Origin: Cytophagales bacterium
GTDB taxonomy: Bacteria; Bacteroidota; Bacteroidia; Cytophagales; Cyclobacteriaceae
Assembly: GCA_017303805.1 (NCBI GenBank)
Contig: JAFLBQ010000004.1
Coordinates: 124,001-188,000 of the forward strand
Direction of reading: 5' to 3'
Length of the DNA stretch: 64,000 bases
Part shown: one piece after another, positions 1 to 64,000 of the stretch
Numbering within the stretch: position 1 is the stretch's first letter
How the letters are laid out: each line of letters starts with the position of its first letter
Notes under the pieces: model-generated
Database searches by the model: none
The model's input: only the letters and a program-made list of their open reading frames with translations
Told to the model about the DNA's origin: nothing
Position numbers and translations under genes: made by a program

Positions 1-1
1 T

Positions 2-700
2 GCCAATAAAATTCTTGTACTCATTGCTTTAATTTCGGTGGTGGTAATTGCTGTATTGCTGATTAACTGGTACCGCATTGGCAACCGGGCCCAACGCTTG
101 CTGGAAATGGAGCGCATACGCAACTCCATTGCCCGCGATCTGCATGACGATATTGGCTCGACCCTGAGCAGCATTAACATCATCAGTCAGCTTGCGCTAA
201 AGAATGCCAACGGAAGCACTTCGCATTTTCAACGCATAGCCCAACATAGCCATCGGCTGATGGAGAGTATGAGCGACATTGTGTGGTCGATTAACCCCGT
301 TAACGATTCGCTGGAGCGTGTGGTGTCTAAAATGAAAGAGTTCGCAGCTGAAATTTTAGACCCGGCCAACATCAACTACACGTTTGAAGGTGAGGAGGCC
401 CTGGAAAAGCTGAAGCTGGATGCCTCACAACGCAAAAATCTTTTTCTCATCTTTAAAGAAGCCGTAAACAATACCGCGAAATACAGCGGAGCCACGGCTG
501 TTTCTATCCGATTTACGCACATGCTCAAAAAATTAACCGTGAGCATAGCCGATAACGGAAAAGGGTTTGATGTAGCCCTTGCCCCAAGTGGAAACGGCCT
601 TAACAACATGAAAGCCCGGGCCAGTGGTTTAAGCGGGCAATTAGAAATAATAACCTCGGCAACCGGCACTACAGTGCAGGTGTCGTTGCCCATCACATGA
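2..700 (+). CDS. Sensor histidine kinase, C-terminal part (5' end outside window)
   Basis: The reading frame is open to the left edge, so only the last 232 residues are visible. They begin in a hydrophobic segment (about residues 1-22), the final membrane helix before the cytoplasmic part. Next comes a HisKA_3-type dimerisation region with RDLHDDIGSTLSS, the phospho-accepting His being encoded at 143-145. A GHKL ATPase domain follows with N-box FKEAVNNTAKYSG, G1 box DNGKGFD and GNGLNNMKARA. This is the NarX/DesK class that pairs with LuxR-type regulators, and such a regulator follows directly. Many Bacteroidota members carry an N-terminal two-component propeller or TPR sensor, but that part is not visible, so the signal is unknown. 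Confidence 0.9.
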   Translation, partial: ANKILVLIALISVVVIAVLLINWYRIGNRAQRLLEMERIRNSIARDLHDDIGSTLSSINIISQLALKNANGSTSHFQRIAQHSHRLMESMSDIVWSINPVNDSLERVVSKMKEFAAEILDPANINYTFEGEEALEKLKLDASQRKNLFLIFKEAVNNTAKYSGATAVSIRFTHMLKKLTVSIADNGKGFDVALAPSGNGLNNMKARASGLSGQLEIITSATGTTVQVSLPIT

Positions 701-742
701 TTAGGGTAGTACAGCTATGCTGTCTTTCGGGCATCTTTGCGG

Positions 743-1396
743 ATGGAAATGGCTGGTAACAATAATGCAAACCAGATGAGCCAATCGGTACTTATTTATG
801 AAGATAACGACTTGCTTCGCGAAAGTATAGCCACCATGATTGCCCAAAGTCATTTGCAGTTGGCGGGCGCCTATCCGAATGTGCTTACGGTAGATGCCGA
901 TGTAAAAAAACTGGCTCCCGATTACATCTTAATGGACATTGATATGCCGGGCATGACGGGCATTGAAGCCGTTAGAAAAATCAGAAAACTGCAGTACACC
1001 ACTCCTATCATCATGCTTACCGTATTTGATGATAATAAAAATGTGCTGGATGCATTGCAGGCCGGGGCCTCCGGTTATATTCTAAAAAAACATCTCTCCA
1101 ACAAACTTTTTGAAGCCCTGGAAGAAGTGCAGCAAGGTGGCGCACCCATGAGTCCGAGCATTGCGCGGCTGGTCATTCAATCCATGCGGCACCCGCTTAC
1201 CGATTACCAGCTTACACCGCGCGAAAAAGAAATCCTGCGCTCGTTAAGCAAAGGCAACAGCTACAAATTAATTGCTGCCGATTTTGAAATCAGCATCGAT
1301 ACCGTGCGGGCGCACATAAAGAAGATTTATGAAAAACTGCAGGTACACTCGCAAACGGAAGCCGTAAGCAAGGCTTTAAATGAAAAGCTGGTATAA
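743..1396 (+). CDS. NarL/FixJ-type response regulator
   Basis: Two-domain regulator. The receiver domain (about residues 15-130) has the acidic pair EDND near the start, the phospho-acceptor Asp in LMDIDMPGMTG, a Thr in MLTVFDD and the conserved Lys in ILKKH. The C-terminal LuxR-type helix-turn-helix (about 152-215) has LTPREKEILRSLSKG and SIDTVRAHIKKIYEKL. It lies just downstream of the HisKA_3 kinase and is its likely partner. The frame has ATG codons at 743, 749 and 776. The one at 776 (MSQSVLIYEDND) fits the family's usual N-terminus best, and CATCTTTGC at 732-740 resembles a Bacteroidota -7 element, so the true start may be 776. Confidence 0.92.
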   Translation: MEMAGNNNANQMSQSVLIYEDNDLLRESIATMIAQSHLQLAGAYPNVLTVDADVKKLAPDYILMDIDMPGMTGIEAVRKIRKLQYTTPIIMLTVFDDNKNVLDALQAGASGYILKKHLSNKLFEALEEVQQGGAPMSPSIARLVIQSMRHPLTDYQLTPREKEILRSLSKGNSYKLIAADFEISIDTVRAHIKKIYEKLQVHSQTEAVSKALNEKLV

Positions 1397-1464
1397 CTTT
1401 CCTGCGCACCATCGGTAATAAAAAAAGAATTGCAGTAATTTTAGTTTTACTATAACCACTTCGT

Positions 1465-2016
1465 ATGATACCCACCCTTATAGCCATTGCCATCGCCCTG
1501 CTGCTGGCAATAATCGTTATTGTAATCTATAACAAAATAGCCAAAGCCAAGGTGCTAACCGAAGAAGGCTGGAGTGGCATTGGTACATTTTTACAACAGC
1601 GCGCCAATGTTATTCTTAACCTGGTTGAGGTGGTAAAAGGGTTTGCCGGCCACGAAAACAAAACCTTAACCGATGTGATCAAAGCCCGCAATGAATCGAT
1701 AAGCGCCTTGACACCCGAAGCACAGATTGCCGCTGCCCAACATTTAAGCACGGCCTTGTTAAATTTTAAAAGTTTAACAGAACATTACCCGGAGTTAAAA
1801 GCGAACGAAAATTTTCTGCGCCTGCAAAGCCAGGTGGACGAAATGGAGGAAAAGATTAACCAAAGCCGCAGGTATTACAACGGTACGGCCCGCGCCTATA
1901 ATCAACTACGGGTGGTATTTCCAAATATTTTGGTGGCCAATGCATTTGGGTTTAAACCCGTCCCTTTCTTTCAGGAAGATGAGAGCGCACGGATTGCACC
2001 ACAAATAAAATTCTAA
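1465..2016 (+). CDS. LemA family protein
   Basis: 183 residues. One N-terminal membrane helix (about 3-25) is followed by a short cytoplasmic-type linker and then the LemA helical domain. Family features visible are VVKGFAGHE with repeated acidic and basic helices, KARNESI, LRLQSQVDEMEEKINQSR and RRYYNGTARAYN, where the last block is the most conserved LemA signature. Length is typical. The cellular role of LemA proteins is not firmly known. They are commonly encoded beside DUF2207 or TPM-domain membrane proteins, as here, where the next gene starts 4 bp after this stop. The two are almost certainly co-transcribed. Confidence 0.88.
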   Translation: MIPTLIAIAIALLLAIIVIVIYNKIAKAKVLTEEGWSGIGTFLQQRANVILNLVEVVKGFAGHENKTLTDVIKARNESISALTPEAQIAAAQHLSTALLNFKSLTEHYPELKANENFLRLQSQVDEMEEKINQSRRYYNGTARAYNQLRVVFPNILVANAFGFKPVPFFQEDESARIAPQIKF

Positions 2017-2020
2017 CTGC

Positions 2021-4156
2021 ATGAAGCTGAAATTACTTGCTTTAAGTTGCAGCCTGCTGCTGGCTGTGAGTTCTGTGCGAGCGCAAGAGCTTATATACAC
2101 TACGGCTTCGGCTAAATTATTTACACAACAAGAACTACGCGACTTAATAAAGCAAGCTACAATCAATGCAATTGGTGATGTTACAATTCCTGCACCCGTT
2201 TTTGATAGCAACTACAAAAAATACGAGCAACAACTTTTGCGCGAAACCCACCCGCTAATCGTGCAGAGTTTTACCAGGGTAGAAAAAACAGGTGCACTCT
2301 CCAAAGAAATGCGGTTGGGTAAGTACAAACAAGAACTGTTTCGGGTGGTGCGCGAAGTAGTACTAAATAACCCGGCTTTTACCAATTTAGTAGCCTTTGA
2401 TTATAGCGATCGGATTCTTTCATTCATCAGCAACGTGCAAGTGCAACGCGATGGCTGGATTTCGGTAACCGAATACATTACCATTTACAATGGCAATGGC
2501 CGGCAGGGTTTCCGGTATTTAGAAAAATACCCCGGCTCTGGTTCTGTAAACAACGACATAAAGCGCGGGTTGGAGCGCACCTTTCCAACTATTTACACCG
2601 ATGAGCACGGGCTACAGACAACTGTACCATTTGAAGTAACGGGTGTAACAAAAAACGGGCAAGCCGAAAATTACAAGGTTGTAAAATATGGTAACGGATA
2701 CCTGGTACGTATCGGTTCGTCCGATGTGTTTCTGAAAGATGGAATCTATGAATATCAGATTTCTTACTTAACCAAATACCAGCTTAAGTTTCATTCAACC
2801 AAAACCGAGTTATACTGGAATGTGAATGGCAATGGTTGGATTTTTACGGCCGACAGTGTGGGCAGCACCATTGTATTTCCGGCAGGCGCTAAAATTTTTG
2901 AGCATGCATGTTATACCGGGTTAGAGGGTTCTACTGCCCGCAATTGCTCTGGCCAGCTTATAAACGATAGTACCATCCGGTTTGCAACGCAACAAAGGTT
3001 AAACTCCTACGAAGGACTTACAGTGGCTGCCGCCATTCAACCCGAAGTGATTGCAAAACCTGTTGCCACCGAAAGACTATTTAATCTTTTTGTATCAAAC
3101 TGGCAGCTTTCTGTGGTTACGTTTATTGTACTTGTTGTTTTCGGTATCAACCTGCGCAACTGGATAAAATTTGGCCGCGATCCCCGCCAAGGCACTATCT
3201 ATCCTCAATTTGAACCACCCGCATCCCTTTCGCCAGCCGATGCCGGATTTATTTACAACCAAAAATACAAACCCGAACAATTTAGTGCAGCCCTGGTAGA
3301 TCTGGCCGTAAAAGAAGCCATTCGCATTGATGTTCAGAAAAAAGGATCGGTGTTCAAAAAAACCAACTATACCTTTCACAAATCTAAAAACAAGGATGCG
3401 GTAAAAGATTTTGCAAAATCCATGTACGATTGGGAACTCGGTTTATTAGTAGGTTTAACTGCCAATGGCACCTACAACCCTACCCTTGAATCGCTTAGTG
3501 ATTCCTTACGGGCTAAACTCAAAAGTAACCTTCAGGCCGACTCGCATGGAAATAAAAAACGGATTGGATTTTTTTCTTTGAATGAGGGCGCGGGTTCGTG
3601 GGGATTTGGAGCCTGGTTTATTGCCATGATCTTTGGAGTTTTTGCCATTGCAGGCGCTTCGAATTTAATACCCGTGTTTATTACAGGTGGCCTGCTGTTG
3701 GTTGGGCTTGTAAGCCAGATTGTATTTCGTAGAATTATGCCGGCCTACACAGTTCAAGGGCGCAAACTTTTGGATGAATTAATTGGCTTTAGGATGTACC
3801 TGGCCACAGCCGAAGAAAAAAGATTTAATTCACTAAATCCCCCTGAAAAAAGTCTGCAACTATTCGAACGTTTTTTACCGTATGCCATAGCATTGAATTG
3901 CCAGCAGGAATGGACGGCAAAGTTTGAATCCATTTTGAAAGCGGCTATTGCCAACAAATCGTATCATCCGGCCTACTACAGTGGCGATATGAGCGACAAC
4001 CTCTCCTTTTCCTCGCTAAGCGAAGGGTTTTCGAGTAATCTATCGAGTACGATCGCGTCCTCTTCAACCGCACCTTCCGATTCGTCCAGCAGCGGAAGCG
4101 ATGGTGGTGGCAGCTCGGGTGGTGGCGGTGGCGGTGGCGGAGGTGGTGGTTGGTAA
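2021..4156 (+). CDS. DUF2207 domain membrane protein with Gly-rich tail
   Basis: 711 residues. A signal peptide (about 1-22, ending VRAQ) leads into a large extracytoplasmic region (about 120-330) matching DUF2207, with WISVTEYITIYNGNG and a YQISYLTKYQ-like core. A membrane helix lies near 355-377, a cytoplasmic region follows with charged helices, and two further helices lie near 526-570. The C-terminus is a Ser-rich stretch and then an almost pure glycine run ending in Trp (about 690-711). Glycine or serine tails of this kind are common in DUF2207 proteins. Function is unknown. Translational proximity to lemA suggests a shared membrane complex, which is inference. Confidence 0.85.
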   Translation: MKLKLLALSCSLLLAVSSVRAQELIYTTASAKLFTQQELRDLIKQATINAIGDVTIPAPVFDSNYKKYEQQLLRETHPLIVQSFTRVEKTGALSKEMRLGKYKQELFRVVREVVLNNPAFTNLVAFDYSDRILSFISNVQVQRDGWISVTEYITIYNGNGRQGFRYLEKYPGSGSVNNDIKRGLERTFPTIYTDEHGLQTTVPFEVTGVTKNGQAENYKVVKYGNGYLVRIGSSDVFLKDGIYEYQISYLTKYQLKFHSTKTELYWNVNGNGWIFTADSVGSTIVFPAGAKIFEHACYTGLEGSTARNCSGQLINDSTIRFATQQRLNSYEGLTVAAAIQPEVIAKPVATERLFNLFVSNWQLSVVTFIVLVVFGINLRNWIKFGRDPRQGTIYPQFEPPASLSPADAGFIYNQKYKPEQFSAALVDLAVKEAIRIDVQKKGSVFKKTNYTFHKSKNKDAVKDFAKSMYDWELGLLVGLTANGTYNPTLESLSDSLRAKLKSNLQADSHGNKKRIGFFSLNEGAGSWGFGAWFIAMIFGVFAIAGASNLIPVFITGGLLLVGLVSQIVFRRIMPAYTVQGRKLLDELIGFRMYLATAEEKRFNSLNPPEKSLQLFERFLPYAIALNCQQEWTAKFESILKAAIANKSYHPAYYSGDMSDNLSFSSLSEGFSSNLSSTIASSSTAPSDSSSSGSDGGGSSGGGGGGGGGGGW

Positions 4157-4276
4157 TTTGAACTTGCTGCACGCATCGGTGCAACGCTTACCGCAATGCG
4201 CAACTGGCAGAAAATTACTGGACTATTATTCTGAAATTTTCGTATTTACGAAGTTCGAAATCTTTAAAAATCCAGT

Positions 4277-6490
4277 ATGTGGCGTTTATTTATTGTTTGC
4301 GGATTGCTGTTAGTTACTGTAAAAGTTTCGGCACAAATAACCAGCACCTTTAATGCCAACGCCCAGGGGTGGACGGCCCCCGATGCCAACCCTTCAATTA
4401 CTTATAGTGCTGCAGGGGGTAACCCGGGTGGTTATGTAGCCGGTAACCCGTTTGTAATAATTTTAGGAGCTACTACTTTATACGTACCCTTCTATTTTGT
4501 GGCGCCTGCTGCTTACTTAGGCAACCGAAGTACCTATTACAATGGCACCCTTCGCTACGATGTACAACAAAGTACAACCGGTGCGCCTAATTCGTATGCA
4601 GAAGTAATTATTGCCAATAGCCTTGGTGTAACATTGTATTATTTTCCACCCATCTCCAATCAGCCACCGGCTGCACCAACCTGGGCAACTTATTCGGTGG
4701 TACTAAACAATACCCTGGGGTATTGGAAAACAACCAACAGTTCTACGGGTGGGGCCGCCACCGAAGCCCAAATTCAAAACACTCTACTCGATCTTGCCAG
4801 TTTGCAAATCCGCGGCCTCTACCGCGATGCCAACACCAATAATCGATTGGACAACGTAACCTTTTATCCGCCTATCGTGATTACCACGCAACCTACTTCT
4901 GTTTCGGTTTGCGATGGTATTTCTACCACGTTTACTACAGCCGCTATTGGCAATGCGGCCATCACCTATCAATGGCAACGCGAAACAACTCCGGGTGTTT
5001 GGACAAATGTTACCAACACCGGTGGGTACAGTGGCGCTACTACAGCCTCGTTGGGAATAAACACCACCGGAAATTTTGGTGGTGGTAATTACAGGTGCGT
5101 GGTTTCCGGTACGGCTGTAGTTGATGTAATTACCAACACAGCCACACTTACCATAACAGCATTGCCTGCTGCGCCTGGTACAACCGGGGCTGCGCGATGT
5201 GGGGCCGGATCAGTAACCTTAATAGCCACCGGTGCTGCTGCCGGGCAATACCGATGGTACACAGTGGCTACAGGCGGCACCGCCATTGCGGGACAAACCA
5301 ATGCAACCTACATTACACCATCGTTGGCTGCAACTACTATTTATTATGTAGCCATTAACAACGGCACCTGCGAAGGTAATCGCACAGCCGTAACTGCAAC
5401 TATCAATACAATACCCGGTGCCCCGGGAACAACTGGCGCTTCGGCCTGCGGTACTAGCAGCGTAACACTTACCGCTACGGGTGCCGCTGCCGGGCAATAC
5501 CGATGGTACACAGTGGCTACGGGTGGTACCGCTATAGCGGGACAAACCAATGCAACCTACATTACACCAACGTTGGCTGCCACTACTATTTATTATGTAG
5601 CCATTAACAACGGCACCTGCGAAGGTAATCGCACAGCTGTAACTGCAACTATCAATATCGTACCCAGTGCACCCGGTACTACCGGGGCCGAATCATGCAC
5701 ACCCGCCAGTTTAGTACTTATTGCCTCGGGTGGTGTTGCCGGACAATACCGGTGGTACACCGTGGCTACAGGTGGCACCGCCATTGCCGGAGAAACCAAT
5801 GCTACTTACACCACCCCCATGCTTGCAATAACTACCAGCTACTATGTGGCCATCAATAATGGAATCTGCGAAAGCACCCGCACCCAAGTACTTGCCAGCA
5901 TTGCGCCACCGGTTTGTACCAACGAACCACCGGCAATAAACATTACGGCTCAGGTAATCCAGATTGGTGGTACTATAACAATTGACCTAACCCAGTTGAT
6001 CAGCGACCCTGACAACAACCTTGATCTGAGCACACTTAGTATTGTTACCATGCCGCAACACGCGGCTTCGGCTTTTATTGATGGCAGTTTTAATTTAATT
6101 ATTAATTATTCGGGCGTACCCTACACCGGAAAAGATTCGGTAGCAATTCGGGTGTGCGATACTTTTACTTGCACCACACAACAAATTCAGATTGACGTGG
6201 TGGGCGAAATAAAAATCTACAATGCACTTTCCCCCGGCAACGATGGCCGAAACGATTTCTTTAAGATTGAACACATTGCCGCGTTAAGTACTACCCGCGA
6301 AAACAAAGTTTTCATTTACAATCGCTGGGGCGATATAGTGTGGGAAGGCACCAACTACGATAATGACCGGGTGGTATTTACCGGTAAGTCGAAACACAAT
6401 ACCGACTTACCAACGGGCACCTACTTTTACCGCATCAAATTTGAAGGCGGGCGTAAGCCAGAATCCGGGTACCTGGAGTTAAAGCGGTAA
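4277..6490 (+). CDS. Secreted multidomain protein with type IX secretion/gliding C-terminal domain
   Basis: 737 residues. It has a signal peptide (1-20, ending VSAQ), an N-terminal beta-rich domain of the carbohydrate-binding or lamin-like sort (about 20-195), an Ig-like domain (about 197-295), then three tandem 83-residue Ig-like repeats (about 297-545) sharing GQYRWYTVATGGTAIAG and YYVAINNG. A cadherin-like segment with SDPDNNLDLSTLS follows, and the gliding-motility-associated C-terminal domain (about 643-737) begins IKIYNALSPGNDGRNDFF and contains FIYNRWGDIVWEG and LPTGTYFYRIKF. That last domain is the type B sorting signal of the type IX system, so the product is probably exported to the cell surface or medium. 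An adhesin role is plausible but not shown. Confidence 0.85.
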   Translation: MWRLFIVCGLLLVTVKVSAQITSTFNANAQGWTAPDANPSITYSAAGGNPGGYVAGNPFVIILGATTLYVPFYFVAPAAYLGNRSTYYNGTLRYDVQQSTTGAPNSYAEVIIANSLGVTLYYFPPISNQPPAAPTWATYSVVLNNTLGYWKTTNSSTGGAATEAQIQNTLLDLASLQIRGLYRDANTNNRLDNVTFYPPIVITTQPTSVSVCDGISTTFTTAAIGNAAITYQWQRETTPGVWTNVTNTGGYSGATTASLGINTTGNFGGGNYRCVVSGTAVVDVITNTATLTITALPAAPGTTGAARCGAGSVTLIATGAAAGQYRWYTVATGGTAIAGQTNATYITPSLAATTIYYVAINNGTCEGNRTAVTATINTIPGAPGTTGASACGTSSVTLTATGAAAGQYRWYTVATGGTAIAGQTNATYITPTLAATTIYYVAINNGTCEGNRTAVTATINIVPSAPGTTGAESCTPASLVLIASGGVAGQYRWYTVATGGTAIAGETNATYTTPMLAITTSYYVAINNGICESTRTQVLASIAPPVCTNEPPAINITAQVIQIGGTITIDLTQLISDPDNNLDLSTLSIVTMPQHAASAFIDGSFNLIINYSGVPYTGKDSVAIRVCDTFTCTTQQIQIDVVGEIKIYNALSPGNDGRNDFFKIEHIAALSTTRENKVFIYNRWGDIVWEGTNYDNDRVVFTGKSKHNTDLPTGTYFYRIKFEGGRKPESGYLELKR
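5167..5913 (+). repeat. Three tandem 249-bp coding repeats (Ig-like modules)
   Basis: The anchor cgggcaatac or its variant starts at 5242, 5491 and 5740, giving an exact 249-bp (83-codon) period. Units 1 and 2 are nearly identical in DNA across the RWYTVATGGTAIAG block and the YYVAINNGTCEGNRTAV block. Unit 3 has diverged, for example GQT to GET and NGTCEGNR to NGICESTR. Confidence 0.9.
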
Positions 6491-6566
6491 CGCTAAAATA
6501 ATTCCGATTGATTCGTATGTGCTTTTTCCCAATCTTCGTTTTCTTACTTTAACTACTCTACTAAGC

Positions 6567-8813
6567 ATGAGAATACCGGTTGCCGTTTTACTTGCCTGTT
6601 GCACACTGGCGCAATCCTGTAAACAGGAAGCAGAAGACGAATCTACTTACCAGCGCAAGTTTATTACCACCAACCCCGACCCTAAGCCACTTTCACCCAA
6701 AGAGAGCATTAAGAAATTTCAACTACCACCCGGCTACCGGGTTGAACTGGTAGCCAGTGAGCCGATGGTGCAGGAGCCGGTGGCAATGGCCTGGGATGGC
6801 AATGGGGTGTTGTACGTAGTACAGATGAACACTTATATGAAAGATGCCAATGCCACCGAAGAGTATGAACCCACCAGTCGTATCATGCGACTGGAAGATA
6901 CTGACTGGGATGGCCACATGGATAAAGTGAGTGTGTTTATTGACAGCCTGGTGTTACCCCGCACAGTACTGCCTGTTGGTGATGAAGTATTGGTAACTGT
7001 TACCAACCAACAACATGTGTGGAGTTATAAAGATACCAATGGCGATGGCGTAGCCGATCAGAAAAAAATTGTGTTCCGAAACAATGCCATCGACTCGCGC
7101 AATCTCGAACATCAGAACGGAGGCTTTTATTGGAACCTCGACAACTGGATTTACCCTTCGCGCGATAACCTGCGCTACAAATACAAAAACGAAATGTTAA
7201 TTGCCGATACACTTGTCGATAATATGATTGGCCAATGGGGACTAACAGCCGATAATTATGGAAAACTTTTTTACTCGGAGGCCGGCCCCGGTTTGCCTGC
7301 GGTGCAGATACAGCAAATGCCGGCTTATGGTTCTCTTAACTTTCGCGATCAATATGCTGAAGACTTTACCTATCTGTGGCCGGTGATTGGGAATGTAGAT
7401 GCACAAGGCGGGCCGCGGGCATTGCGCGAAGACAGTACGCTGGTACGATTTACTTCAGGAACCGGTCAATCCATTTTCAGAGGTGACCGTTTACCGCAAA
7501 ATATGGTGGGCGATTATTTTATTCCCGAACCAGTAGGCCGTGTAATAAAACGGGGCAAGGTGATTAATCAAAATGGAAAAATCAGAATTGAACCTGCATA
7601 TAAAGGTGTGGACTGGCTCGCCTCCGCAGATATGAACTTCAGGCCTGTAAATACCTACACCGGGCCCGATGGTTGTTTTTACATTGTAGATATGTACCAC
7701 GGAATTATTCAGGAAGGCGAATGGACGCCTCCCGATTCTTACCTCGGAAAAAAAATTGTAGCGCTGGGTCTTGATAAAAATAAAGGCATGGGCCGCATCT
7801 ATCGGGTAGTGCACAAAGACTTTAAGCGCGATCGTACAAAACCCAACATGTTGAATGAACCGGCAAGTAAATTAGTAGCACATCTTTCGCACCCCAACGG
7901 CTGGTGGCGCGATATGGCGCAGCAGACTATTATTGTACGTAATGATAAATCGGCTGTACCTGCGTTGAAAAAATTAGTAAGTGATGGTTCACAACTGGCC
8001 CGCATTCATGCACTCTGGACGTTAGAGGGATTGGACGCATTGGATAAGGAAACCCTTACACTTGCTTTACAAGATACCGATTGGCAAGTACGCAAGAGTG
8101 CCATTTGGGCAAGTGAATTGTTTATTCAGCAAAATGATGATGAAGTCATTTCGCAATTAGGCCAACTTACTACCGATAGCAGTGCTGATGTACGCATACA
8201 ACTCATGCTTTCATTAAGAAATAGTACCAACCAAACGGCACAACAGGTTGTGCAAGAACTATTACGCACGAATACCGAAAACGAACTGATGCAGTTTTCT
8301 TACAAAGCCTTTGAAGAAACTAAGGTGAAAGCCGAAGCTGAGTTGGCGTTATTAAAAAATCTTAGTCCGGCCGATCGGGCGCTGGTATCAAAAGGTGCAG
8401 TGCGGTACAAGCAACTCTGCTCCAACTGCCACGGCATGAATGGAACAGGAATTGTGATGGGCAACGACCCCATGCCGGCACCGCCCCTGGTGGGTTCGGC
8501 CCGTGTTACAGGCGATAAAATTGCGTTGATACAATTAATGCTAATGGGCTTGCAAGGACCGGTGGACGGAAAAGATTATCCGAACATTATGCCACCCATG
8601 GCCAGTAACAGTGATGAGTACCTTGCATCGGTACTGAGTTACATTCGCAACAGCAGCGAGTTTGGAAATAAGTCTTCTGTAATAACAGAAGACGAAGTGA
8701 AGAACGTGCGCAGCTTTACTAAGTACATGCCACCCGGAGGAACCACGCTGCGATCGTTGGAAATAGGAAAACTGGGCCGGGCCGAACGACAAAACTGGGA
8801 TACGAAACGGTAA
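6567..8813 (+). CDS. Lipoprotein with PVC-type membrane-bound dehydrogenase propeller, HEAT-like repeats and C-terminal cytochrome c
   Basis: 748 residues from the ATG at 6567, chosen because it gives a clean lipoprotein signal (MRIPVAVLLACC, lipobox LAQSC); a GTG 48 bp upstream would spoil it. The N-terminal half is a beta-propeller resembling the Piru_Ver/DUF7133 dehydrogenase family, seen in FQLPPGYRVELVASEP and GRIYRVV. A helical HEAT-like region spans about 430-600. A monoheme cytochrome c domain has CSNCHGMNGTG at about 618 and a likely distal Met in the IMPPMAS region. The substrate is unknown; relatives are predicted sugar or alcohol dehydrogenases passing electrons to the bound heme. 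No partner gene is adjacent. Confidence 0.8.
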   Translation: MRIPVAVLLACCTLAQSCKQEAEDESTYQRKFITTNPDPKPLSPKESIKKFQLPPGYRVELVASEPMVQEPVAMAWDGNGVLYVVQMNTYMKDANATEEYEPTSRIMRLEDTDWDGHMDKVSVFIDSLVLPRTVLPVGDEVLVTVTNQQHVWSYKDTNGDGVADQKKIVFRNNAIDSRNLEHQNGGFYWNLDNWIYPSRDNLRYKYKNEMLIADTLVDNMIGQWGLTADNYGKLFYSEAGPGLPAVQIQQMPAYGSLNFRDQYAEDFTYLWPVIGNVDAQGGPRALREDSTLVRFTSGTGQSIFRGDRLPQNMVGDYFIPEPVGRVIKRGKVINQNGKIRIEPAYKGVDWLASADMNFRPVNTYTGPDGCFYIVDMYHGIIQEGEWTPPDSYLGKKIVALGLDKNKGMGRIYRVVHKDFKRDRTKPNMLNEPASKLVAHLSHPNGWWRDMAQQTIIVRNDKSAVPALKKLVSDGSQLARIHALWTLEGLDALDKETLTLALQDTDWQVRKSAIWASELFIQQNDDEVISQLGQLTTDSSADVRIQLMLSLRNSTNQTAQQVVQELLRTNTENELMQFSYKAFEETKVKAEAELALLKNLSPADRALVSKGAVRYKQLCSNCHGMNGTGIVMGNDPMPAPPLVGSARVTGDKIALIQLMLMGLQGPVDGKDYPNIMPPMASNSDEYLASVLSYIRNSSEFGNKSSVITEDEVKNVRSFTKYMPPGGTTLRSLEIGKLGRAERQNWDTKR

Positions 8814-8901
8814 ACTGAATAAAGTAGGCTCTCCAATTTCTATAGTTTACTCTGTAAAAATAAACTCTTATATAAATGCAGGTTAATGCACGGACAATAA
8901 A

Positions 8902-9564
8902 ATGCTTTCAACAAAAGTGATTTACTTGTTGAGTGGACTGGGTGCTGATAAACGAGTATTTGAATTTCTTGATCTTTCAGCTTTTACGGTTTCTCATATT
9001 GATTGGATCAATCCCGGTGAAAACGAAAGCCTTGAAGCCTATGCCAGGCGACTCTGTGCTCAAATCACAAGCAATAAGCCTACATTAATTGGTGTTTCCT
9101 TTGGCGGAATGGTTGCCATCGAAATTGCGAAACACATTCCCTGCGAGAAAGTAATCCTGATCTCATCGGCCGCAACAAAATCCGAAATCCCATTTTATTT
9201 CAGGATTGCTGGAAAAATGCGCTTTCACAAATTGGTACCGATTCAAATCCTTAAGCAGGTAAATTCATTCACACAATGGATGTTTGGAACGGAAGGTGCA
9301 GAAGAACGGGCTTTACTAAAAGAGATTATCCAACAAACCGACATTCGGTTTTTAAGATGGGCTATTGATAAGATAGTAAGCTGGAGGAATCTGAATACAC
9401 CGCCCCACGTTGTTAAGATTCATGGCACAATGGATCGTATTTTACCTGCCACCAAAGCCGATTATCAGATTGAAGGGGGTGGGCATTTTATGATTGTAAG
9501 TAAAGCAGCGGGGCTCTCAGTCATTCTTCACAAGCAACTTGCAGGCCCTACAAATCAAACCTGA
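8902..9564 (+). CDS. Alpha/beta hydrolase
   Basis: 220 residues with the alpha/beta hydrolase fold. The oxyanion strand has LLSGLGADKRVF, the nucleophile elbow GVSFGG places Ser at residue 66, an acidic residue lies in HGTMDRILP, and the catalytic His is in GGGHFMIV near the C-terminus. No signal peptide, so cytoplasmic. The substrate cannot be read from the sequence. The 3' end overlaps the convergent beta-barrel gene by 17 bp. Confidence 0.82.
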   Translation: MLSTKVIYLLSGLGADKRVFEFLDLSAFTVSHIDWINPGENESLEAYARRLCAQITSNKPTLIGVSFGGMVAIEIAKHIPCEKVILISSAATKSEIPFYFRIAGKMRFHKLVPIQILKQVNSFTQWMFGTEGAEERALLKEIIQQTDIRFLRWAIDKIVSWRNLNTPPHVVKIHGTMDRILPATKADYQIEGGGHFMIVSKAAGLSVILHKQLAGPTNQT

Positions 9565-10252
9565 ATATGCGGTAAGCAATGGAAATCTGTAACACCCTGT
9601 TTTTACTACCGTAGTCTTTATAGCGGGATCCATCATACGCTGCATTCATAAATTGCAAACCCAGGTAGTAGCGTACATCCATACTAAGGCCCATAGGAAG
9701 TTCCCAGCCTAGGCCAACATGCAATCCAAGATCAGATGCTTTGTAATCGTCTTTAACATTAAACACGTCATCACCTGTTTTGCCGGTGTTAAATTCATGG
9801 CGAGCCTCCGCCCCATCACCATCAAAGTCGTAATAATTTGCCCAGGCTTTGAGCAACCTGCCATACTGTGCCCCCAACTGCACATTCAGGTCTCCTTCAT
9901 CCAGTTGAAAAATTGTGTACTTAACCGTTAGTGGAATTGTAACGTAGTTGAACTTCGCAGTCCACTTTTGCTCATTGTCATTAGTGGGGTCATACTTAAA
10001 ATAAGAGCCTTGCTGGGAATACAATAACTCAGGTTGAATCACAAAATTTCTGGTTTTAAAATTAGCAAACACGCCTGCATGGAAGCCGGCCCTATTTGTG
10101 TACGTTTTTCCTTCATTCGCATCGTCAAATTGATACTTCGTATTAAACCGGGCTGCATTAAGTCCACCTTTTATGCCAATACCGGCCTCCATTTGCGCCA
10201 TAGCCGATGCCACCACAAATACAAAACTCAGGGTGCTTGCAATTTTTTTCAT
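9548..10252 (-). CDS. Outer-membrane beta-barrel protein (PorT/OmpW-like)
   Basis: 234 residues with a signal peptide (about 1-20, ending SAMAQ). The remainder alternates hydrophobic and polar residues as in a small outer-membrane barrel: IGIKGGLNAARFNTKY, GFHAGVFANFKTRNF, VIQPELLYSQQGSYF, YVTIPLTVKYTIF, GLHVGLGWELPMGLSMDVRYY and a C-terminal aromatic IFRFDL. This matches the Bacteroidota outer membrane beta-barrel (OMP_b-brl_2/PorT-like) group. The gene is divergent from the PorP/SprF gene, with a palindrome between them. The specific role is unknown. Confidence 0.85.
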   Translation of the reverse strand: MKKIASTLSFVFVVASAMAQMEAGIGIKGGLNAARFNTKYQFDDANEGKTYTNRAGFHAGVFANFKTRNFVIQPELLYSQQGSYFKYDPTNDNEQKWTAKFNYVTIPLTVKYTIFQLDEGDLNVQLGAQYGRLLKAWANYYDFDGDGAEARHEFNTGKTGDDVFNVKDDYKASDLGLHVGLGWELPMGLSMDVRYYLGLQFMNAAYDGSRYKDYGSKNRVLQISIAYRIFRFDL

Positions 10253-10306
10253 TTCAAGTTATGATTATGTGTACTGCGAAAGTAACCTCTACCCGCACCA
10301 GTCGAA

Positions 10307-10324
10307 ATCACATAATGATGTGAT
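10307..10324. promoter_or_regulatory. Perfect inverted repeat between divergent envelope genes
   Basis: ATCACAT-AATG-ATGTGAT: 7-bp arms, 4-bp spacer. It lies 55 bp from the start of the minus-strand barrel gene and 35 bp from the PorP/SprF start, a position suited to an operator shared by both. The regulator is unknown. Confidence 0.35.
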
Positions 10325-10358
10325 ACCCTTCTACGGGCTATTTAACGAGTTTTGGTAC

Positions 10359-11261
10359 ATGAAACTCCTAACCACCCTTGTGCTCTTATTGCTTGCCACA
10401 CTTTCGTTTGCACAGCAAGACGCGATCTACTCGCAATACCTGTTTAATCCGCTTATTGTTAACCCGGCTTACAGCGGCTTAAACAATACCTTTAACGGAA
10501 CCATCGGCTATCGAACCCAATGGATGGGACTGGAAGGCCAGCCACAAACACTGAATGCCACGCTACACACGTCACTGGTTCAAAATAAGGCCGGTGCCGG
10601 TTTATTGGTAAGTACCGATCGCATCGGTAGCCTGAACACCACCGAAATCAATGCGACATTTGCGTACAAACTGCGATTCGAAAAGCAGACTTTCAGTTTT
10701 GGCATGCAGGCCGGAGTGCAGAATTTCAACAACTCCATGAAGGGCATTAATCCTTTCGATCCGGCAGACGATTTGTTCTTAACTGGCGAGCGCGGAACCC
10801 GCATTAACCTGGGCGCGGGCGTAGCTCTTAAAAGTGAAAAATACTTCATAGGACTTTCCGCACCCCGGCTATTACCAACCACTTTTAAAAGCGGAGATCA
10901 GCAATTCGATTTATACAATCAACATTTGTATTTGATGGGTGCGTATGTGCACTATTTGAATGAACGAATCCGGTTAAAACCAACTGTACTGTTACGAGGA
11001 GTAAAAGGTGCCCCGGCTTCTATTGATGTAGGACTGAATGTAAACTACAACGCCATTCATACAGCCGGAATTTTTACCCGCAACTTTAACACGTATGGGG
11101 TGTTGCTGCAAACACTGTTAAAAGAGCAGTACCGGTTTGGGTATGTATTTGAAATGCCAACCGGCAAATCGGTAGGCACCCAGTTTAGCACACACGAGGT
11201 CATGCTGGGCATTCAGTTAGCTGCGTTCAGTTTTCATGAAAGGTCATTGAGTAATTTTTAG
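10359..11261 (+). CDS. Type IX secretion system PorP/SprF family membrane protein
   Basis: 300 residues from the ATG at 10359, chosen because it begins a clean signal peptide (MKLLTTLVLLLLATLSFAQQ). The mature N-terminus has the family hallmark QDAIYSQYLFNPLIVNPAYSG followed by GTIGYRTQWMGLEGQPQT. The rest is a predicted outer-membrane barrel. PorP/SprF proteins assist secretion or surface attachment of gliding-domain proteins and are often encoded beside giant repeat proteins carrying the gliding C-terminal domain. The next gene starts 19 bp downstream and encodes such a protein, so the two probably form a dedicated secretion/cargo pair. Confidence 0.93.
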   Translation: MKLLTTLVLLLLATLSFAQQDAIYSQYLFNPLIVNPAYSGLNNTFNGTIGYRTQWMGLEGQPQTLNATLHTSLVQNKAGAGLLVSTDRIGSLNTTEINATFAYKLRFEKQTFSFGMQAGVQNFNNSMKGINPFDPADDLFLTGERGTRINLGAGVALKSEKYFIGLSAPRLLPTTFKSGDQQFDLYNQHLYLMGAYVHYLNERIRLKPTVLLRGVKGAPASIDVGLNVNYNAIHTAGIFTRNFNTYGVLLQTLLKEQYRFGYVFEMPTGKSVGTQFSTHEVMLGIQLAAFSFHERSLSNF

Positions 11262-11280
11262 CGCATACCATTATTCACAA

Positions 11281-14200
11281 ATGAAAAAGTACCTACTTGT
11301 CTTTTTACTAAATAATATAAGCTCTATTCTTGGGTATAGTCAGGTGCCTAATTTAGAATGGGCGAACCGGATGGGAAGTACAAGTTTCGATCGTCCTGAA
11401 GATATAACCGTAGATGCAACAGGAAATGTTTACACAATTGGCTTCTTTACCACTACTGCAGATTTCGATCCGGGTGCCGGGGTATTGAACTTAACCTCTG
11501 CCGGTGGCAGAGATGTATTCATTACTAAGTTTGATCCAAATGGTAATCTTATTTGGGCAAAGGAACTGGGTGGAACCGGAGACGATCAGGGTTTTACTAT
11601 AGCAATAGATAATACTGGCAACATTTACCTGGCTGGTCACTTTCAAGGTACTGTTGATTTTGATCCGGGGCCGGCCGTATTCTCCTTAACAGCTTCGGGG
11701 TTAGACATGTTTCTTGTTAAGTTAGAGGCCACTGGTAATTTTTTATGGGCAAATAGAACGGGTTCAGCGGCTGCGGTAACTCCCTACGATATGGCCATTG
11801 ATAACACGGGGAACATTCATATTACCGGTTACTTTAACGGCACGGTAGATTTCGACCCGCGCGCAGGCGTTTTCAATTTAACCACGGCTGGCACGTTTGA
11901 TATTTTTGTAACTAAGCTGAATACCAACGGAGAACTTATTTGGGCAAAACGAATGGGATCAACTCAATTAGATGAAGGCCGGGCTATTACGGTTGATGGG
12001 AATGGTAATGTATATACAACCGGGTACTTTAGAGCTACAGTCGATTTTGATCCGGGCGTTGCCGTCTTTAATCTCACCTCGGTTGCTAACGAAGATATTT
12101 TCATTTCTAAACTTGATGTTAATGGAAATTTTGTTTGGGCAGTAGCCATGGGTGGAAGTAGTTTTGATGTTGGCCAGGGTATTTTTGTAGATGCATCGAA
12201 TGTATATGCTACCGGGTACTTTCAGGGTACTGCAGACTTTGACCCATCGGTTAGTGTATTTAACCTGATCTCTGCCGGTGTTCAGGATGTATTTGTTTCC
12301 AAGTTTGACTTAGATGGGAATTTAGTGTGGGCCAAAAACATGGGTGGTACCGCGCGCGATGATGGAAGCGATATAGCTGTTGATGCAAGTGGGAATGTTT
12401 ACACAACCGGTTTTTTTACCGGCACTGCCGATTTCGATCCGGGTGCTGGCGTGGTTAATCAAATTTCTGCAGGTGGTTTAGATATATTCATTTCGAAGTT
12501 AACCGCTGCCGGAGATTTTGAATGGGTAAGACGGATTGGGGGTAGCGATTGGGATCAAGGGGTTAAGATGAAGACAGATGGATTAAATAATATTTATGTA
12601 ACGGGGCAGTTTCGTAACAATGTGGATTTTGATCCGGGGCCATGCAATCAGTTTTTAAACGCAAATGCTCAGGATGAAATCTTTGTTCTAAAACTAAGGC
12701 AGCAACCACTGGTTGGCGATCCATCCATAACGTCATTCTCTCCACTTGCAGGAAATACAGGCAGCACGGTAATTATTTCGGGCATAAACTTCAGTCCGGT
12801 AACGAGCAATAATATTGTTTATTTTAACGGTCTTACAACCACCGTTACTGCGAGTTCCATCACCAGCATCACAACCACCGTTCCAGCCGCTGCCACAACG
12901 GGTAAACTAACCGTTATCACCGGATGCATAGGCACCCAAAGCTCATCCAGTTTCATAATAGGAACACCGGGCGTACCCACCATCACCTCGTTTGCACCCG
13001 GCTCGGGCCCGGTCGGAGCTTCAGTAACGATAACCGGAACCAACTTCGGTCCAACGGCCGCCAGCAACACTGTTACCTTTAATGGAATCCCCTCTATTGT
13101 AACAGCTGGCACCACTACTTCTATAACCACAACTGTACCCGTGGGCGCTACCACGGGGCCCATTTCAGTAACAGTAGCCGGAAATACCGCAATAAGTTCT
13201 TCGAGTTTCACTGTTACCACAAGTTCTACAACGTGGTTAAGAAAAATCGGTAACGCAGGTACCCAGACCGGTGATGCCATTGCCATTGACGGTTTAGGTA
13301 ACAGTTATACCTGCGGCACTTTCAGTGGCACTACTGATTTTGATCCTGGTGTTGCAACTTTCGAATTAACGGCACAATCATCTGATGCGTTTGTAGTAAA
13401 ATTGAATTCGGACGGAGAGTTTATATGGGCACAAAAAATAGGAGGCCTTAGTGTTGATGAAGCACACGCGATACAGGTAGATGCTTCGGGAAATATTATT
13501 GTGGGCGGTATTTTCTCGGGTACGGTAGATTTTGACCCTGGTGCGGGTACTTTCAATATAACTTCTGTGGGCGCACGTGATCTGTTTATTTTGAAACTGG
13601 ATAACAATGGAAATTTTGTTTGGGCTAAAAGTATCAGTGGCCCCGGTGGGTCTAAAGATATTTCATCGATAGCACTCGATGTTTCCGGTAATATATATGC
13701 TACCGGTTATTTCTCTTCAACTGCCGATTTCGATCCCGGAACCTCAGTTATGAATTTGACTTCTAATGGCAGCTTTGATGCTTTTTTACTGAAATTAGAT
13801 AATAGCGGGAATTTTTTGTGGGCAAAGCAAGCGGGCTCAACCGGGGTTGATGTAGGTGAAGGGGTAACCCTAAACGCTGCCGGCCACGCGCATTTAATCG
13901 GGAGTTTTACTGGTACTGTCGATTTCGATCCGGGTGCAGGTATTACCAATCTAACATCTTTAGGCAATTCCGATGTCTTTATAACCAAGTACGATGCAGA
14001 CGGAAATCTTCTTTGGGCTAAGAGTATAGGCTCTACCTCAACAGATTATGGTTATGCACTTACTGCAGATGCAGGTGGAAATATTTATGCTACCGGAGTT
14101 TTTGCTAATACCGTTGACTTTGACCCCGACACTGGTATTTTTAATCTTACCGCTGGTTCACAACCGGCATTTGTGTTGAAGCTTGCCAGTAATGGCACCT

Positions 14201-15363
14201 TTGTTTGGGCATCGCAATTTGGTGGCCCACATGGCGACACTAAACCTCATTCCATTACTCTTGATGCTTCCGGCACTATCTACGTACTGGGAGACGCTTT
14301 TGATGGCGATGATGGCAGTGAAATAATTCTGGCAGGAATGGATTATGTTGGTTCTATAATTTTCATCGATGTGGCAAACGGATTTGGAACCGGAAGTTCG
14401 CTGGTTATGGACCCATCGGGTAACATTCATGCAACCGGCAAATTCAGCGGCTCGGTAGATTTTAATCTGGGTGGTTGCCAGGGTACCATTGTTGGCAACG
14501 GCTACGATATTTTTATTTTAAAAATGCAACCTGAAATATTTACCCGACCAACCATCACATCCTTTTCTCCAACATTTGGAGTGGCCGGAACCAGCATCAC
14601 CATTACGGGTACAAACTTTAGCTTAATACCTTCTGATATAGTTGTTGAGTTTAATGGCAAACCGGCACTTGTTACAGCCAGTACCGCAACAACTATTACA
14701 ACCACAGTACCCCTGAATGCCACCACAGGAAGAATTTCAGTTTCTGTTGCCTGCCGCACAACCACCAGCGCGGCCGTCTTTACAGTTGGCTCAACCCCTA
14801 ACCAGCCTCCCCGTATCCAGGCTACCACAATTTCTGTTTCCCCAAATGGATTAGTTAACATAGATCTGCTTCCGATGCTAAGCGACCCCGATGATAATTT
14901 GGATTTATCAACATTAAGTTTGCTAAGTACAACTACACAAATGGGTGCCCCGGCCGCCCTTATTGGCGAAACCTTATTAGAAGTTGACTACACCGGTATC
15001 TTTTCGGGAACTGATCAAATTTCTATAACCGTATGCGACTCCCTTAATGCCTGCACAGAAGAAGTTCTATTTATTGCACTTTCTGATGAGATAAAAATTT
15101 ACAATGCCGTATCGCCCAACAACGATGGCAGGAATGATTTTTTTAAGATAGAAAACATTGAACTACTGGAACCCCAAAACACAGTTACCATTTATAACCG
15201 ATGGGGAAGTAAAGTATTTGAGGTTAAAAATTATTCTGATTCGAACGCCTTCCGAGGTCTCAATCAAAATGGCAACGAACTTCCAAGCGGAACGTACTTT
15301 TACAAAATCTTATTGAACTCATCGGGCAAAATACTTACCGGGTATTTGGTAATAAAGAACTGA
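11281..15363 (+). CDS. Giant secreted SBBP beta-propeller and IPT/TIG repeat protein with type IX C-terminal domain
   Basis: 1360 residues. After a signal peptide (about 1-21, ending GYSQ) there are two beta-propeller blocks built of about 58-residue SBBP repeats, each with the signature D-G-N-Y-T-G-F then DFDPG. Seven copies lie at about 25-475 and six more, plus one without the signature, at about 660-1080. Two IPT/TIG Ig-like domains (about 480-640, each with ITSFSP or ITSFAP and TGTNF) separate the propellers and a third lies at about 1095-1175. A cadherin-like SDPDDNLDLSTLS segment precedes the gliding C-terminal domain (about 1270-1360; IKIYNAVSPNNDGRNDFF, TIYNRWG, LPSGTYFYKI). The C-terminus is paralogous to that of the protein encoded at 4277-6490. 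It is probably exported with help of the preceding PorP/SprF. Confidence 0.88.
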   Translation: MKKYLLVFLLNNISSILGYSQVPNLEWANRMGSTSFDRPEDITVDATGNVYTIGFFTTTADFDPGAGVLNLTSAGGRDVFITKFDPNGNLIWAKELGGTGDDQGFTIAIDNTGNIYLAGHFQGTVDFDPGPAVFSLTASGLDMFLVKLEATGNFLWANRTGSAAAVTPYDMAIDNTGNIHITGYFNGTVDFDPRAGVFNLTTAGTFDIFVTKLNTNGELIWAKRMGSTQLDEGRAITVDGNGNVYTTGYFRATVDFDPGVAVFNLTSVANEDIFISKLDVNGNFVWAVAMGGSSFDVGQGIFVDASNVYATGYFQGTADFDPSVSVFNLISAGVQDVFVSKFDLDGNLVWAKNMGGTARDDGSDIAVDASGNVYTTGFFTGTADFDPGAGVVNQISAGGLDIFISKLTAAGDFEWVRRIGGSDWDQGVKMKTDGLNNIYVTGQFRNNVDFDPGPCNQFLNANAQDEIFVLKLRQQPLVGDPSITSFSPLAGNTGSTVIISGINFSPVTSNNIVYFNGLTTTVTASSITSITTTVPAAATTGKLTVITGCIGTQSSSSFIIGTPGVPTITSFAPGSGPVGASVTITGTNFGPTAASNTVTFNGIPSIVTAGTTTSITTTVPVGATTGPISVTVAGNTAISSSSFTVTTSSTTWLRKIGNAGTQTGDAIAIDGLGNSYTCGTFSGTTDFDPGVATFELTAQSSDAFVVKLNSDGEFIWAQKIGGLSVDEAHAIQVDASGNIIVGGIFSGTVDFDPGAGTFNITSVGARDLFILKLDNNGNFVWAKSISGPGGSKDISSIALDVSGNIYATGYFSSTADFDPGTSVMNLTSNGSFDAFLLKLDNSGNFLWAKQAGSTGVDVGEGVTLNAAGHAHLIGSFTGTVDFDPGAGITNLTSLGNSDVFITKYDADGNLLWAKSIGSTSTDYGYALTADAGGNIYATGVFANTVDFDPDTGIFNLTAGSQPAFVLKLASNGTFVWASQFGGPHGDTKPHSITLDASGTIYVLGDAFDGDDGSEIILAGMDYVGSIIFIDVANGFGTGSSLVMDPSGNIHATGKFSGSVDFNLGGCQGTIVGNGYDIFILKMQPEIFTRPTITSFSPTFGVAGTSITITGTNFSLIPSDIVVEFNGKPALVTASTATTITTTVPLNATTGRISVSVACRTTTSAAVFTVGSTPNQPPRIQATTISVSPNGLVNIDLLPMLSDPDDNLDLSTLSLLSTTTQMGAPAALIGETLLEVDYTGIFSGTDQISITVCDSLNACTEEVLFIALSDEIKIYNAVSPNNDGRNDFFKIENIELLEPQNTVTIYNRWGSKVFEVKNYSDSNAFRGLNQNGNELPSGTYFYKILLNSSGKILTGYLVIKN

Positions 15364-15386
15364 ACCCGAACACACTCGATTATATG

Positions 15387-15395
15387 TACCTTTGC
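15387..15395 (+). promoter_or_regulatory. Bacteroidota -7 promoter element (TACCTTTGC)
   Basis: TACCTTTGC matches the Bacteroidota sigma -7 consensus TAnnTTTGY exactly and lies 17 bp before the GTG start of the MASE1 kinase. No clear -33 TTTG is seen upstream, so this rests on the -7 box alone. Confidence 0.45.
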
Positions 15396-15411
15396 CGGAT
15401 AAACCTATCCT

Positions 15412-17028
15412 GTGCTCCCCACGCTACGCTACATAGCAAACTTGTTGCTCTTTCAGCTTGCACTGATCACACTGGCCTATGTATCGTTTCAACTCACTTC
15501 GGTAACTCATTCGCTCTTACTTTACCTGCCCCTGGTGGTAGGCATTGTATCCATTCATTGGTTTGGATGGCGCGTGCTGCCCACGTTATTGATTAATGGC
15601 GTAACCACCATGCTCATTTGGGGGGTAAGTCATCTTACTCCCAAGTTGCTTCTAATTTCAACCCACGAAGCAGCCGTGGCGTTGGCCTCGTGGTTGTTAT
15701 ATTCAAAACTTTTTAAAGATCCTGGCCCTCAACTGGGTACTTCACGCTCGTTTCTTGGCTTTGTTAGTTTAGCGGTAGTCATACCCATTTCACTTAATTC
15801 GGTGTATGTCTATAACTATGGGTTTATCAAAGGCGATTTAGATAAAGTAGCCCTCTATTGGCTTTCCGATTTTCTTACCATTCTACCCATTGCCACCGCC
15901 TTACTTTACATTTTTAAGTTCGATTCAAGCACCCGAAAATTTTCGCGGATACCGCTTTATTTTAAGAAAAATGTGGTGATAGAATTAGCGGGTGTAAGCG
16001 TTTTGTTTATTTCGCTATCGCTGATTTTTCCGTTCGATCGGTTCTGGTTTATTTATGGAATCGGTGCTACCATCGTTTCCTTGCGTTGGGGGTTTGCAGC
16101 CAGTATTACGATTAACCTGATTATCTTCTTGCTCAATTATCTCTTTCCGTTATTCGACTTTGCCTCGCCTCTGCTTATTAACCACGGCTCTACACAATAC
16201 ATTAGCGTGCACCTGGGTATGGCTACCATGATGTTTGTTTCGTTGTTGGTTGGGCGTGTGGTTAGCGATTTGCGCATAGCACAAAAAAATCTAAAATCTC
16301 AAAAAGCCAGGGTTGATCATATCAACAGCGAATTACAAAAAGCCAATCAGGAATTAGATCGGTTTGTTTACAGCGCCTCCCACGATCTAAGTGCCCCGCT
16401 AAAATCTATTAAAGGTTTGGTAACCATTTGCCGGCTAGACGGGGCCAACATTCCGGAGTACCTTCAAAAGATAGATCAAAGTGTGGAGCGATTGGAAGAA
16501 TTCATTAACGAAGTGCTGGACTACTCCCGAACAAGTAGAAAAAATCCAACACCTGCACTTACCCCACTCGAAGAGGTATTTAAGAATATTCACTCGCGCT
16601 TCGAATACCTGGAGGAGGTATCAAAAATTAATTTCAAGTTAGATCTGAATGTGCGCGCGTTGATTATCGATCGCTTTCTGTTGCAGGTTGCACTTAGCAA
16701 TCTGTTATCCAATGCCATTAAGTATCAAAAAAACCATAGCGAACACCAATCGCACGTTTACTTTCGCTCGTACCAAACCGACCAAGAAGTTATTTTGGAA
16801 ATTGAAGACAATGGCGAAGGGATCAGACCGCAATATCAAAATAAGCTCTTCGATATGTTTTATCGGGGAACGGCCACTTCCAGCGGTTCGGGATTAGGGC
16901 TATACATTGCACAAGAAGCAATAAAAAAAGCAGGTGGACGAATCGAAGTGGAGTCTGAGTGGGGCGAAGGTTCGGTTTTCCGAATTCACCTGCCCTTAGC
17001 CACACTGCCCGGCAACTACACGTTTTGA
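15412..17028 (+). CDS. MASE1-domain sensor histidine kinase
   Basis: 538 residues from a GTG start. The first 290 residues hold about eight membrane helices of MASE1 type (for example LLYLPLVVGIVSIHWFGWRVLPT and WRSFLGFVSLAVVIPISL-like segments), an integral-membrane sensor domain whose ligand is unknown. A coiled-coil linker follows, then HisKA with FVYSASHDLSAPLKSIKG (His about 324) and a HATPase domain with an N-box containing LLSNAIKYQ, G1 DNGEGI and G2 GSGLGLYIAQEAIKKAGG. No receiver domain is attached and no response regulator is adjacent, so it probably signals to an unlinked partner. Confidence 0.88.
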   Translation: MLPTLRYIANLLLFQLALITLAYVSFQLTSVTHSLLLYLPLVVGIVSIHWFGWRVLPTLLINGVTTMLIWGVSHLTPKLLLISTHEAAVALASWLLYSKLFKDPGPQLGTSRSFLGFVSLAVVIPISLNSVYVYNYGFIKGDLDKVALYWLSDFLTILPIATALLYIFKFDSSTRKFSRIPLYFKKNVVIELAGVSVLFISLSLIFPFDRFWFIYGIGATIVSLRWGFAASITINLIIFLLNYLFPLFDFASPLLINHGSTQYISVHLGMATMMFVSLLVGRVVSDLRIAQKNLKSQKARVDHINSELQKANQELDRFVYSASHDLSAPLKSIKGLVTICRLDGANIPEYLQKIDQSVERLEEFINEVLDYSRTSRKNPTPALTPLEEVFKNIHSRFEYLEEVSKINFKLDLNVRALIIDRFLLQVALSNLLSNAIKYQKNHSEHQSHVYFRSYQTDQEVILEIEDNGEGIRPQYQNKLFDMFYRGTATSSGSGLGLYIAQEAIKKAGGRIEVESEWGEGSVFRIHLPLATLPGNYTF

Positions 17029-17171
17029 TTCCGAACACTACGGCTATCAAAGGCAATGGAAGCTTACAAAAGGTTAGTAACCCTATTTCTATCTTCTTAC
17101 ATTAGCCCCGCCATAGGCATTTAAGGAATCTATAAAGTGAAATGGCATTGACCTTGAAAAAAACTAAACGC

Positions 17172-19328
17172 ATGAAAAAACTTAAAATCTACTTTTACTT
17201 CGCATTGGCCATAGCATGGTGCGCTGCCTGTAAACCCGCTGATGAAACCCGCGTGCTAAGTTCGCCTGGACCGCGGGCGGAAAAAAAGCCCGACACCCTT
17301 ACCGGAAACCGCATCGACAATTACTACTGGATGAAACTTTCGGATGAACAAAAAAATGCAACTCAAAAAGACGTACAGGCACAAAAGGTAATTAACTATC
17401 TGAATGCCGAAAACGAGTACCTGAAAACTACTTTACAACACACCGAGGCGCTACAGGAAAAAATTTATAACGAGATAGTCGGGCGTATAAAACAAACCGA
17501 TGAGTCAGTACCCTACAAAGACAACGGCTATTGGTACTACACGCGTTATGAAGAAGGAAAAGAGTATCCAATCTATTGTCGGAAAAAAGGAAGCTTAGAG
17601 GCTGCCGAAGAAGTTCTGTTAAATGTAAACGAGATGGCGAAAGGCCATAGCTACTACTCCATTACCGGTTTAAGTGTAAGCGAAGACAACAACCTGCTGG
17701 CGTATGCCGAAGATTCAGTAAGCCGCAGACGCTACACCGTGTATATAAAAGATTTGCGCACCGGTAAGTTAATTGAAGAGCCGGTACCTAATACCGAAGG
17801 CCAAATTACCTGGGCCAACGATAACAAAACCTACTTTTATACCCGCAAAGATTCAGTAACCCTTCGCTCGCGCTGGATTATTCGCCACCAGGTTGGAAGT
17901 TCTTATAAAACCGATCCGGTGGTTTCGGAAGAAAAAGACGAAACATTTTATACAGGCATTTATAAAACCAAATCAAAGAAATACCTGGTTATCTGGGCCG
18001 GCAGTACCCTTACCAACTACTATCAGATTTTAGATGCCAATACACCCACCGGCAAATTCAAAGAATTCAGCTCGCGCGAACGCGGGCTGGAATACTCTAT
18101 AGATCACTATGGCGATAAATTTTATGTGGTTACTAACCTGGATGCACAAAATTTCAGGCTGATGGAAACCCCGGAAACCAAAACCGCAAAAAATAATTGG
18201 AAAGAAAAAATTGCTCACCGCAAAGATACGTTGCTACAAAGCATTGAGATTTTTAAAAATTATCTTGTATTGAGCGAGCGTGCAAATGCTAACACCCTCA
18301 TGCGTATTATCGATCAGACAACCGGTAAAAAGCATTACCTCGACTTTGGTGAGCCGGCCTACACGGTGTATCCTTCTATCAATATCGATTTTGATACAGA
18401 GCTGTTGCGTTACGGCTACACATCGCTGGCTACGCCCAATTCTACATACGATTACAACATGCGCACGCGTGAACGGAAATTGTTGAAGCAGCAGGAAATT
18501 GTTGGCGGTTACAATCCCTCCGATTTTGTTACTGAGCGCCAGTGGGCTACTGCCGATGATGGCACACTTATACCACTGTCGATCGTTTATAAAAAAGGAA
18601 TCGAAAAAAATGGCAGCAACCCTACCCTGCTTTACGGATATGGCTCGTATGGCGCCAGCATGAGTCCCATGTTCTCTTCTACACGGCTCAGCCTTCTAAA
18701 CCGCGGTTTTGTGTATGCCATTGCCCACATTCGGGGTGGCCAGGAAATGGGCCGCCAGTGGTATGAAGACGGAAAGATGTTTAAAAAGAAAAATACCTTT
18801 ACCGACTTTATCGATTGTGCCGAATACCTGATAGAAGAAAAATATACTACGCCAGAAAAATTATTTGCCTCGGGTGGTAGTGCCGGTGGTTTATTAATGG
18901 GTGCCATTGTTAACATGCGCCCCGAATTATTTAAGGGAGTGATTGCGGCTGTTCCGTTTGTGGATGTGGTTACTACCATGCTGGACGAAAGTATTCCGTT
19001 AACGACTGGCGAATTTGATGAATGGGGCAATCCAAAAAATCCAGAGTCGTACATGTACATGTTAGAATACTCGCCTTACGATCAGGTGAAGCCGCAGAAC
19101 TATCCCAACATGTTGGTTACCACCGGATTTCACGATAGCCAGGTGCAGTATTGGGAGCCGGCTAAGTGGGTTGCCAAATTGCGCGAGTTAAAAACCGACA
19201 ACAATAAATTATTGCTACGCACCAATATGGAAACCGGCCATGGTGGCACAACCGGTAGGTTTAAAGTTTATAGGGAAACCGCACAAGAGTATGCATTTTT
19301 AATTGACCTGGCTGGAATTAAAGACTGA
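17172..19328 (+). CDS. S9 family peptidase, oligopeptidase B-like lipoprotein
   Basis: 718 residues from the ATG at 17172, chosen because it starts a lipoprotein signal with lipobox WCAAC; the frame also has an ATG 30 bp upstream. An N-terminal seven-bladed propeller (about 60-430) gates a C-terminal alpha/beta hydrolase domain. The catalytic triad is visible: Ser in ASGGSAGG (about 571), Asp in GFHDSQVQYWEP (about 654) and His in ETGHGGTTGR (about 691). GYGSYG and HIRGGQEMGRQWYEDGK are strong oligopeptidase B/prolyl oligopeptidase signatures. It should cleave short peptides at the cell envelope. Oligopeptidase B prefers basic residues at P1, but the exact specificity is not assured here. Confidence 0.9.
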   Translation: MKKLKIYFYFALAIAWCAACKPADETRVLSSPGPRAEKKPDTLTGNRIDNYYWMKLSDEQKNATQKDVQAQKVINYLNAENEYLKTTLQHTEALQEKIYNEIVGRIKQTDESVPYKDNGYWYYTRYEEGKEYPIYCRKKGSLEAAEEVLLNVNEMAKGHSYYSITGLSVSEDNNLLAYAEDSVSRRRYTVYIKDLRTGKLIEEPVPNTEGQITWANDNKTYFYTRKDSVTLRSRWIIRHQVGSSYKTDPVVSEEKDETFYTGIYKTKSKKYLVIWAGSTLTNYYQILDANTPTGKFKEFSSRERGLEYSIDHYGDKFYVVTNLDAQNFRLMETPETKTAKNNWKEKIAHRKDTLLQSIEIFKNYLVLSERANANTLMRIIDQTTGKKHYLDFGEPAYTVYPSINIDFDTELLRYGYTSLATPNSTYDYNMRTRERKLLKQQEIVGGYNPSDFVTERQWATADDGTLIPLSIVYKKGIEKNGSNPTLLYGYGSYGASMSPMFSSTRLSLLNRGFVYAIAHIRGGQEMGRQWYEDGKMFKKKNTFTDFIDCAEYLIEEKYTTPEKLFASGGSAGGLLMGAIVNMRPELFKGVIAAVPFVDVVTTMLDESIPLTTGEFDEWGNPKNPESYMYMLEYSPYDQVKPQNYPNMLVTTGFHDSQVQYWEPAKWVAKLRELKTDNNKLLLRTNMETGHGGTTGRFKVYRETAQEYAFLIDLAGIKD

Positions 19329-19353
19329 TCAAATTTTTAGTTACAAGGATTGG

Positions 19354-19427
19354 TTAATCGCCTTTACCAACCCCGGGCCTTCGTAAATAAAGCCGGTGTA
19401 GATCTGAACCAGATCGGCACCGGCTTT
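19354..19427 (-). repeat. Duplicated fragment of the pyrD 3' end (copy B)
   Basis: These 74 bp match 20758-20831, the last codons of pyrD, with one synonymous difference (ccgat/ccgac). Read on the minus strand the fragment encodes the [12 protein letters not shown] to VKAIN region and continues in frame to QSL and a stop, a plausible original pyrD terminus. It has no start codon and is a remnant, not a gene. Confidence 0.93.
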
Positions 19428-19457
19428 TAAGTTATTTCAGGTCCGTACCGTGGTGGT

Positions 19458-20618
19458 TTAAATTAAGTCTCTCAAGAAGGTGCGAAGGTGTCGGTGTTGA
19501 ATGCCATTTCGGTTTCCACCTGCATCTTCATCCATACTCAGAACATACTTGGGGTAATTATCTGCTAATAGCTCAAGGTTACCAAACTCCCGCTGTATCG
19601 TGCGGTCGTCCATTAGTAAGTAGGTAACTTGTATATAGATTTTCTCATTTCCACGCTCGCAAACAAAATCTATTTCTTTATCCTGATACTTGCCAACATG
19701 TACGTTATACCCGGCAACCCGTAAATGGAGATAAACTATATTTTCTAAAATCTTGGAAATATCGGTTGGCTTATAGCCCAGAAGCGCGTGCCTCAACCCA
19801 AGCTCTTCGAAATAATACTTCTGGCCGATTTCTAAAATCTTTTTGCCTTGCAGTTCTGCCCGGTTCACCTTCAATAAAAAAAAGGCTTCTTCCAAATAAG
19901 ACAGATAATTAAGAATAACGTTCGGAGAAACCGAAATTTTCTGAGCTTTTAAAAAATCGCTTATACTCTTTGCTGAGAGTAAATTACCAATATTATCGGC
20001 CACATACCGAATCAAATTTTCAAGCAAGGAAACATTTCGGATATTATGACGCGCCACTACATCTTTGAACAGGATTGCAGCGTAAATATTTCTGAGGTAA
20101 TCGAACACAAGATGTTCGTTTAGCTCCATATTTATCAGGTAGGGTAATCCGCCAAACTTTAAGTATTTTAAAAAAACTTCTGCACTGTCCGCTTCTTTTC
20201 TAAAGTTTAGAAATTCACTATACGTAAGACTAAAAACTTTGAATTCGATATAGCGCCCACTTAAATAAGTTGCTAACTCACCAGATAGCAAGAAGGCGTT
20301 ACTGCCGGTAATATAAATATCGTGCTCGCCCTTTGCCTGAAGGCTGCGTAAACTTTTTTCAAAACCTGCTATATCCTGAACTTCATCAATAAAAATATAA
20401 TTCCGAACACCGGCTTTGATCTGGTTTGCCAGGTATTTGTTTAACGAGGTGTGATCCTGAATCCCTTCAAACTCATGATACTCCTTGTTAATATAAATTA
20501 TCGGGGCGTTAGGATTGCTCGATTTGATTACATCTATTAGTTGGAACAGCAAATAGCTTTTACCAACTCTGCGTTGCCCAATCATTACCTTAATCAAATT
20601 TTGCCCGATATAGGGCAT
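19458..20618 (-). CDS. AAA family ATPase with DUF4143 domain
   Basis: 386 residues from the first ATG. The AAA_14 domain has Walker A GQRRVGKSYLL at about 14-24 and Walker B YIFIDEVQDI near 92, followed by SGRYIEFKVFSLTYSEF, the usual signature after sensor 1. The C-terminal half is DUF4143 with a nuclease-like fold tail (KDKEIDFVCERGNEKIYIQVTYLL). Such ATPases are widespread in Bacteroidota and archaea with scattered distribution; their role is unknown. The open frame continues about 19 codons upstream without ATG, GTG or TTG, and that extension (YISRPLYLNRI) resembles the normal family N-terminus, so the true start may be non-canonical or lost. The gene is AT-richer than its neighbours and is bracketed by the 74-bp pyrD repeats, which indicates insertion. 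Confidence 0.87.
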   Translation of the reverse strand: MPYIGQNLIKVMIGQRRVGKSYLLFQLIDVIKSSNPNAPIIYINKEYHEFEGIQDHTSLNKYLANQIKAGVRNYIFIDEVQDIAGFEKSLRSLQAKGEHDIYITGSNAFLLSGELATYLSGRYIEFKVFSLTYSEFLNFRKEADSAEVFLKYLKFGGLPYLINMELNEHLVFDYLRNIYAAILFKDVVARHNIRNVSLLENLIRYVADNIGNLLSAKSISDFLKAQKISVSPNVILNYLSYLEEAFFLLKVNRAELQGKKILEIGQKYYFEELGLRHALLGYKPTDISKILENIVYLHLRVAGYNVHVGKYQDKEIDFVCERGNEKIYIQVTYLLMDDRTIQREFGNLELLADNYPKYVLSMDEDAGGNRNGIQHRHLRTFLRDLI

Positions 20619-20681
20619 AATTCGATTCAGGTAAAGTGGCCTTGAAATATAGTTTTGAGGCGTTTTTATGAAAATTTAATG

Positions 20682-20725
20682 TATAAGTGAAACTTTTTAT
20701 AAATATACAAAAAGTTCTACTTATA
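20682..20725. promoter_or_regulatory. Long AT-rich inverted repeat upstream of the AAA ATPase
   Basis: Arms 20682-20698 (TATAAGTGAAACTTTTT) and 20709-20725 (AAAAAGTTCTACTTATA) are 17 bp each with two central mismatches and a 10-bp spacer. It lies between the pyrD stop and the ATPase start. No uridine run follows on either strand, so an operator or the end of the inserted segment is more likely than a terminator. Confidence 0.4.
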
Positions 20726-20738
20726 AGTAAAAAAGTTT

Positions 20739-21767
20739 TTAAGGCTGGATGCTGGAATTAATCGCCTTTACCAACCCCGGGCCTTCGTAAATAAAGCCGG
20801 TGTAGATCTGAACCAGGTCGGCACCGGCTTTCAGCTTTTCGAGAGCATCTTGTGCCGACATAATTCCACCCACGCCTATTATTGGAAAATCTGCACCAAG
20901 GTGTGCACGCAAATACGCAATAACCTCAGTTGCTCTCGTGGTTAGGGGTTTACCACTTAGGCCACCATTGCCAATAGTCAAAACCTCCTCCGCGGCTGTT
21001 GCCAAGCCTGCCCGGCTAATGGTGGTGTTGGTTGCAATTACGCCATCGGTTTTTGTTTCCTTCAAAATGTCAATTACATCGTTTAGCTGGGCTTCGTTTA
21101 AATCGGGTGCTATTTTTAGCAGCACAGGTTTGTAGTTTGGCTTTGCTTTGCTTAATGCAATAACATCACTTAACAATTTTCGAAGTGGCTCCTTCTCCTG
21201 CAACGCGCGCAAGCCCGGGGTATTGGGTGAGCTTACATTAAGCACAAAGTAATCGACATACGGATACAGTGTTTCAAAACAGATGTTGTAATCTTCAAAA
21301 GCATTGTCGTTTGGCGTTACTTTGTTTTTACCAATGTTGCCACCCACTATTACTTTCGACTTTCTCCTTTTTAATCGTGCAACTGCAGCCGCCACACCGC
21401 CATTATTAAAACCCATTCGGTTTATAAGTGCGTTATCTTTTGGGAGCCGGAAGAGTCGTGGTTTATCGTTACCGGGTTGCGGTTTGGGTGTAAGCGTTCC
21501 GATTTCTATAAAGCCAAAACCAAATGCAGCCAGTTCGTCAATTAATTTTGCGTCTTTATCAAACCCGGCCGCCAGACCTACCGGGTTAGGGAAAGTAATT
21601 CCCAGAATTGTTTTACTGAGATGTGGGCTTTTTGTTTCATAAAAAGATCGCAGCAAACTCTTGATGCCTGGAATTTTTACAACAACTCTTAAAAATGAAA
21701 ATGTAAAATGGTGAATAACCTCGGGCGCAACTAAAAAGAGAATAGGCCTGAGAAAAAGTTTATACAT
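20739..21767 (-). CDS. pyrD: Dihydroorotate dehydrogenase (quinone), class 2
   Basis: 342 residues, matching class 2 enzymes. It oxidises dihydroorotate to orotate with a membrane quinone as acceptor, step four of pyrimidine synthesis. The N-terminal amphipathic helices (about 1-40) for membrane contact are present, then the FMN barrel with [39 protein letters not shown], the catalytic-Ser loop [16 protein letters not shown] and IGVGGI. The last residues (SSIQP after VKAIN) differ from those implied by the duplicated tail at 19354-19427 (QSL), so the terminus appears to have been replaced by the insertion carrying the AAA ATPase. Only the last few residues change and activity is likely kept. 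It follows the DUF4136 gene by 5 bp. Confidence 0.96.
20758..20831 (-). repeat. 74-bp direct repeat within the pyrD 3' end (copy A)
   Basis: Partner of 19354-19427 (73 of 74 identical). The copies lie 1404 bp apart in the same orientation and bracket the AAA ATPase gene. Identity stops right after the VKAIN codons, which marks the junction with inserted DNA. Confidence 0.93.
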
Positions 21768-21772
21768 GTGGC

Positions 21773-22294
21773 TTATTTCTTCTTTTTCTTTACTGGTTTT
21801 CCGAATTGTTTGAACCCTTTCTGCACGATTTGCTCAACCAGACGCTCGCTTCCATTACCGGCCATATTGGTAGTTGAATTGATGCGCCACACCAAAAAAT
21901 CTTTACGATCGTTCAAATCAATAATTAAACTATTCTGCTGGTAATCGCGAATGTAGGTTCGTTCGGTAGAGCCGGGCGCAAGGCCCATTGGCCCCACGTT
22001 GCCCATATCGCTGCGGGTAAGAGTGCCCACCAAAAACGATACGGTAACATCACCCAGCGAATCTATGTGTTGCAATCCTTTCAGGGTAAGTTCTTGTGTA
22101 ATGGCATTAACTACCCATCGCTTAATTTCTGTGTCGGTAACCTGCTTTTGATCTTTCGGAGTAACCACCTCTGCTTCGCCAAAACTAAAGGTCTTGTATT
22201 TTGTAAAGTCTTGACTCTTGTCAAATTCAACTTTTATCTCCTGGGCCTCTAGGCCAATCGAAGTAATAAAGAAGATCAATAGTAATAACCGCAT
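21773..22294 (-). CDS. DUF4136 domain lipoprotein-like/secreted protein
   Basis: 173 residues. A signal peptide (about 1-18, ending LEAQ) is followed by a DUF4136 domain: [17 protein letters not shown] near the N-terminus, the central helix with [11 protein letters not shown] and the C-terminal [13 protein letters not shown] with a lysine-rich end. There is no lipobox Cys, so it is periplasmic or surface rather than a lipoprotein. Function is unknown. It lies in a minus-strand operon between the MNT gene (5 bp away) and pyrD (5 bp away), though nothing links it to pyrimidine synthesis. Confidence 0.85.
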
Positions 22295-22299
22295 ATCAA

Positions 22300-22614
22300 T
22301 TAGTTAAAGTCGCTTTTTTTATAAAACACTACACCGACACGATCAATATGCTCTTTTAGGGGCTGATAGCGAATTGAAGGATAGTGAACCACATCAACAA
22401 AATAAGGCAGATCGCTTTCTTCTAATTCCGAACGTATAGCTAACAATTCTTTATCCGATACTTCTTCATCTATAATAGCCAAATCAATGTCGCTGCCAGC
22501 GTAATAGCTTCCCTTGGCACGACTTCCAAAAAGAAGAACACTGCCTACCGAAGGAAATCCCTTCAGAACGGAATCTATCACAGACTTACTTCTATTTGAA
22601 AGACCATTACTCAT
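22300..22614 (-). CDS. Minimal nucleotidyltransferase (MNT) domain protein
   Basis: 104 residues, one nucleotidyltransferase fold with VLLFGSRAKGSYYAGSDIDLAI. The GSxxxG motif and the DxD pair of the catalytic site are both present. The third acidic residue is probably in YFVDVVHY. MNT proteins usually pair with a HEPN toxin and neutralise it, in studied cases by adding AMP to the toxin. The stretch immediately upstream holds only what looks like a shrunken HEPN gene, so this is probably an orphan antitoxin. It is not necessarily inactive, because the motif residues are intact. Confidence 0.88.
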   Translation of the reverse strand: MSNGLSNRSKSVIDSVLKGFPSVGSVLLFGSRAKGSYYAGSDIDLAIIDEEVSDKELLAIRSELEESDLPYFVDVVHYPSIRYQPLKEHIDRVGVVFYKKSDFN

Positions 22615-22618
22615 TTAA

Positions 22619-22719
22619 CTATTTTTCGCCATCGTAATCATGCGCGAGTTCATTTCTTAATTCCAGTGGGTCAATCAATTTGAAAAGCGCTGAACCCATC
22701 GAACTTCTATTTTATCCAT
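22619..22719 (-). pseudogene. Remnant of a HEPN (MNT partner) gene
   Basis: On the minus strand an ATG at 22719 opens MDKIEVRWVQRFSN and stops. That is the typical N-terminus of HI0074-type MNT partners, which run well over 100 residues. In another frame the same stretch reads LELRNELAHDYDGEK to a stop at 22619, containing RNELAH, which fits the HEPN active-site motif (Arg, polar residue, then His) found near the C-terminus of such proteins. The simplest reading is a large internal deletion joining the two ends out of frame. TACCTTGC upstream may be its old -7 box. The family match is by eye. Confidence 0.55.
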
Positions 22720-22766
22720 AACGAAAACCTGTACAATGCAAGGTACAAATTTATAAAACAGTAAAG

Positions 22767-23669
22767 CTAACTCCGCGGATGAAACTCCTGAATTACCTGC
22801 CGCAGGTAATCGCGATCGAGGTGTGTATAGATTTCGGTGGTGGTAATTGATTCGTGCCCCAGCATTTCCTGTACGGCCCGTAAATCGGCACCACCTTCAA
22901 TTAAATGTGTTGCAAAAGAATGCCGGAAGGTGTGCGGGCTGATGGTTTTCTTTAACCCGATTTTTGCAGCCAGCGCCTTAATAATAATAAATACCATTAC
23001 CCGAGTTAGTTTCTTACCGCGCCTGTTTAAAAAAACATAACTCTCAAAGCCCTGCTGCACCGGCACATGCACACGAACTTCGTCCAGGTAAATTTTTAAA
23101 AACTTCATAGCATCGCGCCCAATGGGCACCAACCGCTCTTTATTTCCTTTACCCGTTACCCGTAAAAAACCGATATCAAAATACACGTTGGCCAACCTTA
23201 ATTCTACCAATTCAGAAACGCGCACCCCTGAGCTGTAGAGTACTTCCAGCATAGCGCGGTTGCGGGCTCCTTCGGCTCCGGATAGGTCAATCGCTTCCAG
23301 AAGTCTTACAATTTCATCGTACGCTAATGTATCCGGTAGTTTGCGCCCTAACTTAGGGCCTTCCATCAGGGCGGTGGGGTCTTTCTCAACTAACTCTTCA
23401 AACAACAGATATTTATAAAAGGCTTTAATACCCGATAGGATACGCGCCTGGCTAAAAGCGCTCATCCCCAACTCGTTTATATATTCCAAAAAAGCCTGCA
23501 GGTGCTTTGGGGTTAGGGTTAGCGGACTGGTAGCTGCATTTTGCATGGAAATGTATTGCGCCAGTTTTTCCACATCGCGTACGTAGGCATCAATCGAATT
23601 TGCAGAAAGCGAGCGCTCCAACTTCAGGTAGGTTCCAAAATGTTTGATATGACTTTCCCAATGGTTCAC
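22767..23669 (-). CDS. xerD: Tyrosine recombinase XerD
   Basis: 300 residues from the GTG at 23669 (reading NHWESHIKHF), chosen because the frame's further upstream codon is a TTG lying within a promoter-like stretch and XerD proteins start close to this point. The N-terminal core-binding SAM-like domain spans about 1-90. The catalytic domain shows Arg in SSGVRVSEL, Lys in GKGNKERLVPI, HxxR in HTFRHSFATHL, His in LGHESITTTEIY and the nucleophile Tyr in IYTHLDRDYL. XerD resolves chromosome dimers at dif with XerC. The gene is divergent from aroQ. Confidence 0.95.
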   Translation of the reverse strand: MNHWESHIKHFGTYLKLERSLSANSIDAYVRDVEKLAQYISMQNAATSPLTLTPKHLQAFLEYINELGMSAFSQARILSGIKAFYKYLLFEELVEKDPTALMEGPKLGRKLPDTLAYDEIVRLLEAIDLSGAEGARNRAMLEVLYSSGVRVSELVELRLANVYFDIGFLRVTGKGNKERLVPIGRDAMKFLKIYLDEVRVHVPVQQGFESYVFLNRRGKKLTRVMVFIIIKALAAKIGLKKTISPHTFRHSFATHLIEGGADLRAVQEMLGHESITTTEIYTHLDRDYLRQVIQEFHPRS

Positions 23670-23703
23670 TGCGCAAATGTGCAAATTATTTTAACTTCGA
23701 AGC

Positions 23704-24126
23704 ATGAAGATTCTGATACTAAACGGCCCCAACCTCAACCTGCTCGGTAAACGCGAGCCTGAAACTTACGGCCACCAATCGTTTGAAAGTTTTTACACTT
23801 CGCTCAAGCAACGCTTTGCTCCTTGCGAACTGACCTACTACCAATCCAATGTGGAAGGCGAGCTGATTAATAAATTGCACGAGGTGGGTTTTTCCTATGA
23901 TGGAATTGTTCTGAATGCCGGGGCTTATACACATACTTCTATTGCGTTGCACGATGCGGTTGCCGCCATCCAAACTCCGGTGGTAGAAGTGCATATCTCC
24001 AACATTTATGCGCGCGAAGAATTTCGCCACACCAGCCTTATAACTTCTAAATGTGCGGGGCTGATTACCGGCTTTGGCTTAGAGGGTTATGCCCTCGCCC
24101 TCACCTATTTTATTTCAAAAAAATAA
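23704..24126 (+). CDS. aroQ: 3-dehydroquinate dehydratase, type II
   Basis: 140 residues, as expected for the type II enzyme, which converts 3-dehydroquinate to 3-dehydroshikimate in the shikimate pathway. Signatures are ILNGPNLNLLGKREPETYG with the catalytic Tyr, FYQSN-type YYQSNVEGELI, LNAGAYTHTSIALHDA and VEVHISNIYAREEFRH with the catalytic His and substrate loop. The start codon is 34 bp from that of xerD on the other strand, an arrangement common in this phylum. aroE lies 16 kb away. Confidence 0.96.
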   Translation: MKILILNGPNLNLLGKREPETYGHQSFESFYTSLKQRFAPCELTYYQSNVEGELINKLHEVGFSYDGIVLNAGAYTHTSIALHDAVAAIQTPVVEVHISNIYAREEFRHTSLITSKCAGLITGFGLEGYALALTYFISKK

Positions 24127-24152
24127 CCTCTGATGGCATCCACCAGAGGTTA
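24124..24152. terminator. Bidirectional stem-loop between aroQ and the YbjN-like gene
   Basis: TAACCTCTG and CAGAGGTTA form a perfect 9-bp stem with an 11-nt loop. On the minus strand the stem is followed by TTATTTTTTTG, a good rho-independent terminator for the gene ending at 24172. It overlaps the aroQ stop codon. Confidence 0.8.
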
Positions 24153-24171
24153 AGAAATCTTTGGCTGTTAT

Positions 24172-24639
24172 TTACTTAGGGCCATCGGCCGAGTCGGTGC
24201 CGCCCTGGCCTGACTTAGGCAGCCAACTACCCTCGAACTTAAATTTCAGTTTTCCTTGCCAATCGCTGCTGTAAAACGCAACCCGATCCACGGTGGCATT
24301 TACCTCACCCTGGTCAAGCCCATCGGCTTCGCGCAGAAACATTACGTACGTCCAATCATTCTTCTTGCAAATCCACGAGCCATACAGGCTATGATTTATT
24401 TCCAGCAAATCGCGAAAGAAATTTTCCAGGTTTTTATCCGGCACAACCAGCAGCGGACTCATTACCTGAAAATACCAGCGGTCGGGGTTATTCGGAAAAT
24501 TGAATACATCGAACCAAACGGTTGCGCCTTTATAGATAATTGACCACTGACCTGGCTTTTGGCCACGGCACGCAGCCGGGTCCACACCAAGTCCTCGAAT
24601 GCTCTCTTCAACAAGAGCTGAAGTTTTTTCGAAACTCAT
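24172..24639 (-). CDS. YbjN-like/sensory-transduction chaperone-fold protein
   Basis: 155 residues with no signal peptide or membrane helix. The pattern of a short N-terminal helix, GQWSIIYKGATVWFDVF, WYFQVMSPLLVVPD and FFRDLLEINHSLYGSWICKK followed by an acidic segment resembles the YbjN fold shared with type III secretion chaperones. Function is unknown. It stands alone with its own terminator. The family call is by eye. Confidence 0.6.
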   Translation of the reverse strand: MSFEKTSALVEESIRGLGVDPAACRGQKPGQWSIIYKGATVWFDVFNFPNNPDRWYFQVMSPLLVVPDKNLENFFRDLLEINHSLYGSWICKKNDWTYVMFLREADGLDQGEVNATVDRVAFYSSDWQGKLKFKFEGSWLPKSGQGGTDSADGPK

Positions 24640-24719
24640 AATTTTAAGGGTGTTTAAAGTTTAAATTTTGTTCAGTTTGAAGGTATGTAAACTGCACAAG
24701 CCGAACAACTTTAGGCCAT

Positions 24720-25760
24720 TTACTTTCGGATAATTTTAGGCGAGGGTTTCAAAATGCTGTCCAACACCAGAATTAGCTGATGGATTCGCTTTTCGATTTG
24801 CGCAACCCGTTCGGTAAATTCCGGGGCCAGCTTACCGGTTTGGCTGTATAGCAGTTCCACATCCATTTGCAGATTCAGCAGGGGCTCGTACAAATCGGTT
24901 GAAGCAAGGGCGGTTACTCTTCTTTTCATCTCAAGCATTTCGCGCTCATTCTTCAACGCCTGCACCAGTTCCCGGTTGCGTTCCTGCACTTTTTCTTCCA
25001 GGGTTTTCCGATGTCGTACCAACTCCGTAACATCATGGCCTACAATCACACTTCCAATCACTTCGCCTGTGGTGTTAATACGGGGAGTAATGTTCACTAA
25101 AACGGTTAGCAACAAGCCGCTTTTACATTTCATCACCACTTCAAAATTCAACTCGGTTTTTCCAGCAATGGACTGGGCCAATTGGGCTTCGAAGATTTGC
25201 TTGTACGAATCGAAAAGGAGCAGGTCTTTAATTTTTTTCGTGTACGCTTCGTTTTTAGAGTACCCTGTTAGCCGTGCGCTGTGTGTATTCCAATCGGTAA
25301 TGTAGCCGCGCGTATCTACTCCAATAATAATGGCATGCGCCAACTCAATCAGATTTCCAATAGACTTGGCCTGGGCGGAAAGTTTTCGTTCAAAGATTTT
25401 CTGTTGGGTAATGTCTTGAATTAAAATGCAAATGCAATCGCCATCGCTTTGAGAAGGCTTGGGTTGAAAGGTAATGGATAGAAAAACCAGATTTCCGTTT
25501 TCATCGGTAAACTCTGTTTCGGTTTTAAACGATTGCTGGTTTTCGCCTACATCCTGAACTATCAGTTGTACAATGGCGCGCCTTTCGGGTACCACCAACT
25601 CGTAAAATAATGCGCCCACTTCGGGTGGCTTTACAAAGTACCGTTGAAATCGTGCCGGTAGTCGGGTATGGTATTTTACAAAGCCTTCGGCATCGGTAAC
25701 TACAACAAATTCACCTGAAATGTCTAGTAAATCCTGAATTGAAAGAAATGCTGCTTCCAT
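24720..25760 (-). CDS. PAS-domain protein with degenerate histidine-kinase dimerisation region
   Basis: 346 residues, cytoplasmic. PAS domain 1 lies at about 5-110 and PAS domain 2 at about 135-250 (GVDTRGYITDWNTHSARLTGYSKNEA), then a coiled coil (about 250-285). The C-terminus aligns by eye with a HisKA helical hairpin, but where kinases have S-H-D-L it reads ASTDLYEPLLNLQMDVELL, Thr replacing the phospho-acceptor His, and there is no HATPase domain. It is therefore a pseudokinase or a partner subunit for the kinases encoded upstream. It is the last gene of a four-gene minus-strand operon, 23 bp from its neighbour. Confidence 0.8.
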   Translation of the reverse strand: MEAAFLSIQDLLDISGEFVVVTDAEGFVKYHTRLPARFQRYFVKPPEVGALFYELVVPERRAIVQLIVQDVGENQQSFKTETEFTDENGNLVFLSITFQPKPSQSDGDCICILIQDITQQKIFERKLSAQAKSIGNLIELAHAIIIGVDTRGYITDWNTHSARLTGYSKNEAYTKKIKDLLLFDSYKQIFEAQLAQSIAGKTELNFEVVMKCKSGLLLTVLVNITPRINTTGEVIGSVIVGHDVTELVRHRKTLEEKVQERNRELVQALKNEREMLEMKRRVTALASTDLYEPLLNLQMDVELLYSQTGKLAPEFTERVAQIEKRIHQLILVLDSILKPSPKIIRK

Positions 25761-25783
25761 AGTCTTAAGAGGTTAAACAATTA

Positions 25784-26902
25784 TTAATATCGGCCCGGGG
25801 CCTGGTTAGGCATTGATATAAAGAAGGTAGTCCCTTCTCCATAAACCGACTCCACCAGAATGGAGCCTTTGAGCTTATCTACGGCTTCTTTAACTATATA
25901 AAGGCCCAGGCCGGCCCCATCGCTACGGTCGGTGGCGCGGAAAAACATTTCAAAAACCCGGGGCAGTAGGTTCTTGTCAATACCAATGCCATTATCGGCC
26001 ACTTTAATTCGGGCTTCTTTCAAATCAATAGCAGCTTCAATTGCAATGGTGCTCTCGACAAACGTGTTGCAATAGATAATGGAATTGGAAAGCAGATTTG
26101 TTAAAATCATACTTAGCCGAAATGGATCGGAATAAAAATCGGCCGATTGACTTACCGAAATCTGAAACGAAATACGATCGTAGTATTCTATGTATTGAAC
26201 CTTTTCGCGTACCTCGCGGATAACGGTATTCAAATCTACTTTTACCCGAGCAATCTCAATGCGGGCATTGCGCGAGTAATCCAGAATCTCTTTGATTGTT
26301 TCATCGAGGTTATAAATGCTTTTGGTCATCATGTCCCAATACTGACCAAAAGTGCGGCTGGGGTCATCGCGCTGCGCTAACTGCACGAGTCCTAAAATTG
26401 AAAGCAGCGGAGCTCGCAGGTTATGCGAAACGCTGTACACGAAATTATCCAACTCGCGGTTGATCTTAACAAGCTCTTCGTTCTGCCTGCGCAAATCGGT
26501 TTCGGCTCGCTTTCGTTTTAGCTCTACTTCAAATTGCTTTAATGCCTGGCGGATGGCCGATGGCAAGCGCGATAAATTGGATTTGAGCACATAGTCTTGT
26601 GCGCCTAACTTAAGACAGTTAACAGCAAACTCTTCCGATACTGTGCCCGTTACCAAAATAAATGGCACATGAATACCCTGGTGTTTGATCAATTTTAATG
26701 CCTCTATAGAATTGAACTGCGGCATGGCATGATCTGATAAGATTACATCGGGTTTAAACTCTGATAATGCCTTTACAAATTCAGGGTGCGTATCCACACA
26801 TTGCCAGTCAAACGAGAGTCCCTCTTTACGCAGCGTGCGTTCTACCAGATGCGCATCTTCTTCCAGATCTTCAAGCATTAGAATTTTTAAATCCTTCTTC
26901 AT
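25784..26902 (-). CDS. Receiver-histidine kinase hybrid
   Basis: 372 residues. The N-terminal receiver has acidic residues in MLEDLEEDAH, the phospho-acceptor Asp in VILSDHAMPQ and Lys in YVLKSNL. A coiled coil and HisKA domain follow with FVYSVSHNLRAPLLSILGL, and the HATPase has an LLSNSIIY N-box, G1 DNGIGI and G2 GAGLGLYIVKEAVDKLKG. There is no membrane helix. An N-terminal receiver with a C-terminal kinase suggests control by phosphotransfer from another kinase, probably the CHASE3 kinase at the head of the operon. Gaps to neighbours are 8 and 23 bp. Confidence 0.9.
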   Translation of the reverse strand: MKKDLKILMLEDLEEDAHLVERTLRKEGLSFDWQCVDTHPEFVKALSEFKPDVILSDHAMPQFNSIEALKLIKHQGIHVPFILVTGTVSEEFAVNCLKLGAQDYVLKSNLSRLPSAIRQALKQFEVELKRKRAETDLRRQNEELVKINRELDNFVYSVSHNLRAPLLSILGLVQLAQRDDPSRTFGQYWDMMTKSIYNLDETIKEILDYSRNARIEIARVKVDLNTVIREVREKVQYIEYYDRISFQISVSQSADFYSDPFRLSMILTNLLSNSIIYCNTFVESTIAIEAAIDLKEARIKVADNGIGIDKNLLPRVFEMFFRATDRSDGAGLGLYIVKEAVDKLKGSILVESVYGEGTTFFISMPNQAPGRY

Positions 26903-26910
26903 AAAAAAAC

Positions 26911-27333
26911 TTATTTAGGAGGTTGATTAAGTAGTAACCAGAACATGCCTATTTCGGCAACAGCTTTTACAAACTTTTCAAAATCAACGGGCTTTACGAT
27001 GTAAGCGTTTACCCCCAGCCGGTACGACTCCACAATGTCGCGCTCCTCGCGCGAAGAGGTGAGCACCACAACTGGGATTAACTTTTTTTGCGGATGAGCT
27101 TTTAGCGTGCGCAACACTTCAATACCATCTACCTTTGGCATTTTCAGATCTAACAAGATGAGCCGGGGTTGGTACTCTTGCTGATCGTTCATTAAAAATT
27201 GCAACGCTTCTTCACCATCTTGCACGTGTAAAAGGTGATTGGCCAGATTGTTTTTGCGCAAGGTTCGGATAATAAGCTCCGCATCTTCAGCACTATCTTC
27301 CACCAATAAAATTTCTATTGTATTACTGTTCAT
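26911..27333 (-). CDS. Single-domain response regulator (Rcp1-like)
   Basis: 140 residues, all receiver domain. It has the LVEDSAEDAELI acidic pair, the phospho-acceptor Asp in LILLDLKMPKVDG, Thr/Ser in VLTSSREERD and the Lys-Pro pair in YIVKPVDF. With no output domain it resembles Rcp1-type regulators that work by protein contact or phosphotransfer. It is 6 bp after the CHASE3 kinase and 8 bp before the hybrid kinase, so likely an intermediate in the same relay. Confidence 0.92.
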   Translation of the reverse strand: MNSNTIEILLVEDSAEDAELIIRTLRKNNLANHLLHVQDGEEALQFLMNDQQEYQPRLILLDLKMPKVDGIEVLRTLKAHPQKKLIPVVVLTSSREERDIVESYRLGVNAYIVKPVDFEKFVKAVAEIGMFWLLLNQPPK

Positions 27334-27339
27334 AGTTAA

Positions 27340-29061
27340 TTATTTAGGCAACGAAAAATAAAAAATTGCACCTCCGTTAGGCCGGGCCGTAGCCCATACA
27401 CGTCCACCGTGGCGCGCCACTATGCGCTTTACAACTGCCAGACCAACACCCGTACCTTCAAACTCCTGTACCTTGTGTAAACGCTGAAATACTTCGAACA
27501 ACTTGTGTGCATAATTCATATCAAACCCAACGCCATTATCCTTCACATAAAACTGATCTTCATCCTGCAACTCAATTCTTCCGATTTCTATTTGGCTAAT
27601 CGGTTGCTTGCGCGAATACTTTACCGCATTCGAAATCAGGTTAGACCAAACTTGTTTAATCATGTTCATATCGGCACGCGCCACTCCTAACGGTTGCACC
27701 TGAAGTTCCATCGAGGAACCGGTAGTAATTTGCAATTCATCCAACACCTCCTTTACCACCTCTATCATATGTACGGTGCCCAGCATTAGCTCTTTGCGGC
27801 CCATGCGCGAAAAATCGAGTAGATCATCTATCAGGTTGCCCATGCGCCTGGCATTCTTTTGAATGGTTGCCAGCAGCCGCCTGCCCTCCACATCAAGCTT
27901 GTCTTTATAGTCGTCTTCCAGCATTTGGGCGTAGCCATCAATAAATCGCAAAGGCGCCCTTAAATCGTGCGATACCGAATAGGTAAAAGCTTCCATCTCT
28001 TTGCGTAGCACTTCTGCGCGTTCCTCTGCTTCTTTACGCTGGGTGTTATCAAATACCGAGGTGCGGCTTTTTGCAAAGTTGCCGGCCGCATCAAAAATGG
28101 CTACGGAGTTTACAAGCACCGGCAAGGCGGTGCCGTCTTTCTTTAAAAAATCAAACTCCAATCCATTTACAAATCCTTTGGTGCGGTAATCTTCAAAATC
28201 TTTTTCGAACGTAGCCTCAAACTGCTTCCTACTCTTTTCAGTAAGTAAATCGGGGTACTTGAACTTGCCCACCACTTCGTGCACTTGATAACCCAACCAA
28301 TTCAATAAGGTTTGGTTAATATTGGATAAGGTAATGGTGCTATCTACCGACAGATACCCACATGGAGCATGATCGTACAAATCCTGAATTTCGGCTGCAG
28401 CCGTCTGCAATTGAAGTTCGGAATGGTAACGGGCCTTGAGGGTGCGATTAATCAAATAAAATAAAGCGGCCACCAAGCCCAACGAAACCAGTAACGTACC
28501 AATAGCCGAAACCTGGTACTGAAACAAACTTGCCTGACTCAAATCGTTACGTTGATCATAGAGTTGAGCTTCTTCCTTTTGAATGGTGCTGATACAATCC
28601 TTTATGGAGTCCATTAATCGCTTACCTTCAGCCTTCTTTACCAACCGCTGCGCCAGTGCGGCATCTGTTGTGGCCAGAGAAATTATAGAGTCAACCCACA
28701 ATTTCTTTTTATTGATTGTGGCTTTTAATTGTTCTACCCGGATTTGCTGGCGCTCGTTATCGTTTATAAGCGTATCCAGTTGAGCCAACAAGGAGTCCAT
28801 TACTGCGTTTGCCTGCGTGTAGGGCTCTAAGAAAATTTCATCGTTTGTAATTACGTATCCGCGCTGCCCGGTTTCCCAGCCCATGCACGCAGTAAGAATA
28901 AGTTCAGAGGTACTAACTACCAACCGGGTGTGGTCTTGCCATTGCTTGGCCTCAATAAATTTTTGGATTGTGAAATACGAATAGCCAATAAGCACCAACA
29001 AAAAAATGGTGGTGATGCGAAAGCCCCACAGAAGTTTTTTATCTAAAAAGAACCGCGCCAT
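27340..29061 (-). CDS. CHASE3-PAS sensor histidine kinase
   Basis: 573 residues. A membrane helix at about 12-32, an extracytoplasmic CHASE3 four-helix domain (about 35-180; CMGWETGQRGYVIT is typical) and a second helix (about 185-205). A PAS domain (about 225-340) with APCGYLSVD follows, then HisKA with FTYSVSHDLRAPLRFIDGY (His about 365) and HATPase with NLISNAVKYS, DNGVGFD and GTGVGLAVVKRIVARHGG. This architecture resembles phytochrome-related kinases that phosphorylate Rcp1-type regulators, matching the next gene. The external stimulus is unknown. It is the first gene of the four-gene operon. Confidence 0.92.
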   Translation of the reverse strand: MARFFLDKKLLWGFRITTIFLLVLIGYSYFTIQKFIEAKQWQDHTRLVVSTSELILTACMGWETGQRGYVITNDEIFLEPYTQANAVMDSLLAQLDTLINDNERQQIRVEQLKATINKKKLWVDSIISLATTDAALAQRLVKKAEGKRLMDSIKDCISTIQKEEAQLYDQRNDLSQASLFQYQVSAIGTLLVSLGLVAALFYLINRTLKARYHSELQLQTAAAEIQDLYDHAPCGYLSVDSTITLSNINQTLLNWLGYQVHEVVGKFKYPDLLTEKSRKQFEATFEKDFEDYRTKGFVNGLEFDFLKKDGTALPVLVNSVAIFDAAGNFAKSRTSVFDNTQRKEAEERAEVLRKEMEAFTYSVSHDLRAPLRFIDGYAQMLEDDYKDKLDVEGRRLLATIQKNARRMGNLIDDLLDFSRMGRKELMLGTVHMIEVVKEVLDELQITTGSSMELQVQPLGVARADMNMIKQVWSNLISNAVKYSRKQPISQIEIGRIELQDEDQFYVKDNGVGFDMNYAHKLFEVFQRLHKVQEFEGTGVGLAVVKRIVARHGGRVWATARPNGGAIFYFSLPK

Positions 29062-29263
29062 ACGAGTTTTGCATGTAAAAGCCGCTTAATGGGGTTTTAC
29101 AATTTTGCCTGCCTGGATTATATGGCCCGGTGGGCAGGTAAGATAAAAAAAAATGTAAGAGCCGGCAACGGGAAAAACCCCGTATTTGCAAAAGAAGTTT
29201 TGGTTGCTTACGCCACTAACTACAGAAGATAAACAACAGGTTCAGATCAGTGTTAAGCGGCTT

Positions 29264-30421
29264 CTATATAGAATAGGTGGTTTCGTTAATGTAGTTGGGA
29301 TAGATTGCTAGATGCTTCTTTCTAACGGTTTCAAACAAAACACTTCGTAATTCCTCTATGTTTTCTTTCTTATTGGCCGAAATAAAAACAACCCGATCAA
29401 ACCCGAGCTGCCGGTAATAGCCGCGCAGATCTTCCAACGTATGGCGGGCGCTCTCTTCCAGCAAGTCTATTTTGTTTAATACCAACACAGTTGGAATTTC
29501 AGCCGCTCCCAATTCGGCAAGCGTTTGTTTTACTACTTCAATCTGGTTTGTGTGGTAGGGGTGCGCCACATCCACTACATGCAACAACAAATCGGCCTCC
29601 CGTACTTCGTCTAACGTAGATTTGAAAGATTCTATAAGGTGATGCGGTAACTTTCGGATAAAGCCTACGGTATCGGATAACAAGAAGGGGATATCCCCTA
29701 CTACCACTTTGCGAACCGTTGCATCTACCGTTGCAAAAAGTTTGTTTTCAGCTTTTACATCCGACTTGGAAAGCAAATTCATAAGTGTGGATTTGCCCAC
29801 GTTGGTATAACCCACCAAGGCCACCCGCACAATATTGTTACGAGACTTGCGCTGCGTTTTACGTTGCTTGTCTATTTTCTCCAGTTCGTCTTTCAATAAT
29901 GCTATGCGATGGCGAATATTTCTCCGGTCAGTTTCTATTTCGCGCTCACCGGCACCACCACGTGTACCTGTGCCCCCACGTTGCCGCTCCAGGTGCGTCC
30001 ACATGCGGGTTAACCGTGGCAGCAAGTATTGATTCATGGCCAGTTCTACCTGCGCGCGCGCTTGCGCAGTTTGGGCGCGCATCGAAAAAATATCTAGAAT
30101 TAACAAACTGCGGTCGTACACCCGGGCTTTTACCTCCCGTTCAGGGGTATTCAATTCTTTTTCAATGTTGCGGAGTTGCGAAGGGCTCAGGTCATCATCA
30201 AAAATTACACTGTCCACCTGGTTGGCGACTACAAACTCTTTTATCTCGGCCAACTTACCTTTACCCACAAATGTGCGCACATCGGGTTGCGAAAGTTTTT
30301 GAATGTACTGCTGTGCCGATTGGATACCGGCCGTCTCAGCCAAAAAAGCCAGTTCATCTAAGTGCTCGCGTGTAATTTCTAAATCCTGATCGGCCAAAGC
30401 CACTAAAACTGCTTTACTCAT
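29264..30421 (-). CDS. hflX: GTPase HflX
   Basis: 385 residues. The N-terminal HflX domain (about 20-190) with FVGKGKLAEI, VIFDDDLSPSQLRNIEKEL, DRSLLILDIFSMRA and the glycine-rich GGTGTRGGAGEREIE, then a GTPase domain with G1 GYTNVGKSTL, G3 DTVGFIRKLPH and G4 NKIDLL. HflX binds the 50S subunit and rescues or splits stalled ribosomes under stress. It has its own promoter and no operon partner. Confidence 0.96.
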   Translation of the reverse strand: MSKAVLVALADQDLEITREHLDELAFLAETAGIQSAQQYIQKLSQPDVRTFVGKGKLAEIKEFVVANQVDSVIFDDDLSPSQLRNIEKELNTPEREVKARVYDRSLLILDIFSMRAQTAQARAQVELAMNQYLLPRLTRMWTHLERQRGGTGTRGGAGEREIETDRRNIRHRIALLKDELEKIDKQRKTQRKSRNNIVRVALVGYTNVGKSTLMNLLSKSDVKAENKLFATVDATVRKVVVGDIPFLLSDTVGFIRKLPHHLIESFKSTLDEVREADLLLHVVDVAHPYHTNQIEVVKQTLAELGAAEIPTVLVLNKIDLLEESARHTLEDLRGYYRQLGFDRVVFISANKKENIEELRSVLFETVRKKHLAIYPNYINETTYSI

Positions 30422-30464
30422 TCGGTAATCTTAAAAAGGATGTATTATCGGGTTTTATCTATGC

Positions 30465-30473
30465 GCAAAGTTA
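30465..30473 (-). promoter_or_regulatory. -7 promoter element of hflX (TAACTTTGC)
   Basis: TAACTTTGC on the minus strand matches TAnnTTTGY and lies 44-52 bp before the hflX start. No strong -33 TTTG is evident. Confidence 0.5.
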
Positions 30474-30523
30474 CAAATCATTATTCTGAAACAGAGCAGG
30501 TTACTTTTTACGGGTTTTGAGAA

Positions 30524-30553
30524 TTTGATGTAAGTTATTTGTAATAAATTTTA
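30524..30553 (+). promoter_or_regulatory. Candidate promoter of the polysaccharide operon
   Basis: TTTG at 30524-30527, a 17-bp spacer, then TAAATTTTA at 30545-30553, close to the Bacteroidota TTTG/TAnnTTTG pair with one mismatch at the final G. It lies about 57 bp before the glycosyltransferase start. Confidence 0.45.
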
Positions 30554-30609
30554 GAATTTAGCGCAATCTTTTACCTAAACACTCAAACTGCTTCGCGCCC
30601 TAGTTGGTT

Positions 30610-31728
30610 ATGAAAATTGCCATTGTCCTCAATACCTCGTGGAATATTTACAATTTCAGGCTCAATTTCGTTCATTCGTTGTTGAAGAAGGGCTACGAAG
30701 TACACACCATTGCCCCGCACGATCAGTACACGCATTTTTTAGTTGAGGCCGGCTGCATTCATCATGATGTAAAAATGGACAGCCGGGGAGCAAATCCGCT
30801 GAAGGACATTGCCCTTACAGTTGAATTGTGGAGCATTTACCGCAAAGTTAAACCGGCCATTATCCTCCACTATACGATAAAACCCAATGTGTATGGAACG
30901 CTGGCCGCCAGCATGCTTGGCATTCCTACCATAAATAACGTTTGCGGGTTAGGCACGGTGTTTCTTAAAGACAACCTGGTTTCGGCATTTGCCATGATGT
31001 TGTACAAACTGGCATTCCGGTTTCCTAAAAAAGTATTCTTTCAAAATTCAGACGACCTGGCGCTGTTTCTCAACAAAAAACTTGTTCCGGCCAAATCGGC
31101 CGATTTGATTCCCGGGTCGGGCATTAATATCAGTCGGTTTACCCCAGTCGAGTTTAAAAGGAATTCAACTTTTACCTTTTTACTGGTTTCGCGGTTGATA
31201 ACCGATAAAGGCGTGCTGGAATATGTAGAAGCCGTAAAGAAACTGAAAGAGAAGGGGGTTAAGGCCCGCTTTCAGATCTTAGGTGCTAAAGACCCGCAAC
31301 ACGCACGGGGTATAAAACTTTCGGTAATTGATGCCTGGATTGAAACCGGCACCATCGAGTACCTGGGCACAACAGACGATGTACGTAATTTTATTTCCGG
31401 GGCCGACTGTGTGGTGCTGCCTTCCTACCGCGAGGGTACTCCGCGCACCCTCTTGGAAGCCGCCAGTTTATCTAAGCCTATAGTGGCCACCGATGTGCCC
31501 GGCTGCCACCACGTGGTAAAACATAACCACAATGGCCTGCTTTGCCAAATGAAAGATGCCGAAGACCTGGCTCAAAAAATGGAACAAATGCTACAGTTCG
31601 ACAACGTTACCCTGGAAACGTTAGGGCAAAACGGCCGCAAGAAAGTAGAACTGGAGTTTGACGAGCGTATCGTTATTGATAAATACCTCGGTGCCATTGA
31701 ACAATTACAGCCCGCACGCGTAACCTAA
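30610..31728 (+). CDS. Glycosyltransferase family 4 protein
   Basis: 372 residues from the ATG at 30610. GT-B fold. The N-terminal domain has MKIAIVLNTSWNIYNFRLNF and HDVKMDSRGANPLKD with HYTIKPNVYGTLAA. The C-terminal nucleotide-sugar domain has LLVSRLITDKGVLEYVEAV, ILGAKDP, and PSYREGTPRTLLEAASLSKP with the E-x7-E donor-binding motif. Family relatives transfer N-acetylhexosamines or related sugars onto lipid-linked intermediates; the actual sugar is not determined. It is probably the first gene of the polysaccharide operon, 55 bp before the Wza-like gene. Confidence 0.92.
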   Translation: MKIAIVLNTSWNIYNFRLNFVHSLLKKGYEVHTIAPHDQYTHFLVEAGCIHHDVKMDSRGANPLKDIALTVELWSIYRKVKPAIILHYTIKPNVYGTLAASMLGIPTINNVCGLGTVFLKDNLVSAFAMMLYKLAFRFPKKVFFQNSDDLALFLNKKLVPAKSADLIPGSGINISRFTPVEFKRNSTFTFLLVSRLITDKGVLEYVEAVKKLKEKGVKARFQILGAKDPQHARGIKLSVIDAWIETGTIEYLGTTDDVRNFISGADCVVLPSYREGTPRTLLEAASLSKPIVATDVPGCHHVVKHNHNGLLCQMKDAEDLAQKMEQMLQFDNVTLETLGQNGRKKVELEFDERIVIDKYLGAIEQLQPARVT

Positions 31729-31783
31729 CGGAGAAACAGATAAAATCTGTAATTTCACCCGATTTGAAACAAATTGTAAGCTT

Positions 31784-32542
31784 GTGCGCCTGCTCCTCTT
31801 CCTTTTAAGTGCGTTGCTAACAGCCTGCGGTTCTTACCGCCAAAACATCCTGTTCAACGCTACTACCGGGCATGTTCCCGAAAAAATCCGACACGAGATT
31901 TCGAATGTAGAGTCTGATTACAGAATCAGGAAAAACGATCAGCTAACCATGGATTTGTATTCCAATAAGGGTGAAAAGCTGATAGACCCCAACCCTGAGT
32001 TGAGCCAGGAAAACCCAGCCGGACAAGCCGCAGCACCACAAAAACCAATTTATACTCTGGATGTAAACGGGCTCGTGCGCCTGCCGATGGTGGGTACCTT
32101 AAACCTGGAAAATTTAACCCTCCGCCAGGCCGAGGAAATGCTTCAGAAAGAGTACGCCCATTACTTTAAAGACCCCTATGTACATCTTACGTGTGCTAAC
32201 CGCAGGGTAATTATGCTGGGCGCACCCGGGGGCCAGGTTATAGCCCTCGAAAATGAAAACATGCGCCTGCCCGAAATACTGGCCCTGGCCAAAGGCCTTC
32301 CTAACGATTCGAAAGCCGGCAATATTAAATTGATCCGGGGCGAGCGCGTTTTCGAGATTGACCTGAGCACACTGCAAGGCTTTAAAGAAGGGAACATGGT
32401 GGTTGAATCGGGGGACATTATTTATGTAGAACCTATTCGCAGGCCCTTTTCAGAAAGCTTACGCGACAACAGCGGCATCTTTAGCATGCTGATAAGCCTG
32501 GCTACATTGGTAGTGGTTATTTCCAACCTTTCAACCAAATAA
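31784..32542 (+). CDS. Polysaccharide export lipoprotein (Wza-like)
   Basis: 252 residues from a GTG start. Lipoprotein signal with lipobox LTAC at about residue 15. The Poly_export domain has YRIRKNDQLTMDLYS and YTLDVNGLVRLPMVGTLNLENLTLRQAEEML, then a SLBB-type domain with MLGAPGGQVIALENENMRLPEILALAKG. A C-terminal membrane segment (about 228-248) is unusual for classical Wza but usual in Bacteroidota homologues. The product should form the outer-membrane export channel working with the Wzc-like kinase, whose gene starts 2 bp after this stop. Confidence 0.92.
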   Translation: MRLLLFLLSALLTACGSYRQNILFNATTGHVPEKIRHEISNVESDYRIRKNDQLTMDLYSNKGEKLIDPNPELSQENPAGQAAAPQKPIYTLDVNGLVRLPMVGTLNLENLTLRQAEEMLQKEYAHYFKDPYVHLTCANRRVIMLGAPGGQVIALENENMRLPEILALAKGLPNDSKAGNIKLIRGERVFEIDLSTLQGFKEGNMVVESGDIIYVEPIRRPFSESLRDNSGIFSMLISLATLVVVISNLSTK

Positions 32543-32544
32543 CC

Positions 32545-34854
32545 GTGGAAAAACCAGGAACAGAATTGCAGTCCATCGATACCGAAAAACTTTCTGCGGT
32601 AGTTCGTAAAAATTTCTTTTGGATAGCACTTCTCTTTATTGCCTGCAACCTTACTGCCTACCTCTACATTCGGTACACCAAAGAACTGTACGAATCGGAA
32701 TCAGAACTTAAACTGGATATTAAACGCGATGCCTCTGACCTGGGAATAAAAACCTATATCGAAGATCAAAATATGAATGTGGTTTCGGGCGAGATTGAAC
32801 AAATCAAGTCAAAACTCTTCTTCAACAAGCTGCTCGATTCGATGGACCTTACGGTAAGCTATTTTAGTTTAGGTAAGGTACTTACCGATGAAATGTACAC
32901 GCGGTCGCCCTTCAAAATAAAGTACACCCAAATTAACCCCGATCATTTTGACAAGCCAATAACCATTGAACTTGAGCACGCAGATCAGTTTAGTTTACGC
33001 GTTGGCGAAAAGGGAGAACTGATTAAAGGTACGTGGGGAACTCCGGTTAATTTGAACAACACTGTTTTAACCATTGTAAAGAGTTCGTATTACAGCGATC
33101 CCGATGATAACAATTACTATTTTGTATTGAACAGTCGCAAAACCCTTATCGACTACCTGGCAAGAAACATTCAGGTTGATCCGTTAAACTATAGTGCCAA
33201 TACCATTCGCATTTCGTTTCGCGATTTCAATGCACAAAAGGCCCAGGATATTGTTAACCGGATTGATTCGCTCTATATCGGCTACAGCAACCAGCAGAAG
33301 AATCTTGCCAATAAACAGAAAATAGATTGGCTCAATAAAGAGTTAGCGCAGGTTGAAAAAAAAATGGGCGATTACGAAAACTACTTCGAAAACTTTACGC
33401 TTAAAAATAAAAGCAACGACCTGGCGCAGGATTTAAAAAGAACCATCGCTTTAATTAATAAGCTGGACTCGCAACGGTATAACCTTACCAGAAAACTAAA
33501 CGAATTAAACAACCTCATTGAAACCATTTCTACCGATGCCCTGGCCAATCCGCTGGAAGCCCCGGGGTTCTTACCCCAACAGGTAAATACCCACCTTGAA
33601 AAACTTGCACAACTACTACGCGAACGCAACCGCCTGGCTTTAGCATACAATGAAAATACCTTTGCGTACCGGCAGAAAGACCGCGAGTTGACCGCGCTTA
33701 AAGACCAGGTATTTGCTCAACTGAGTCTGCTAAAAAAAGATTGGCTGCTTGAATTGGCAAACCTGGGCAAAAACAAAGACAAACTAGAGCGCGAGTTTGC
33801 GGAAATGCCCGACAAGAACACGCAGTTCTCTAAAAATCAACGGTACTATAAACTGTACGAAGAGTTTTACCTCACCATGATGCAATCCAAAGCCGAGTTT
33901 GAAATTGCACAGGCCGGCAGTACCCCCGATTTTAAAATTCTTTCGCCTGCCACGCTACCGATTACTCCTATTTCGCCCAGTAAAATGATGGTGTTGGGCA
34001 TTGGCTTTGTTTTTGGAATTGTACTGAACATACTTTTTGTGGCGGTGGTATATGTGGTTAGTAACAAAATTACCAGCCTTAAAGAAGTTGAGCGCGGCAT
34101 TGAGTTGCCCATGTTGGGCGCTATTCCGGCTTCCAACCTCACCTCACAATCGCTTTTTCATGTTATCGATAATCCCAAGTCGATTGTGAGCGAAGCGATA
34201 CGAACGCTGCGTACCAATCTGGAGTTTTTTAATACAGGCGAGAAGAGTAAAGTTATTACCATTACCTCCACCATATCGGGCGAAGGGAAATCATTTTTAG
34301 CCATGAACCTGGGTGGCGTACTGGCGTTATCGCGTAAGCGTGTTATTCTGCTTGACCTGGATATGCGCAAACCAAAATCAGAAAAATATCCGGCCGACAA
34401 TAGCGCCAACCAGGGTATGAGTACGATTTTAGTAAAACGTACCAGTTGGCAGGATTGCGTGGTAAAAACTTCGCTCGAAAATTTTGACTTTTTACCCAGC
34501 GGCCCTCACCCTCCAAATCCCTCCGAACTTTTATTAAATGGTGAGTTTGCCGACTTGTTGGAAGAGTTACGCGTAGCTTATGATTACATTGTAATTGACA
34601 CTCCCCCCGTGGGCCTTGTAACCGATGGGGTAATGGCTATGAAACGCTCCGATCTTTCTATCTATGTGTTTCGTGCTAATTACTCGCGCAAAGATTTTTT
34701 GCACAACCTGCAACGCGTAGTTACACTCAATAAACTTTCGCGCGTTTCTACGGTGCTTAATGCCATTCCTGTATCCGGTAAGTATTACGGATACGGATAT
34801 TACGAAGACCGCACACCCCGCAAAAAGCGCTTTACAAAAATCTTCGGCCAGTGA
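32545..34854 (+). CDS. Polysaccharide biosynthesis tyrosine autokinase (Wzc-like)
   Basis: 769 residues from a GTG start. Wzz-type chain-length domain flanked by membrane helices (about 28-48 and 480-505), with long coiled coils between (about 245-420). The C-terminal BY-kinase domain has Walker A STISGEGKSFLAMN, Walker A' VILLDLDMRKPK and Walker B YIVIDTPPVG. It ends in a tyrosine cluster (GKYYGYGYYED) for autophosphorylation, followed by a basic tail. Phosphorylation cycles control polymer length and export. The stop overlaps the start of the phosphatase gene by 4 bp. Confidence 0.95.
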   Translation: MEKPGTELQSIDTEKLSAVVRKNFFWIALLFIACNLTAYLYIRYTKELYESESELKLDIKRDASDLGIKTYIEDQNMNVVSGEIEQIKSKLFFNKLLDSMDLTVSYFSLGKVLTDEMYTRSPFKIKYTQINPDHFDKPITIELEHADQFSLRVGEKGELIKGTWGTPVNLNNTVLTIVKSSYYSDPDDNNYYFVLNSRKTLIDYLARNIQVDPLNYSANTIRISFRDFNAQKAQDIVNRIDSLYIGYSNQQKNLANKQKIDWLNKELAQVEKKMGDYENYFENFTLKNKSNDLAQDLKRTIALINKLDSQRYNLTRKLNELNNLIETISTDALANPLEAPGFLPQQVNTHLEKLAQLLRERNRLALAYNENTFAYRQKDRELTALKDQVFAQLSLLKKDWLLELANLGKNKDKLEREFAEMPDKNTQFSKNQRYYKLYEEFYLTMMQSKAEFEIAQAGSTPDFKILSPATLPITPISPSKMMVLGIGFVFGIVLNILFVAVVYVVSNKITSLKEVERGIELPMLGAIPASNLTSQSLFHVIDNPKSIVSEAIRTLRTNLEFFNTGEKSKVITITSTISGEGKSFLAMNLGGVLALSRKRVILLDLDMRKPKSEKYPADNSANQGMSTILVKRTSWQDCVVKTSLENFDFLPSGPHPPNPSELLLNGEFADLLEELRVAYDYIVIDTPPVGLVTDGVMAMKRSDLSIYVFRANYSRKDFLHNLQRVVTLNKLSRVSTVLNAIPVSGKYYGYGYYEDRTPRKKRFTKIFGQ

Positions 34855-35573
34855 TCTCTTTCTTTCGGGGGAAGCCCAAAACTTTTTTGTCACCGCTCCG
34901 CACTGATTTCCACTCGCACCTGCTGCCTGCATTAGACGATGGCGTTGCCACCACCGATGCTGCATTAGCGGTAATTCAACAATTAGCTACGTTAGGATAT
35001 ACCCGGCTAATTACCACTCCGCACATCATGCACGACACTTACCCTAATACGGTGCAAACCATTACCCGGGCATGGGAGAATTTAAATAAAATTTTAGCCG
35101 AAGCCGGAATACCGGTAACCCTGGAGATAGCCGCTGAATACTATTTGGACGAGCAGGTATTTGCCATGGTCGAAAACGGAACCAAATTCATGACTTTTGG
35201 GGATAAGCATTTTTTGTTTGAAACCAATTTCTATTCGGAGCCATTTCAATTATCTGATTTTATTTTCAAAAGCTTTGTGAATGGTTATAAGCCAATATTG
35301 GCACACCCCGAACGTTACGGTTACATTACGCTTGCCAAGGTAGAAGAATTCCGGCACCGCGGGGTGTTGATGCAACTCAACCTGCTTTCGCTTTGTGGGT
35401 ACTACGGCAAACCCATTCAAAAACTTGCACAAAAAATGGTAGTACAAGGCTGGGTTGATGCGGTAGGAAGCGATTGCCATAATTTAGAACAAGCCCATTT
35501 ACTTACAACCTTGCCTGCCGACAAGTACTATCAAAAAGCGTTAGCTTTACCCCTGCTTAATTATAAGTTATGA
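34851..35573 (+). CDS. PHP-type tyrosine-protein phosphatase (CpsB/CapC-like)
   Basis: 240 residues from a GTG start overlapping the kinase stop. Metal-binding PHP motifs are visible: DFHSHLLPALDDGV near the N-terminus, ITTPHIMHDTYPN, AEYYLDEQV, LAHPERYGYI and AVGSDCHN near the C-terminus. Such enzymes dephosphorylate the BY-kinase tyrosine tail. The overlap with the kinase gene supports coupled expression. The stop overlaps the next start (ATGA). Confidence 0.93.
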   Translation: MISFFRGKPKTFLSPLRTDFHSHLLPALDDGVATTDAALAVIQQLATLGYTRLITTPHIMHDTYPNTVQTITRAWENLNKILAEAGIPVTLEIAAEYYLDEQVFAMVENGTKFMTFGDKHFLFETNFYSEPFQLSDFIFKSFVNGYKPILAHPERYGYITLAKVEEFRHRGVLMQLNLLSLCGYYGKPIQKLAQKMVVQGWVDAVGSDCHNLEQAHLLTTLPADKYYQKALALPLLNYKL

Positions 35574-36547
35574 TTGCTGTAACAGGCGCCAATGGACTAC
35601 TGGGTAGTTTTGTGCTGCGTGCGCTTGCAGCCCATGCGCCTGTGGTAGGTTTACACCGTGCCGGCATCAACTTACCATCAGAAAATCTTCCAAACGTAAC
35701 CTGGCGTCAGGCCGATATTACCGATGCCCTCGCATTAGAAGAAGCCTTGCAAGGTGTTACTACAGTTATTCATACAGCCGCTGAGGTGTCGTTTAATCCG
35801 CGCAAGCGCAAAACCATGATGCGTGTAAACGTGGAAGGTACGCGTAACGTAGTAGATGCGTGCCTGGCGTTACAAATTCCACGGCTCATTCATGTAAGTT
35901 CAGTTGCCGCGCTGGGTCGTAAAGCAGGCATGAACAAGATTACTGAAACCAGCCTTTGGACTGAGAACGACTTGAATACAGACTATGCTGAATCGAAACA
36001 CCTGGCTGAGCGCGAAGTATGGCGGGGCGCAGAAGAAGGACTTGCGGTGAACGTGATTAATCCATCGGTAATCTTAGCGCCCACACCCACACCGCGCAGC
36101 AGCGCCCGGATTTTCGAGTACGTGGCCCGGCAGCGTAAATTTTATACCGACACACAGGTAAACTATGTAGATGTGCGCGATGTAGTACGGGTAATCGAAA
36201 AATTACTGCATCAACCAACCGCAAATCAGCAATACATTGTTAGCGCGGGCCACGTGCCTGTTAAAAATCTTTTTGAACTAATTGCCCGGCAGCTAAACTG
36301 CAAAGCACCATCGGTGCGCCTTACACCTGGCTTGGCCCGCTGGGTTGCCCGTGCCGAAATGGTTCGCAGTTGGATAAGAAATTCAGAACCATTTATAACG
36401 CAACAGTCTATTAAGTTGGCCCGCCATAATTTCTATTACGACAGCGGCAAAGTGCAGCGCGAACTGCAGATTGATTTTCACACACTGGAAGAAACAATAG
36501 CCTGGTGCTGCCAACAGTACCTGCACCCATTTAGCACAAACAAATAA
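35570..36547 (+). CDS. NAD-dependent epimerase/dehydratase family protein (extended SDR)
   Basis: 325 residues. The Rossmann motif TGANGLLGSFV is at the N-terminus, VIHTAAEVSFNPRKR follows, the catalytic Ser lies in VHVSSVAALG, and YAESKHLAER supplies the Tyr-Lys pair. The C-terminal substrate domain is of the dihydroflavonol-reductase/3-beta-HSD type rather than a classical UDP-sugar epimerase, so the substrate is uncertain. Start overlaps the phosphatase stop by 4 bp, the last gene of this operon. It may act on a nucleotide sugar, by context only. Confidence 0.85.
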   Translation: MIAVTGANGLLGSFVLRALAAHAPVVGLHRAGINLPSENLPNVTWRQADITDALALEEALQGVTTVIHTAAEVSFNPRKRKTMMRVNVEGTRNVVDACLALQIPRLIHVSSVAALGRKAGMNKITETSLWTENDLNTDYAESKHLAEREVWRGAEEGLAVNVINPSVILAPTPTPRSSARIFEYVARQRKFYTDTQVNYVDVRDVVRVIEKLLHQPTANQQYIVSAGHVPVKNLFELIARQLNCKAPSVRLTPGLARWVARAEMVRSWIRNSEPFITQQSIKLARHNFYYDSGKVQRELQIDFHTLEETIAWCCQQYLHPFSTNK

Positions 36548-36582
36548 AACCTACAAGATTGTACGGCTTTATTTATTACCCG

Positions 36583-36618
36583 AAATTTGGGCTCAGGATT
36601 TTAGGAAAACCCAAATTT
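36583..36618 (+). terminator. Possible terminator of the polysaccharide operon
   Basis: AAATTTGGG at 36583-36591 and CCCAAATTT at 36610-36618 form a perfect 9-bp stem with an 18-nt loop, followed by TTCT. The stem is AT-rich and the T-run short, so this is moderate evidence only. Confidence 0.4.
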
Positions 36619-36645
36619 TTCTACCTTAGAAAAACCTTTTAGCCG

Positions 36646-38055
36646 ATGGCCCAGGAATTTAGAAAGCGACAGGAAGAGGAGGAACTAATCAGGCGGTACG
36701 AAGAAAATTTAAAACAGAATCAGAGCGAATTCTTCGACATTGATTCGTACGAAATCATAATCAGCTATTACCTCGAAAAAAGAAAGTTTAAACGTGCGCT
36801 GGTAGCCGTAGATAGAGCGATGGAACAATTTCCTTACTCTACCGAATTGCTAACCCTTAAAGCCCAAGTACTCACCAATCTGGAGCGTTTTGAGGAAGCC
36901 CTTGAACTTCTGGAACAGGCCCGCAGCCTACATCCGTTCGATCTGGAAATACTCCTTTCTGTAGGATCAATTCTTTCTTTACAGGGCCGCTACGAAGAAG
37001 CCATAGCACTCTACGAAGAGGCCCTGGCATTTGCAGAAGAAGAACGTGATGAAATCTATTATAACATTGGCCTGGCTTATCAAAGTATGGAGAAATACGA
37101 GCAGGCCATTGATGCCTACAAGAATTCCATAGAGATTAACCTGAGCCACGAAGGTTCGCTGTACGAGCTCGCCTTTTGCTTGGATGTGGTGGGGCAGTTA
37201 GAAGGAAGTTTATCGTACTATAAAAAGTTTATTGACGAAGACCCCTACTCGGCTGCAGCCTGGTATAACCTGGGTATTGTATGCAATAAATTAGAGCGCT
37301 ACGAAGAAGCCATTGAGGCCTATGAGTTTGCCATTGCCATAGACGAGAACTTTGCCTCGGCTCATTTTAACATGGGCAACTCGTTTATGAACCTGGAGTT
37401 GTACGAAAAAGCGCTGGAAGAATTTAGAAAAACCATTGAGATTGAAGGCCCCAGCCCTGAAGTATATTGCTGCATAGGCGCTGCCTACGAAAATCTGCAG
37501 CAGTACGAGTTGGGGTTAAAGTACTTTCAAAAATCCTGCAAGCTGGATGAGTTTTATGACGAAGCCTGGTTTGGGGCCGGCAGCTGCCTGGAGAAACAAG
37601 AGAAATGGTACCAGGCCTTACACTTTTTTAATCGGGCCATTAAGATCAACAGCCACAACGCAGAATATTGGAAGGCCGCGGCTCATGCCGAATTTAAAAT
37701 AGGCAATACTATTTCCAGCATTAGCGCCTACGAAGAAGCCAGCTTGCTGGCGCCAGAAGACAAAGAGATTTGGCTAAACTGGTCGTTTATTTATTACGAG
37801 CAAGGCGAACAGCAAAAAGCTATAGAATTATTACTGCAAGGGTTAGACGAGTTGCCCGATGAGCCCGAGTTTTTTTACCGCATGACAATCTACCTGATTG
37901 AAGCCGGGCAATTTAAAGAAGCCTTAAACTATCTTGAAAATGCCCTCATTCTTGATTTTGACGGGCACAAGGTTTTGTATGACTTTTTTCCGAAACTTGA
38001 AACCCAAAAGGCACTTCAAAAAATTATTGATCAGTTTAGAAAGGAAAACTCCTGA
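36646..38055 (+). CDS. Tetratricopeptide repeat protein
   Basis: 469 residues, cytoplasmic, no signal peptide. About twelve TPR units run from residue 45 to the end with the usual pattern, for example YEEAIALYEEALAFAEE, YYNIGLAYQSMEKYEQAID, WYNLGIVCNKLERYEEAIEAYEF and HFNMGNSFMNLELYEKALEEF. It is acidic overall. It is probably a scaffold or assembly factor, partner unknown. Its stop codon overlaps the start of the phosphosulfolactate synthase gene (TGATG), indicating translational coupling. Related TPR proteins are found widely in Bacteroidota. Confidence 0.9.
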   Translation: MAQEFRKRQEEEELIRRYEENLKQNQSEFFDIDSYEIIISYYLEKRKFKRALVAVDRAMEQFPYSTELLTLKAQVLTNLERFEEALELLEQARSLHPFDLEILLSVGSILSLQGRYEEAIALYEEALAFAEEERDEIYYNIGLAYQSMEKYEQAIDAYKNSIEINLSHEGSLYELAFCLDVVGQLEGSLSYYKKFIDEDPYSAAAWYNLGIVCNKLERYEEAIEAYEFAIAIDENFASAHFNMGNSFMNLELYEKALEEFRKTIEIEGPSPEVYCCIGAAYENLQQYELGLKYFQKSCKLDEFYDEAWFGAGSCLEKQEKWYQALHFFNRAIKINSHNAEYWKAAAHAEFKIGNTISSISAYEEASLLAPEDKEIWLNWSFIYYEQGEQQKAIELLLQGLDELPDEPEFFYRMTIYLIEAGQFKEALNYLENALILDFDGHKVLYDFFPKLETQKALQKIIDQFRKENS

Positions 38056-38858
38056 TGAATTACTCCCTTAAAAACTTACCCGAACGCACTACCAAGCCAC
38101 GCCAAACCGGCTTTACTATGGCTATGGATAAAGGGTTAAGTGTACGCGAAGCTGAAGACTTTGTAAGTATTGCCGCTGACCATGTGGATATTGTAAAGTT
38201 AGGCTGGGCTACCTCGTACGTAACACCTAACCTGAAAGACAAGCTAAAGGTGTATAAAGATGCTGGCATACCTTGTTACTTTGGCGGCACCTTGTTCGAA
38301 GCCTTCATTATTCGCGACCAATTTGATGATTACAGAAAGGTGTTGGACAAGTTCGATATGTCGTTTGCTGAAGTTTCAGATGGCTCGATCGATTTAGATC
38401 ACGATAAAAAGTTAGACTACATCAGCAAACTATCGGAACAAGTTACTGTACTATCAGAAGTGGGCTCAAAAGATGCCGACAAAATTATTCCACCTTATCA
38501 ATGGATTGAGTTAATGCAATCGGAACTGGATGCCGGTGCATGGAAAGTTATAGGCGAAGCCCGCGAAGGCGGCAATGTAGGGTTATTCCGCAGCAGCGGA
38601 GAAGTGCGAAGCGGATTGGTTCAGGAAATTCTTACCAAAATCCCTTTCGAAAAAATTATTTGGGAGGCTCCGCAAAAAGCACAGCAAGTTTGGTTTATCA
38701 AGTTGTTGGGCGCCAATGTAAACCTGGGCAACATTGCCCCTAACGAGGTTATTCCGCTGGAAACTATTCGACTTGGATTGCGTGGCGACACGTTTTTGCA
38801 TTTTCTTGGGTTGGAACGAAAGAAGGACAATTCGGCTCCGCCTTTTTACGCTGATTAA
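38055..38858 (+). CDS. comA: Phosphosulfolactate synthase (ComA family)
   Basis: 267 residues. TIM-barrel features of the family: RQTGFTMAMDKGLS near the N-terminus, HVDIVKLGWATSYV, GGTLFEAFI, FAEVSDGSIDL, VLSEVGSKDA, KVIGEAREGGNVGLF and IWEAPQKAQQVWFIKLLGANVNLGNI. In archaea the enzyme joins sulfite to phosphoenolpyruvate to make phosphosulfolactate for coenzyme M. Bacterial members occur in spore formers and in many Bacteroidota, where the product may feed sulfolactate or sulfonolipid-related metabolism; that is inference. No comB or comC gene is adjacent, so the pathway is not reconstructed here. Confidence 0.9.
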   Translation: MNYSLKNLPERTTKPRQTGFTMAMDKGLSVREAEDFVSIAADHVDIVKLGWATSYVTPNLKDKLKVYKDAGIPCYFGGTLFEAFIIRDQFDDYRKVLDKFDMSFAEVSDGSIDLDHDKKLDYISKLSEQVTVLSEVGSKDADKIIPPYQWIELMQSELDAGAWKVIGEAREGGNVGLFRSSGEVRSGLVQEILTKIPFEKIIWEAPQKAQQVWFIKLLGANVNLGNIAPNEVIPLETIRLGLRGDTFLHFLGLERKKDNSAPPFYAD

Positions 38859-38866
38859 ACTACGCG

Positions 38867-39805
38867 TTGAGAACCGTTAAAGACTATCTTCTCATTTTTA
38901 GTAAGGGCATGGGCATGGGTGCTGCCGATGTAGTGCCCGGAGTTTCGGGTGGCACCGTGGCTTTTATTACGGGCATTTACGAAGAACTGATTCAGTCTAT
39001 CAAATCCATCGATGCCATCGCCATCCAATTACTTGTTCAATTTCGATTTGCGGAGTTCTGGCGGCATATCAATGGCAATTTTCTTTTGGCGTTGGTGAGT
39101 GGCATTTTTGTTAGTTTGCTTTCGCTGGCCAAACTCATGCTCTACCTTCTCGCGCATCAGCCGGTTAGTATCTGGTCTTTTTTCTTTGGCCTTATTCTTA
39201 TTTCTACCCCGCTTATATTGCGTGATATTAAGAAATGGAATGTAGGAACGGTACTAAGTTTTATCATTGGGGTTGCCGCGGCCTATTTCATTACCATTGT
39301 TTCGCCTGCTGAAACGCCTACTCATCTTGTATTTATTTTCTTATGTGGCGCTTTGGCCATCTGTGCCATGATTTTACCCGGCATCTCTGGCGCATTTATC
39401 TTATTGTTGTTAGGCAAGTATGAGTTTATGATTACTGCCTTAACCGGTTTTAACCTGTGGGTAGTGGTAGTGTTTAGCACCGGTTGCATTACAGGCCTGC
39501 TTGTTTTTTCGAGAGTATTGAACTGGATTTTATTGCACTACCGCTATGCTACCCTTGCCCTGCTGGCGGGTTTCATGTTAGGCTCGCTCAATAAGGTGTG
39601 GCCCTGGAAAGAAGTAATTACCTACCGGCTTAACCAGGCCGGGCAGCAGGTGCCGGCATTTGATAAAAGTATTTCACCCTGGCAATACCTTGCTAAAACC
39701 GGGCAAGACCCGCACATTTTAAATGCAGTACTCTTTGCCATGCTGGGCATTATCCTGGTTATTGGCATCGAGAAAATTGCAACGTACTTAAAAACAAAAT
39801 CCTAA
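38867..39805 (+). CDS. DUF368 membrane protein, PopT-type polyprenyl-phosphate transporter
   Basis: 312 residues from a TTG start; no ATG lies upstream of the conserved GMGMGAADVVPGVSGGTVAFI, so the TTG is required. About eight membrane helices. DUF368 proteins have been identified as PopT-type transporters that recycle undecaprenyl phosphate across the inner membrane. The second conserved block AICAMILPGISGAFILLLLG is present. Support for peptidoglycan or polysaccharide synthesis is the likely role. Lies 8 bp after the phosphosulfolactate synthase gene and 6 bp before aroE. Confidence 0.88.
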   Translation: MRTVKDYLLIFSKGMGMGAADVVPGVSGGTVAFITGIYEELIQSIKSIDAIAIQLLVQFRFAEFWRHINGNFLLALVSGIFVSLLSLAKLMLYLLAHQPVSIWSFFFGLILISTPLILRDIKKWNVGTVLSFIIGVAAAYFITIVSPAETPTHLVFIFLCGALAICAMILPGISGAFILLLLGKYEFMITALTGFNLWVVVVFSTGCITGLLVFSRVLNWILLHYRYATLALLAGFMLGSLNKVWPWKEVITYRLNQAGQQVPAFDKSISPWQYLAKTGQDPHILNAVLFAMLGIILVIGIEKIATYLKTKS

Positions 39806-39811
39806 CTCCAC

Positions 39812-40555
39812 ATGGAAAAGAAATTTGGCCTGATAGGCGCCACCGTTAGTCACTCCTTTTCAAAGTCTTATTTTGATGAGAAGTTTTTTCGCGAAGGCCT
39901 ACGCGATTACCACTACGATTTGTATTCGCTGCCCACTATTGACGACTTGAAGAAACTATTGGAAGAAAACCCGGAGCTGGCCGGATTAAATGTAACCATA
40001 CCCTACAAAGAGCAGGTTTTAAAATTTTTGAGCGACATTGATACGGATGCAAAAAAGATTGGAGCTGTTAACGTAATCAAAATTCAAGACGGTAACCTGA
40101 TTGGATATAATACTGACAGCGGAGCTTTTTATGAGTCGTTGGAAAAATGGTATCCGCGCACCGAAAAATCCAAGGCCTTGGTACTGGGCACCGGTGGCTC
40201 GGCCAAAGCCGTGCAACAGGCACTCATTAAATTAAATATCCCTTACGAAATGGTTTCGCGCGAAACCAGTAAAGGACAACACACCTACGAAAGTCTTCAA
40301 AAAGATGGCAGCCCGATTTCAAAATCAAACCTGATCATCAATACCAGCCCGCTGGGGATGTCGCCTGCTACCAACGCCTTTCCGCCCATCAACTACGAGT
40401 TGCTTACAGCCGATCACTACGTGTACGATCTGATTTACAACCCGGCCCGAACCATGTTTTTACAGAAAGCAGAAATGCGTAATGCACATATCAAAAACGG
40501 CCTTGAGATGTTGCACATCCAAGCCGAAAAATCGTGGGCAATCTGGAATAACTAA
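39812..40555 (+). CDS. aroE: Shikimate dehydrogenase
   Basis: 247 residues, slightly short but complete. The N-terminal substrate domain has FGLIGATVSHSFSKSYF (Ser-x-Ser for shikimate), LNVTIPYKEQV with the catalytic Lys, and IGYNTDSGAF with the catalytic Asp. The NADP-binding Rossmann loop is LGTGGSAKAVQQAL. The C-terminus holds YNPARTMFLQKAEMRNAHIKNGLEML. It reduces 3-dehydroshikimate to shikimate. The aroQ gene of the same pathway is 16 kb upstream. 6 bp after the DUF368 gene. Confidence 0.96.
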   Translation: MEKKFGLIGATVSHSFSKSYFDEKFFREGLRDYHYDLYSLPTIDDLKKLLEENPELAGLNVTIPYKEQVLKFLSDIDTDAKKIGAVNVIKIQDGNLIGYNTDSGAFYESLEKWYPRTEKSKALVLGTGGSAKAVQQALIKLNIPYEMVSRETSKGQHTYESLQKDGSPISKSNLIINTSPLGMSPATNAFPPINYELLTADHYVYDLIYNPARTMFLQKAEMRNAHIKNGLEMLHIQAEKSWAIWNN

Positions 40556-40735
40556 TTGTAACAAATAACGCTGCCTGCTTTCATTGGCAATTAGTATCTG
40601 GTAATTTTTACAAACTTGTGGCACCATTCAAAACAAAGCTTATGACAACCCTATGTCAGTAGCATTAGTGGTTAAGTAACTATTTACCAGGGTAACCAGT
40701 TAGGCCATTTGAAGGAACTGCCTTAGATTTACTTC

Positions 40736-42760
40736 ATGGATTTTATTTTGAACAGTGAGTTTATGCCTATGGGCGATCAGCCGCAGGCTATCCAAAAACT
40801 GGTGCAAGGTCTTAACGAAGGCGAAGCCCATCAAACGTTGTTGGGTGTAACAGGCTCTGGAAAAACATTTACGGTGGCTAATGTAATAGCCCAGGTAAAC
40901 CGCCCCACGCTCATTCTTAGTCATAACAAAACGTTGGCGGCCCAATTGTATGGCGAGTTCAAACAATTCTTCCCCGAAAATGCGGTAGAGTATTTTATTT
41001 CGTACTACGACTATTACCAGCCAGAGGCTTACATTCCATCTTCCAATCTTTATATCGAAAAAGATCTGTCCATAAATGAAGAAATCGAAAAACTTCGATT
41101 GAGTGCTTCTTCTTCTTTGTTAAGCGGCCGGAGAGATGTGTTGGTGGTTGCTTCGGTTTCGTGTATTTACGGTATTGGTAACCCCGAAGAGTTTGGTAAA
41201 AACCGGGTGCAATTGCGTGTAGGCGAAATGATACCGCGGAATAAACTCTTATTTGCCTTAGTGGATATTCTTTACCACCGCACCGAAGCAGAATTTAAGC
41301 GTGGGACTTTTCGTGTAAAAGGAGATACGGTAGATGTTTTTCTTGCCTACGCAGATTACGCACTACGCATTTATTTTTTTGGCGATGAGATTGAAGCGAT
41401 CCAACTTATCGATCCGATATCTGGAAAAAAAATAGCCGATGAAAAAAATGCGGTAATCTTTCCTGCCAACTTGTTTGTTACCGGAAAAGATTTGTTGCAA
41501 ACCGCCATCCGCGAAATACAAGACGATATGGTGTTGCAGGTGGATATGTTTGAACAAGAAAAAAAACACCTGGAAGCCAAGCGGCTGAAAGAACGCACCG
41601 AGTTTGATTTGGAAATGATGCGCGAGCTGGGCTATTGCAGTGGTATAGAAAATTACTCGCGGTACTTTGATAGACGATCTGCCGGGGCCCGGCCCTTTTG
41701 CTTAATAGATTACTTCCCGAATGATTTTCTATTGGTGATTGATGAAAGTCATGTTACCGTACCCCAGGTGCGGGCCATGTGGGGTGGCGACCGATCGCGC
41801 AAAGTAAACTTAGTGGATTATGGGTTTCGCTTGCCTTCGGCATTGGATAACCGGCCGCTCACCTTTAATGAGTTTGAAGGATTGGTTAACCAGGTAATCT
41901 ACGTAAGCGCTACACCTGCCGAATATGAACTTAGAAAGTCGGAAGGTGTGGTCATTGAGCAACTCATTCGCCCAACGGGGTTGTTGGATCCACAAATTGA
42001 GGTGCGCCCCAGTCGCAACCAGATAGACGATTTGTTCGAAGAAATTGACGAGCGGGTAAAGAAAAAAGAACGTGTATTGGTAACCACGTTAACCAAACGC
42101 ATGGCCGAAGAGTTAACAAAATTTATGGCGCGGGCCGCGATCAAATGCCGGTACATTCACTCGGAGGTAACTACGTTAGATCGGGTTGAGATTTTACGGG
42201 AATTACGGCTCGGGGTTTTTGATGTGTTGGTGGGTGTAAACTTACTGCGCGAAGGATTGGACTTACCGGAAGTTTCGTTGGTGGCTATAATGGATGCCGA
42301 CAAAGAAGGCTTTTTACGCAACCAACGGTCGTTGGTGCAAACGATTGGTCGCGCAGCACGCAACGAAAATGGCCGCGTTATTATGTATGCCGATACCATT
42401 ACAGAATCGATGCAGGTAGCTATTGATGAAACGAACAGGCGCAGAAAAATCCAGCAAGACTATAACCTGGCGCATGGCATTACACCCCGAACAGTTCTTA
42501 AATCGAAAGATTCTATTCTGGGGCAAACCAAAGTGGCCGATTCAAAGAAGACTACCAAGCGGTACTACATTGAGGAAGAAGAAAAATCGTTGGCTGCCGA
42601 CCCGGTAGTGGCATACTTAAGCAAACCCGAACTGGAGAAAATGGCCGAACGCACGCGTAAGGCAATGGAAAAGGCTGCAAAAGAACTGGAGTTTATGGAA
42701 GCTGCACGATTGCGCGATGAGTACCTGGCTATTCAAAAATTGTTGGAAGAAAAGAAGTAA
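40736..42760 (+). CDS. uvrB: Excinuclease ABC subunit B
   Basis: 674 residues, standard length. Motifs: Walker A GVTGSGKTFTVANVI, the damage-binding beta-hairpin region SYYDYYQPEAYIPSSNLYIEK, DESHVTVPQVRAMWGGDR, helicase motifs VSATPAEYEL and GVNLLREGLDLPEVSLVAI, and a C-terminal UVR domain for UvrC contact (EKMAERTRKAMEKAAKELEF). It acts in nucleotide excision repair, loaded by UvrA. Preceded by 180 bp without a gene in which no clear promoter was seen. The barrel gene follows after 8 bp. Confidence 0.98.
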   Translation: MDFILNSEFMPMGDQPQAIQKLVQGLNEGEAHQTLLGVTGSGKTFTVANVIAQVNRPTLILSHNKTLAAQLYGEFKQFFPENAVEYFISYYDYYQPEAYIPSSNLYIEKDLSINEEIEKLRLSASSSLLSGRRDVLVVASVSCIYGIGNPEEFGKNRVQLRVGEMIPRNKLLFALVDILYHRTEAEFKRGTFRVKGDTVDVFLAYADYALRIYFFGDEIEAIQLIDPISGKKIADEKNAVIFPANLFVTGKDLLQTAIREIQDDMVLQVDMFEQEKKHLEAKRLKERTEFDLEMMRELGYCSGIENYSRYFDRRSAGARPFCLIDYFPNDFLLVIDESHVTVPQVRAMWGGDRSRKVNLVDYGFRLPSALDNRPLTFNEFEGLVNQVIYVSATPAEYELRKSEGVVIEQLIRPTGLLDPQIEVRPSRNQIDDLFEEIDERVKKKERVLVTTLTKRMAEELTKFMARAAIKCRYIHSEVTTLDRVEILRELRLGVFDVLVGVNLLREGLDLPEVSLVAIMDADKEGFLRNQRSLVQTIGRAARNENGRVIMYADTITESMQVAIDETNRRRKIQQDYNLAHGITPRTVLKSKDSILGQTKVADSKKTTKRYYIEEEEKSLAADPVVAYLSKPELEKMAERTRKAMEKAAKELEFMEAARLRDEYLAIQKLLEEKK

Positions 42761-42768
42761 GATTGTAT

Positions 42769-43197
42769 ATGATAAAGTTAGCAGGTACTGTTTTAGTTAT
42801 TCTCGTAAGCGTTGTGTTTGGTCATTCACAAAGCAGCAACGATTTTTTAGTGAGTGGCGGGTTTGACTTTATAAAAACAGATTACAGCCGCTTTGCTGAT
42901 AAGCTTCAGCTTGGTGCCGAAGCGAATTATTTTGTAGTACGGCACTTTGCTGCCGGTGCTGGTGTAGAGGTTTGGACCCGCAGTCAAACTTCGTTTGCGT
43001 TAGGAATGCGCTATTATGCAGTTGATAATTTTTATGTTCGTATGCGCAGTTTGATTGGTGTAAACGATGTGGCGTTGGGCGCTGGATGGTCTAAACCGCT
43101 TGCAGGTAATTGGCTTTTTGAAGCAGTTGGCGATTTTTACCTGGGCCAGACTGAGTTTGGCATTCGCGTAGGTGTGGGGTATGTAATAAAAAAGTAA
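42769..43197 (+). CDS. Small outer-membrane beta-barrel-like protein
   Basis: 142 residues from the ATG at 42769. Signal peptide (about 1-20, ending GHSQ) followed by alternating amphipathic strands: LVSGGFDFIKTD, QLGAEANYFVVRHFAAGAGVEVW, FALGMRYYAVDNFYVRMRSLIG and FGIRVGVGYVIKK. It is a short barrel-type protein of unknown role, just after uvrB and one base before the DinB gene; the placement suggests only shared transcription. Confidence 0.72.
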   Translation: MIKLAGTVLVILVSVVFGHSQSSNDFLVSGGFDFIKTDYSRFADKLQLGAEANYFVVRHFAAGAGVEVWTRSQTSFALGMRYYAVDNFYVRMRSLIGVNDVALGAGWSKPLAGNWLFEAVGDFYLGQTEFGIRVGVGYVIKK

Positions 43198-43198
43198 A

Positions 43199-43675
43199 AT
43201 GACTAATAAGCAGATTATAGAATTGGTAGCGCAATTCAAGTCTAACTACGAGGGCGAGCCGTGGTTTGGCAACTCAATGCGAGAAATTCTGAACGAAGTT
43301 AGCCCAGAGATAGCGTTTGGCACTCCCACTAAAAAGGCCCATTCGCTTGCACAGATTGTGTGGCACATGGTGTACTGGCGACAGTCGTTGATTAAACGCC
43401 TGGCCGGAGATATCGGCTACAAGGGCTCGATGAAAAGTGAAGACAACTGGAGCACCGCAGAGCGATTACTGGCATTGGGCTGGCCGGCTATTCAAGAATT
43501 ATTACATACTTCGCAGCAACAATTGGTTGAACTACTTGAGCAACAGACTGACGACTTGCTGGAATTGCCTTACTCTGAAAAAGCCACCTACAGACAATTG
43601 ATTAATGGAATCATTCAGCATGATTTGTACCACCTGGGGCAAGTGGCTTATTTAAAGAGTATTTTTAGCGAGTAA
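43199..43675 (+). CDS. DinB family protein
   Basis: 158 residues, a four-helix bundle of the DinB/YfiT superfamily. Metal-binding His are in QIVWHMVYWRQSL and IIQHDLYHLGQVAYLK, the latter being the strongest family motif. DinB proteins are metal-dependent enzymes, some being thiol transferases; the substrate here is unknown. Overlap with the preceding gene is avoided by one base, so co-transcription with uvrB is likely. Confidence 0.85.
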   Translation: MTNKQIIELVAQFKSNYEGEPWFGNSMREILNEVSPEIAFGTPTKKAHSLAQIVWHMVYWRQSLIKRLAGDIGYKGSMKSEDNWSTAERLLALGWPAIQELLHTSQQQLVELLEQQTDDLLELPYSEKATYRQLINGIIQHDLYHLGQVAYLKSIFSE

Positions 43676-43797
43676 GGATGTAGTGGTTACAAGCACCAAA
43701 ACACGGCTAAAACCCGCGCCATTCTGAGCGAAGAATCGGTAAGTTTTTTTAATAGATTAAAACTTGGAACGCAGCACGTCCCAGTAAAGACTGAAGA

Positions 43798-43885
43798 AAC
43801 AAGCGAAGAATCCCGAATTATTTAAACCGAGATCCTTCGCATAAAGGGTCTTGACTTGAAAGTTAAGCTGTACTTCCCGCTCAGG
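43798..43885. repeat. 88-bp direct repeat, copy 1
   Basis: Matches 43915-44002 with about four or five differences, period 117 bp. Inside it GCGAAGAATC (43803-43812) and GATCCTTCGC (43831-43840) form an imperfect 10-bp hairpin. It lies in the 355-bp gene-free stretch after the DinB gene. Confidence 0.9.
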
Positions 43886-43914
43886 TCGTTAGCTTTATTC
43901 AATCATCTGAAATG

Positions 43915-44002
43915 AACAAGCGAAGAATCCCGAATTATATAAACCTAGATCCTTCGCTTAAAGGGTCTTGACTCGAAAGTTAAGCTGTACTTCCCGCTCA
44001 GG
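43915..44002. repeat. 88-bp direct repeat, copy 2
   Basis: Second copy of 43798-43885, with the same internal hairpin (43920-43929 with 43948-43957). A fragment of the same unit, tctgagcgaagaatc, occurs near 43721. The rest of 43676-44030 shows no gene. Confidence 0.9.
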
Positions 44003-44030
44003 ATTACGCTTTCTTTGATTATCCCTAAGG

Positions 44031-44645
44031 CTACAACCTCAATTTGGCATACCCACTCACGCCAAAACTATGCGCATACGTCCACACCCGATGCGGGGTA
44101 AGTGGCGGAAAGTAAAGAAAATCACCCGCATGAATGGTTGTCTCTTCCAAATAATCTGTAGTAAGATCCGGTGGCGGATCAATGTAGTTGCCCGCATTAT
44201 CGGGTTCAAATGGGTTCTCCTTCGCGTCAATCAACTGCCACTTCTTAATCCCTTGTTGCAAATACATCCAGCCGCCACCATGATTGGGGTCAACATGCAA
44301 GGGCGTATAAGAACCATTCCGTGTAAGCGTTAAACAAATCTTCTTACGCGATCTTTTCACAACCTTCAATAAATCTTCCGGAAGTTCCGAATCAAGCAAC
44401 ACCGGAAACGGAGCATCTACAATATTCATGCTCAGTGCCTCCTGCCGGAATTGCCGGAAAGCTTCACTGGCCCATAGCCACAATTCGGCACCGCCTTTAC
44501 CATAACCAAATAACTCCATGTCATTTTGCTGCGCCCGTTGCTCGCAGGTTGTCAGGTTGCAGGGAAGCTTTAGCCCTCGAACCACAAAAGATGTTCCCAA
44601 CGCAAAACCTTCTTGTAAGGAACCAACTTCGGAAATTTTCTTCAC
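44031..44645 (-). CDS. Cupin-like/JmjC-type oxygenase-fold protein
   Basis: 204 residues. The Cupin_8/JmjC double-stranded beta-helix shows the iron-binding pair in PLHVDPNHGGGWMYLQQG (HxD) and a second His in GDFLYFPPLTPHRVWTY, with a Lys in GIKKWQLI suited to bind 2-oxoglutarate. The fold fits protein or small-molecule hydroxylases, but the substrate is unknown. No signal peptide. It stands alone between the direct repeats and the serine hydrolase gene. Confidence 0.82.
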   Translation of the reverse strand: MKKISEVGSLQEGFALGTSFVVRGLKLPCNLTTCEQRAQQNDMELFGYGKGGAELWLWASEAFRQFRQEALSMNIVDAPFPVLLDSELPEDLLKVVKRSRKKICLTLTRNGSYTPLHVDPNHGGGWMYLQQGIKKWQLIDAKENPFEPDNAGNYIDPPPDLTTDYLEETTIHAGDFLYFPPLTPHRVWTYAHSFGVSGYAKLRL

Positions 44646-44718
44646 GGTCTAACTTATTCTATTTAGGCAACTTGAATTTGGTGTGGCACAAGGCATTCCA
44701 CATCCCAGCACCAATATA

Positions 44719-46131
44719 CTACGAACAAGTGTTCCGCTCAACTGGATGCTTAAAAATCTGATCCGACTCAATCTTAAGATGGGCTCTATTCACCTTCGTG
44801 GCAGCATAAAAAGATTCAGCATAAAATGAATAAAAATAATAGTTCGATTTCATTACCTGCTTATCATTTGGTGTTCTTCTTTGCCGCATGTAAAAAAATA
44901 TGAACAAACTAATCCATATAATCCATCCACCAATAATCTTTACTATCATTCCATTCACCAAAGAAGGAAATAGAAGCGTATCTATCTGATTCGTTTTCCA
45001 AAACACCCACTCACTTGCCAAATGAGTTGCCAACTTCGGGCTGCCCGTTTCAAGAATTATTATTCCATCACCTGTTTTCGGATTTAATCGAACGGCTGTG
45101 TTAATAGGAGGTGTACTCTTGCCATCATGACCAATTATGAAATCAAAATTTTCCGTAGCAGCAAAAAGAATCGTTCCTAATCCCCATATATCTGCGCCCC
45201 ATTGCTGAGCGTGCGGCTTTCGCATCAACCTTAAAGTCTCTGAACTAATTACATTTCTTCCAATTGGTTCGCCTGATTTACCTTTTAGGTGCGCTTGAAA
45301 AAACAACTCCAAATCCGATAGTGAAGTATAAAGCGAGGTGGCGGCTAACGCTGTATATTTATAGTGATGTGCTGGAGTTCCATCTTGATTATAAAACTCG
45401 CACATCCGGTCAGATGGAATTTCGCGCCAATCAAAAGAAGTGTTGATCATTCCCAATGGTGTAAATATCTCTTCTTTCATATACCCTGCAAATGATTTAC
45501 CGGTAACTTCTTCTACAAGCAATTGGAGTAATGTGTAACCACCGCCTGAGTACTTAAATGAGCTTCCGGGTTTTATACCAACCACTACAGATCCTACTCT
45601 GCCAGAATCTGCATCAAGCGCTTTTGTTAAAGACTGTTCGATGGTTTGGATTGATCGTTCGTCTTCGAACCCGGAATAGCCAAGTCCATCGGTTAACCCC
45701 GCAGTATGACTTAATAATCTACGAACAGTTACCTCCTCGTTGTTGAAATGACTTGGTGGTAATTTCCAGCGTGTTAAATACTTGCTTATCGGAGCATCCA
45801 ACTCCAGTTTTCCCTGGTCAACCAGTTTCATGATCCCGAATGCGGTAATCCATTTGCTGAGGGATGCAACCTGAAATATTGTATTTCGATCAACCGGTTT
45901 ATTGGCTGACTGAAATTTTTCAAACTGGACACTTCCGTTTTCCAAAACGGCCACTGCAAAATTTCCCACGAAGGCTTTATCAATTTCCTTTTCCACTGCG
46001 GTTGCATAGGAAAGTCCTGAACGATCAATAATGGAGGGACGGAAACAACCGTTCATGGTTGCAAAAAATACACCCACTGACCAAACAACTAACCCTATTA
46101 GAATAGCTAACGTACGTAGTAGTAACTTCAT
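44719..46131 (-). CDS. Serine hydrolase, beta-lactamase/penicillin-binding protein family
   Basis: 470 residues. N-terminal membrane segment (about 5-27) acting as anchor. The beta-lactamase-type domain (about 45-385) has the SxxK motif in QVASLSKWITAFG (catalytic Ser), a Tyr-containing motif in KYSGGGYTLLQLL, LSHTAGLTDGLG, and HDGK in place of the usual KTG-type HxG box. One further membrane helix (about 398-420) and a basic tail follow. This architecture is typical of class C-like esterases or peptidases with unknown substrate, not evidence of antibiotic resistance. It starts 10 bp after the stop of the HTH regulator gene. Confidence 0.88.
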   Translation of the reverse strand: MKLLLRTLAILIGLVVWSVGVFFATMNGCFRPSIIDRSGLSYATAVEKEIDKAFVGNFAVAVLENGSVQFEKFQSANKPVDRNTIFQVASLSKWITAFGIMKLVDQGKLELDAPISKYLTRWKLPPSHFNNEEVTVRRLLSHTAGLTDGLGYSGFEDERSIQTIEQSLTKALDADSGRVGSVVVGIKPGSSFKYSGGGYTLLQLLVEEVTGKSFAGYMKEEIFTPLGMINTSFDWREIPSDRMCEFYNQDGTPAHHYKYTALAATSLYTSLSDLELFFQAHLKGKSGEPIGRNVISSETLRLMRKPHAQQWGADIWGLGTILFAATENFDFIIGHDGKSTPPINTAVRLNPKTGDGIIILETGSPKLATHLASEWVFWKTNQIDTLLFPSLVNGMIVKIIGGWIIWISLFIFFYMRQRRTPNDKQVMKSNYYFYSFYAESFYAATKVNRAHLKIESDQIFKHPVERNTCS

Positions 46132-46141
46132 ACCGTTTGAC

Positions 46142-46966
46142 TTATAAGGGAAGTGCCGATGATGTTTCTAACTTCGCTACATATTCATAACCTCGGTATA
46201 GCACTAAAATTTCTACGATAACGGCTGGTATCATAACTACATAACCAATAAAGAACAATAGAACGGAAAGAAATGCGGCCCCGGTAATAATCTCCAGCAC
46301 ACCGGCCGCCCGCGAAAGTTCACCCATACCGTCCTGCAGGCGTATGAGCGCTATTCCAAAAATCAAAGTAAGCGCCCCTATCACTACGCTAGCTGTTATG
46401 TAAGGAATCCACAACCTCTCGTCATTGTTCATCCACAGGGTAGATACATCCAGGATACTGATGGCAACAACTGCGCCTATCATCATGTAACTTCCTATTC
46501 TCAGCAATCCGTTTTCAAATACGTTGCTTAATACAATAAAGCCGGTCATAAAAAATACATACGCCACAACCATGGTTACTGTAAGGCCAATGTAAATAAA
46601 GTTGACCCAATGGGCCCAGTCGTTTTCTTTGGTAAGCCAGGCAAGGCCCATCGCATTTAGAATTGTTTCTACCGCCAGGTATATGCCACCGGCAAAAACC
46701 GCTGCAAGCAGTGCTGTGCGGGTATAGCTTGGTACCGGTTTGGATTGAGTCTCCATAATGATTTTTTGGTTAAAGAAAGTATCAGGATTTTCGCCCAGGG
46801 CTTGCAGTAAAATCTTAATGGTGGAGATACGCGGCAACACTTCGCCAGCCTCAATGCGCTGGATGGTGCGCACGCTCACATGGCTTCTTTCTACCAGTTC
46901 TTCCTGGGTAAGATTTTTTTCTTTGCGGAGGGCGGTAAGGCGTTTGCCGAGTTCGGGTTGCTGCAT
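46142..46966 (-). CDS. Helix-turn-helix transcriptional regulator fused to membrane helices
   Basis: 274 residues from the ATG at 46966; an upstream ATG in the frame would add a non-conserved extension before MQQPELGKRLTALRKEKNL. The XRE-type HTH (about 1-65) has NLTQEELVERSHVSVRTIQRIEAGEVLPR. It is followed by about six membrane helices (about 90-265). Such HTH-membrane fusions occur in Bacteroidota and may sense the envelope directly. It is 10 bp from the serine hydrolase gene on the same strand, so it probably controls that gene or itself. Confidence 0.86.
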   Translation of the reverse strand: MQQPELGKRLTALRKEKNLTQEELVERSHVSVRTIQRIEAGEVLPRISTIKILLQALGENPDTFFNQKIIMETQSKPVPSYTRTALLAAVFAGGIYLAVETILNAMGLAWLTKENDWAHWVNFIYIGLTVTMVVAYVFFMTGFIVLSNVFENGLLRIGSYMMIGAVVAISILDVSTLWMNNDERLWIPYITASVVIGALTLIFGIALIRLQDGMGELSRAAGVLEIITGAAFLSVLLFFIGYVVMIPAVIVEILVLYRGYEYVAKLETSSALPL

Positions 46967-47120
46967 GGTAAAGAATTTAGGGTGCAAGTTTACCGCACAG
47001 AACGGCAATGACCGCGAAAAAGGTCGTGCATTTTGCCCGTCATTTACCCGACATTTAAAAATTTAAAGGATTTCGGACGTTGGTGGTTGGCTACTGTGCC
47101 CGCACGATTGAAAAACCAAT

Positions 47121-48353
47121 CTAGGTTAATCTCCTTTTTAACGTTAGCCTGATAAACACAAAGCTAAACAGTGTAAGCACCGCCCCTAACATCATGGCCG
47201 AACCCGGAAAATACACCGGAGCACTGCTGGATACAAAATAAGAAAACACGTAGCTCATTAGCAGCGGGCCAATAATCGAAGTAATACTCATCAGGCTGGT
47301 GAAGCCGCCCTGCAACTCGCCTTGCTCGTTGGGTGGCACAATGCCCGACATAATTCCCTGCAGGCCTGTCATGGCTATGCTGCCCAAACAATAAATTACA
47401 ATAATACTGTACATCATCCACCCTTGGGTGGCAAAGGCATACAATACAAAGCTGATAAGGTACAAGGTCATGCCTACTGTAACACTGCGTTGCTGGCCAA
47501 GCTTGGGAATAATTACCCTGATAAGCGCTCCTTGAATAATTGCAAAAGCAATCCCTACAATGGCAAGCGAAATTCCAATCTCCTTCATCTCCCACCCAAA
47601 TTTCTCTTTGGTATAGAATGTCCAGTTGCTTTGCACTGCGTGCGATGCGATATAGAGAAAGGTAAGCGAACCCATTAACCCAAATATGAGCGGGTAGCGC
47701 TTTAATGAAAGCAAGGTTCCAATCGGGTTGGCGCGCTTCCATTCAAACGTTCTCCGGTTCTCGGCTTTGAGCGATTCGGGTAACACGAACAATCCAAAAA
47801 GGAAGTTTATAAAGGTAAGTCCGGCCGATACCATGAAAGGAACGCGCAACCCCAGCGTACCCAAAAAACCACCCAGCACCGGCCCAATGATAAAACCGAG
47901 CCCAAACGCAGCACCAATTAACCCGAAATTTTTGGCCCGTTCTTCCGGGGCGCTGATGTCGGCAATATAAGCCCCACCAGTTGTAAAGCTGGCGCCCATA
48001 ATGCCAGCTATAACGCGGCCTACAAAAAGCCAGGCCAGCGTGGGTGCGAACGACAAAAAGAGGTAATCGATGGTGAACCCAATAAGCGAACCCAACAACA
48101 CTGGTCTTCTACCATAGCGATCGCTGAGGGCACCGATAACCGGGGCCAACAAAAATTGAATAAAGGCATAGGCAAAAAGCAACCAGGCGCCCATTTTGCT
48201 GGCATAACCCATAGATTCACTCGCCTTCGGATCGAGGTTGCCAAGCTCCATAATCAAGTCGGGCATAATTGGGATAATGATGCCGAGGCCGATCACATCA
48301 ATTAGCAAAGTAAAAAATATGAAGGTGAGGGCAGGTTTGCGGGAGGGGGTCAT
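47121..48353 (-). CDS. MFS transporter, TCR/Tet (DHA1) family
   Basis: 410 residues with about twelve membrane helices. Motif A is in [19 protein letters not shown] (helices 2-3), and a proline/glycine-rich [15 protein letters not shown] matches motif C of drug:H+ antiporters. [15 protein letters not shown] opens helix 1 as in TetA-like proteins. Substrate unknown. Annotation as tetracycline resistance would be unsafe because many housekeeping pumps share these motifs. Confidence 0.9.
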
Positions 48354-48462
48354 ACGTACGGTAGTTCTTGGTGCAAAATAAGAAATTTATGCGCGTTCAT
48401 TGGCAGAAAATACTTTTCGCGCAAAAGCAGACGCCAAATGTCTTCGTTAAGATTCTAATTCT

Positions 48463-48486
48463 GTGGTTCGTGTCTTCACGAACCAC
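48463..48486. repeat. REP-type palindrome 1 (loop TCTT)
   Basis: 10-bp perfect stem with core GGTTCGTG, loop TCTT, then CACGAACC. First of a set around the RAYT gene, recurring in both orientations. It lies in the 350-bp gene-free stretch 48354-48703; 48354-48462 shows nothing else. Confidence 0.93.
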
Positions 48487-48507
48487 ATAAAATACTCCTC
48501 AAGCCAT

Positions 48508-48527
48508 GGTTCGTGTCATCACGAACG
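48508..48527. repeat. REP-type palindrome 2 (loop TCAT)
   Basis: GTTCGTG-TCAT-CACGAAC with one flanking mismatch relative to copy 1. Confidence 0.85.
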
Positions 48528-48549
48528 ATTAAACTTCTCAAATGCCGCG

Positions 48550-48618
48550 ATTCGTGTCAGACATAAAACTGCTTAAACGAACATCCCACATGGATTTGGG
48601 TGAGCTCTACTTCTGGAC
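48550..48618 (+). pseudogene. Half REP fused to a copy of the RAYT 5' end
   Basis: A half palindrome (ATTCGTGTCA) runs straight into 59 bp (48560-48618) matching RAYT positions 48710-48768 with three mismatches, covering the codons for roughly residues 3-22. The copy then breaks off before palindrome 4. It is non-coding. Confidence 0.88.
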
Positions 48619-48627
48619 CAATGCCCA

Positions 48628-48647
48628 GGTTCGTGTCTCCACGAACC
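48628..48647. repeat. REP-type palindrome 4 (loop TCTC)
   Basis: GGTTCGTG-TCTC-CACGAACC, 8-bp perfect stem, closing the truncated 5' copy of RAYT. A degenerate copy (ATTCGTGTCATCACC) follows at 48664-48678 just before the real RAYT gene. Confidence 0.92.
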
Positions 48648-48703
48648 ATTAAACAAACGCCCGATTCGTGTCATCACCAGCAATTAAACTTCTATATTTA
48701 ATA

Positions 48704-49252
48704 ATGGAAGACACAAAACAGCTTAAACGAACATCCCTCATGGATTTGGGTGAGCTCTACTTCTGGACTGCTACGATTAACGGATGGCAGAAATTATTGG
48801 AAAAAGATTCATTTAAAGATATAATTATAAGATCTCTTAAGTATTTGTGTAATAAAGGAAAGATCGATGTATTTGCCTTTGTTATAATGCCTAATCATAT
48901 CCACCTAATTTGGCGAATTAATGAGCTCAATGGTAAAGAAACTCCCCAAGGTTCATTGCTGAAGTACACAGCCCATGAATTTAAAAAAATGCTTCCGCAA
49001 AGAGAGCTGGAAGGTTACGCAGTGCCAGCCTCTAACAAACAATACGAATTTTGGCAACGCGATCCGTTAGCTATTCATTTGTATACGCAGAAAGTTGCTT
49101 ACCAGAAGTTAGATTACATTCATAATAATCCAATTGCTGGTAACTGGAGGTTAGTGAACAATCCACGTGATTATAAATACTCTACAGCCGGTTTTTACGA
49201 ACTTGACGTAGAAGGGTTTTCATTTGTTAAAGATTTGAGAGAAGAGTTTTAA
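48704..49252 (+). CDS. REP-associated tyrosine transposase (RAYT, Y1/IS200-like)
   Basis: 182 residues from the ATG at 48704; the longer frame would start inside a degenerate REP and is unlikely. HUH motif in VIMPNHIHLIWRI and catalytic Tyr in YQKLDYIHNNPIAGNW, the hallmarks of Y1 transposases of the RAYT group. Flanking palindromes in both orientations are its expected substrates. RAYTs are usually single-copy and domesticated, but here truncated 5' and 3' pieces of the same gene lie on either side, which implies past copying. Confidence 0.93.
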   Translation: MEDTKQLKRTSLMDLGELYFWTATINGWQKLLEKDSFKDIIIRSLKYLCNKGKIDVFAFVIMPNHIHLIWRINELNGKETPQGSLLKYTAHEFKKMLPQRELEGYAVPASNKQYEFWQRDPLAIHLYTQKVAYQKLDYIHNNPIAGNWRLVNNPRDYKYSTAGFYELDVEGFSFVKDLREEF

Positions 49253-49274
49253 CAATCCACAGTCTTAAGCATGC

Positions 49275-49296
49275 AGGTTCGTGAAGACACGAACCT
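49275..49296. repeat. REP-type palindrome 6 (inverted, loop AAGA)
   Basis: AGGTTCGTG-AAGA-CACGAACCT: the reverse complement orientation of palindrome 1. It lies 23 bp after the RAYT stop, so the gene is bracketed by opposite orientations. The stretch 49253-49745 has no intact gene, only these repeats and RAYT fragments. Confidence 0.93.
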
Positions 49297-49335
49297 AAGC
49301 ATAAGCAGGCAATAGCAGGAATAATGCTAATGCCT

Positions 49336-49357
49336 TGGTTCGTGTCTTCACGAACCA
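49336..49357. repeat. REP-type palindrome 7 (loop TCTT)
   Basis: TGGTTCGTG-TCTT-CACGAACCA, 9-bp perfect stem, 39 bp from inverted palindrome 6; together they form a REPIN-like pair. Confidence 0.93.
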
Positions 49358-49363
49358 CATTAG

Positions 49364-49490
49364 ATTAGTCAATCATCCTTGTAATTATAAATATCTTCAG
49401 CCAATTTTTATACGGACTTGACGAAAAAGATGTTTCTTCTGTTAAAGATTTAATATAAGAGCTTTAACAATGAATAGGTTTAAGCATGCA
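49364..49490 (+). pseudogene. Truncated RAYT 3'-end copy A
   Basis: Matches the end of RAYT from about 49152 onward, keeping TTATAAATA, GACTTGACG, GTTAAAGATTT and the downstream TTTAAGCATGCA with many substitutions and small indels. Non-coding. Confidence 0.8.
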
Positions 49491-49502
49491 AGCATGCAGA
49501 TC

Positions 49503-49533
49503 AGTCAATGATCCTTGTAGTTATAAATACTCT
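49503..49533 (+). pseudogene. Short RAYT-derived fragment C
   Basis: Repeats the start of copies A and B (AGTCAATGATCCTTGTAG then TTATAAATACTCT) and then breaks off before palindrome 8. Confidence 0.75.
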
Positions 49534-49543
49534 TCTAATGCCT

Positions 49544-49565
49544 TGGTTCGTGTCTTCACGAACCA
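49544..49565. repeat. REP-type palindrome 8 (loop TCTT)
   Basis: Same sequence as palindrome 7. It opens a module palindrome 8, fragment B, palindrome 9 inverted. Confidence 0.93.
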
Positions 49566-49571
49566 CATTTG

Positions 49572-49698
49572 ATTAGTCAATCATCCTTGTAATTATAAAC
49601 ACTCTAGAGCCAATTTTTATACGGACTTGACAAAAAAGATTTTTCGTTTGTTAAAGATTTAGGAGAATAGTTTTAACGATGCACAGTTTTAAGCATGC
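49572..49698 (+). pseudogene. Truncated RAYT 3'-end copy B
   Basis: Closer to the parent than copy A. It includes GTTTGTTAAAGATTT and GTTTTAACGATGCACAG and runs into TTTTAAGCATGCAGG and the inverted palindrome exactly as the parent gene's 3' flank does. This looks like an internally deleted derivative. Confidence 0.85.
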
Positions 49699-49720
49699 AG
49701 GTTCGTGAAGACACGAACCT
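49699..49720. repeat. REP-type palindrome 9 (inverted, loop AAGA)
   Basis: Identical to palindrome 6, closing the module that begins with palindrome 8. Confidence 0.93.
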
Positions 49721-49745
49721 GAGCATATAGTGTTTCAAACAACCA

Positions 49746-52163
49746 TCACTCATACTTCAACGACTCCACCGGATTAGTTTGGGCCGTTTTGAGTGAATGG
49801 AAGGCAACGGTAAGAAAGGCAAACAGCAGCGCCAGCAGTGTAACCACTCCAAACGTAATAAAGTTAATGGTAGTTTGGTAAGCAAAATTCCCCATCCAAT
49901 TGCTCACGATATAATAGGCAGCCGGAATAATGAGCACACCCGCAATCACCACTAGGTACATTACATCTTTAAACAATAAATAAATAATGTGAGGCACACT
50001 GGCACCATGCACTTTGCGTATGCCTATCTCTTTGGTACGCTGGGCTGCCGTAAAGGCAGATAGACCCAACAATCCTAACAACGAAATAAAAATACAGACA
50101 TACGAAAGACCCGACAGCAACTTGTATTGAATTTCATCGGCCCGGTATTGTTCATTAAAGCGTGCATCCTGAAAAAAGTACTCGTAGGGATGGTTGGGAT
50201 CGAAGCCCGTCCATTTTGTTTTGATATAGTCCATGGTGCTCGCAAGGTCCTCACCTGAAACTTTGAGATTTAAAAAGCCGCCTTCATTCCGGCTTTTAAT
50301 AATCAATAAGGGCTCAACCGCATTGTGCAACGATTGATAATTAAAATCTTCTACCATGCCAATAATCTGACCATCCGATTCGCCATGAAACCATCGCATT
50401 TTTTTTCCAACTACCTCATCGCCCCAGCCCATGCGCTTTGCCGCAGCCTGATTACAGATAAATACATTGTCCACATCCACATTGGCACCGGGTTGAAAAT
50501 CGCGACCCGCTAAAAGTTTAATGCCCATTGTTTCGAAATAGTTTTCGCCTGCTACAATCAGGTTAAATTGTTGTTGCTTCATGCCCTCCTCACTTTCGGC
50601 CATCATTACTGGCCCCCCAATGCCCATTCCCAATACCTGGTACGAAGTAGTAGCAGCCGAAATTTTAGGATGTTGCAAAAATTCGTTCTTGATTGAAGTA
50701 AGCTGCTTTTCAACCAATGTATCTTGTACCGGAAGAATAAGAATATTTTCTTGTGTGAAGCCGAGGTCCTTGCTGCGCATAAACGTAATCTGATCGCGCA
50801 TAAAGAAGGTACACACCACTACAAAAATAGAAATAGCAAACTGCACGGTGATTAATGCTTTGCGCAAATGATGGCTGGCCTTACGGTTTTTGAATGAACC
50901 TTTGAGGGCACTGATGGTAGGAATAGTGGGTAAATAAAAAGCCGGGTACAAGCCTGAGAATACTCCAATACCCAACGCAATTCCAAGTGCACCAACTAAT
51001 AATACCGGGTTGCTGAAAAAATCCGGCACCAGGTCTTTCTCAATTAAACTATTAAAAGCCGAAAAGTTGAGAATAATTTGCACTAACGCTACGGCAACCA
51101 GCAACGAAATGAAAGATAAAAACACTGACTCACCCAGGAATGAAAACACCAACGACCGTTTGCTGCCACCCAATGTTTTCTTCATAGCAATCTCTGCGGC
51201 ACGTTTTACAGCTTTGGCTGTGGATAGGTTCATATAGTTGATGCATGCCAGCAACATGATAAACACCCCAATACCGGTAAATGCATACAAGTAGGCCTTA
51301 TTGCCGGTGGGTTCATCCGAAAGCAAAGAGGAATCAAAATGAACCTCGGCCAAGGGTTGCAAGATGGCGCTGTACTGCCCGCCTACCTGGTCGCCAAATG
51401 ATTTGAAATATTTGTTGAAGATATCTGGAAACTTATCGTAGAAGTTTTGTGGGTTATAGTTCTCCGTCATTAATAAATACGTGTACACATCCGGATTCCA
51501 GAATGCTTCTGATTTTATTACACCCTGATCCATTACCCATTGCCGGCTTTTACTTAACCCCGACAGCAGAAAATCAAATTTTAGGTGAGTGTTATTGGGC
51601 AGATCTTCAATTACCCCCGTTACCTTCCAGGTTTCGTTGTCAATAACCAAAGATTTATCCAACGGGTTATCTTCACCAAAGTACCGTATGGCTGTCGATT
51701 GGGTAATTACCACATTGTGCACACCATTTAAACAGGTAGCAGGGTTACCTGCAATAAACTTATGATTAAACACCTGCAGGTAGGTGGAGTCGGTGCGCAC
51801 TACATCTTCTTCGTAGTTGGTAATTTCGCTTCCGTTATGTTCATACCGAACCAACGTATGATCCCAATTATTGGCGCGGGTTACGGCTTGCACTTCCGGA
51901 AATTCGTCTTTCAAAATACTCCCTAATTCGCGGGCCGAACGTGCCACGCGCACATCAATGCCTGTGGCTTTCAGGTGGCCACCAAGGCGATAAATGCGCT
52001 CGTAATTTGCAAAGTGCTTGTCGTAGGTAAGGTCGTGTTGCAGAATAAGTAGTAACACAATACTTACCGAAATACCGAGTGCGAGGCCGGCAATATTTAG
52101 AACTGAGAAGAATTTATCTTTAAGGAATACCCGAACAAAGAACTTGAGGTGTGTTTTGAACAT
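49746..52163 (-). CDS. ABC transporter permease (MacB/FtsX type)
   Basis: 805 residues. N-terminal membrane helix (about 20-42), a large MacB periplasmic core domain (about 45-265), then three helices (about 295-420), a second periplasmic domain (about 440-660), and three more C-terminal helices (about 690-790), with the FtsX signature RTKEIGIRKVHGAS. This is the standard Bacteroidota double-FtsX permease. The cognate ATPase is not in the neighbourhood. Such permeases are often controlled by two-component systems and respond to envelope stress, but nothing in the sequence shows the substrate. Confidence 0.93.
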   Translation of the reverse strand: MFKTHLKFFVRVFLKDKFFSVLNIAGLALGISVSIVLLLILQHDLTYDKHFANYERIYRLGGHLKATGIDVRVARSARELGSILKDEFPEVQAVTRANNWDHTLVRYEHNGSEITNYEEDVVRTDSTYLQVFNHKFIAGNPATCLNGVHNVVITQSTAIRYFGEDNPLDKSLVIDNETWKVTGVIEDLPNNTHLKFDFLLSGLSKSRQWVMDQGVIKSEAFWNPDVYTYLLMTENYNPQNFYDKFPDIFNKYFKSFGDQVGGQYSAILQPLAEVHFDSSLLSDEPTGNKAYLYAFTGIGVFIMLLACINYMNLSTAKAVKRAAEIAMKKTLGGSKRSLVFSFLGESVFLSFISLLVAVALVQIILNFSAFNSLIEKDLVPDFFSNPVLLVGALGIALGIGVFSGLYPAFYLPTIPTISALKGSFKNRKASHHLRKALITVQFAISIFVVVCTFFMRDQITFMRSKDLGFTQENILILPVQDTLVEKQLTSIKNEFLQHPKISAATTSYQVLGMGIGGPVMMAESEEGMKQQQFNLIVAGENYFETMGIKLLAGRDFQPGANVDVDNVFICNQAAAKRMGWGDEVVGKKMRWFHGESDGQIIGMVEDFNYQSLHNAVEPLLIIKSRNEGGFLNLKVSGEDLASTMDYIKTKWTGFDPNHPYEYFFQDARFNEQYRADEIQYKLLSGLSYVCIFISLLGLLGLSAFTAAQRTKEIGIRKVHGASVPHIIYLLFKDVMYLVVIAGVLIIPAAYYIVSNWMGNFAYQTTINFITFGVVTLLALLFAFLTVAFHSLKTAQTNPVESLKYE

Positions 52164-52411
52164 TGCAATCTGATTTTTGGGATAGGATGACTTAACTTAA
52201 AACAAAGTTGACCCAATTTGCAAGAAGGATACCACCTTAGACAGTGCCTTTAAACTGATTATTTTGAGGGTTTCAGATTTTAAATATGATCACTTCCGAA
52301 CACAGGTGTAGTGATTTCGGGAACGGAAACTAAGTTCTTTGGGCTACCCGGCCAGTGGCGGATTGAATGCAAAGCCTTGTTTAGTTTTTACTTTAGTCTG
52401 ATCGCAAACAA

Positions 52412-52435
52412 AAAACCCACCTGCAGGTGGGTTTT
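52412..52435 (-). terminator. Terminator of superoxide dismutase gene
   Basis: AACCCACCTGCAGGTGGGTT is a perfect 20-bp palindrome followed on the minus strand by TTTTGTTTG. It sits 20 bp after the sod stop codon. The rest of 52164-52455 shows nothing else. Confidence 0.85.
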
Positions 52436-52455
52436 ATTCTAACAATCAATTCCAA

Positions 52456-53058
52456 TTACTTCGCAAATCGTTTTGCCACTTCACTCCAGTTTACCACGTT
52501 CCAAAAAGCAGCGCAATAGTCTGGTCTGCGATTTTGGTAGTTGAGGTAGTAGGCATGTTCCCATACGTCCAATCCCAACAGCGGGGTGCCTTTTACTTCG
52601 GCTACATCCATCAGTGGATTGTCTTGATTAGGGGTTGAGGTGATTGCCAACTTGCCGGAGGCATCTTTTATTAACCAGGCCCAGCCGGAACCAAACCGAC
52701 CGGTAGCGGCAGCATTGAACTTGGTTTTAAACTCTTCAAAATTTCCAAAGGCTGCGTTAATCGCATCGGCCAACGCACCGGTAGGCGCACCACCGGCATT
52801 GGGGCCCATCACCGTCCAAAACAATGAATGATTGTAGTGCCCACCGCCATTGTTGCGAACGGCTGCAGGGTATTTTGAAATGGTGGCACAGATTTCTTCA
52901 ATGCTCAGATTTTCTTCGGGTTTGCCTGCTACGGCATTATTTAAATTGGTAACGTATGCGTTGTGGTGTTTGCCATGGTGTATTTCCATGGTGCGTGCAT
53001 CAATGTGCGGCTCCAATGCATTGAAAGCATAGGGAAGCGCAGGAAGTGTAAATGCCAT
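52456..53058 (-). CDS. sodA: Superoxide dismutase, Mn/Fe family (Mn-type signature)
   Basis: 200 residues. Metal ligands are visible: His in [17 protein letters not shown], His in [12 protein letters not shown], and Asp/His in [16 protein letters not shown]. The GGGHYNHS block and the NQDNPL segment are of the manganese or cambialistic type rather than the iron-only AAQxWNH type. Cytoplasmic, converting superoxide to peroxide and oxygen. It has its own promoter-like -7 box and a strong terminator, so it is monocistronic. Confidence 0.95.
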
Positions 53059-53081
53059 AAGAATTTATTTTTAGTTGAATA

Positions 53082-53090
53082 ACAAATATA
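53082..53090 (-). promoter_or_regulatory. -7 promoter element of sodA (TATATTTGT)
   Basis: TATATTTGT on the minus strand matches TAnnTTTGY and is 24-32 bp before the sodA start. A clear -33 TTTG is not seen. Confidence 0.5.
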
Positions 53091-53155
53091 CACCCAGAAC
53101 CTATTTTGAAGGTTAAAAGTTTAGGCCATACCAAAAGATTTTTATGAGTGGAAAA

Positions 53156-53500
53156 TCAAATTTTACGGACCTTATAACCTTCTTTGGTAAGAACGGCCAA
53201 CACTTTATCGCGCACATCGCCCTGAATCAGAATTTCACCATCCTTACACGAACCTCCTACTCCGCATTTGGATTTCAAAAGCTTTGTGAGCCCTTCCAGA
53301 TCGGCTGTGGTGCCGATAAAACCGGTGATAAGCGTTACCTGTTTACCGGCCCGCCCCTTGTTATCCATTTGAATGCGAAGGTTTTGCCTGGCAGCGGGTA
53401 ATGTTTCGGCCTCCTCGTGGCTTTGGTAACTGTAGTTAAAGTCCGAGTTGGTAGAATAAACCACACCCGCACGGTTTTTCCATTCATTTTTTTTACTCAT
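53156..53500 (-). CDS. SUI1/YciH family translation factor-like protein
   Basis: 114 residues. C-terminal SUI1 domain with [40 protein letters not shown] and the final GYKVRKI. It is the bacterial YciH form of eukaryotic eIF1, suggested to affect start-site selection or the fidelity of initiation, though its role in bacteria is unsettled. It starts 3 bp after the DnaJ-domain gene's stop and is probably co-transcribed. Confidence 0.93.
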
Positions 53501-53503
53501 GAT

Positions 53504-54316
53504 TTAAAAGCTATGGATACGCAAAAAAACAAAACCCAGCAAAATCAACAAGAGGTTAACAATGCCCACATTAAACCTGAATTCCACGCCCTTCCACCAA
53601 AACGTACCCAGCAGCGAGGTTGCAAGCATTATCAACGGCAGAAATTTAAAATTTCCATAAATGGAAACGGGTACCCGGGTTTTAAACCGGGTTTTTTCAT
53701 TTTCTAAAAGTAAAGGAACTGAAAACAGCGCGGTAGTATGAATGGTGATTATTGAGCCTAACTTAAACTCCTGGGCGGTAAGCGGATTGAGTGTAATCAC
53801 TTCGCCACCATCCAACGCCAGTTGTGACGACTGGGCATAGCGCGACTCGCGCTTGCGCGAAATACTTAGAATTTCTTCGCGGGTTTGGTTGGCCGGTAAC
53901 GAATAATCGGCAATAAGCACAACGGAAAACAATAGTGCCAGCCGCGAGCAAGCAACGGCATACAGAAGATAATCTCGCATGGCCTGCAGCACTTGCCTGC
54001 GCACCGAGGCCGACTCGCGGGCGGGGCCTCTTCTAAACCGCGGGTCGCGTTGATGAGTTTGTACTGTAAAAGGCGGTGGTGCCCCTTGCAGCAGTTGGTC
54101 GTAATCAAATTTACGTTGCGGGTCGCTTAGTACCTGGTACGCTTCGTTTATTTCTACAAACACCGCAGCCGCTTCGGGCGTGGGGTTCTTATCGGGGTGA
54201 TAGAGCAGCGCCAGCCTGCGATAGGCGCGCTTTACATCGGCCGCATGGGCAAATAACTTTAACTCCAGTATCGAATAGTAATTCTTCAAGCGCTGTAAAA
54301 AAGCATTCCTGCTCAA
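53504..54316 (-). CDS. Membrane protein with N-terminal DnaJ domain
   Basis: 270 residues. J-domain at about 10-75 (YYSILELKLFAHAADVKRAYRRLA then HPDKNPTPEA) with the HPD motif needed to stimulate Hsp70. A basic linker rich in Arg follows (about 85-108), then a membrane helix (about 115-140), a soluble region and two further C-terminal helices (about 222-265). No zinc or substrate-binding DnaJ domains, so it is a specialised, membrane-attached co-chaperone. Partner unknown. Confidence 0.88.
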   Translation of the reverse strand: MSRNAFLQRLKNYYSILELKLFAHAADVKRAYRRLALLYHPDKNPTPEAAAVFVEINEAYQVLSDPQRKFDYDQLLQGAPPPFTVQTHQRDPRFRRGPARESASVRRQVLQAMRDYLLYAVACSRLALLFSVVLIADYSLPANQTREEILSISRKRESRYAQSSQLALDGGEVITLNPLTAQEFKLGSIITIHTTALFSVPLLLENEKTRFKTRVPVSIYGNFKFLPLIMLATSLLGTFWWKGVEFRFNVGIVNLLLILLGFVFLRIHSF

Positions 54317-54319
54317 TAT

Positions 54320-54352
54320 AAAAAGCCTCCCGAAAATTCAGGAGGCCTTTTT
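54320..54352 (-). terminator. Terminator of the UspA gene
   Basis: On the minus strand the stem GGCCTCC with GGAGGC, an AT-rich loop, and a trailing TTTTTAT form a clear rho-independent terminator 30 bp after the UspA stop. Confidence 0.82.
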
Positions 54353-54381
54353 ATTAAAACGCTAAAATCGAAACCTAAATT

Positions 54382-55233
54382 TTAACGTTTTACAACAAAC
54401 GTAAGCACCGGTCGCTTGGAGTGGCCTACCACATCTTCGGCAATGCTTCCGGCCAGCACGTGGGCAAACCCGGTGCGACCGTGTGTGGCCATGGCAATCA
54501 GGTCGGCATCAATGCTTTCGGCAAAGTAAATAATGCCGTCTTCTTCGGTAAGGTCGTTGAATACATTAACGGTATAATTCTTTAACCCCAATTTTTTGGC
54601 AAAACGCTCCATGTAATCTTTTACTACATAGTCGCGCTGAAAATCGCCCGGGGTATTGATGCGCACCAGGTGCACGGTAGAGTTATAAATTTGCTGGGTC
54701 TTTTTCACCATGCGCGAAAAAATCTCTTCGTCTTTGTGCATGGCGGTTGCATACACAATGTTTTTGAAATCAATCTTGGCCGGTTTTTTATTAATACTTA
54801 ACACGGGGCACCGCGAGTGGCGCACTACCCGCTCGGTATTGGTACCAATTACCACTTCGGCTATACCCGTACGGCCGCGGGTACCCATTACCACCAAATC
54901 TACTTTATGTTCGGTAATGATGGTGCGCATGCCATGAAAAGCATTACCGAGGCGCAACTCTCCGCTTACTTTAACTGCGGCAAAGCGCGGATCCAACACC
55001 AGTTTCTCCAGTTGCGCTTTTGATTTCTCTATCAGCTTGAGCGTAAATAGCTTATCGGCCCAGTTTTTTTCTGTGCGCCACTCACCGGAAATCGAATACG
55101 AATCGGGAGTAGCTTCTTCCACCACGTGCAGCAAAATAATTTCAGCGTTTGACTTCTTCGCTATTTCATACCCAACCTCTAATGCGTTGGTTGAAATTTT
55201 TGAGAAGTCGGTAGGTACCAGTATTTTTTTCAT
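54382..55233 (-). CDS. Universal stress protein, tandem UspA
   Basis: 283 residues, two UspA domains (about 1-150 and 155-283). The first has the ATP-type GTRGRTGIAEVVIGTNTE with the G-2x-G-9x-G pattern, the second THGRTGFAHVLAGSIAE. Each domain starts with the conserved strand (KILVPTDFSK and FKNIVYAT). Cytoplasmic and generally induced under growth arrest or low oxygen. It is monocistronic beside the cbb3 operon, consistent with a link to low-oxygen growth, but that is only suggestive. Confidence 0.95.
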   Translation of the reverse strand: MKKILVPTDFSKISTNALEVGYEIAKKSNAEIILLHVVEEATPDSYSISGEWRTEKNWADKLFTLKLIEKSKAQLEKLVLDPRFAAVKVSGELRLGNAFHGMRTIITEHKVDLVVMGTRGRTGIAEVVIGTNTERVVRHSRCPVLSINKKPAKIDFKNIVYATAMHKDEEIFSRMVKKTQQIYNSTVHLVRINTPGDFQRDYVVKDYMERFAKKLGLKNYTVNVFNDLTEEDGIIYFAESIDADLIAMATHGRTGFAHVLAGSIAEDVVGHSKRPVLTFVVKR

Positions 55234-55306
55234 TGCGATTGAGTTTTTAAAATTGTTTTGAACCCGAACTAAAAGTACTCACTTTCCTACAAAATCAAAA
55301 TGTAAT

Positions 55307-55993
55307 TCAGGGGCAGATCACGTCTCCTGCAAGGCCGTTCTCATGCGTAATTTCATGTACCATGGGATGATGCACAAATACCCGGGCCATCAACCAGATG
55401 CCAACGCCCATAAATGCCAACATGGCCAGGCGCTGATACTGCTGGGTAAGTCTTAAAAAACCTAAATTCAAGAGCCAGTTCAATCCAATCATAACCGGCC
55501 AGGTACCCAAACCAAACATCAACATAAATACAAATCCTTGCGCGGCTGTGGGCAGTATAAAACAATACGTAAGGGCAAGGTAAGTAAGGCCGCATGGCAG
55601 CAATCCGTTAAGCATGCCCATTACAAAAATGGCTCCGCCCTGCTTCTGCTGCAACCAAAAGCCAAAGATGCGTTTTAGCTGTGTTGTTAATTTATTAATG
55701 AGGTAAGTAAAGTATGGAATGCGTACACCTGTTAATGCCCCCACGCCCATTAACAAAAAAACTGTACCCATTAAAAAAGACAATACACCCTGCCAGGCCG
55801 TTAAACTAAACACGCTGCCAAAGGCGGCAGCAAGGGCACCTAAAAGACTGTAGGTTGCAACTCGGCCCGTGTTGTAAACAATTTTATTTAGTGCAAAAGG
55901 TTTTTTTGCGGTTACTGCCATGGCCAGCGGGCTGCACATGCCTGCGCAGTGCAAACTTCCGGCTAACCCCATTACAACAGCCGTCCACATCAT
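55307..55993 (-). CDS. Sulfite exporter TauE/SafE family (UreH-type) protein, cbb3 cluster
   Basis: 228 residues with about six membrane helices. N-terminal GSLHCAGMCSPLAMA has a His-Cys-x2-Met-Cys arrangement suited to bind copper, and GMLNGLLPCGLTYLAL is the second conserved block. It ends with a His-rich segment (HHPMVHEITHE). In Bacteroidota and Proteobacteria such proteins are encoded with cbb3 oxidase assembly genes, where a role in copper delivery is suspected. 4 bp after ccoH. Confidence 0.88.
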   Translation of the reverse strand: MMWTAVVMGLAGSLHCAGMCSPLAMAVTAKKPFALNKIVYNTGRVATYSLLGALAAAFGSVFSLTAWQGVLSFLMGTVFLLMGVGALTGVRIPYFTYLINKLTTQLKRIFGFWLQQKQGGAIFVMGMLNGLLPCGLTYLALTYCFILPTAAQGFVFMLMFGLGTWPVMIGLNWLLNLGFLRLTQQYQRLAMLAFMGVGIWLMARVFVHHPMVHEITHENGLAGDVICP

Positions 55994-55997
55994 TAAA

Positions 55998-56417
55998 TTA
56001 AAGCACTAATAATTTTTCAACATAGTATTCCTGCCCGTTAACCGACCAGGAAAAGTCCACGCGGTAAAGGCCCGGCTCCCACGCTTTCAATTCAAACTGT
56101 TGGCTTGATGCGGCCGTTGGCTTTACTTCAAACTGATAATCCAGCGCGGCTTTAGATGGTCGTTGTACGGTAAGCCTGCCGTTTTCAACCTGGCTTAGCT
56201 GCATGTACGAGAGCTTTACCCGGTTCCCCTCAAACGAAAGTTCGGGTTTGGCTGGCAGGGCATTGGCATTGCTTATGCGCAGCATCTTATCGCTGTGCTT
56301 CAGTTCGTCATCGTAATAGGTTTTAGATACCAGGCTTACCTCTTGCCGCATGGCTAAAAAAACCAACACCCCCATAAACAGGGCAAAGAATACAAAGGCT
56401 CCAATTATCCATTTCAT
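55998..56417 (-). CDS. ccoH: FixH/CcoH family assembly protein
   Basis: 139 residues. One N-terminal membrane helix (about 5-25) then a periplasmic domain with QEVSLVSKTYYDDELKHSDKM, the FixH signature, and WEPGLYRVDFSWSVNGQEYY. Its role is in assembly or stability of the cbb3 oxidase. It lies between ccoG and the TauE/SafE gene. Confidence 0.9.
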   Translation of the reverse strand: MKWIIGAFVFFALFMGVLVFLAMRQEVSLVSKTYYDDELKHSDKMLRISNANALPAKPELSFEGNRVKLSYMQLSQVENGRLTVQRPSKAALDYQFEVKPTAASSQQFELKAWEPGLYRVDFSWSVNGQEYYVEKLLVL

Positions 56418-56429
56418 ACGAAGTGTGTT

Positions 56430-57875
56430 TTAGTTTACTTGCTTTGGTTTGAACTTTATGGGGCCAATAAATCGCGCGCGGGCAGTCTCTAATTTTTTGG
56501 CTCCCTGGTATATTCCCAACTCGATTTCTGTTTTTGCTGCACTGATAAACTCTTCCGGCAGCTTAATCATAATCATTCCCTTCAGAATTCCTTCTTTCGG
56601 AACGACCATTGCCGGATCGCCAATTTTCATAAACGTAGCTTGTGCAGGCGATTCTATTTTTACCGTAAGCTCAATATCATTAAAAGTCTTATTTAAAAAT
56701 TCGATGCTGTAAAGGTTGGTAATCTGGCCGTCATCGGTTTTGGTATAGAGCGTGCCCGGTACTTTCAGAATGGTGGTTTCAGTATCGGCACGGGTAAACA
56801 CAAAGTAACTTAACAAGCTAACAAGTGCCGTTAACACCACTGCATAACCAGCTACACGGGGCGTAAATAATTTTAGAGTTCCCCTGCTAATCGCATTATA
56901 GGATGAATAGCGGATCAAGCCTTTGGGTTTGCTGATCTTTAGCATTACCTCATCGCAGGCATCCATACAGGCCGTGCAGTTTACACACTCTAATTGCGTG
57001 CCGTTGCGAATGTCGATACCGGTTGGGCACACGTGCACACACAATTTGCAGTCGATGCAATCGCCTTGTTTATCGGCTACCGTTAATTGATTTTTCTTGA
57101 GCTTACCGCGCGGTTCACCCCGCAGCCAATCGTAGGCAACCACTAACGAATCTTTTACCAGCAACACACCTTGTAATCTTCCATAAGGGCACACCGCAAT
57201 GCAGGCCTGTTCGCGAAACCAGGCAAACACGCCATAGAAAATTCCTGTAAACACCAGCAAGCCCACAAAACCGGCTAAATGTGCTGTCGGTGACTGGGTA
57301 ATAATTTCCTTTACCTGATCTAACCCGATAAGGTAAGCCATAGTGGTGTGCGAGATCACTAACGAGATCAGCACAAAGATTACTTGCTTCGCTGTCTTCT
57401 TCAGAATCTTCTCGCGCGTCCAGTTGCTGCTATTTAACCTGCGCTGTGCGTTGGCATCGCCTTCAATCCAGTACTCTATTTTGCGAAATACCATTTCCAT
57501 AAATAATGTTTGCGGGCACGCCCAGCCACACCATAACCGGCCAAAGGCCACAGTAAACAGAATAACAAATACAAAGAACGTGATCAGCGTAAGCGCCAGC
57601 AGAAAGAAATCCTGCGGCCAAAACACCTGGCCAAACAGAATAAACCTGCGCTCGAAAATATTAAAGAGCAAGAATGGCCGGCCTTGCCAGTGCAGAAACG
57701 GTCCTGCAAAAAATAAGGTTAACAAGAAAACCGTTACTGCCCTACGCAGGTTGTGATAATAGCCCGCAGGTTTTTTTGGATAAATCCATACGCGCTTTCC
57801 CTTTTCATCTACGGTAGCCAGCGTATCCCGAAACTCTTCTTCGTATTGGTAAAAATCCGGTTCGCTCACTTTCAT
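56430..57875 (-). CDS. ccoG: Cytochrome c oxidase accessory protein CcoG (FixG)
   Basis: 481 residues. Five membrane helices (about 45-365). Two 4Fe-4S clusters of the bacterial ferredoxin type in DCIDCKLCVHVCPTGIDIRNG and ECVNCTACMDACDEVM, plus a CxxC-containing GRLWCGWACPQT and an EQACIAVCPYGRLQG motif. A C-terminal IgG-fold periplasmic domain follows. CcoG is a cupric reductase needed for oxidase maturation. Next to ccoP by 33 bp. Confidence 0.96.
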   Translation of the reverse strand: MKVSEPDFYQYEEEFRDTLATVDEKGKRVWIYPKKPAGYYHNLRRAVTVFLLTLFFAGPFLHWQGRPFLLFNIFERRFILFGQVFWPQDFFLLALTLITFFVFVILFTVAFGRLWCGWACPQTLFMEMVFRKIEYWIEGDANAQRRLNSSNWTREKILKKTAKQVIFVLISLVISHTTMAYLIGLDQVKEIITQSPTAHLAGFVGLLVFTGIFYGVFAWFREQACIAVCPYGRLQGVLLVKDSLVVAYDWLRGEPRGKLKKNQLTVADKQGDCIDCKLCVHVCPTGIDIRNGTQLECVNCTACMDACDEVMLKISKPKGLIRYSSYNAISRGTLKLFTPRVAGYAVVLTALVSLLSYFVFTRADTETTILKVPGTLYTKTDDGQITNLYSIEFLNKTFNDIELTVKIESPAQATFMKIGDPAMVVPKEGILKGMIMIKLPEEFISAAKTEIELGIYQGAKKLETARARFIGPIKFKPKQVN

Positions 57876-57908
57876 ACTCCTGGCTCCCTCATTACAATTT
57901 TTTACTAC

Positions 57909-58820
57909 TTAAAGACTGGCCTGCACTTTTACTGAATCCGCAGCAGCTTTCGGTTTATACAACTCACCTTCCGGCTTCTTTCCGTTTTCAGGATTTGTTC
58001 CTTGCAGAGTTAGCACGTAGTTCGCCACGTTCTGCATCTTCTCCGGACTGATAAACCCTTCCCATGCTATCATGTTAGTGCCTTGCACACCTTGGCGCAC
58101 TACTTTAAAAATATCGTTAATCGATCCTCCGTGCTTCCAGTATTCATCGGTAAGATTGGGGCCAATATCACCGCCTCCGTCTTTACGATGGCACGAGGCA
58201 CAATTATTCAAAAAGGTTGTTTTACCATCGGCCAGCGCGGAAGCATCGGTAATCAATTGAACCGTGTTTTCGTCTATTACGGCTGCCGGGCTTGCTGCCT
58301 TTAGCTTACGTGCCTGCTCATCGGCTACCGTTAGTTCATTCTCATATTCTTTTAAGGGTAGCGGCAGCGTATCCGAAAGGTGATAGAAAACCAGGTACAC
58401 ACCTGAAAAAATAATGGTTACATAGAACAACCACTTCCACCAGGGTGGCAGGTGGTTATCCAATTCGCGAATGCCATCGTAGTTATGATCCAGCAAAATA
58501 TCAGCTTCATTTTCCAATGGCTGAAAATCGTTAGACTCTTTCCAGAGTTTTGCCCAGAAGGAGGGTTGTTCTTTGTAGGGCAAGCCTAACCGTTGTGCCC
58601 GCTCGCGCGTGGCCTGCTTTACCATAAAATTAAGCACCTGCAACATGTAGAGGGCTACCAGCAATACCAGCAACACTACCACAAACACAAACCCAACTAC
58701 CACGTAGAACATGAATAATGGATCGTCCCAAAAAGCGGTTGCAGTGGGTGATGGTGCAGTTTGTGCAAAGCTTGCCAGGAAGCTAAACATCAAAAGAATT
58801 AATGAAACTATTTTTTTCAT
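57909..58820 (-). CDS. ccoP: cbb3-type oxidase subunit CcoP, monoheme
   Basis: 303 residues. A signal-like helix (about 1-19), a second helix (about 35-65), and a third (about 130-150), then one cytochrome c domain with CASCHRKDGGGDIGPNLTDEYW at about 210 and a Met-containing NMIAWEGF. Classical CcoP has two heme-c sites; only one CxxCH is visible, a form seen in Bacteroidota. It transfers electrons from soluble carriers to CcoNO. In the ccoNO-ccoQ-ccoP operon, 5 bp from ccoQ. Confidence 0.93.
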   Translation of the reverse strand: MKKIVSLILLMFSFLASFAQTAPSPTATAFWDDPLFMFYVVVGFVFVVVLLVLLVALYMLQVLNFMVKQATRERAQRLGLPYKEQPSFWAKLWKESNDFQPLENEADILLDHNYDGIRELDNHLPPWWKWLFYVTIIFSGVYLVFYHLSDTLPLPLKEYENELTVADEQARKLKAASPAAVIDENTVQLITDASALADGKTTFLNNCASCHRKDGGGDIGPNLTDEYWKHGGSINDIFKVVRQGVQGTNMIAWEGFISPEKMQNVANYVLTLQGTNPENGKKPEGELYKPKAAADSVKVQASL

Positions 58821-58825
58821 GGCGT

Positions 58826-59020
58826 TCAGGTTAGGGATTCGGCATTAACATTAGGTTGGGAGCCATCGTGCAGTGGCTTTTCGCTCATCTCGCGGATGAA
58901 TGTCTTATCGGCAGTAAACACCCACCACAACAGCACGATAAAAAATGTGAAGAAGATGACAAACGAGATAACCGGCCAGATTGCAATGTTATCGATGCTT
59001 TGAAGAACTTGCTTGTACAT
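58826..59020 (-). CDS. ccoQ: cbb3-type oxidase small subunit CcoQ
   Basis: 64 residues, one membrane helix (about 14-38) with aromatic-rich FVIFFTFFIVLLWWVF then a short charged tail. Size, topology and position between ccoNO and ccoP fit CcoQ/FixQ, which stabilises the CcoP association. The family is weakly conserved, so the call rests mainly on context. Confidence 0.82.
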   Translation of the reverse strand: MYKQVLQSIDNIAIWPVISFVIFFTFFIVLLWWVFTADKTFIREMSEKPLHDGSQPNVNAESLT

Positions 59021-59022
59021 GG

Positions 59023-61173
59023 CTATTTGTTTTGTGCTGTTTCACTTAATTTAATATCGGCTCCGAGGCGTTGCAGGTAGGCAATGAGTGCAACAATCTC
59101 GGCATCGGGTGTTGTTTCAAGATTTTCCATTTGAAGGTTCTCCACAATCCGCTTTGCTTGTGCATCCAACTCCTCGTTTGCCACGCTTTCGTAACCATCG
59201 GCATACGGCACACCCATGGTGCGCAGTGCCGAAATTTTTCCGGCTGTTAAACCCTTATCAATTTGTTGCTCATACAACCAGGGGTAGGCCGGCATGATGG
59301 AGCCCGTACTTACTTCGGCTGGTGTTAACATGTGGCGGAAGTGCCAGCTATCGGCATACTTACCTCCCACCCGATGCAAGTCGGGGCCGGTACGTTTCGA
59401 GCCCCACAGAAAGGGATGATCGTAAACATACTCGCCCGCTTTCGAGTACTCGCCTCCTTTCGGATCGTACCGTTGAACTTCCGACCGGAACGGACGAATC
59501 ATTTGCGAGTGGCAGTTTACACAACCTTCGCGGATGTAGATATCGCGCCCGTGCAACTCCAACGGAGTGTACGGTTTAACCGATGCAATGGTGGGTACAT
59601 TGGATTTAATCAGGAAGGTGGGCACCAACTCGATAATACCACCTATTAAAATCGCTACCAATGCCAGTACGGTAAACACAATGGGTTTAGCTTCCAGAAT
59701 ATGGTGCCAATAACCACCCGCTGCATGCTTCACTTTCATTAAAGGTGCCACCTCCGCTTCTTCGTTGGCAACAAAGCTGCCCGCAGCCGCAGTCTTAATA
59801 AGGTTGTACGACATAATGAATACGCCCGTCAGGTACAAACCACCGCCTACCGCGCGCAGCATGTGCATGGGTAAAATCTGAGTGGTTGTTTCCAAAAAGT
59901 TTTGATAGCGCAAGAAACCATCGGCCGCAAACTCTTTCCACATTAAACTTTGCACCACACCCGATACATACATCGGCAGCGCATAGAATACGATCCCTAA
60001 CGTACCAATCCAGAAATGCAGGTTGGCCAGTTTAGAAGAATAAAGTTTTGTATTCCACATGCGTGGAATAATCCAGTACAATACACCAAAAATCAGAAAG
60101 CCATTCCAACCCAAACCACCCACGTGCACGTGCGCTACTATCCAATCGGTATAGTGTGCAATAGCATTTATATTTTTAAGTGAAAGCAGCGGCCCTTCTA
60201 AGGTAGCCATACCATAAGCGGTTACAGCTACAACCATAAACTTGAGTACAGCGTCTTCGCGCACCCGGTCCCACGCTCCGCGCAACGTAAACAACCCGTT
60301 TAACATACCGCCCCAGCTTGGCGCGATAAGCATGATGGAGAAAACCGTACCTAACGATTGCGCCCAATCGGGCAGCGCAGTATATAATAAGTGGTGCGGG
60401 CCTGCCCAGATGTAGATAAAGATTAAAGACCAGAAGTGGATTATAGATAACCGGTACGAATACACCGGGCGGTTTGCCGCCTTTGGCAGGAAGTAATACA
60501 TTATACCCAGAAAGGGTGTAGTTAAAAAGAATGCCACTGCATTATGGCCATACCACCATTGCACCAGCGCATCTTGTACCCCCGCATACCAGGAGTAGCT
60601 TTTGAACAGTGTAACCGGCATTTCAAATGAATTAACAATGTGCAGCACGGCTACGGTAACAAACGTGGCGATGTAAAACCAGATGGCCACGTACATGTGC
60701 TGTTCTCTGCGTTTAATAATGGTACCAATCATATTGATACCAAACACTACCCACACTAGTGCAATAGCAATATCAATCGGCCATTCCAACTCGGCATATT
60801 CCTTTGCGGATGTAATGCCCAAGGGCAGCGTAATAGCAGCCGCTAAAATTATTAACTGCCAACCCCAGAAATGAATCCAACTGAGCGCATCGCTGAAAAG
60901 GCGGGCTTTGAGCAGGCGCTGCAAACTATAATAAACACCCGCAAACATGGCGTTGCCTACAAATGCAAAAATTACCGCATTGGTATGCAGGGGCCTAATG
61001 CGCCCAAACGACACAAACTGCCCTATGGCGCTGTCTGAAAAATTAAAAATCGGGTAAAAGAGCTGAATGGCGGCCAAAAGGCCCACCGTCATGCCCACTA
61101 TGCCAAAAATTACCGAAGCGATAATAAAGGCTTTGACAATTTTGTTGTCGTAGTAAATCTTTTCGAGTTGCAT
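59023..61173 (-). CDS. ccoNO: cbb3-type oxidase fused catalytic and monoheme subunits CcoN-CcoO
   Basis: 716 residues, a fusion of CcoN (about 1-475) and CcoO (about 490-716). CcoN has about twelve helices and metal-site His in RPLHTNAVIF, WYGHNAVAFF, AGPHHLLYT and DWIVAHVHVGG. CcoO has one helix then cytochrome c with EGCVNCHSQMIRPF at about 555 and a Met ligand in GSIMPAYPWLY. Together they form the core of the high-affinity oxygen reductase that couples oxygen reduction to proton pumping at low oxygen. The fused form is usual in this phylum. ccoS and ccoI are not adjacent. Confidence 0.97.
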   Translation of the reverse strand: MQLEKIYYDNKIVKAFIIASVIFGIVGMTVGLLAAIQLFYPIFNFSDSAIGQFVSFGRIRPLHTNAVIFAFVGNAMFAGVYYSLQRLLKARLFSDALSWIHFWGWQLIILAAAITLPLGITSAKEYAELEWPIDIAIALVWVVFGINMIGTIIKRREQHMYVAIWFYIATFVTVAVLHIVNSFEMPVTLFKSYSWYAGVQDALVQWWYGHNAVAFFLTTPFLGIMYYFLPKAANRPVYSYRLSIIHFWSLIFIYIWAGPHHLLYTALPDWAQSLGTVFSIMLIAPSWGGMLNGLFTLRGAWDRVREDAVLKFMVVAVTAYGMATLEGPLLSLKNINAIAHYTDWIVAHVHVGGLGWNGFLIFGVLYWIIPRMWNTKLYSSKLANLHFWIGTLGIVFYALPMYVSGVVQSLMWKEFAADGFLRYQNFLETTTQILPMHMLRAVGGGLYLTGVFIMSYNLIKTAAAGSFVANEEAEVAPLMKVKHAAGGYWHHILEAKPIVFTVLALVAILIGGIIELVPTFLIKSNVPTIASVKPYTPLELHGRDIYIREGCVNCHSQMIRPFRSEVQRYDPKGGEYSKAGEYVYDHPFLWGSKRTGPDLHRVGGKYADSWHFRHMLTPAEVSTGSIMPAYPWLYEQQIDKGLTAGKISALRTMGVPYADGYESVANEELDAQAKRIVENLQMENLETTPDAEIVALIAYLQRLGADIKLSETAQNK

Positions 61174-61200
61174 GGGTTTTAAAGGTTCTGATTACGGTTA

Positions 61201-61249
61201 TAAAAGTAGCCGGAGGCCCCAGGGCTCAACATGATTGCGATTAGCGCAA
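61201..61249 (-). promoter_or_regulatory. Candidate promoter and operator of the cbb3 operon
   Basis: On the minus strand TTG (61227-61229), an 18-bp spacer and TACTTTTA (61201-61208) resemble the Bacteroidota promoter with a mismatch at the last position. Immediately upstream, TTGCGATTAGCGCAA (61235-61249) is an inverted repeat TTGCG-N5-CGCAA, about 45 bp before the expected start site, where a Crp/FNR-type activator would bind. The rest of 61250-61542 shows no convincing gene. Confidence 0.4.
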
Positions 61250-61542
61250 AAGATGATTTTTGTCATGAAATCGGCCCGGCCGCACCCCAGCGCCCGCACT
61301 ATGCCTCATGTGCCTGTTGAATACCTGGTTACAACTGTGTGAGAAATTATAAGTTAAGCCATGTTGATAAACCGGTGCATAAGTTGTGCAGTTCTTTTTT
61401 GAAGAATGCTTTGTGTGTAGCAATCAGTCAAGTACTTTCATATCACTAAGTTGATTTACTGAAAAGGAGATCAACCCGCGTTGAAAAACAAAAGGATAAA
61501 TTCTACGGAAGGTATCTTACAAAAAAGCGGGGCGGGAAGATT

Positions 61543-61659
61543 ATGTTGGCAACGGACTTTTTTAGGAAAGTACGCTACAACATGAAGTTGAGACGGAGTG
61601 TTGTGAAACAGGCCGTGCAGGCTTTGTCGGTTCAGCAACAGGTTAGGATTGCGTATTGA
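61543..61659 (+). CDS. Candidate small basic peptide (38 aa)
   Basis: An ATG at 61543 with a purine-rich GGGCGGGAAG a few bases upstream opens a 38-residue frame rich in Arg, Lys, Gln and Val (MLATDFFRKVRY... ends VRIAY). A strong stem-loop lies 20 bp downstream on the same strand. It is not recognised as any family; it may be a real small protein, a spurious frame or part of a small RNA. Confidence 0.25.
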   Translation: MLATDFFRKVRYNMKLRRSVVKQAVQALSVQQQVRIAY

Positions 61660-61677
61660 CTCCGGTTGGTAGGCAAT

Positions 61678-61716
61678 AAAACGGGGAAGTCAAGTAAAAT
61701 TGATCTTCCCCGTTTT
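61678..61716. terminator. Bidirectional terminator
   Basis: AAAACGGGGAAG and CTTCCCCGTTTT form a perfect 12-bp stem with a 15-nt loop, followed by TATTTTAC on the plus strand and by TATTGCC after a T-run on the minus strand. It ends the DUF4288 gene on the minus strand and could also end the small plus-strand unit at 61543. Confidence 0.85.
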
Positions 61717-62060
61717 TATTTTACTACGTGCAGCCGCTCCGAGGTCGATGCAAACTCTTGATGCGCGAGTTGTAATGCTTTAGTAAAATTCAGTTTTGTA
61801 AGTCGGATGTATTCTTCGGCATTCGTCACCTCGGTTGTACTGGAACAAACGTGTATCCCATCTTCTAACTTATCTATTCTATGAATGTCGGCCACATCAA
61901 TAAATCGCCAACCGGCCGTTTGCTCCAACCAACCTACTACGCGTGCCTTTTCAACAGCCCAGTCAACTTCATCGGCTTGTAGTAACCGCATTTGTTCATC
62001 AAACTGGTTTGCAGGGCCAGTCCCAATCTGAAAAACCAATTTAACGAGGTACCAATTCAT
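61716..62060 (-). CDS. DUF4288 domain protein
   Basis: 114 residues. Matches DUF4288 by eye: MNWYLVKLVFQI at the N-terminus, QFDEQMRLLQADEVDWAVEKAR, and WRFIDVADIHRIDKLEDG. It is cytoplasmic, no membrane segment, function unknown. It ends at the bidirectional terminator. An inverted repeat separates it from the LiaF-like gene. Confidence 0.82.
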   Translation of the reverse strand: MNWYLVKLVFQIGTGPANQFDEQMRLLQADEVDWAVEKARVVGWLEQTAGWRFIDVADIHRIDKLEDGIHVCSSTTEVTNAEEYIRLTKLNFTKALQLAHQEFASTSERLHVVK

Positions 62061-62065
62061 AAAAG

Positions 62066-62119
62066 GTTGCTGGTAACTGGCTACTGGCTTCTGGCAGCTA
62101 TAAACCAGTAACCAGCAAC
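62066..62119. repeat. Interrupted inverted repeat
   Basis: GTTGCTGGT plus ACTGG on one arm pair with CCAGTAACCAGCAAC on the other, the first arm being interrupted by an 8-bp insertion of repeated ACTGGCT units. It lies in the gap between the DUF4288 and LiaF-like genes; no T-run, so not clearly a terminator. Confidence 0.6.
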
Positions 62120-62123
62120 ATTC

Positions 62124-62849
62124 TTAATTATAACTCTTAATCTCTACGCCACCGAACATTACAAAGCCGGTAATTACCAATTTTTTTCCTGAGGAAGGCC
62201 CCAGCGGGGTATTCCGTTTGTCGTCAAATCCGCCTAATATGGCTGTAATATCTGATTTGATTTCCCAATTGGCGGGCACTACCATTTTAACACCACCAAA
62301 CATTTGTACCACATCAATTACTACCGTGCCCTGTATATCGGCTTGGGTAAGATCTATATCGGTGCCACCAAAGAAACAGGTAGTATCACCGCCTTTAAAA
62401 TTTTTAGAGAATACTTTCTTCTTAGCGCCTCCAAAAATGGTGGTAAGGTCAAAGTAATCATCACCACCATCATCAATGTTTATAATGCCGTCTCCGGATA
62501 AGGATTTACGCGCTTCCCGCGAAGGACCCCACAGTGCCCGGCCCACAATAAACCCGCCCACCACGATTATGCCGATGGGAAGCGCGAGTCGTCTTAACGA
62601 ATAGTCCAGAAAAAATATATCATCAATCAGAAAGAAGGAACCTACTAAGATTAAAGCCAGCCAACCAATACCTTCAAACTTACGGCTAACCCCCAGTACC
62701 AAGCCAATGCCAATCAGCAATGTCTTCCACGAAAAGACCCACCGCGGAAAGTACAGCAAATCCATTTTTTTTAGGAGTAACAAACTCCCGATTGCCAACA
62801 ACAGACCCCCTACCCAAATACTGCTGCTGAGTTTTTTTGTAGTGCGCAT
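62124..62849 (-). CDS. LiaF-like/cell-wall-active antibiotic response membrane protein
   Basis: 241 residues. Four membrane helices in the N-terminal half (about 10-108), then a C-terminal beta-helix-like domain (about 135-241) with repeated FGG units: FGGAKKKVFSKNFKGGD, FFGGTDIDLTQADI, MFGGVKMVVPANWEI, ILGGFDDKRN and FGGVEIKSYN. This is the LiaF-type/DUF2154 arrangement, associated with envelope stress sensing in Firmicutes and found widely in Bacteroidota next to LytTR or histidine kinase genes, though none is adjacent here. Confidence 0.88.
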   Translation of the reverse strand: MRTTKKLSSSIWVGGLLLAIGSLLLLKKMDLLYFPRWVFSWKTLLIGIGLVLGVSRKFEGIGWLALILVGSFFLIDDIFFLDYSLRRLALPIGIIVVGGFIVGRALWGPSREARKSLSGDGIINIDDGGDDYFDLTTIFGGAKKKVFSKNFKGGDTTCFFGGTDIDLTQADIQGTVVIDVVQMFGGVKMVVPANWEIKSDITAILGGFDDKRNTPLGPSSGKKLVITGFVMFGGVEIKSYN

Positions 62850-62894
62850 AACTTTGTGTTTTGTTTAAGCGAAATAACGCACCTGGCTGGTTTG

Positions 62895-62909
62895 TAACGA
62901 TGGTCGTTA
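62895..62909. promoter_or_regulatory. Inverted repeat upstream of the LiaF-like gene
   Basis: TAACGA-TGG-TCGTTA: perfect 6-bp arms with a 3-bp spacer, 46-60 bp before the start codon. Position suits an operator; regulator unknown. Confidence 0.35.
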
Positions 62910-62985
62910 GGTTACCGGCAGGCAGAAGTCGGTGAAACCGGAGATTAAGAGGGGCGAAACCGGATGGTAACCCGCCCGTGTCCTG

Positions 62986-63492
62986 CTACTTATCACCAAA
63001 ATCCCGATCCCAGAAAGCTGGCGGCTCCACTCCCAACGCACGCAAATACACATACATCTGGGCGCGGTGGTGAATTTCGTTATCGATAAAATAGAAGATA
63101 GACGACCACACACTGCCTTCGTACTGGCCAAAGGTTACAATACGTTCGTGAAACCGCTGATTTGAAATTTTAGACCATAACGTCATAATCTCCTGATCGG
63201 CCTTATCCCACAATGCTAACGCGTTTGCCTTGCTGCCATTGAAATCAAACTTTTCGTTGAGTGCTTCCGAACCACCTTCCACAATCTGGCGCAAACCGGG
63301 ACCAGCAATCGACAATAACTCCGCGACAAGCGCAGCCGGAGTTCGCATTCCACCAATAGAAAAATTAAAAAAGTCCTTTTCCGGAAATGCCTCTATTACC
63401 CTGCGGGTAAGGTGGCGGTGTCCCATCCAATGCTTTCCCAATTCCGATGAGGAGATAACCTGTGGCAGGTTGGTTTGTGCTGTTGCATTCAT
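62986..63492 (-). CDS. DinB family protein
   Basis: 168 residues. DinB/YfiT four-helix bundle with metal His in GHRHLTRRVIEAF-type helix 1, QRFHERIVTFGQ, and the strongest motif in FIDNEIHHRAQMYVYLRALG. Differs from the DinB gene at 43199. Function is unknown; relatives may handle thiols or stress metabolites. The gene is separate from its neighbours by over 90 bp on both sides. Confidence 0.87.
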   Translation of the reverse strand: MNATAQTNLPQVISSSELGKHWMGHRHLTRRVIEAFPEKDFFNFSIGGMRTPAALVAELLSIAGPGLRQIVEGGSEALNEKFDFNGSKANALALWDKADQEIMTLWSKISNQRFHERIVTFGQYEGSVWSSIFYFIDNEIHHRAQMYVYLRALGVEPPAFWDRDFGDK

Positions 63493-63585
63493 TTCTTTTT
63501 TATGTTGGTTTATAACATAAAATTGAATGCCCCCACTGACAGCCGTGTGTCAGTAGAAAATTTATCTCAAAAAAATTGCAGGTTT

Positions 63586-64000
63586 TTAAAGCTTCTGAAC
63601 AAGCTGATCGTCTAACGGCTCCACGCTGGAACTAAAAAAAGAAACCGTCTCGCCATCTTCGCTTACCAGATACTTCGCAAAATTCCAATCGGGCTTTTTT
63701 CCGGTCTTTGCTTCCAACCATTCGTACAGCGGATGTTGATCGCCACCCTTTACCGAAACCTTCTCAAACATTTGAAATTGTACTCCATAGTTCCGCTCGC
63801 AGAAGGCTGCAATTTCATCGTTACTTCCGGGTTCCTGCCAAAGAAAATTGTTAGCCGGAAAGCCCAGCACGTTTACGCGCTCGCCAAACCGTTCGTGCAA
63901 TTTCTCCAGCCCTGCATACTGTGGGGTCTTACCACATTTGGAGGCTGTGTTTACAATCAGGATTTTCTTGCCCTTGTAGCGGCTAAAATCAATCTCTTTG
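63586..64000 (-). CDS. Glutathione peroxidase, C-terminal part (5' end outside window)
   Basis: 138 residues visible, frame open to the right edge. The catalytic Cys is in NTASKCGKTPQYAGL (Cys replacing selenocysteine), then VLGFPANNFLWQEPGSNDEI with the motif shifted from the usual FPCNQF, and the late Trp motif PDWNFAKYLV. The enzyme reduces peroxides with thioredoxin or glutathione; Bacteroidota homologues often use thioredoxin. The N-terminal approximately 20 residues lie outside the window. Confidence 0.92.
   Translation of the reverse strand, partial: KEIDFSRYKGKKILIVNTASKCGKTPQYAGLEKLHERFGERVNVLGFPANNFLWQEPGSNDEIAAFCERNYGVQFQMFEKVSVKGGDQHPLYEWLEAKTGKKPDWNFAKYLVSEDGETVSFFSSSVEPLDDQLVQKL

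Follow-up and report, generated by a model that had tools for sequence, protein, structure and literature searches.

An AAA_14/DUF4143 ATPase gene between two copies of a pyrD end in a Cytophagales bacterium, and flanking repeats around other members of its family

Genomic islands integrate at the 3' ends of genes by means of tyrosine recombinases. A further route of gene movement, insertion with a long duplication of the target, was reportedly proposed in 2000 by Nobusato et al., mainly for restriction-modification systems, and is said to have been treated by Furuta et al. in 2010 as well. Restriction-modification systems are described as able to insert with a long and variable target duplication in the order of 100 bp (PMC3874152), such insertions with long, variable duplications are also stated elsewhere (PMC3031569), and the paper of 2000 appears in the reference list of a third article (PMC2654758). 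A case of transfer in which a divergent AAA ATPase replaces another one has been described as well, the passage concerned being silent on target duplication (PMC11375855). In titles and abstract openings, our literature search returned no account of the mobility of the AAA_14/DUF4143 (COG1373) family, and no earlier report of an insertion with long target duplication in this family was found in the literature searched.

The locus described here lies in a 64,000-nucleotide stretch of DNA from a Cytophagales bacterium (the window). It shares with insertions of the long-duplication type a small gene unit, a long and variable direct duplication of about 100 bp and the lack of mobile-element genes, and an empty site is present in relatives. 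Unlike the restriction-modification cases, the unit is a lone AAA_14/DUF4143 ATPase gene without any restriction-modification gene, and it is the end of an essential gene that is duplicated, with the gene left whole and the copies alike across a species split. As in genomic islands, the end of a housekeeping gene is targeted and restored by the duplicated stretch, but the insert has no integrase, comprises one gene and comes with a long duplication of variable length, and 5' ends are used as well. A DNA transposon or insertion sequence would leave a short target duplication instead of one of 74 bp.

A duplicated pyrD tail around a single ATPase gene

The initial annotation had reported 74 bp of pyrD coding sequence (73 identical) that recur 1404 bp apart, start to start, on either side of an AAA/DUF4143 gene, and both the repeat search and Pfam agree with it (Table 1). 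The remaining direct-repeat families listed between 17.5 and 23 kb of the window are 20-22 nt long and 76-80% identical. The copies enclose 1330 bp of unique DNA, in which the ATPase gene is the sole ORF of at least 80 aa. Neither the ORF list nor Pfam places a recombinase, transposase or integrase gene in positions 19428-20757, and no inverted arms of at least 20 nt were found at the insert ends by the repeat search. The proposal of a discrete unit that arrived without a recognisable recombinase at the pyrD 3' end, and left this essential gene whole with a new terminus, is supported. The functional copy gives PyrD the C-terminus KAINSSIQP, and the outer copy reads in frame for 28 residues, the last of them QSL, up to a stop. 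Past the 74 bp, the outer copy goes on with bases like those in the pyrD genes of G008 and G250, two relatives described below (TGAAAAACTAAAAGCC with two one-base insertions), at places where the functional copy has been altered, so more than 74 bp were probably duplicated at first.

Table 1. Features of the window locus (positions in the window) and duplicated gene ends around AAA_14/DUF4143 genes at other loci
Feature	Position or locus	Strand	Basis or repeat size
Convergent prolyl-oligopeptidase-like gene (name from ORF reading, without family search)	17142..19328	+	ORF; adjoins pyrD end in relatives
Outer copy through its own stop, taken as ancestral pyrD end	19341..19427	-	Sequence; comparable ends of relatives
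Outer copy of duplicated pyrD tail, detached from pyrD	19354..19427	-	Repeat search, 73/74
39-bp hairpin in outer copy, between ATPase stop and peptidase stop; putative peptidase terminator	19389..19427	.	Fold energies; repeat search
Unique inserted DNA, 1330 bp	19428..20757	.	Repeat bounds; ATPase in 2/48 pyrD loci
AAA_14 + DUF4143 ATPase gene, 386 aa	19458..20618	-	ORF; Pfam; L037 alignment; structure model
5' part of insert, AT-rich, presumably promoter, alignable with L037	20619..20757	-	Alignment
Intact pyrD (dihydroorotate dehydrogenase) ending in the new C-terminus SSIQP	20739..21767	-	Pfam DHO_dh 4.5e-88; ORF
Functional (inner) copy of duplicated pyrD tail	20758..20831	-	Repeat search
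39-bp hairpin within functional pyrD tail	20793..20831	.	Fold energies; inverted arms
pyrD 3' end	L037		86 bp, 84 identical
mnmE 3' end	L312		125 bp, 109 identical
3' end of Por-secretion-tail protein	L315		72 bp, 65 identical
Alpha-fucosidase 3' end	L168		58 bp, 52 identical
PglD-like acetyltransferase 5' end	L159		102 bp, 93 identical
RNase R-like gene 5' end	L113		76 bp, 73 identical
Glycosyltransferase 5' end	L298		44 bp, 39 identical; second ATPase alongside flanked by further copy, 44/38

The encoded protein matches AAA_14 (PF13173; 2.2e-29, 102.5 bits, cut-off 27) and DUF4143 (PF13635; 1.6e-18, 67.4 bits, cut-off 28.1). Its AlphaFold model (mean pLDDT 91.5) has as nearest solved fold in Foldseek the archaeal AAA+ ATPase SSO1545 (2fna; E 2.9e-08, query TM-score 0.49, 16% identity), followed by Orc1/Cdc6 and NB-ARC-type proteins; similarity to Cdn1 and VC1899 is weak (TM 0.32 and 0.19, respectively), and a sequence search of solved structures gave no match. 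Four C-terminal residues (E292, E315, D317 and Q330) are invariant across 46 sequences, a pattern that we take to resemble a PD-(D/E)XK nuclease minus the lysine: the (D/E)XK position reads Q-V-x in the window protein. A marginal Mrr_cat match (2.1e-4) occurs in the relative at L312. From the fold comparison and the motif, the protein may be read as an SSO1545-/Orc1-like AAA+ module with a nuclease-like C-terminal domain, and catalytic activity in this subfamily appears doubtful. Relatives of the ATPase occur in groups as distant as Roizmanbacteria, Pelistega, Desulfobacteraceae and Clostridia (among the best 80 of 116 loci in a contig scan), a scatter as expected for a gene moving between lineages.

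The first 39 bp of the repeat fold to a hairpin, which in the outer copy reaches -23.6 kcal/mol on the pyrD strand and -26.1 kcal/mol on that of the convergent peptidase gene. For comparison, 45 of 48 pyrD loci were used, leaving out one without a readable motif and the two that carry the ATPase. In all six loci with the peptidase stop at most 15 bp from the pyrD stop, the hairpin has -21.6 to -27.8 kcal/mol (peptidase strand) and is followed by T-rich bases, versus -0.4 to -20.5 kcal/mol in the 39 loci where the peptidase stop is farther away or absent from the stretch read (Mann-Whitney p 5e-5, ignoring relatedness). At one locus (L136), both arms are altered together (AAATCC / GGATTT). The hairpin is perhaps the terminator of the convergent peptidase gene, placed inside the coding tail of pyrD. 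Since the insertion duplicated the stretch that bears it, both neighbours would retain the ends they need.

Empty sites, a second occupied genome and the age of the insertion

The pyrD ends of relatives were compared at 48 loci from the genus and the order, 46 of which were readable besides the window's own and one locus cut by a contig end; the genus search had found pyrD in 56 of 62 genomes, and 30 of these loci were taken up. A pyrD ending in SSIQP, which in relatives without the ATPase would have spoken against an insertion, occurs at none of the 46 other readable ends, and the ATPase is present at two of the 48 loci only, the window's own and that of genome G244 (L131). On these two counts we take the insertion at the pyrD/peptidase junction to be real and the occupied site to be the derived state, unless the insert was lost elsewhere. 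Two genomes with a PyrD 84% identical to that of the window (G008 and G250, 84% each) show an uninterrupted single-copy site, in which the stop of the opposite-strand peptidase gene overlaps or abuts the pyrD stop. A second match to the pyrD tail in G009, at first sight a further duplication, proved to be the end of a dissimilar pyrD truncated on a separate contig.

The top match to the ATPase among the best 80 of 116 loci, L037, comes from the Cytophagales MAG UWPOB_CYTO2. Its ATPase is 87% identical and follows pyrD in the same orientation as in the window, between copies of its own pyrD tail; the homology extends about 19 codons upstream of the first listed start of the window gene. As the locus in G244 has the same 200-bp stretch as L037, both are taken to be from the same genome. 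The sole other occupied genome found thus has the duplication too, and no relative was seen with the ATPase at this position and the duplication missing. That the repeat is an assembly artefact or a chance match is hardly credible: it is present in two separate assemblies, in an identical position but differing in its bases, and the region contains no other direct repeat of comparable length.

Reading the 73/74 identity as a mark of recent arrival is not supported. Between the window and L037, differences at fourfold sites amount to 0.52 for the ATPase gene (51/99), 0.55 for pyrD (69/125) and 0.57 for the peptidase gene (143/250). Given this equal divergence, the ATPase appears to have been diverging about as long as its neighbour genes, and the insertion seems to predate the divergence of the window genome and G244. 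A recent insertion was rejected on these grounds, together with the occupied state of the second genome, and the near-identity of the copies seems to be no sign of youth here.

The likeness of the copies would then be best explained if gene conversion acted on part of a duplicated stretch that was once longer. Across the four tail copies (window and L037), four sites unite the two copies of one genome, none unites the copies in equivalent positions, and three of these four fall outside the hairpin. Within the genomes, 0/12 and 0/11 fourfold sites differ, versus 3/11 and 3/12 between them. Note that the tail is short and varies little within this clade (the empty G008 and G250, too, differ at 3/11 fourfold sites only); this makes the argument for homogenisation less strong than the pyrD body suggests and the test low-powered. 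Nor is homogenisation general, as the two mnmE copies at L312 have drifted apart (16/123 differ).

A tree built from 14 pyrD sequences without their tails groups the occupied G244 with the empty G008 (support 99 under the nucleotide model and 80 under the codon model); the empty G250 joins these two next (93 under both models), and the window lies outside all three. This would fit either one gain followed by two exact losses or two gains. The two losses that a single gain requires count against it, and the tree is one of the points in favour of related ATPase cassettes having entered this pyrD end twice, independently, in the lineages of the window and G244, each time with a duplication of its own; the site would then be a preferred target. 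Such a double event would likewise account for copies that are alike within and different between genomes, and for the different lengths of the stretches between repeat and gene on both sides. It is at odds with an ATPase divergence equal to that of the host genes, with promoter regions that can be aligned and with similar residual pyrD bases at the right-hand junction of both genomes. We consider two insertions possible but unlikely and favour one gain because of the equal divergence and the alignable promoter regions of the window and L037.

Flanking repeats around other AAA_14/DUF4143 genes

The initial annotation had suggested a search for duplicated ends of neighbouring genes around other ATPases of this type. 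The family sample comprised 205 distinct AAA_14/DUF4143-like genes from 192 loci, of which 193 had 400 bp on both sides and 12 were dropped; the window's own ATPase gene was excluded from the count. A gene counted as flanked when the sequences on its two sides shared a direct repeat scoring 25 or more (match +1, mismatch -2), and 775 other ORFs of at least 200 aa from the same loci served as controls (772 distinct, as three are duplicates). Such repeats flank 30 of the 193 family members versus 11 of the 772 distinct controls (Fisher 6.4e-14, or 5.9e-14 with 11/775; uncorrected for relatedness). Two of the 11 control matches are themselves AAA_14 genes (L041 and L304), and others are a DDE transposase (L163), a Bro-N (L298), an SLFN_AlbA_2 (L102) and a Uma2 gene (L126). 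A third AAA_14 gene among the controls (L298, reverse complement 4519-5853) scores 24.

With these three AAA_14 genes taken out of the 775 controls, the comparison was stratified by the non-coding share of the flanks. Family and controls then give 6/56 versus 2/414 (low), 2/50 versus 5/228 (middle) and 22/87 versus 2/130 (high); the excess persists where the non-coding share is low or high and is lost at intermediate values. Of the 30 repeats around family members, many lie in intergenic DNA and could be dispersed repeats. Three other accessory families were scored at their 30 best-scoring loci each in the host family, from which two Fic genes (L277 and L289) and one RhuM gene (L246) were dropped as mis-called ORFs that are too short. 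Repeats flank 0/29 RhuM, 2/28 Fic (L291 and L295, both of genus g46) and 0/30 SLFN_AlbA_2 genes; the AAA_14/DUF4143 family exceeds the pooled 2/87 with p 4.4e-4. Overall, enrichment of flanking repeats, some of which are duplicated ends of neighbouring genes, is supported as a tendency of AAA_14/DUF4143 genes. At this threshold, no repeat flanks 163 of the 193 testable members, L002 and L006 have none, and the same holds for all five other DUF4143 genes of the window genome (0/5), which slightly lowers our confidence in the main reading given below.

Repeats lying within a neighbouring ORF of at least 100 aa, as judged by ORF overlap, were found for 9/193 family members and 4/775 controls (p 1.4e-4). 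Two of the nine are in doubtful short ORFs (L151 and L200), and one of the four looks dispersed (L157). The duplicated neighbour ends that were sought do exist, for instance those of mnmE, the fucosidase and the RNase R-like gene (Table 1). L039 has three copies of a glycosyltransferase start, placed around an ATPase gene and a 279-aa ORF without Pfam match. Relatives carry neither an ATPase nor a second tail copy at 29/29 mnmE loci (four of them covered by fewer than 1500 bp of downstream sequence, one by only 36 bp) and at 11/11 fucosidase loci (of 15 other places listed). Two candidates were discarded: the repeat at L081 consists of two diverged small ORFs (77 and 80 aa), and at L109 the 3' end of the ATPase gene itself recurs upstream, likely as a remnant of another copy. 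Separately, a Bro-N gene, Doc-sized Fic genes and the 279-aa orphan also lie inside such repeats.

In 16 picked loci (18 genes), the insert consists of the gene with 50-335 bp before and at most 336 bp after it. These gaps are too short for a recombinase gene, which argues against site-specific integration at gene ends by an integrase, as in genomic islands, be it the product of a nearby xerD-like gene or a lost helper. The target is a gene end, as that account would have it, the 3' end of mnmE, duplicated at L312, is known as an island site, and a tyrosine recombinase gene is located 2 kb away in the window (22767-23684). That gene adjoins an aroQ-like ORF in what looks like an ordinary housekeeping setting, however, and the clear cases of gene-end duplication range in length between 44 and 125 bp and include 5' ends. 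Integration of this kind is very improbable.

The cassettes could also have been captured one-sidedly, in that a donor ATPase gene with a pyrD tail recombined homologously inside pyrD and was joined illegitimately at its other end; the functional tail would then stem from the donor and the outer one be native. In the window, L037 and L168, the outer copies do retain bases or residues shared with relatives that are changed in the functional copy. At L312, the functional mnmE tail differs from those of the two closest relatives at 12 and 16 sites and the outer copy at 17 and 17, with the unusual residues in the outer copy, so a donor-derived tail is unsupported there, and the 5'-end cases would require a mirror event. 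We regard one-sided capture as rather unlikely. It concerns the way in which the insertion was made and is compatible with the age argument.

A possible course of events and its meaning

The most probable reading, which we hold with fair confidence, is one old insertion with a long duplication before the split from G244, with copies homogenised since and exact losses in relatives, and with similar events for other ATPases of the family. A one-gene cassette of about 1.3 kb, comprising the AAA_14/DUF4143 ATPase gene and its own promoter, would have inserted once at the convergent pyrD/peptidase junction, before the window species and G244 separated, and duplicated at least 74 bp, probably some 90 bp, of the pyrD tail. 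This would spare both neighbours, as the inner copy completes pyrD and the outer copy may supply the peptidase gene with its terminator hairpin. Thereafter, the copies would have stayed alike in either genome, for which gene conversion is the simplest cause. Recombination between the copies could delete the insert exactly, which would account for the empty sites of G008 and G250; no genome in a transitional state is among those compared. Other ATPase genes of the family would have undergone similar events at the ends of other genes.

Insertion through a break that was widely staggered or doubly joined seems the likeliest route, and the ATPase need not be its agent. A stronger version would make the orphan ATPases of this family minimal self-moving elements, with a protein that opens gene ends or terminator hairpins with a long stagger and inserts its own gene, the resulting duplication of 40-125 bp sparing the target. 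We deem this version doubtful. Of the mobility mode that had been suggested for orphan DUF4143 ATPases, the enrichment of flanking repeats stands; self-movement is weakened by the many members without a repeat and by the other accessory genes that are flanked likewise.

The case illustrates how one gene can become lodged directly behind an essential one and do it no harm, and it is a caution that flanking repeats may be nearly identical and yet old. If this widespread ATPase family shows long target duplication systematically, it would offer a ready data set on the mechanism, with many insertions, readable empty sites and duplications of measurable length.

Gene-end copies around ATPase and other genes

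A single polysaccharide cluster in one of the other loci (L298) holds three AAA_14 ATPase genes, one Bro-N gene and an AlbA_2-like ORF, the last identified by reading of the ORF, all amid glycosyltransferase and sugar genes, and copies of neighbouring gene ends flank the ATPases and the Bro-N gene. In another locus (L039), the start of a glycosyltransferase gene is present three times, with an ATPase in one spacer and a 279-aa ORF without a Pfam match in the other, which looks as if two insertions had occurred into one glycosyltransferase gene start. Doc-sized Fic genes lie between copies of a 37-51 bp stretch resembling a coding end in two genomes of one genus (L291 and L295); these are possibly insertions of the same kind as those of the ATPase genes. 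Upstream of the ATPase gene of L109 lies a copy of that gene's own 3' end, likely the remnant of an earlier copy. Several intergenic flanking repeats (L120, L072, L084, L071) contain hairpins that appear terminator-like or palindromic by eye.

Coordinates of the features discussed
Locus	Feature	Position	Strand or note
L298	Polysaccharide cluster	279-10500	reverse complement
L039	Three glycosyltransferase gene starts with spacers	2350-5289	
L291, L295	Fic genes between repeats	around 1498-1875	
L109	Upstream copy of ATPase 3' end	3770-3815	
L120	Intergenic flanking repeat copies	1089-1205 and 2772-2888	reverse complement; hairpin by eye
Window	pyrD-tail hairpin	20793-20831	
L130	356-aa gene	2713-3783	reverse complement
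Window	Presumed ATPase promoter region	20619-20757	
Window	ATPase frame upstream of first start	about 20618-20675	

The hairpin in the pyrD tail

Where the convergent peptidase gene adjoins pyrD, a strong hairpin lies within the pyrD coding tail (e.g., in the window, L136, L138 and L139), and in L136 it carries a paired change. This hairpin is a candidate terminator concealed in coding sequence. In genome G233 (L130), a different gene separates pyrD from the peptidase gene, and the hairpin is weak (-9.8 kcal/mol).

The 5' region of the ATPase gene

In the window, the ATPase frame is homologous to the second occupied locus (L037) over around 19 codons preceding its first possible start codon (ATG, GTG or TTG), so it is uncertain where the protein really begins or whether its N-terminus is intact. 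The AT-rich presumed promoter regions of the ATPase genes, in the window and in the 5' parts of the inserts of L037, L159, L304, L312 and L315, seem by eye to contain repeated short motifs, which may be operators for self-regulation.
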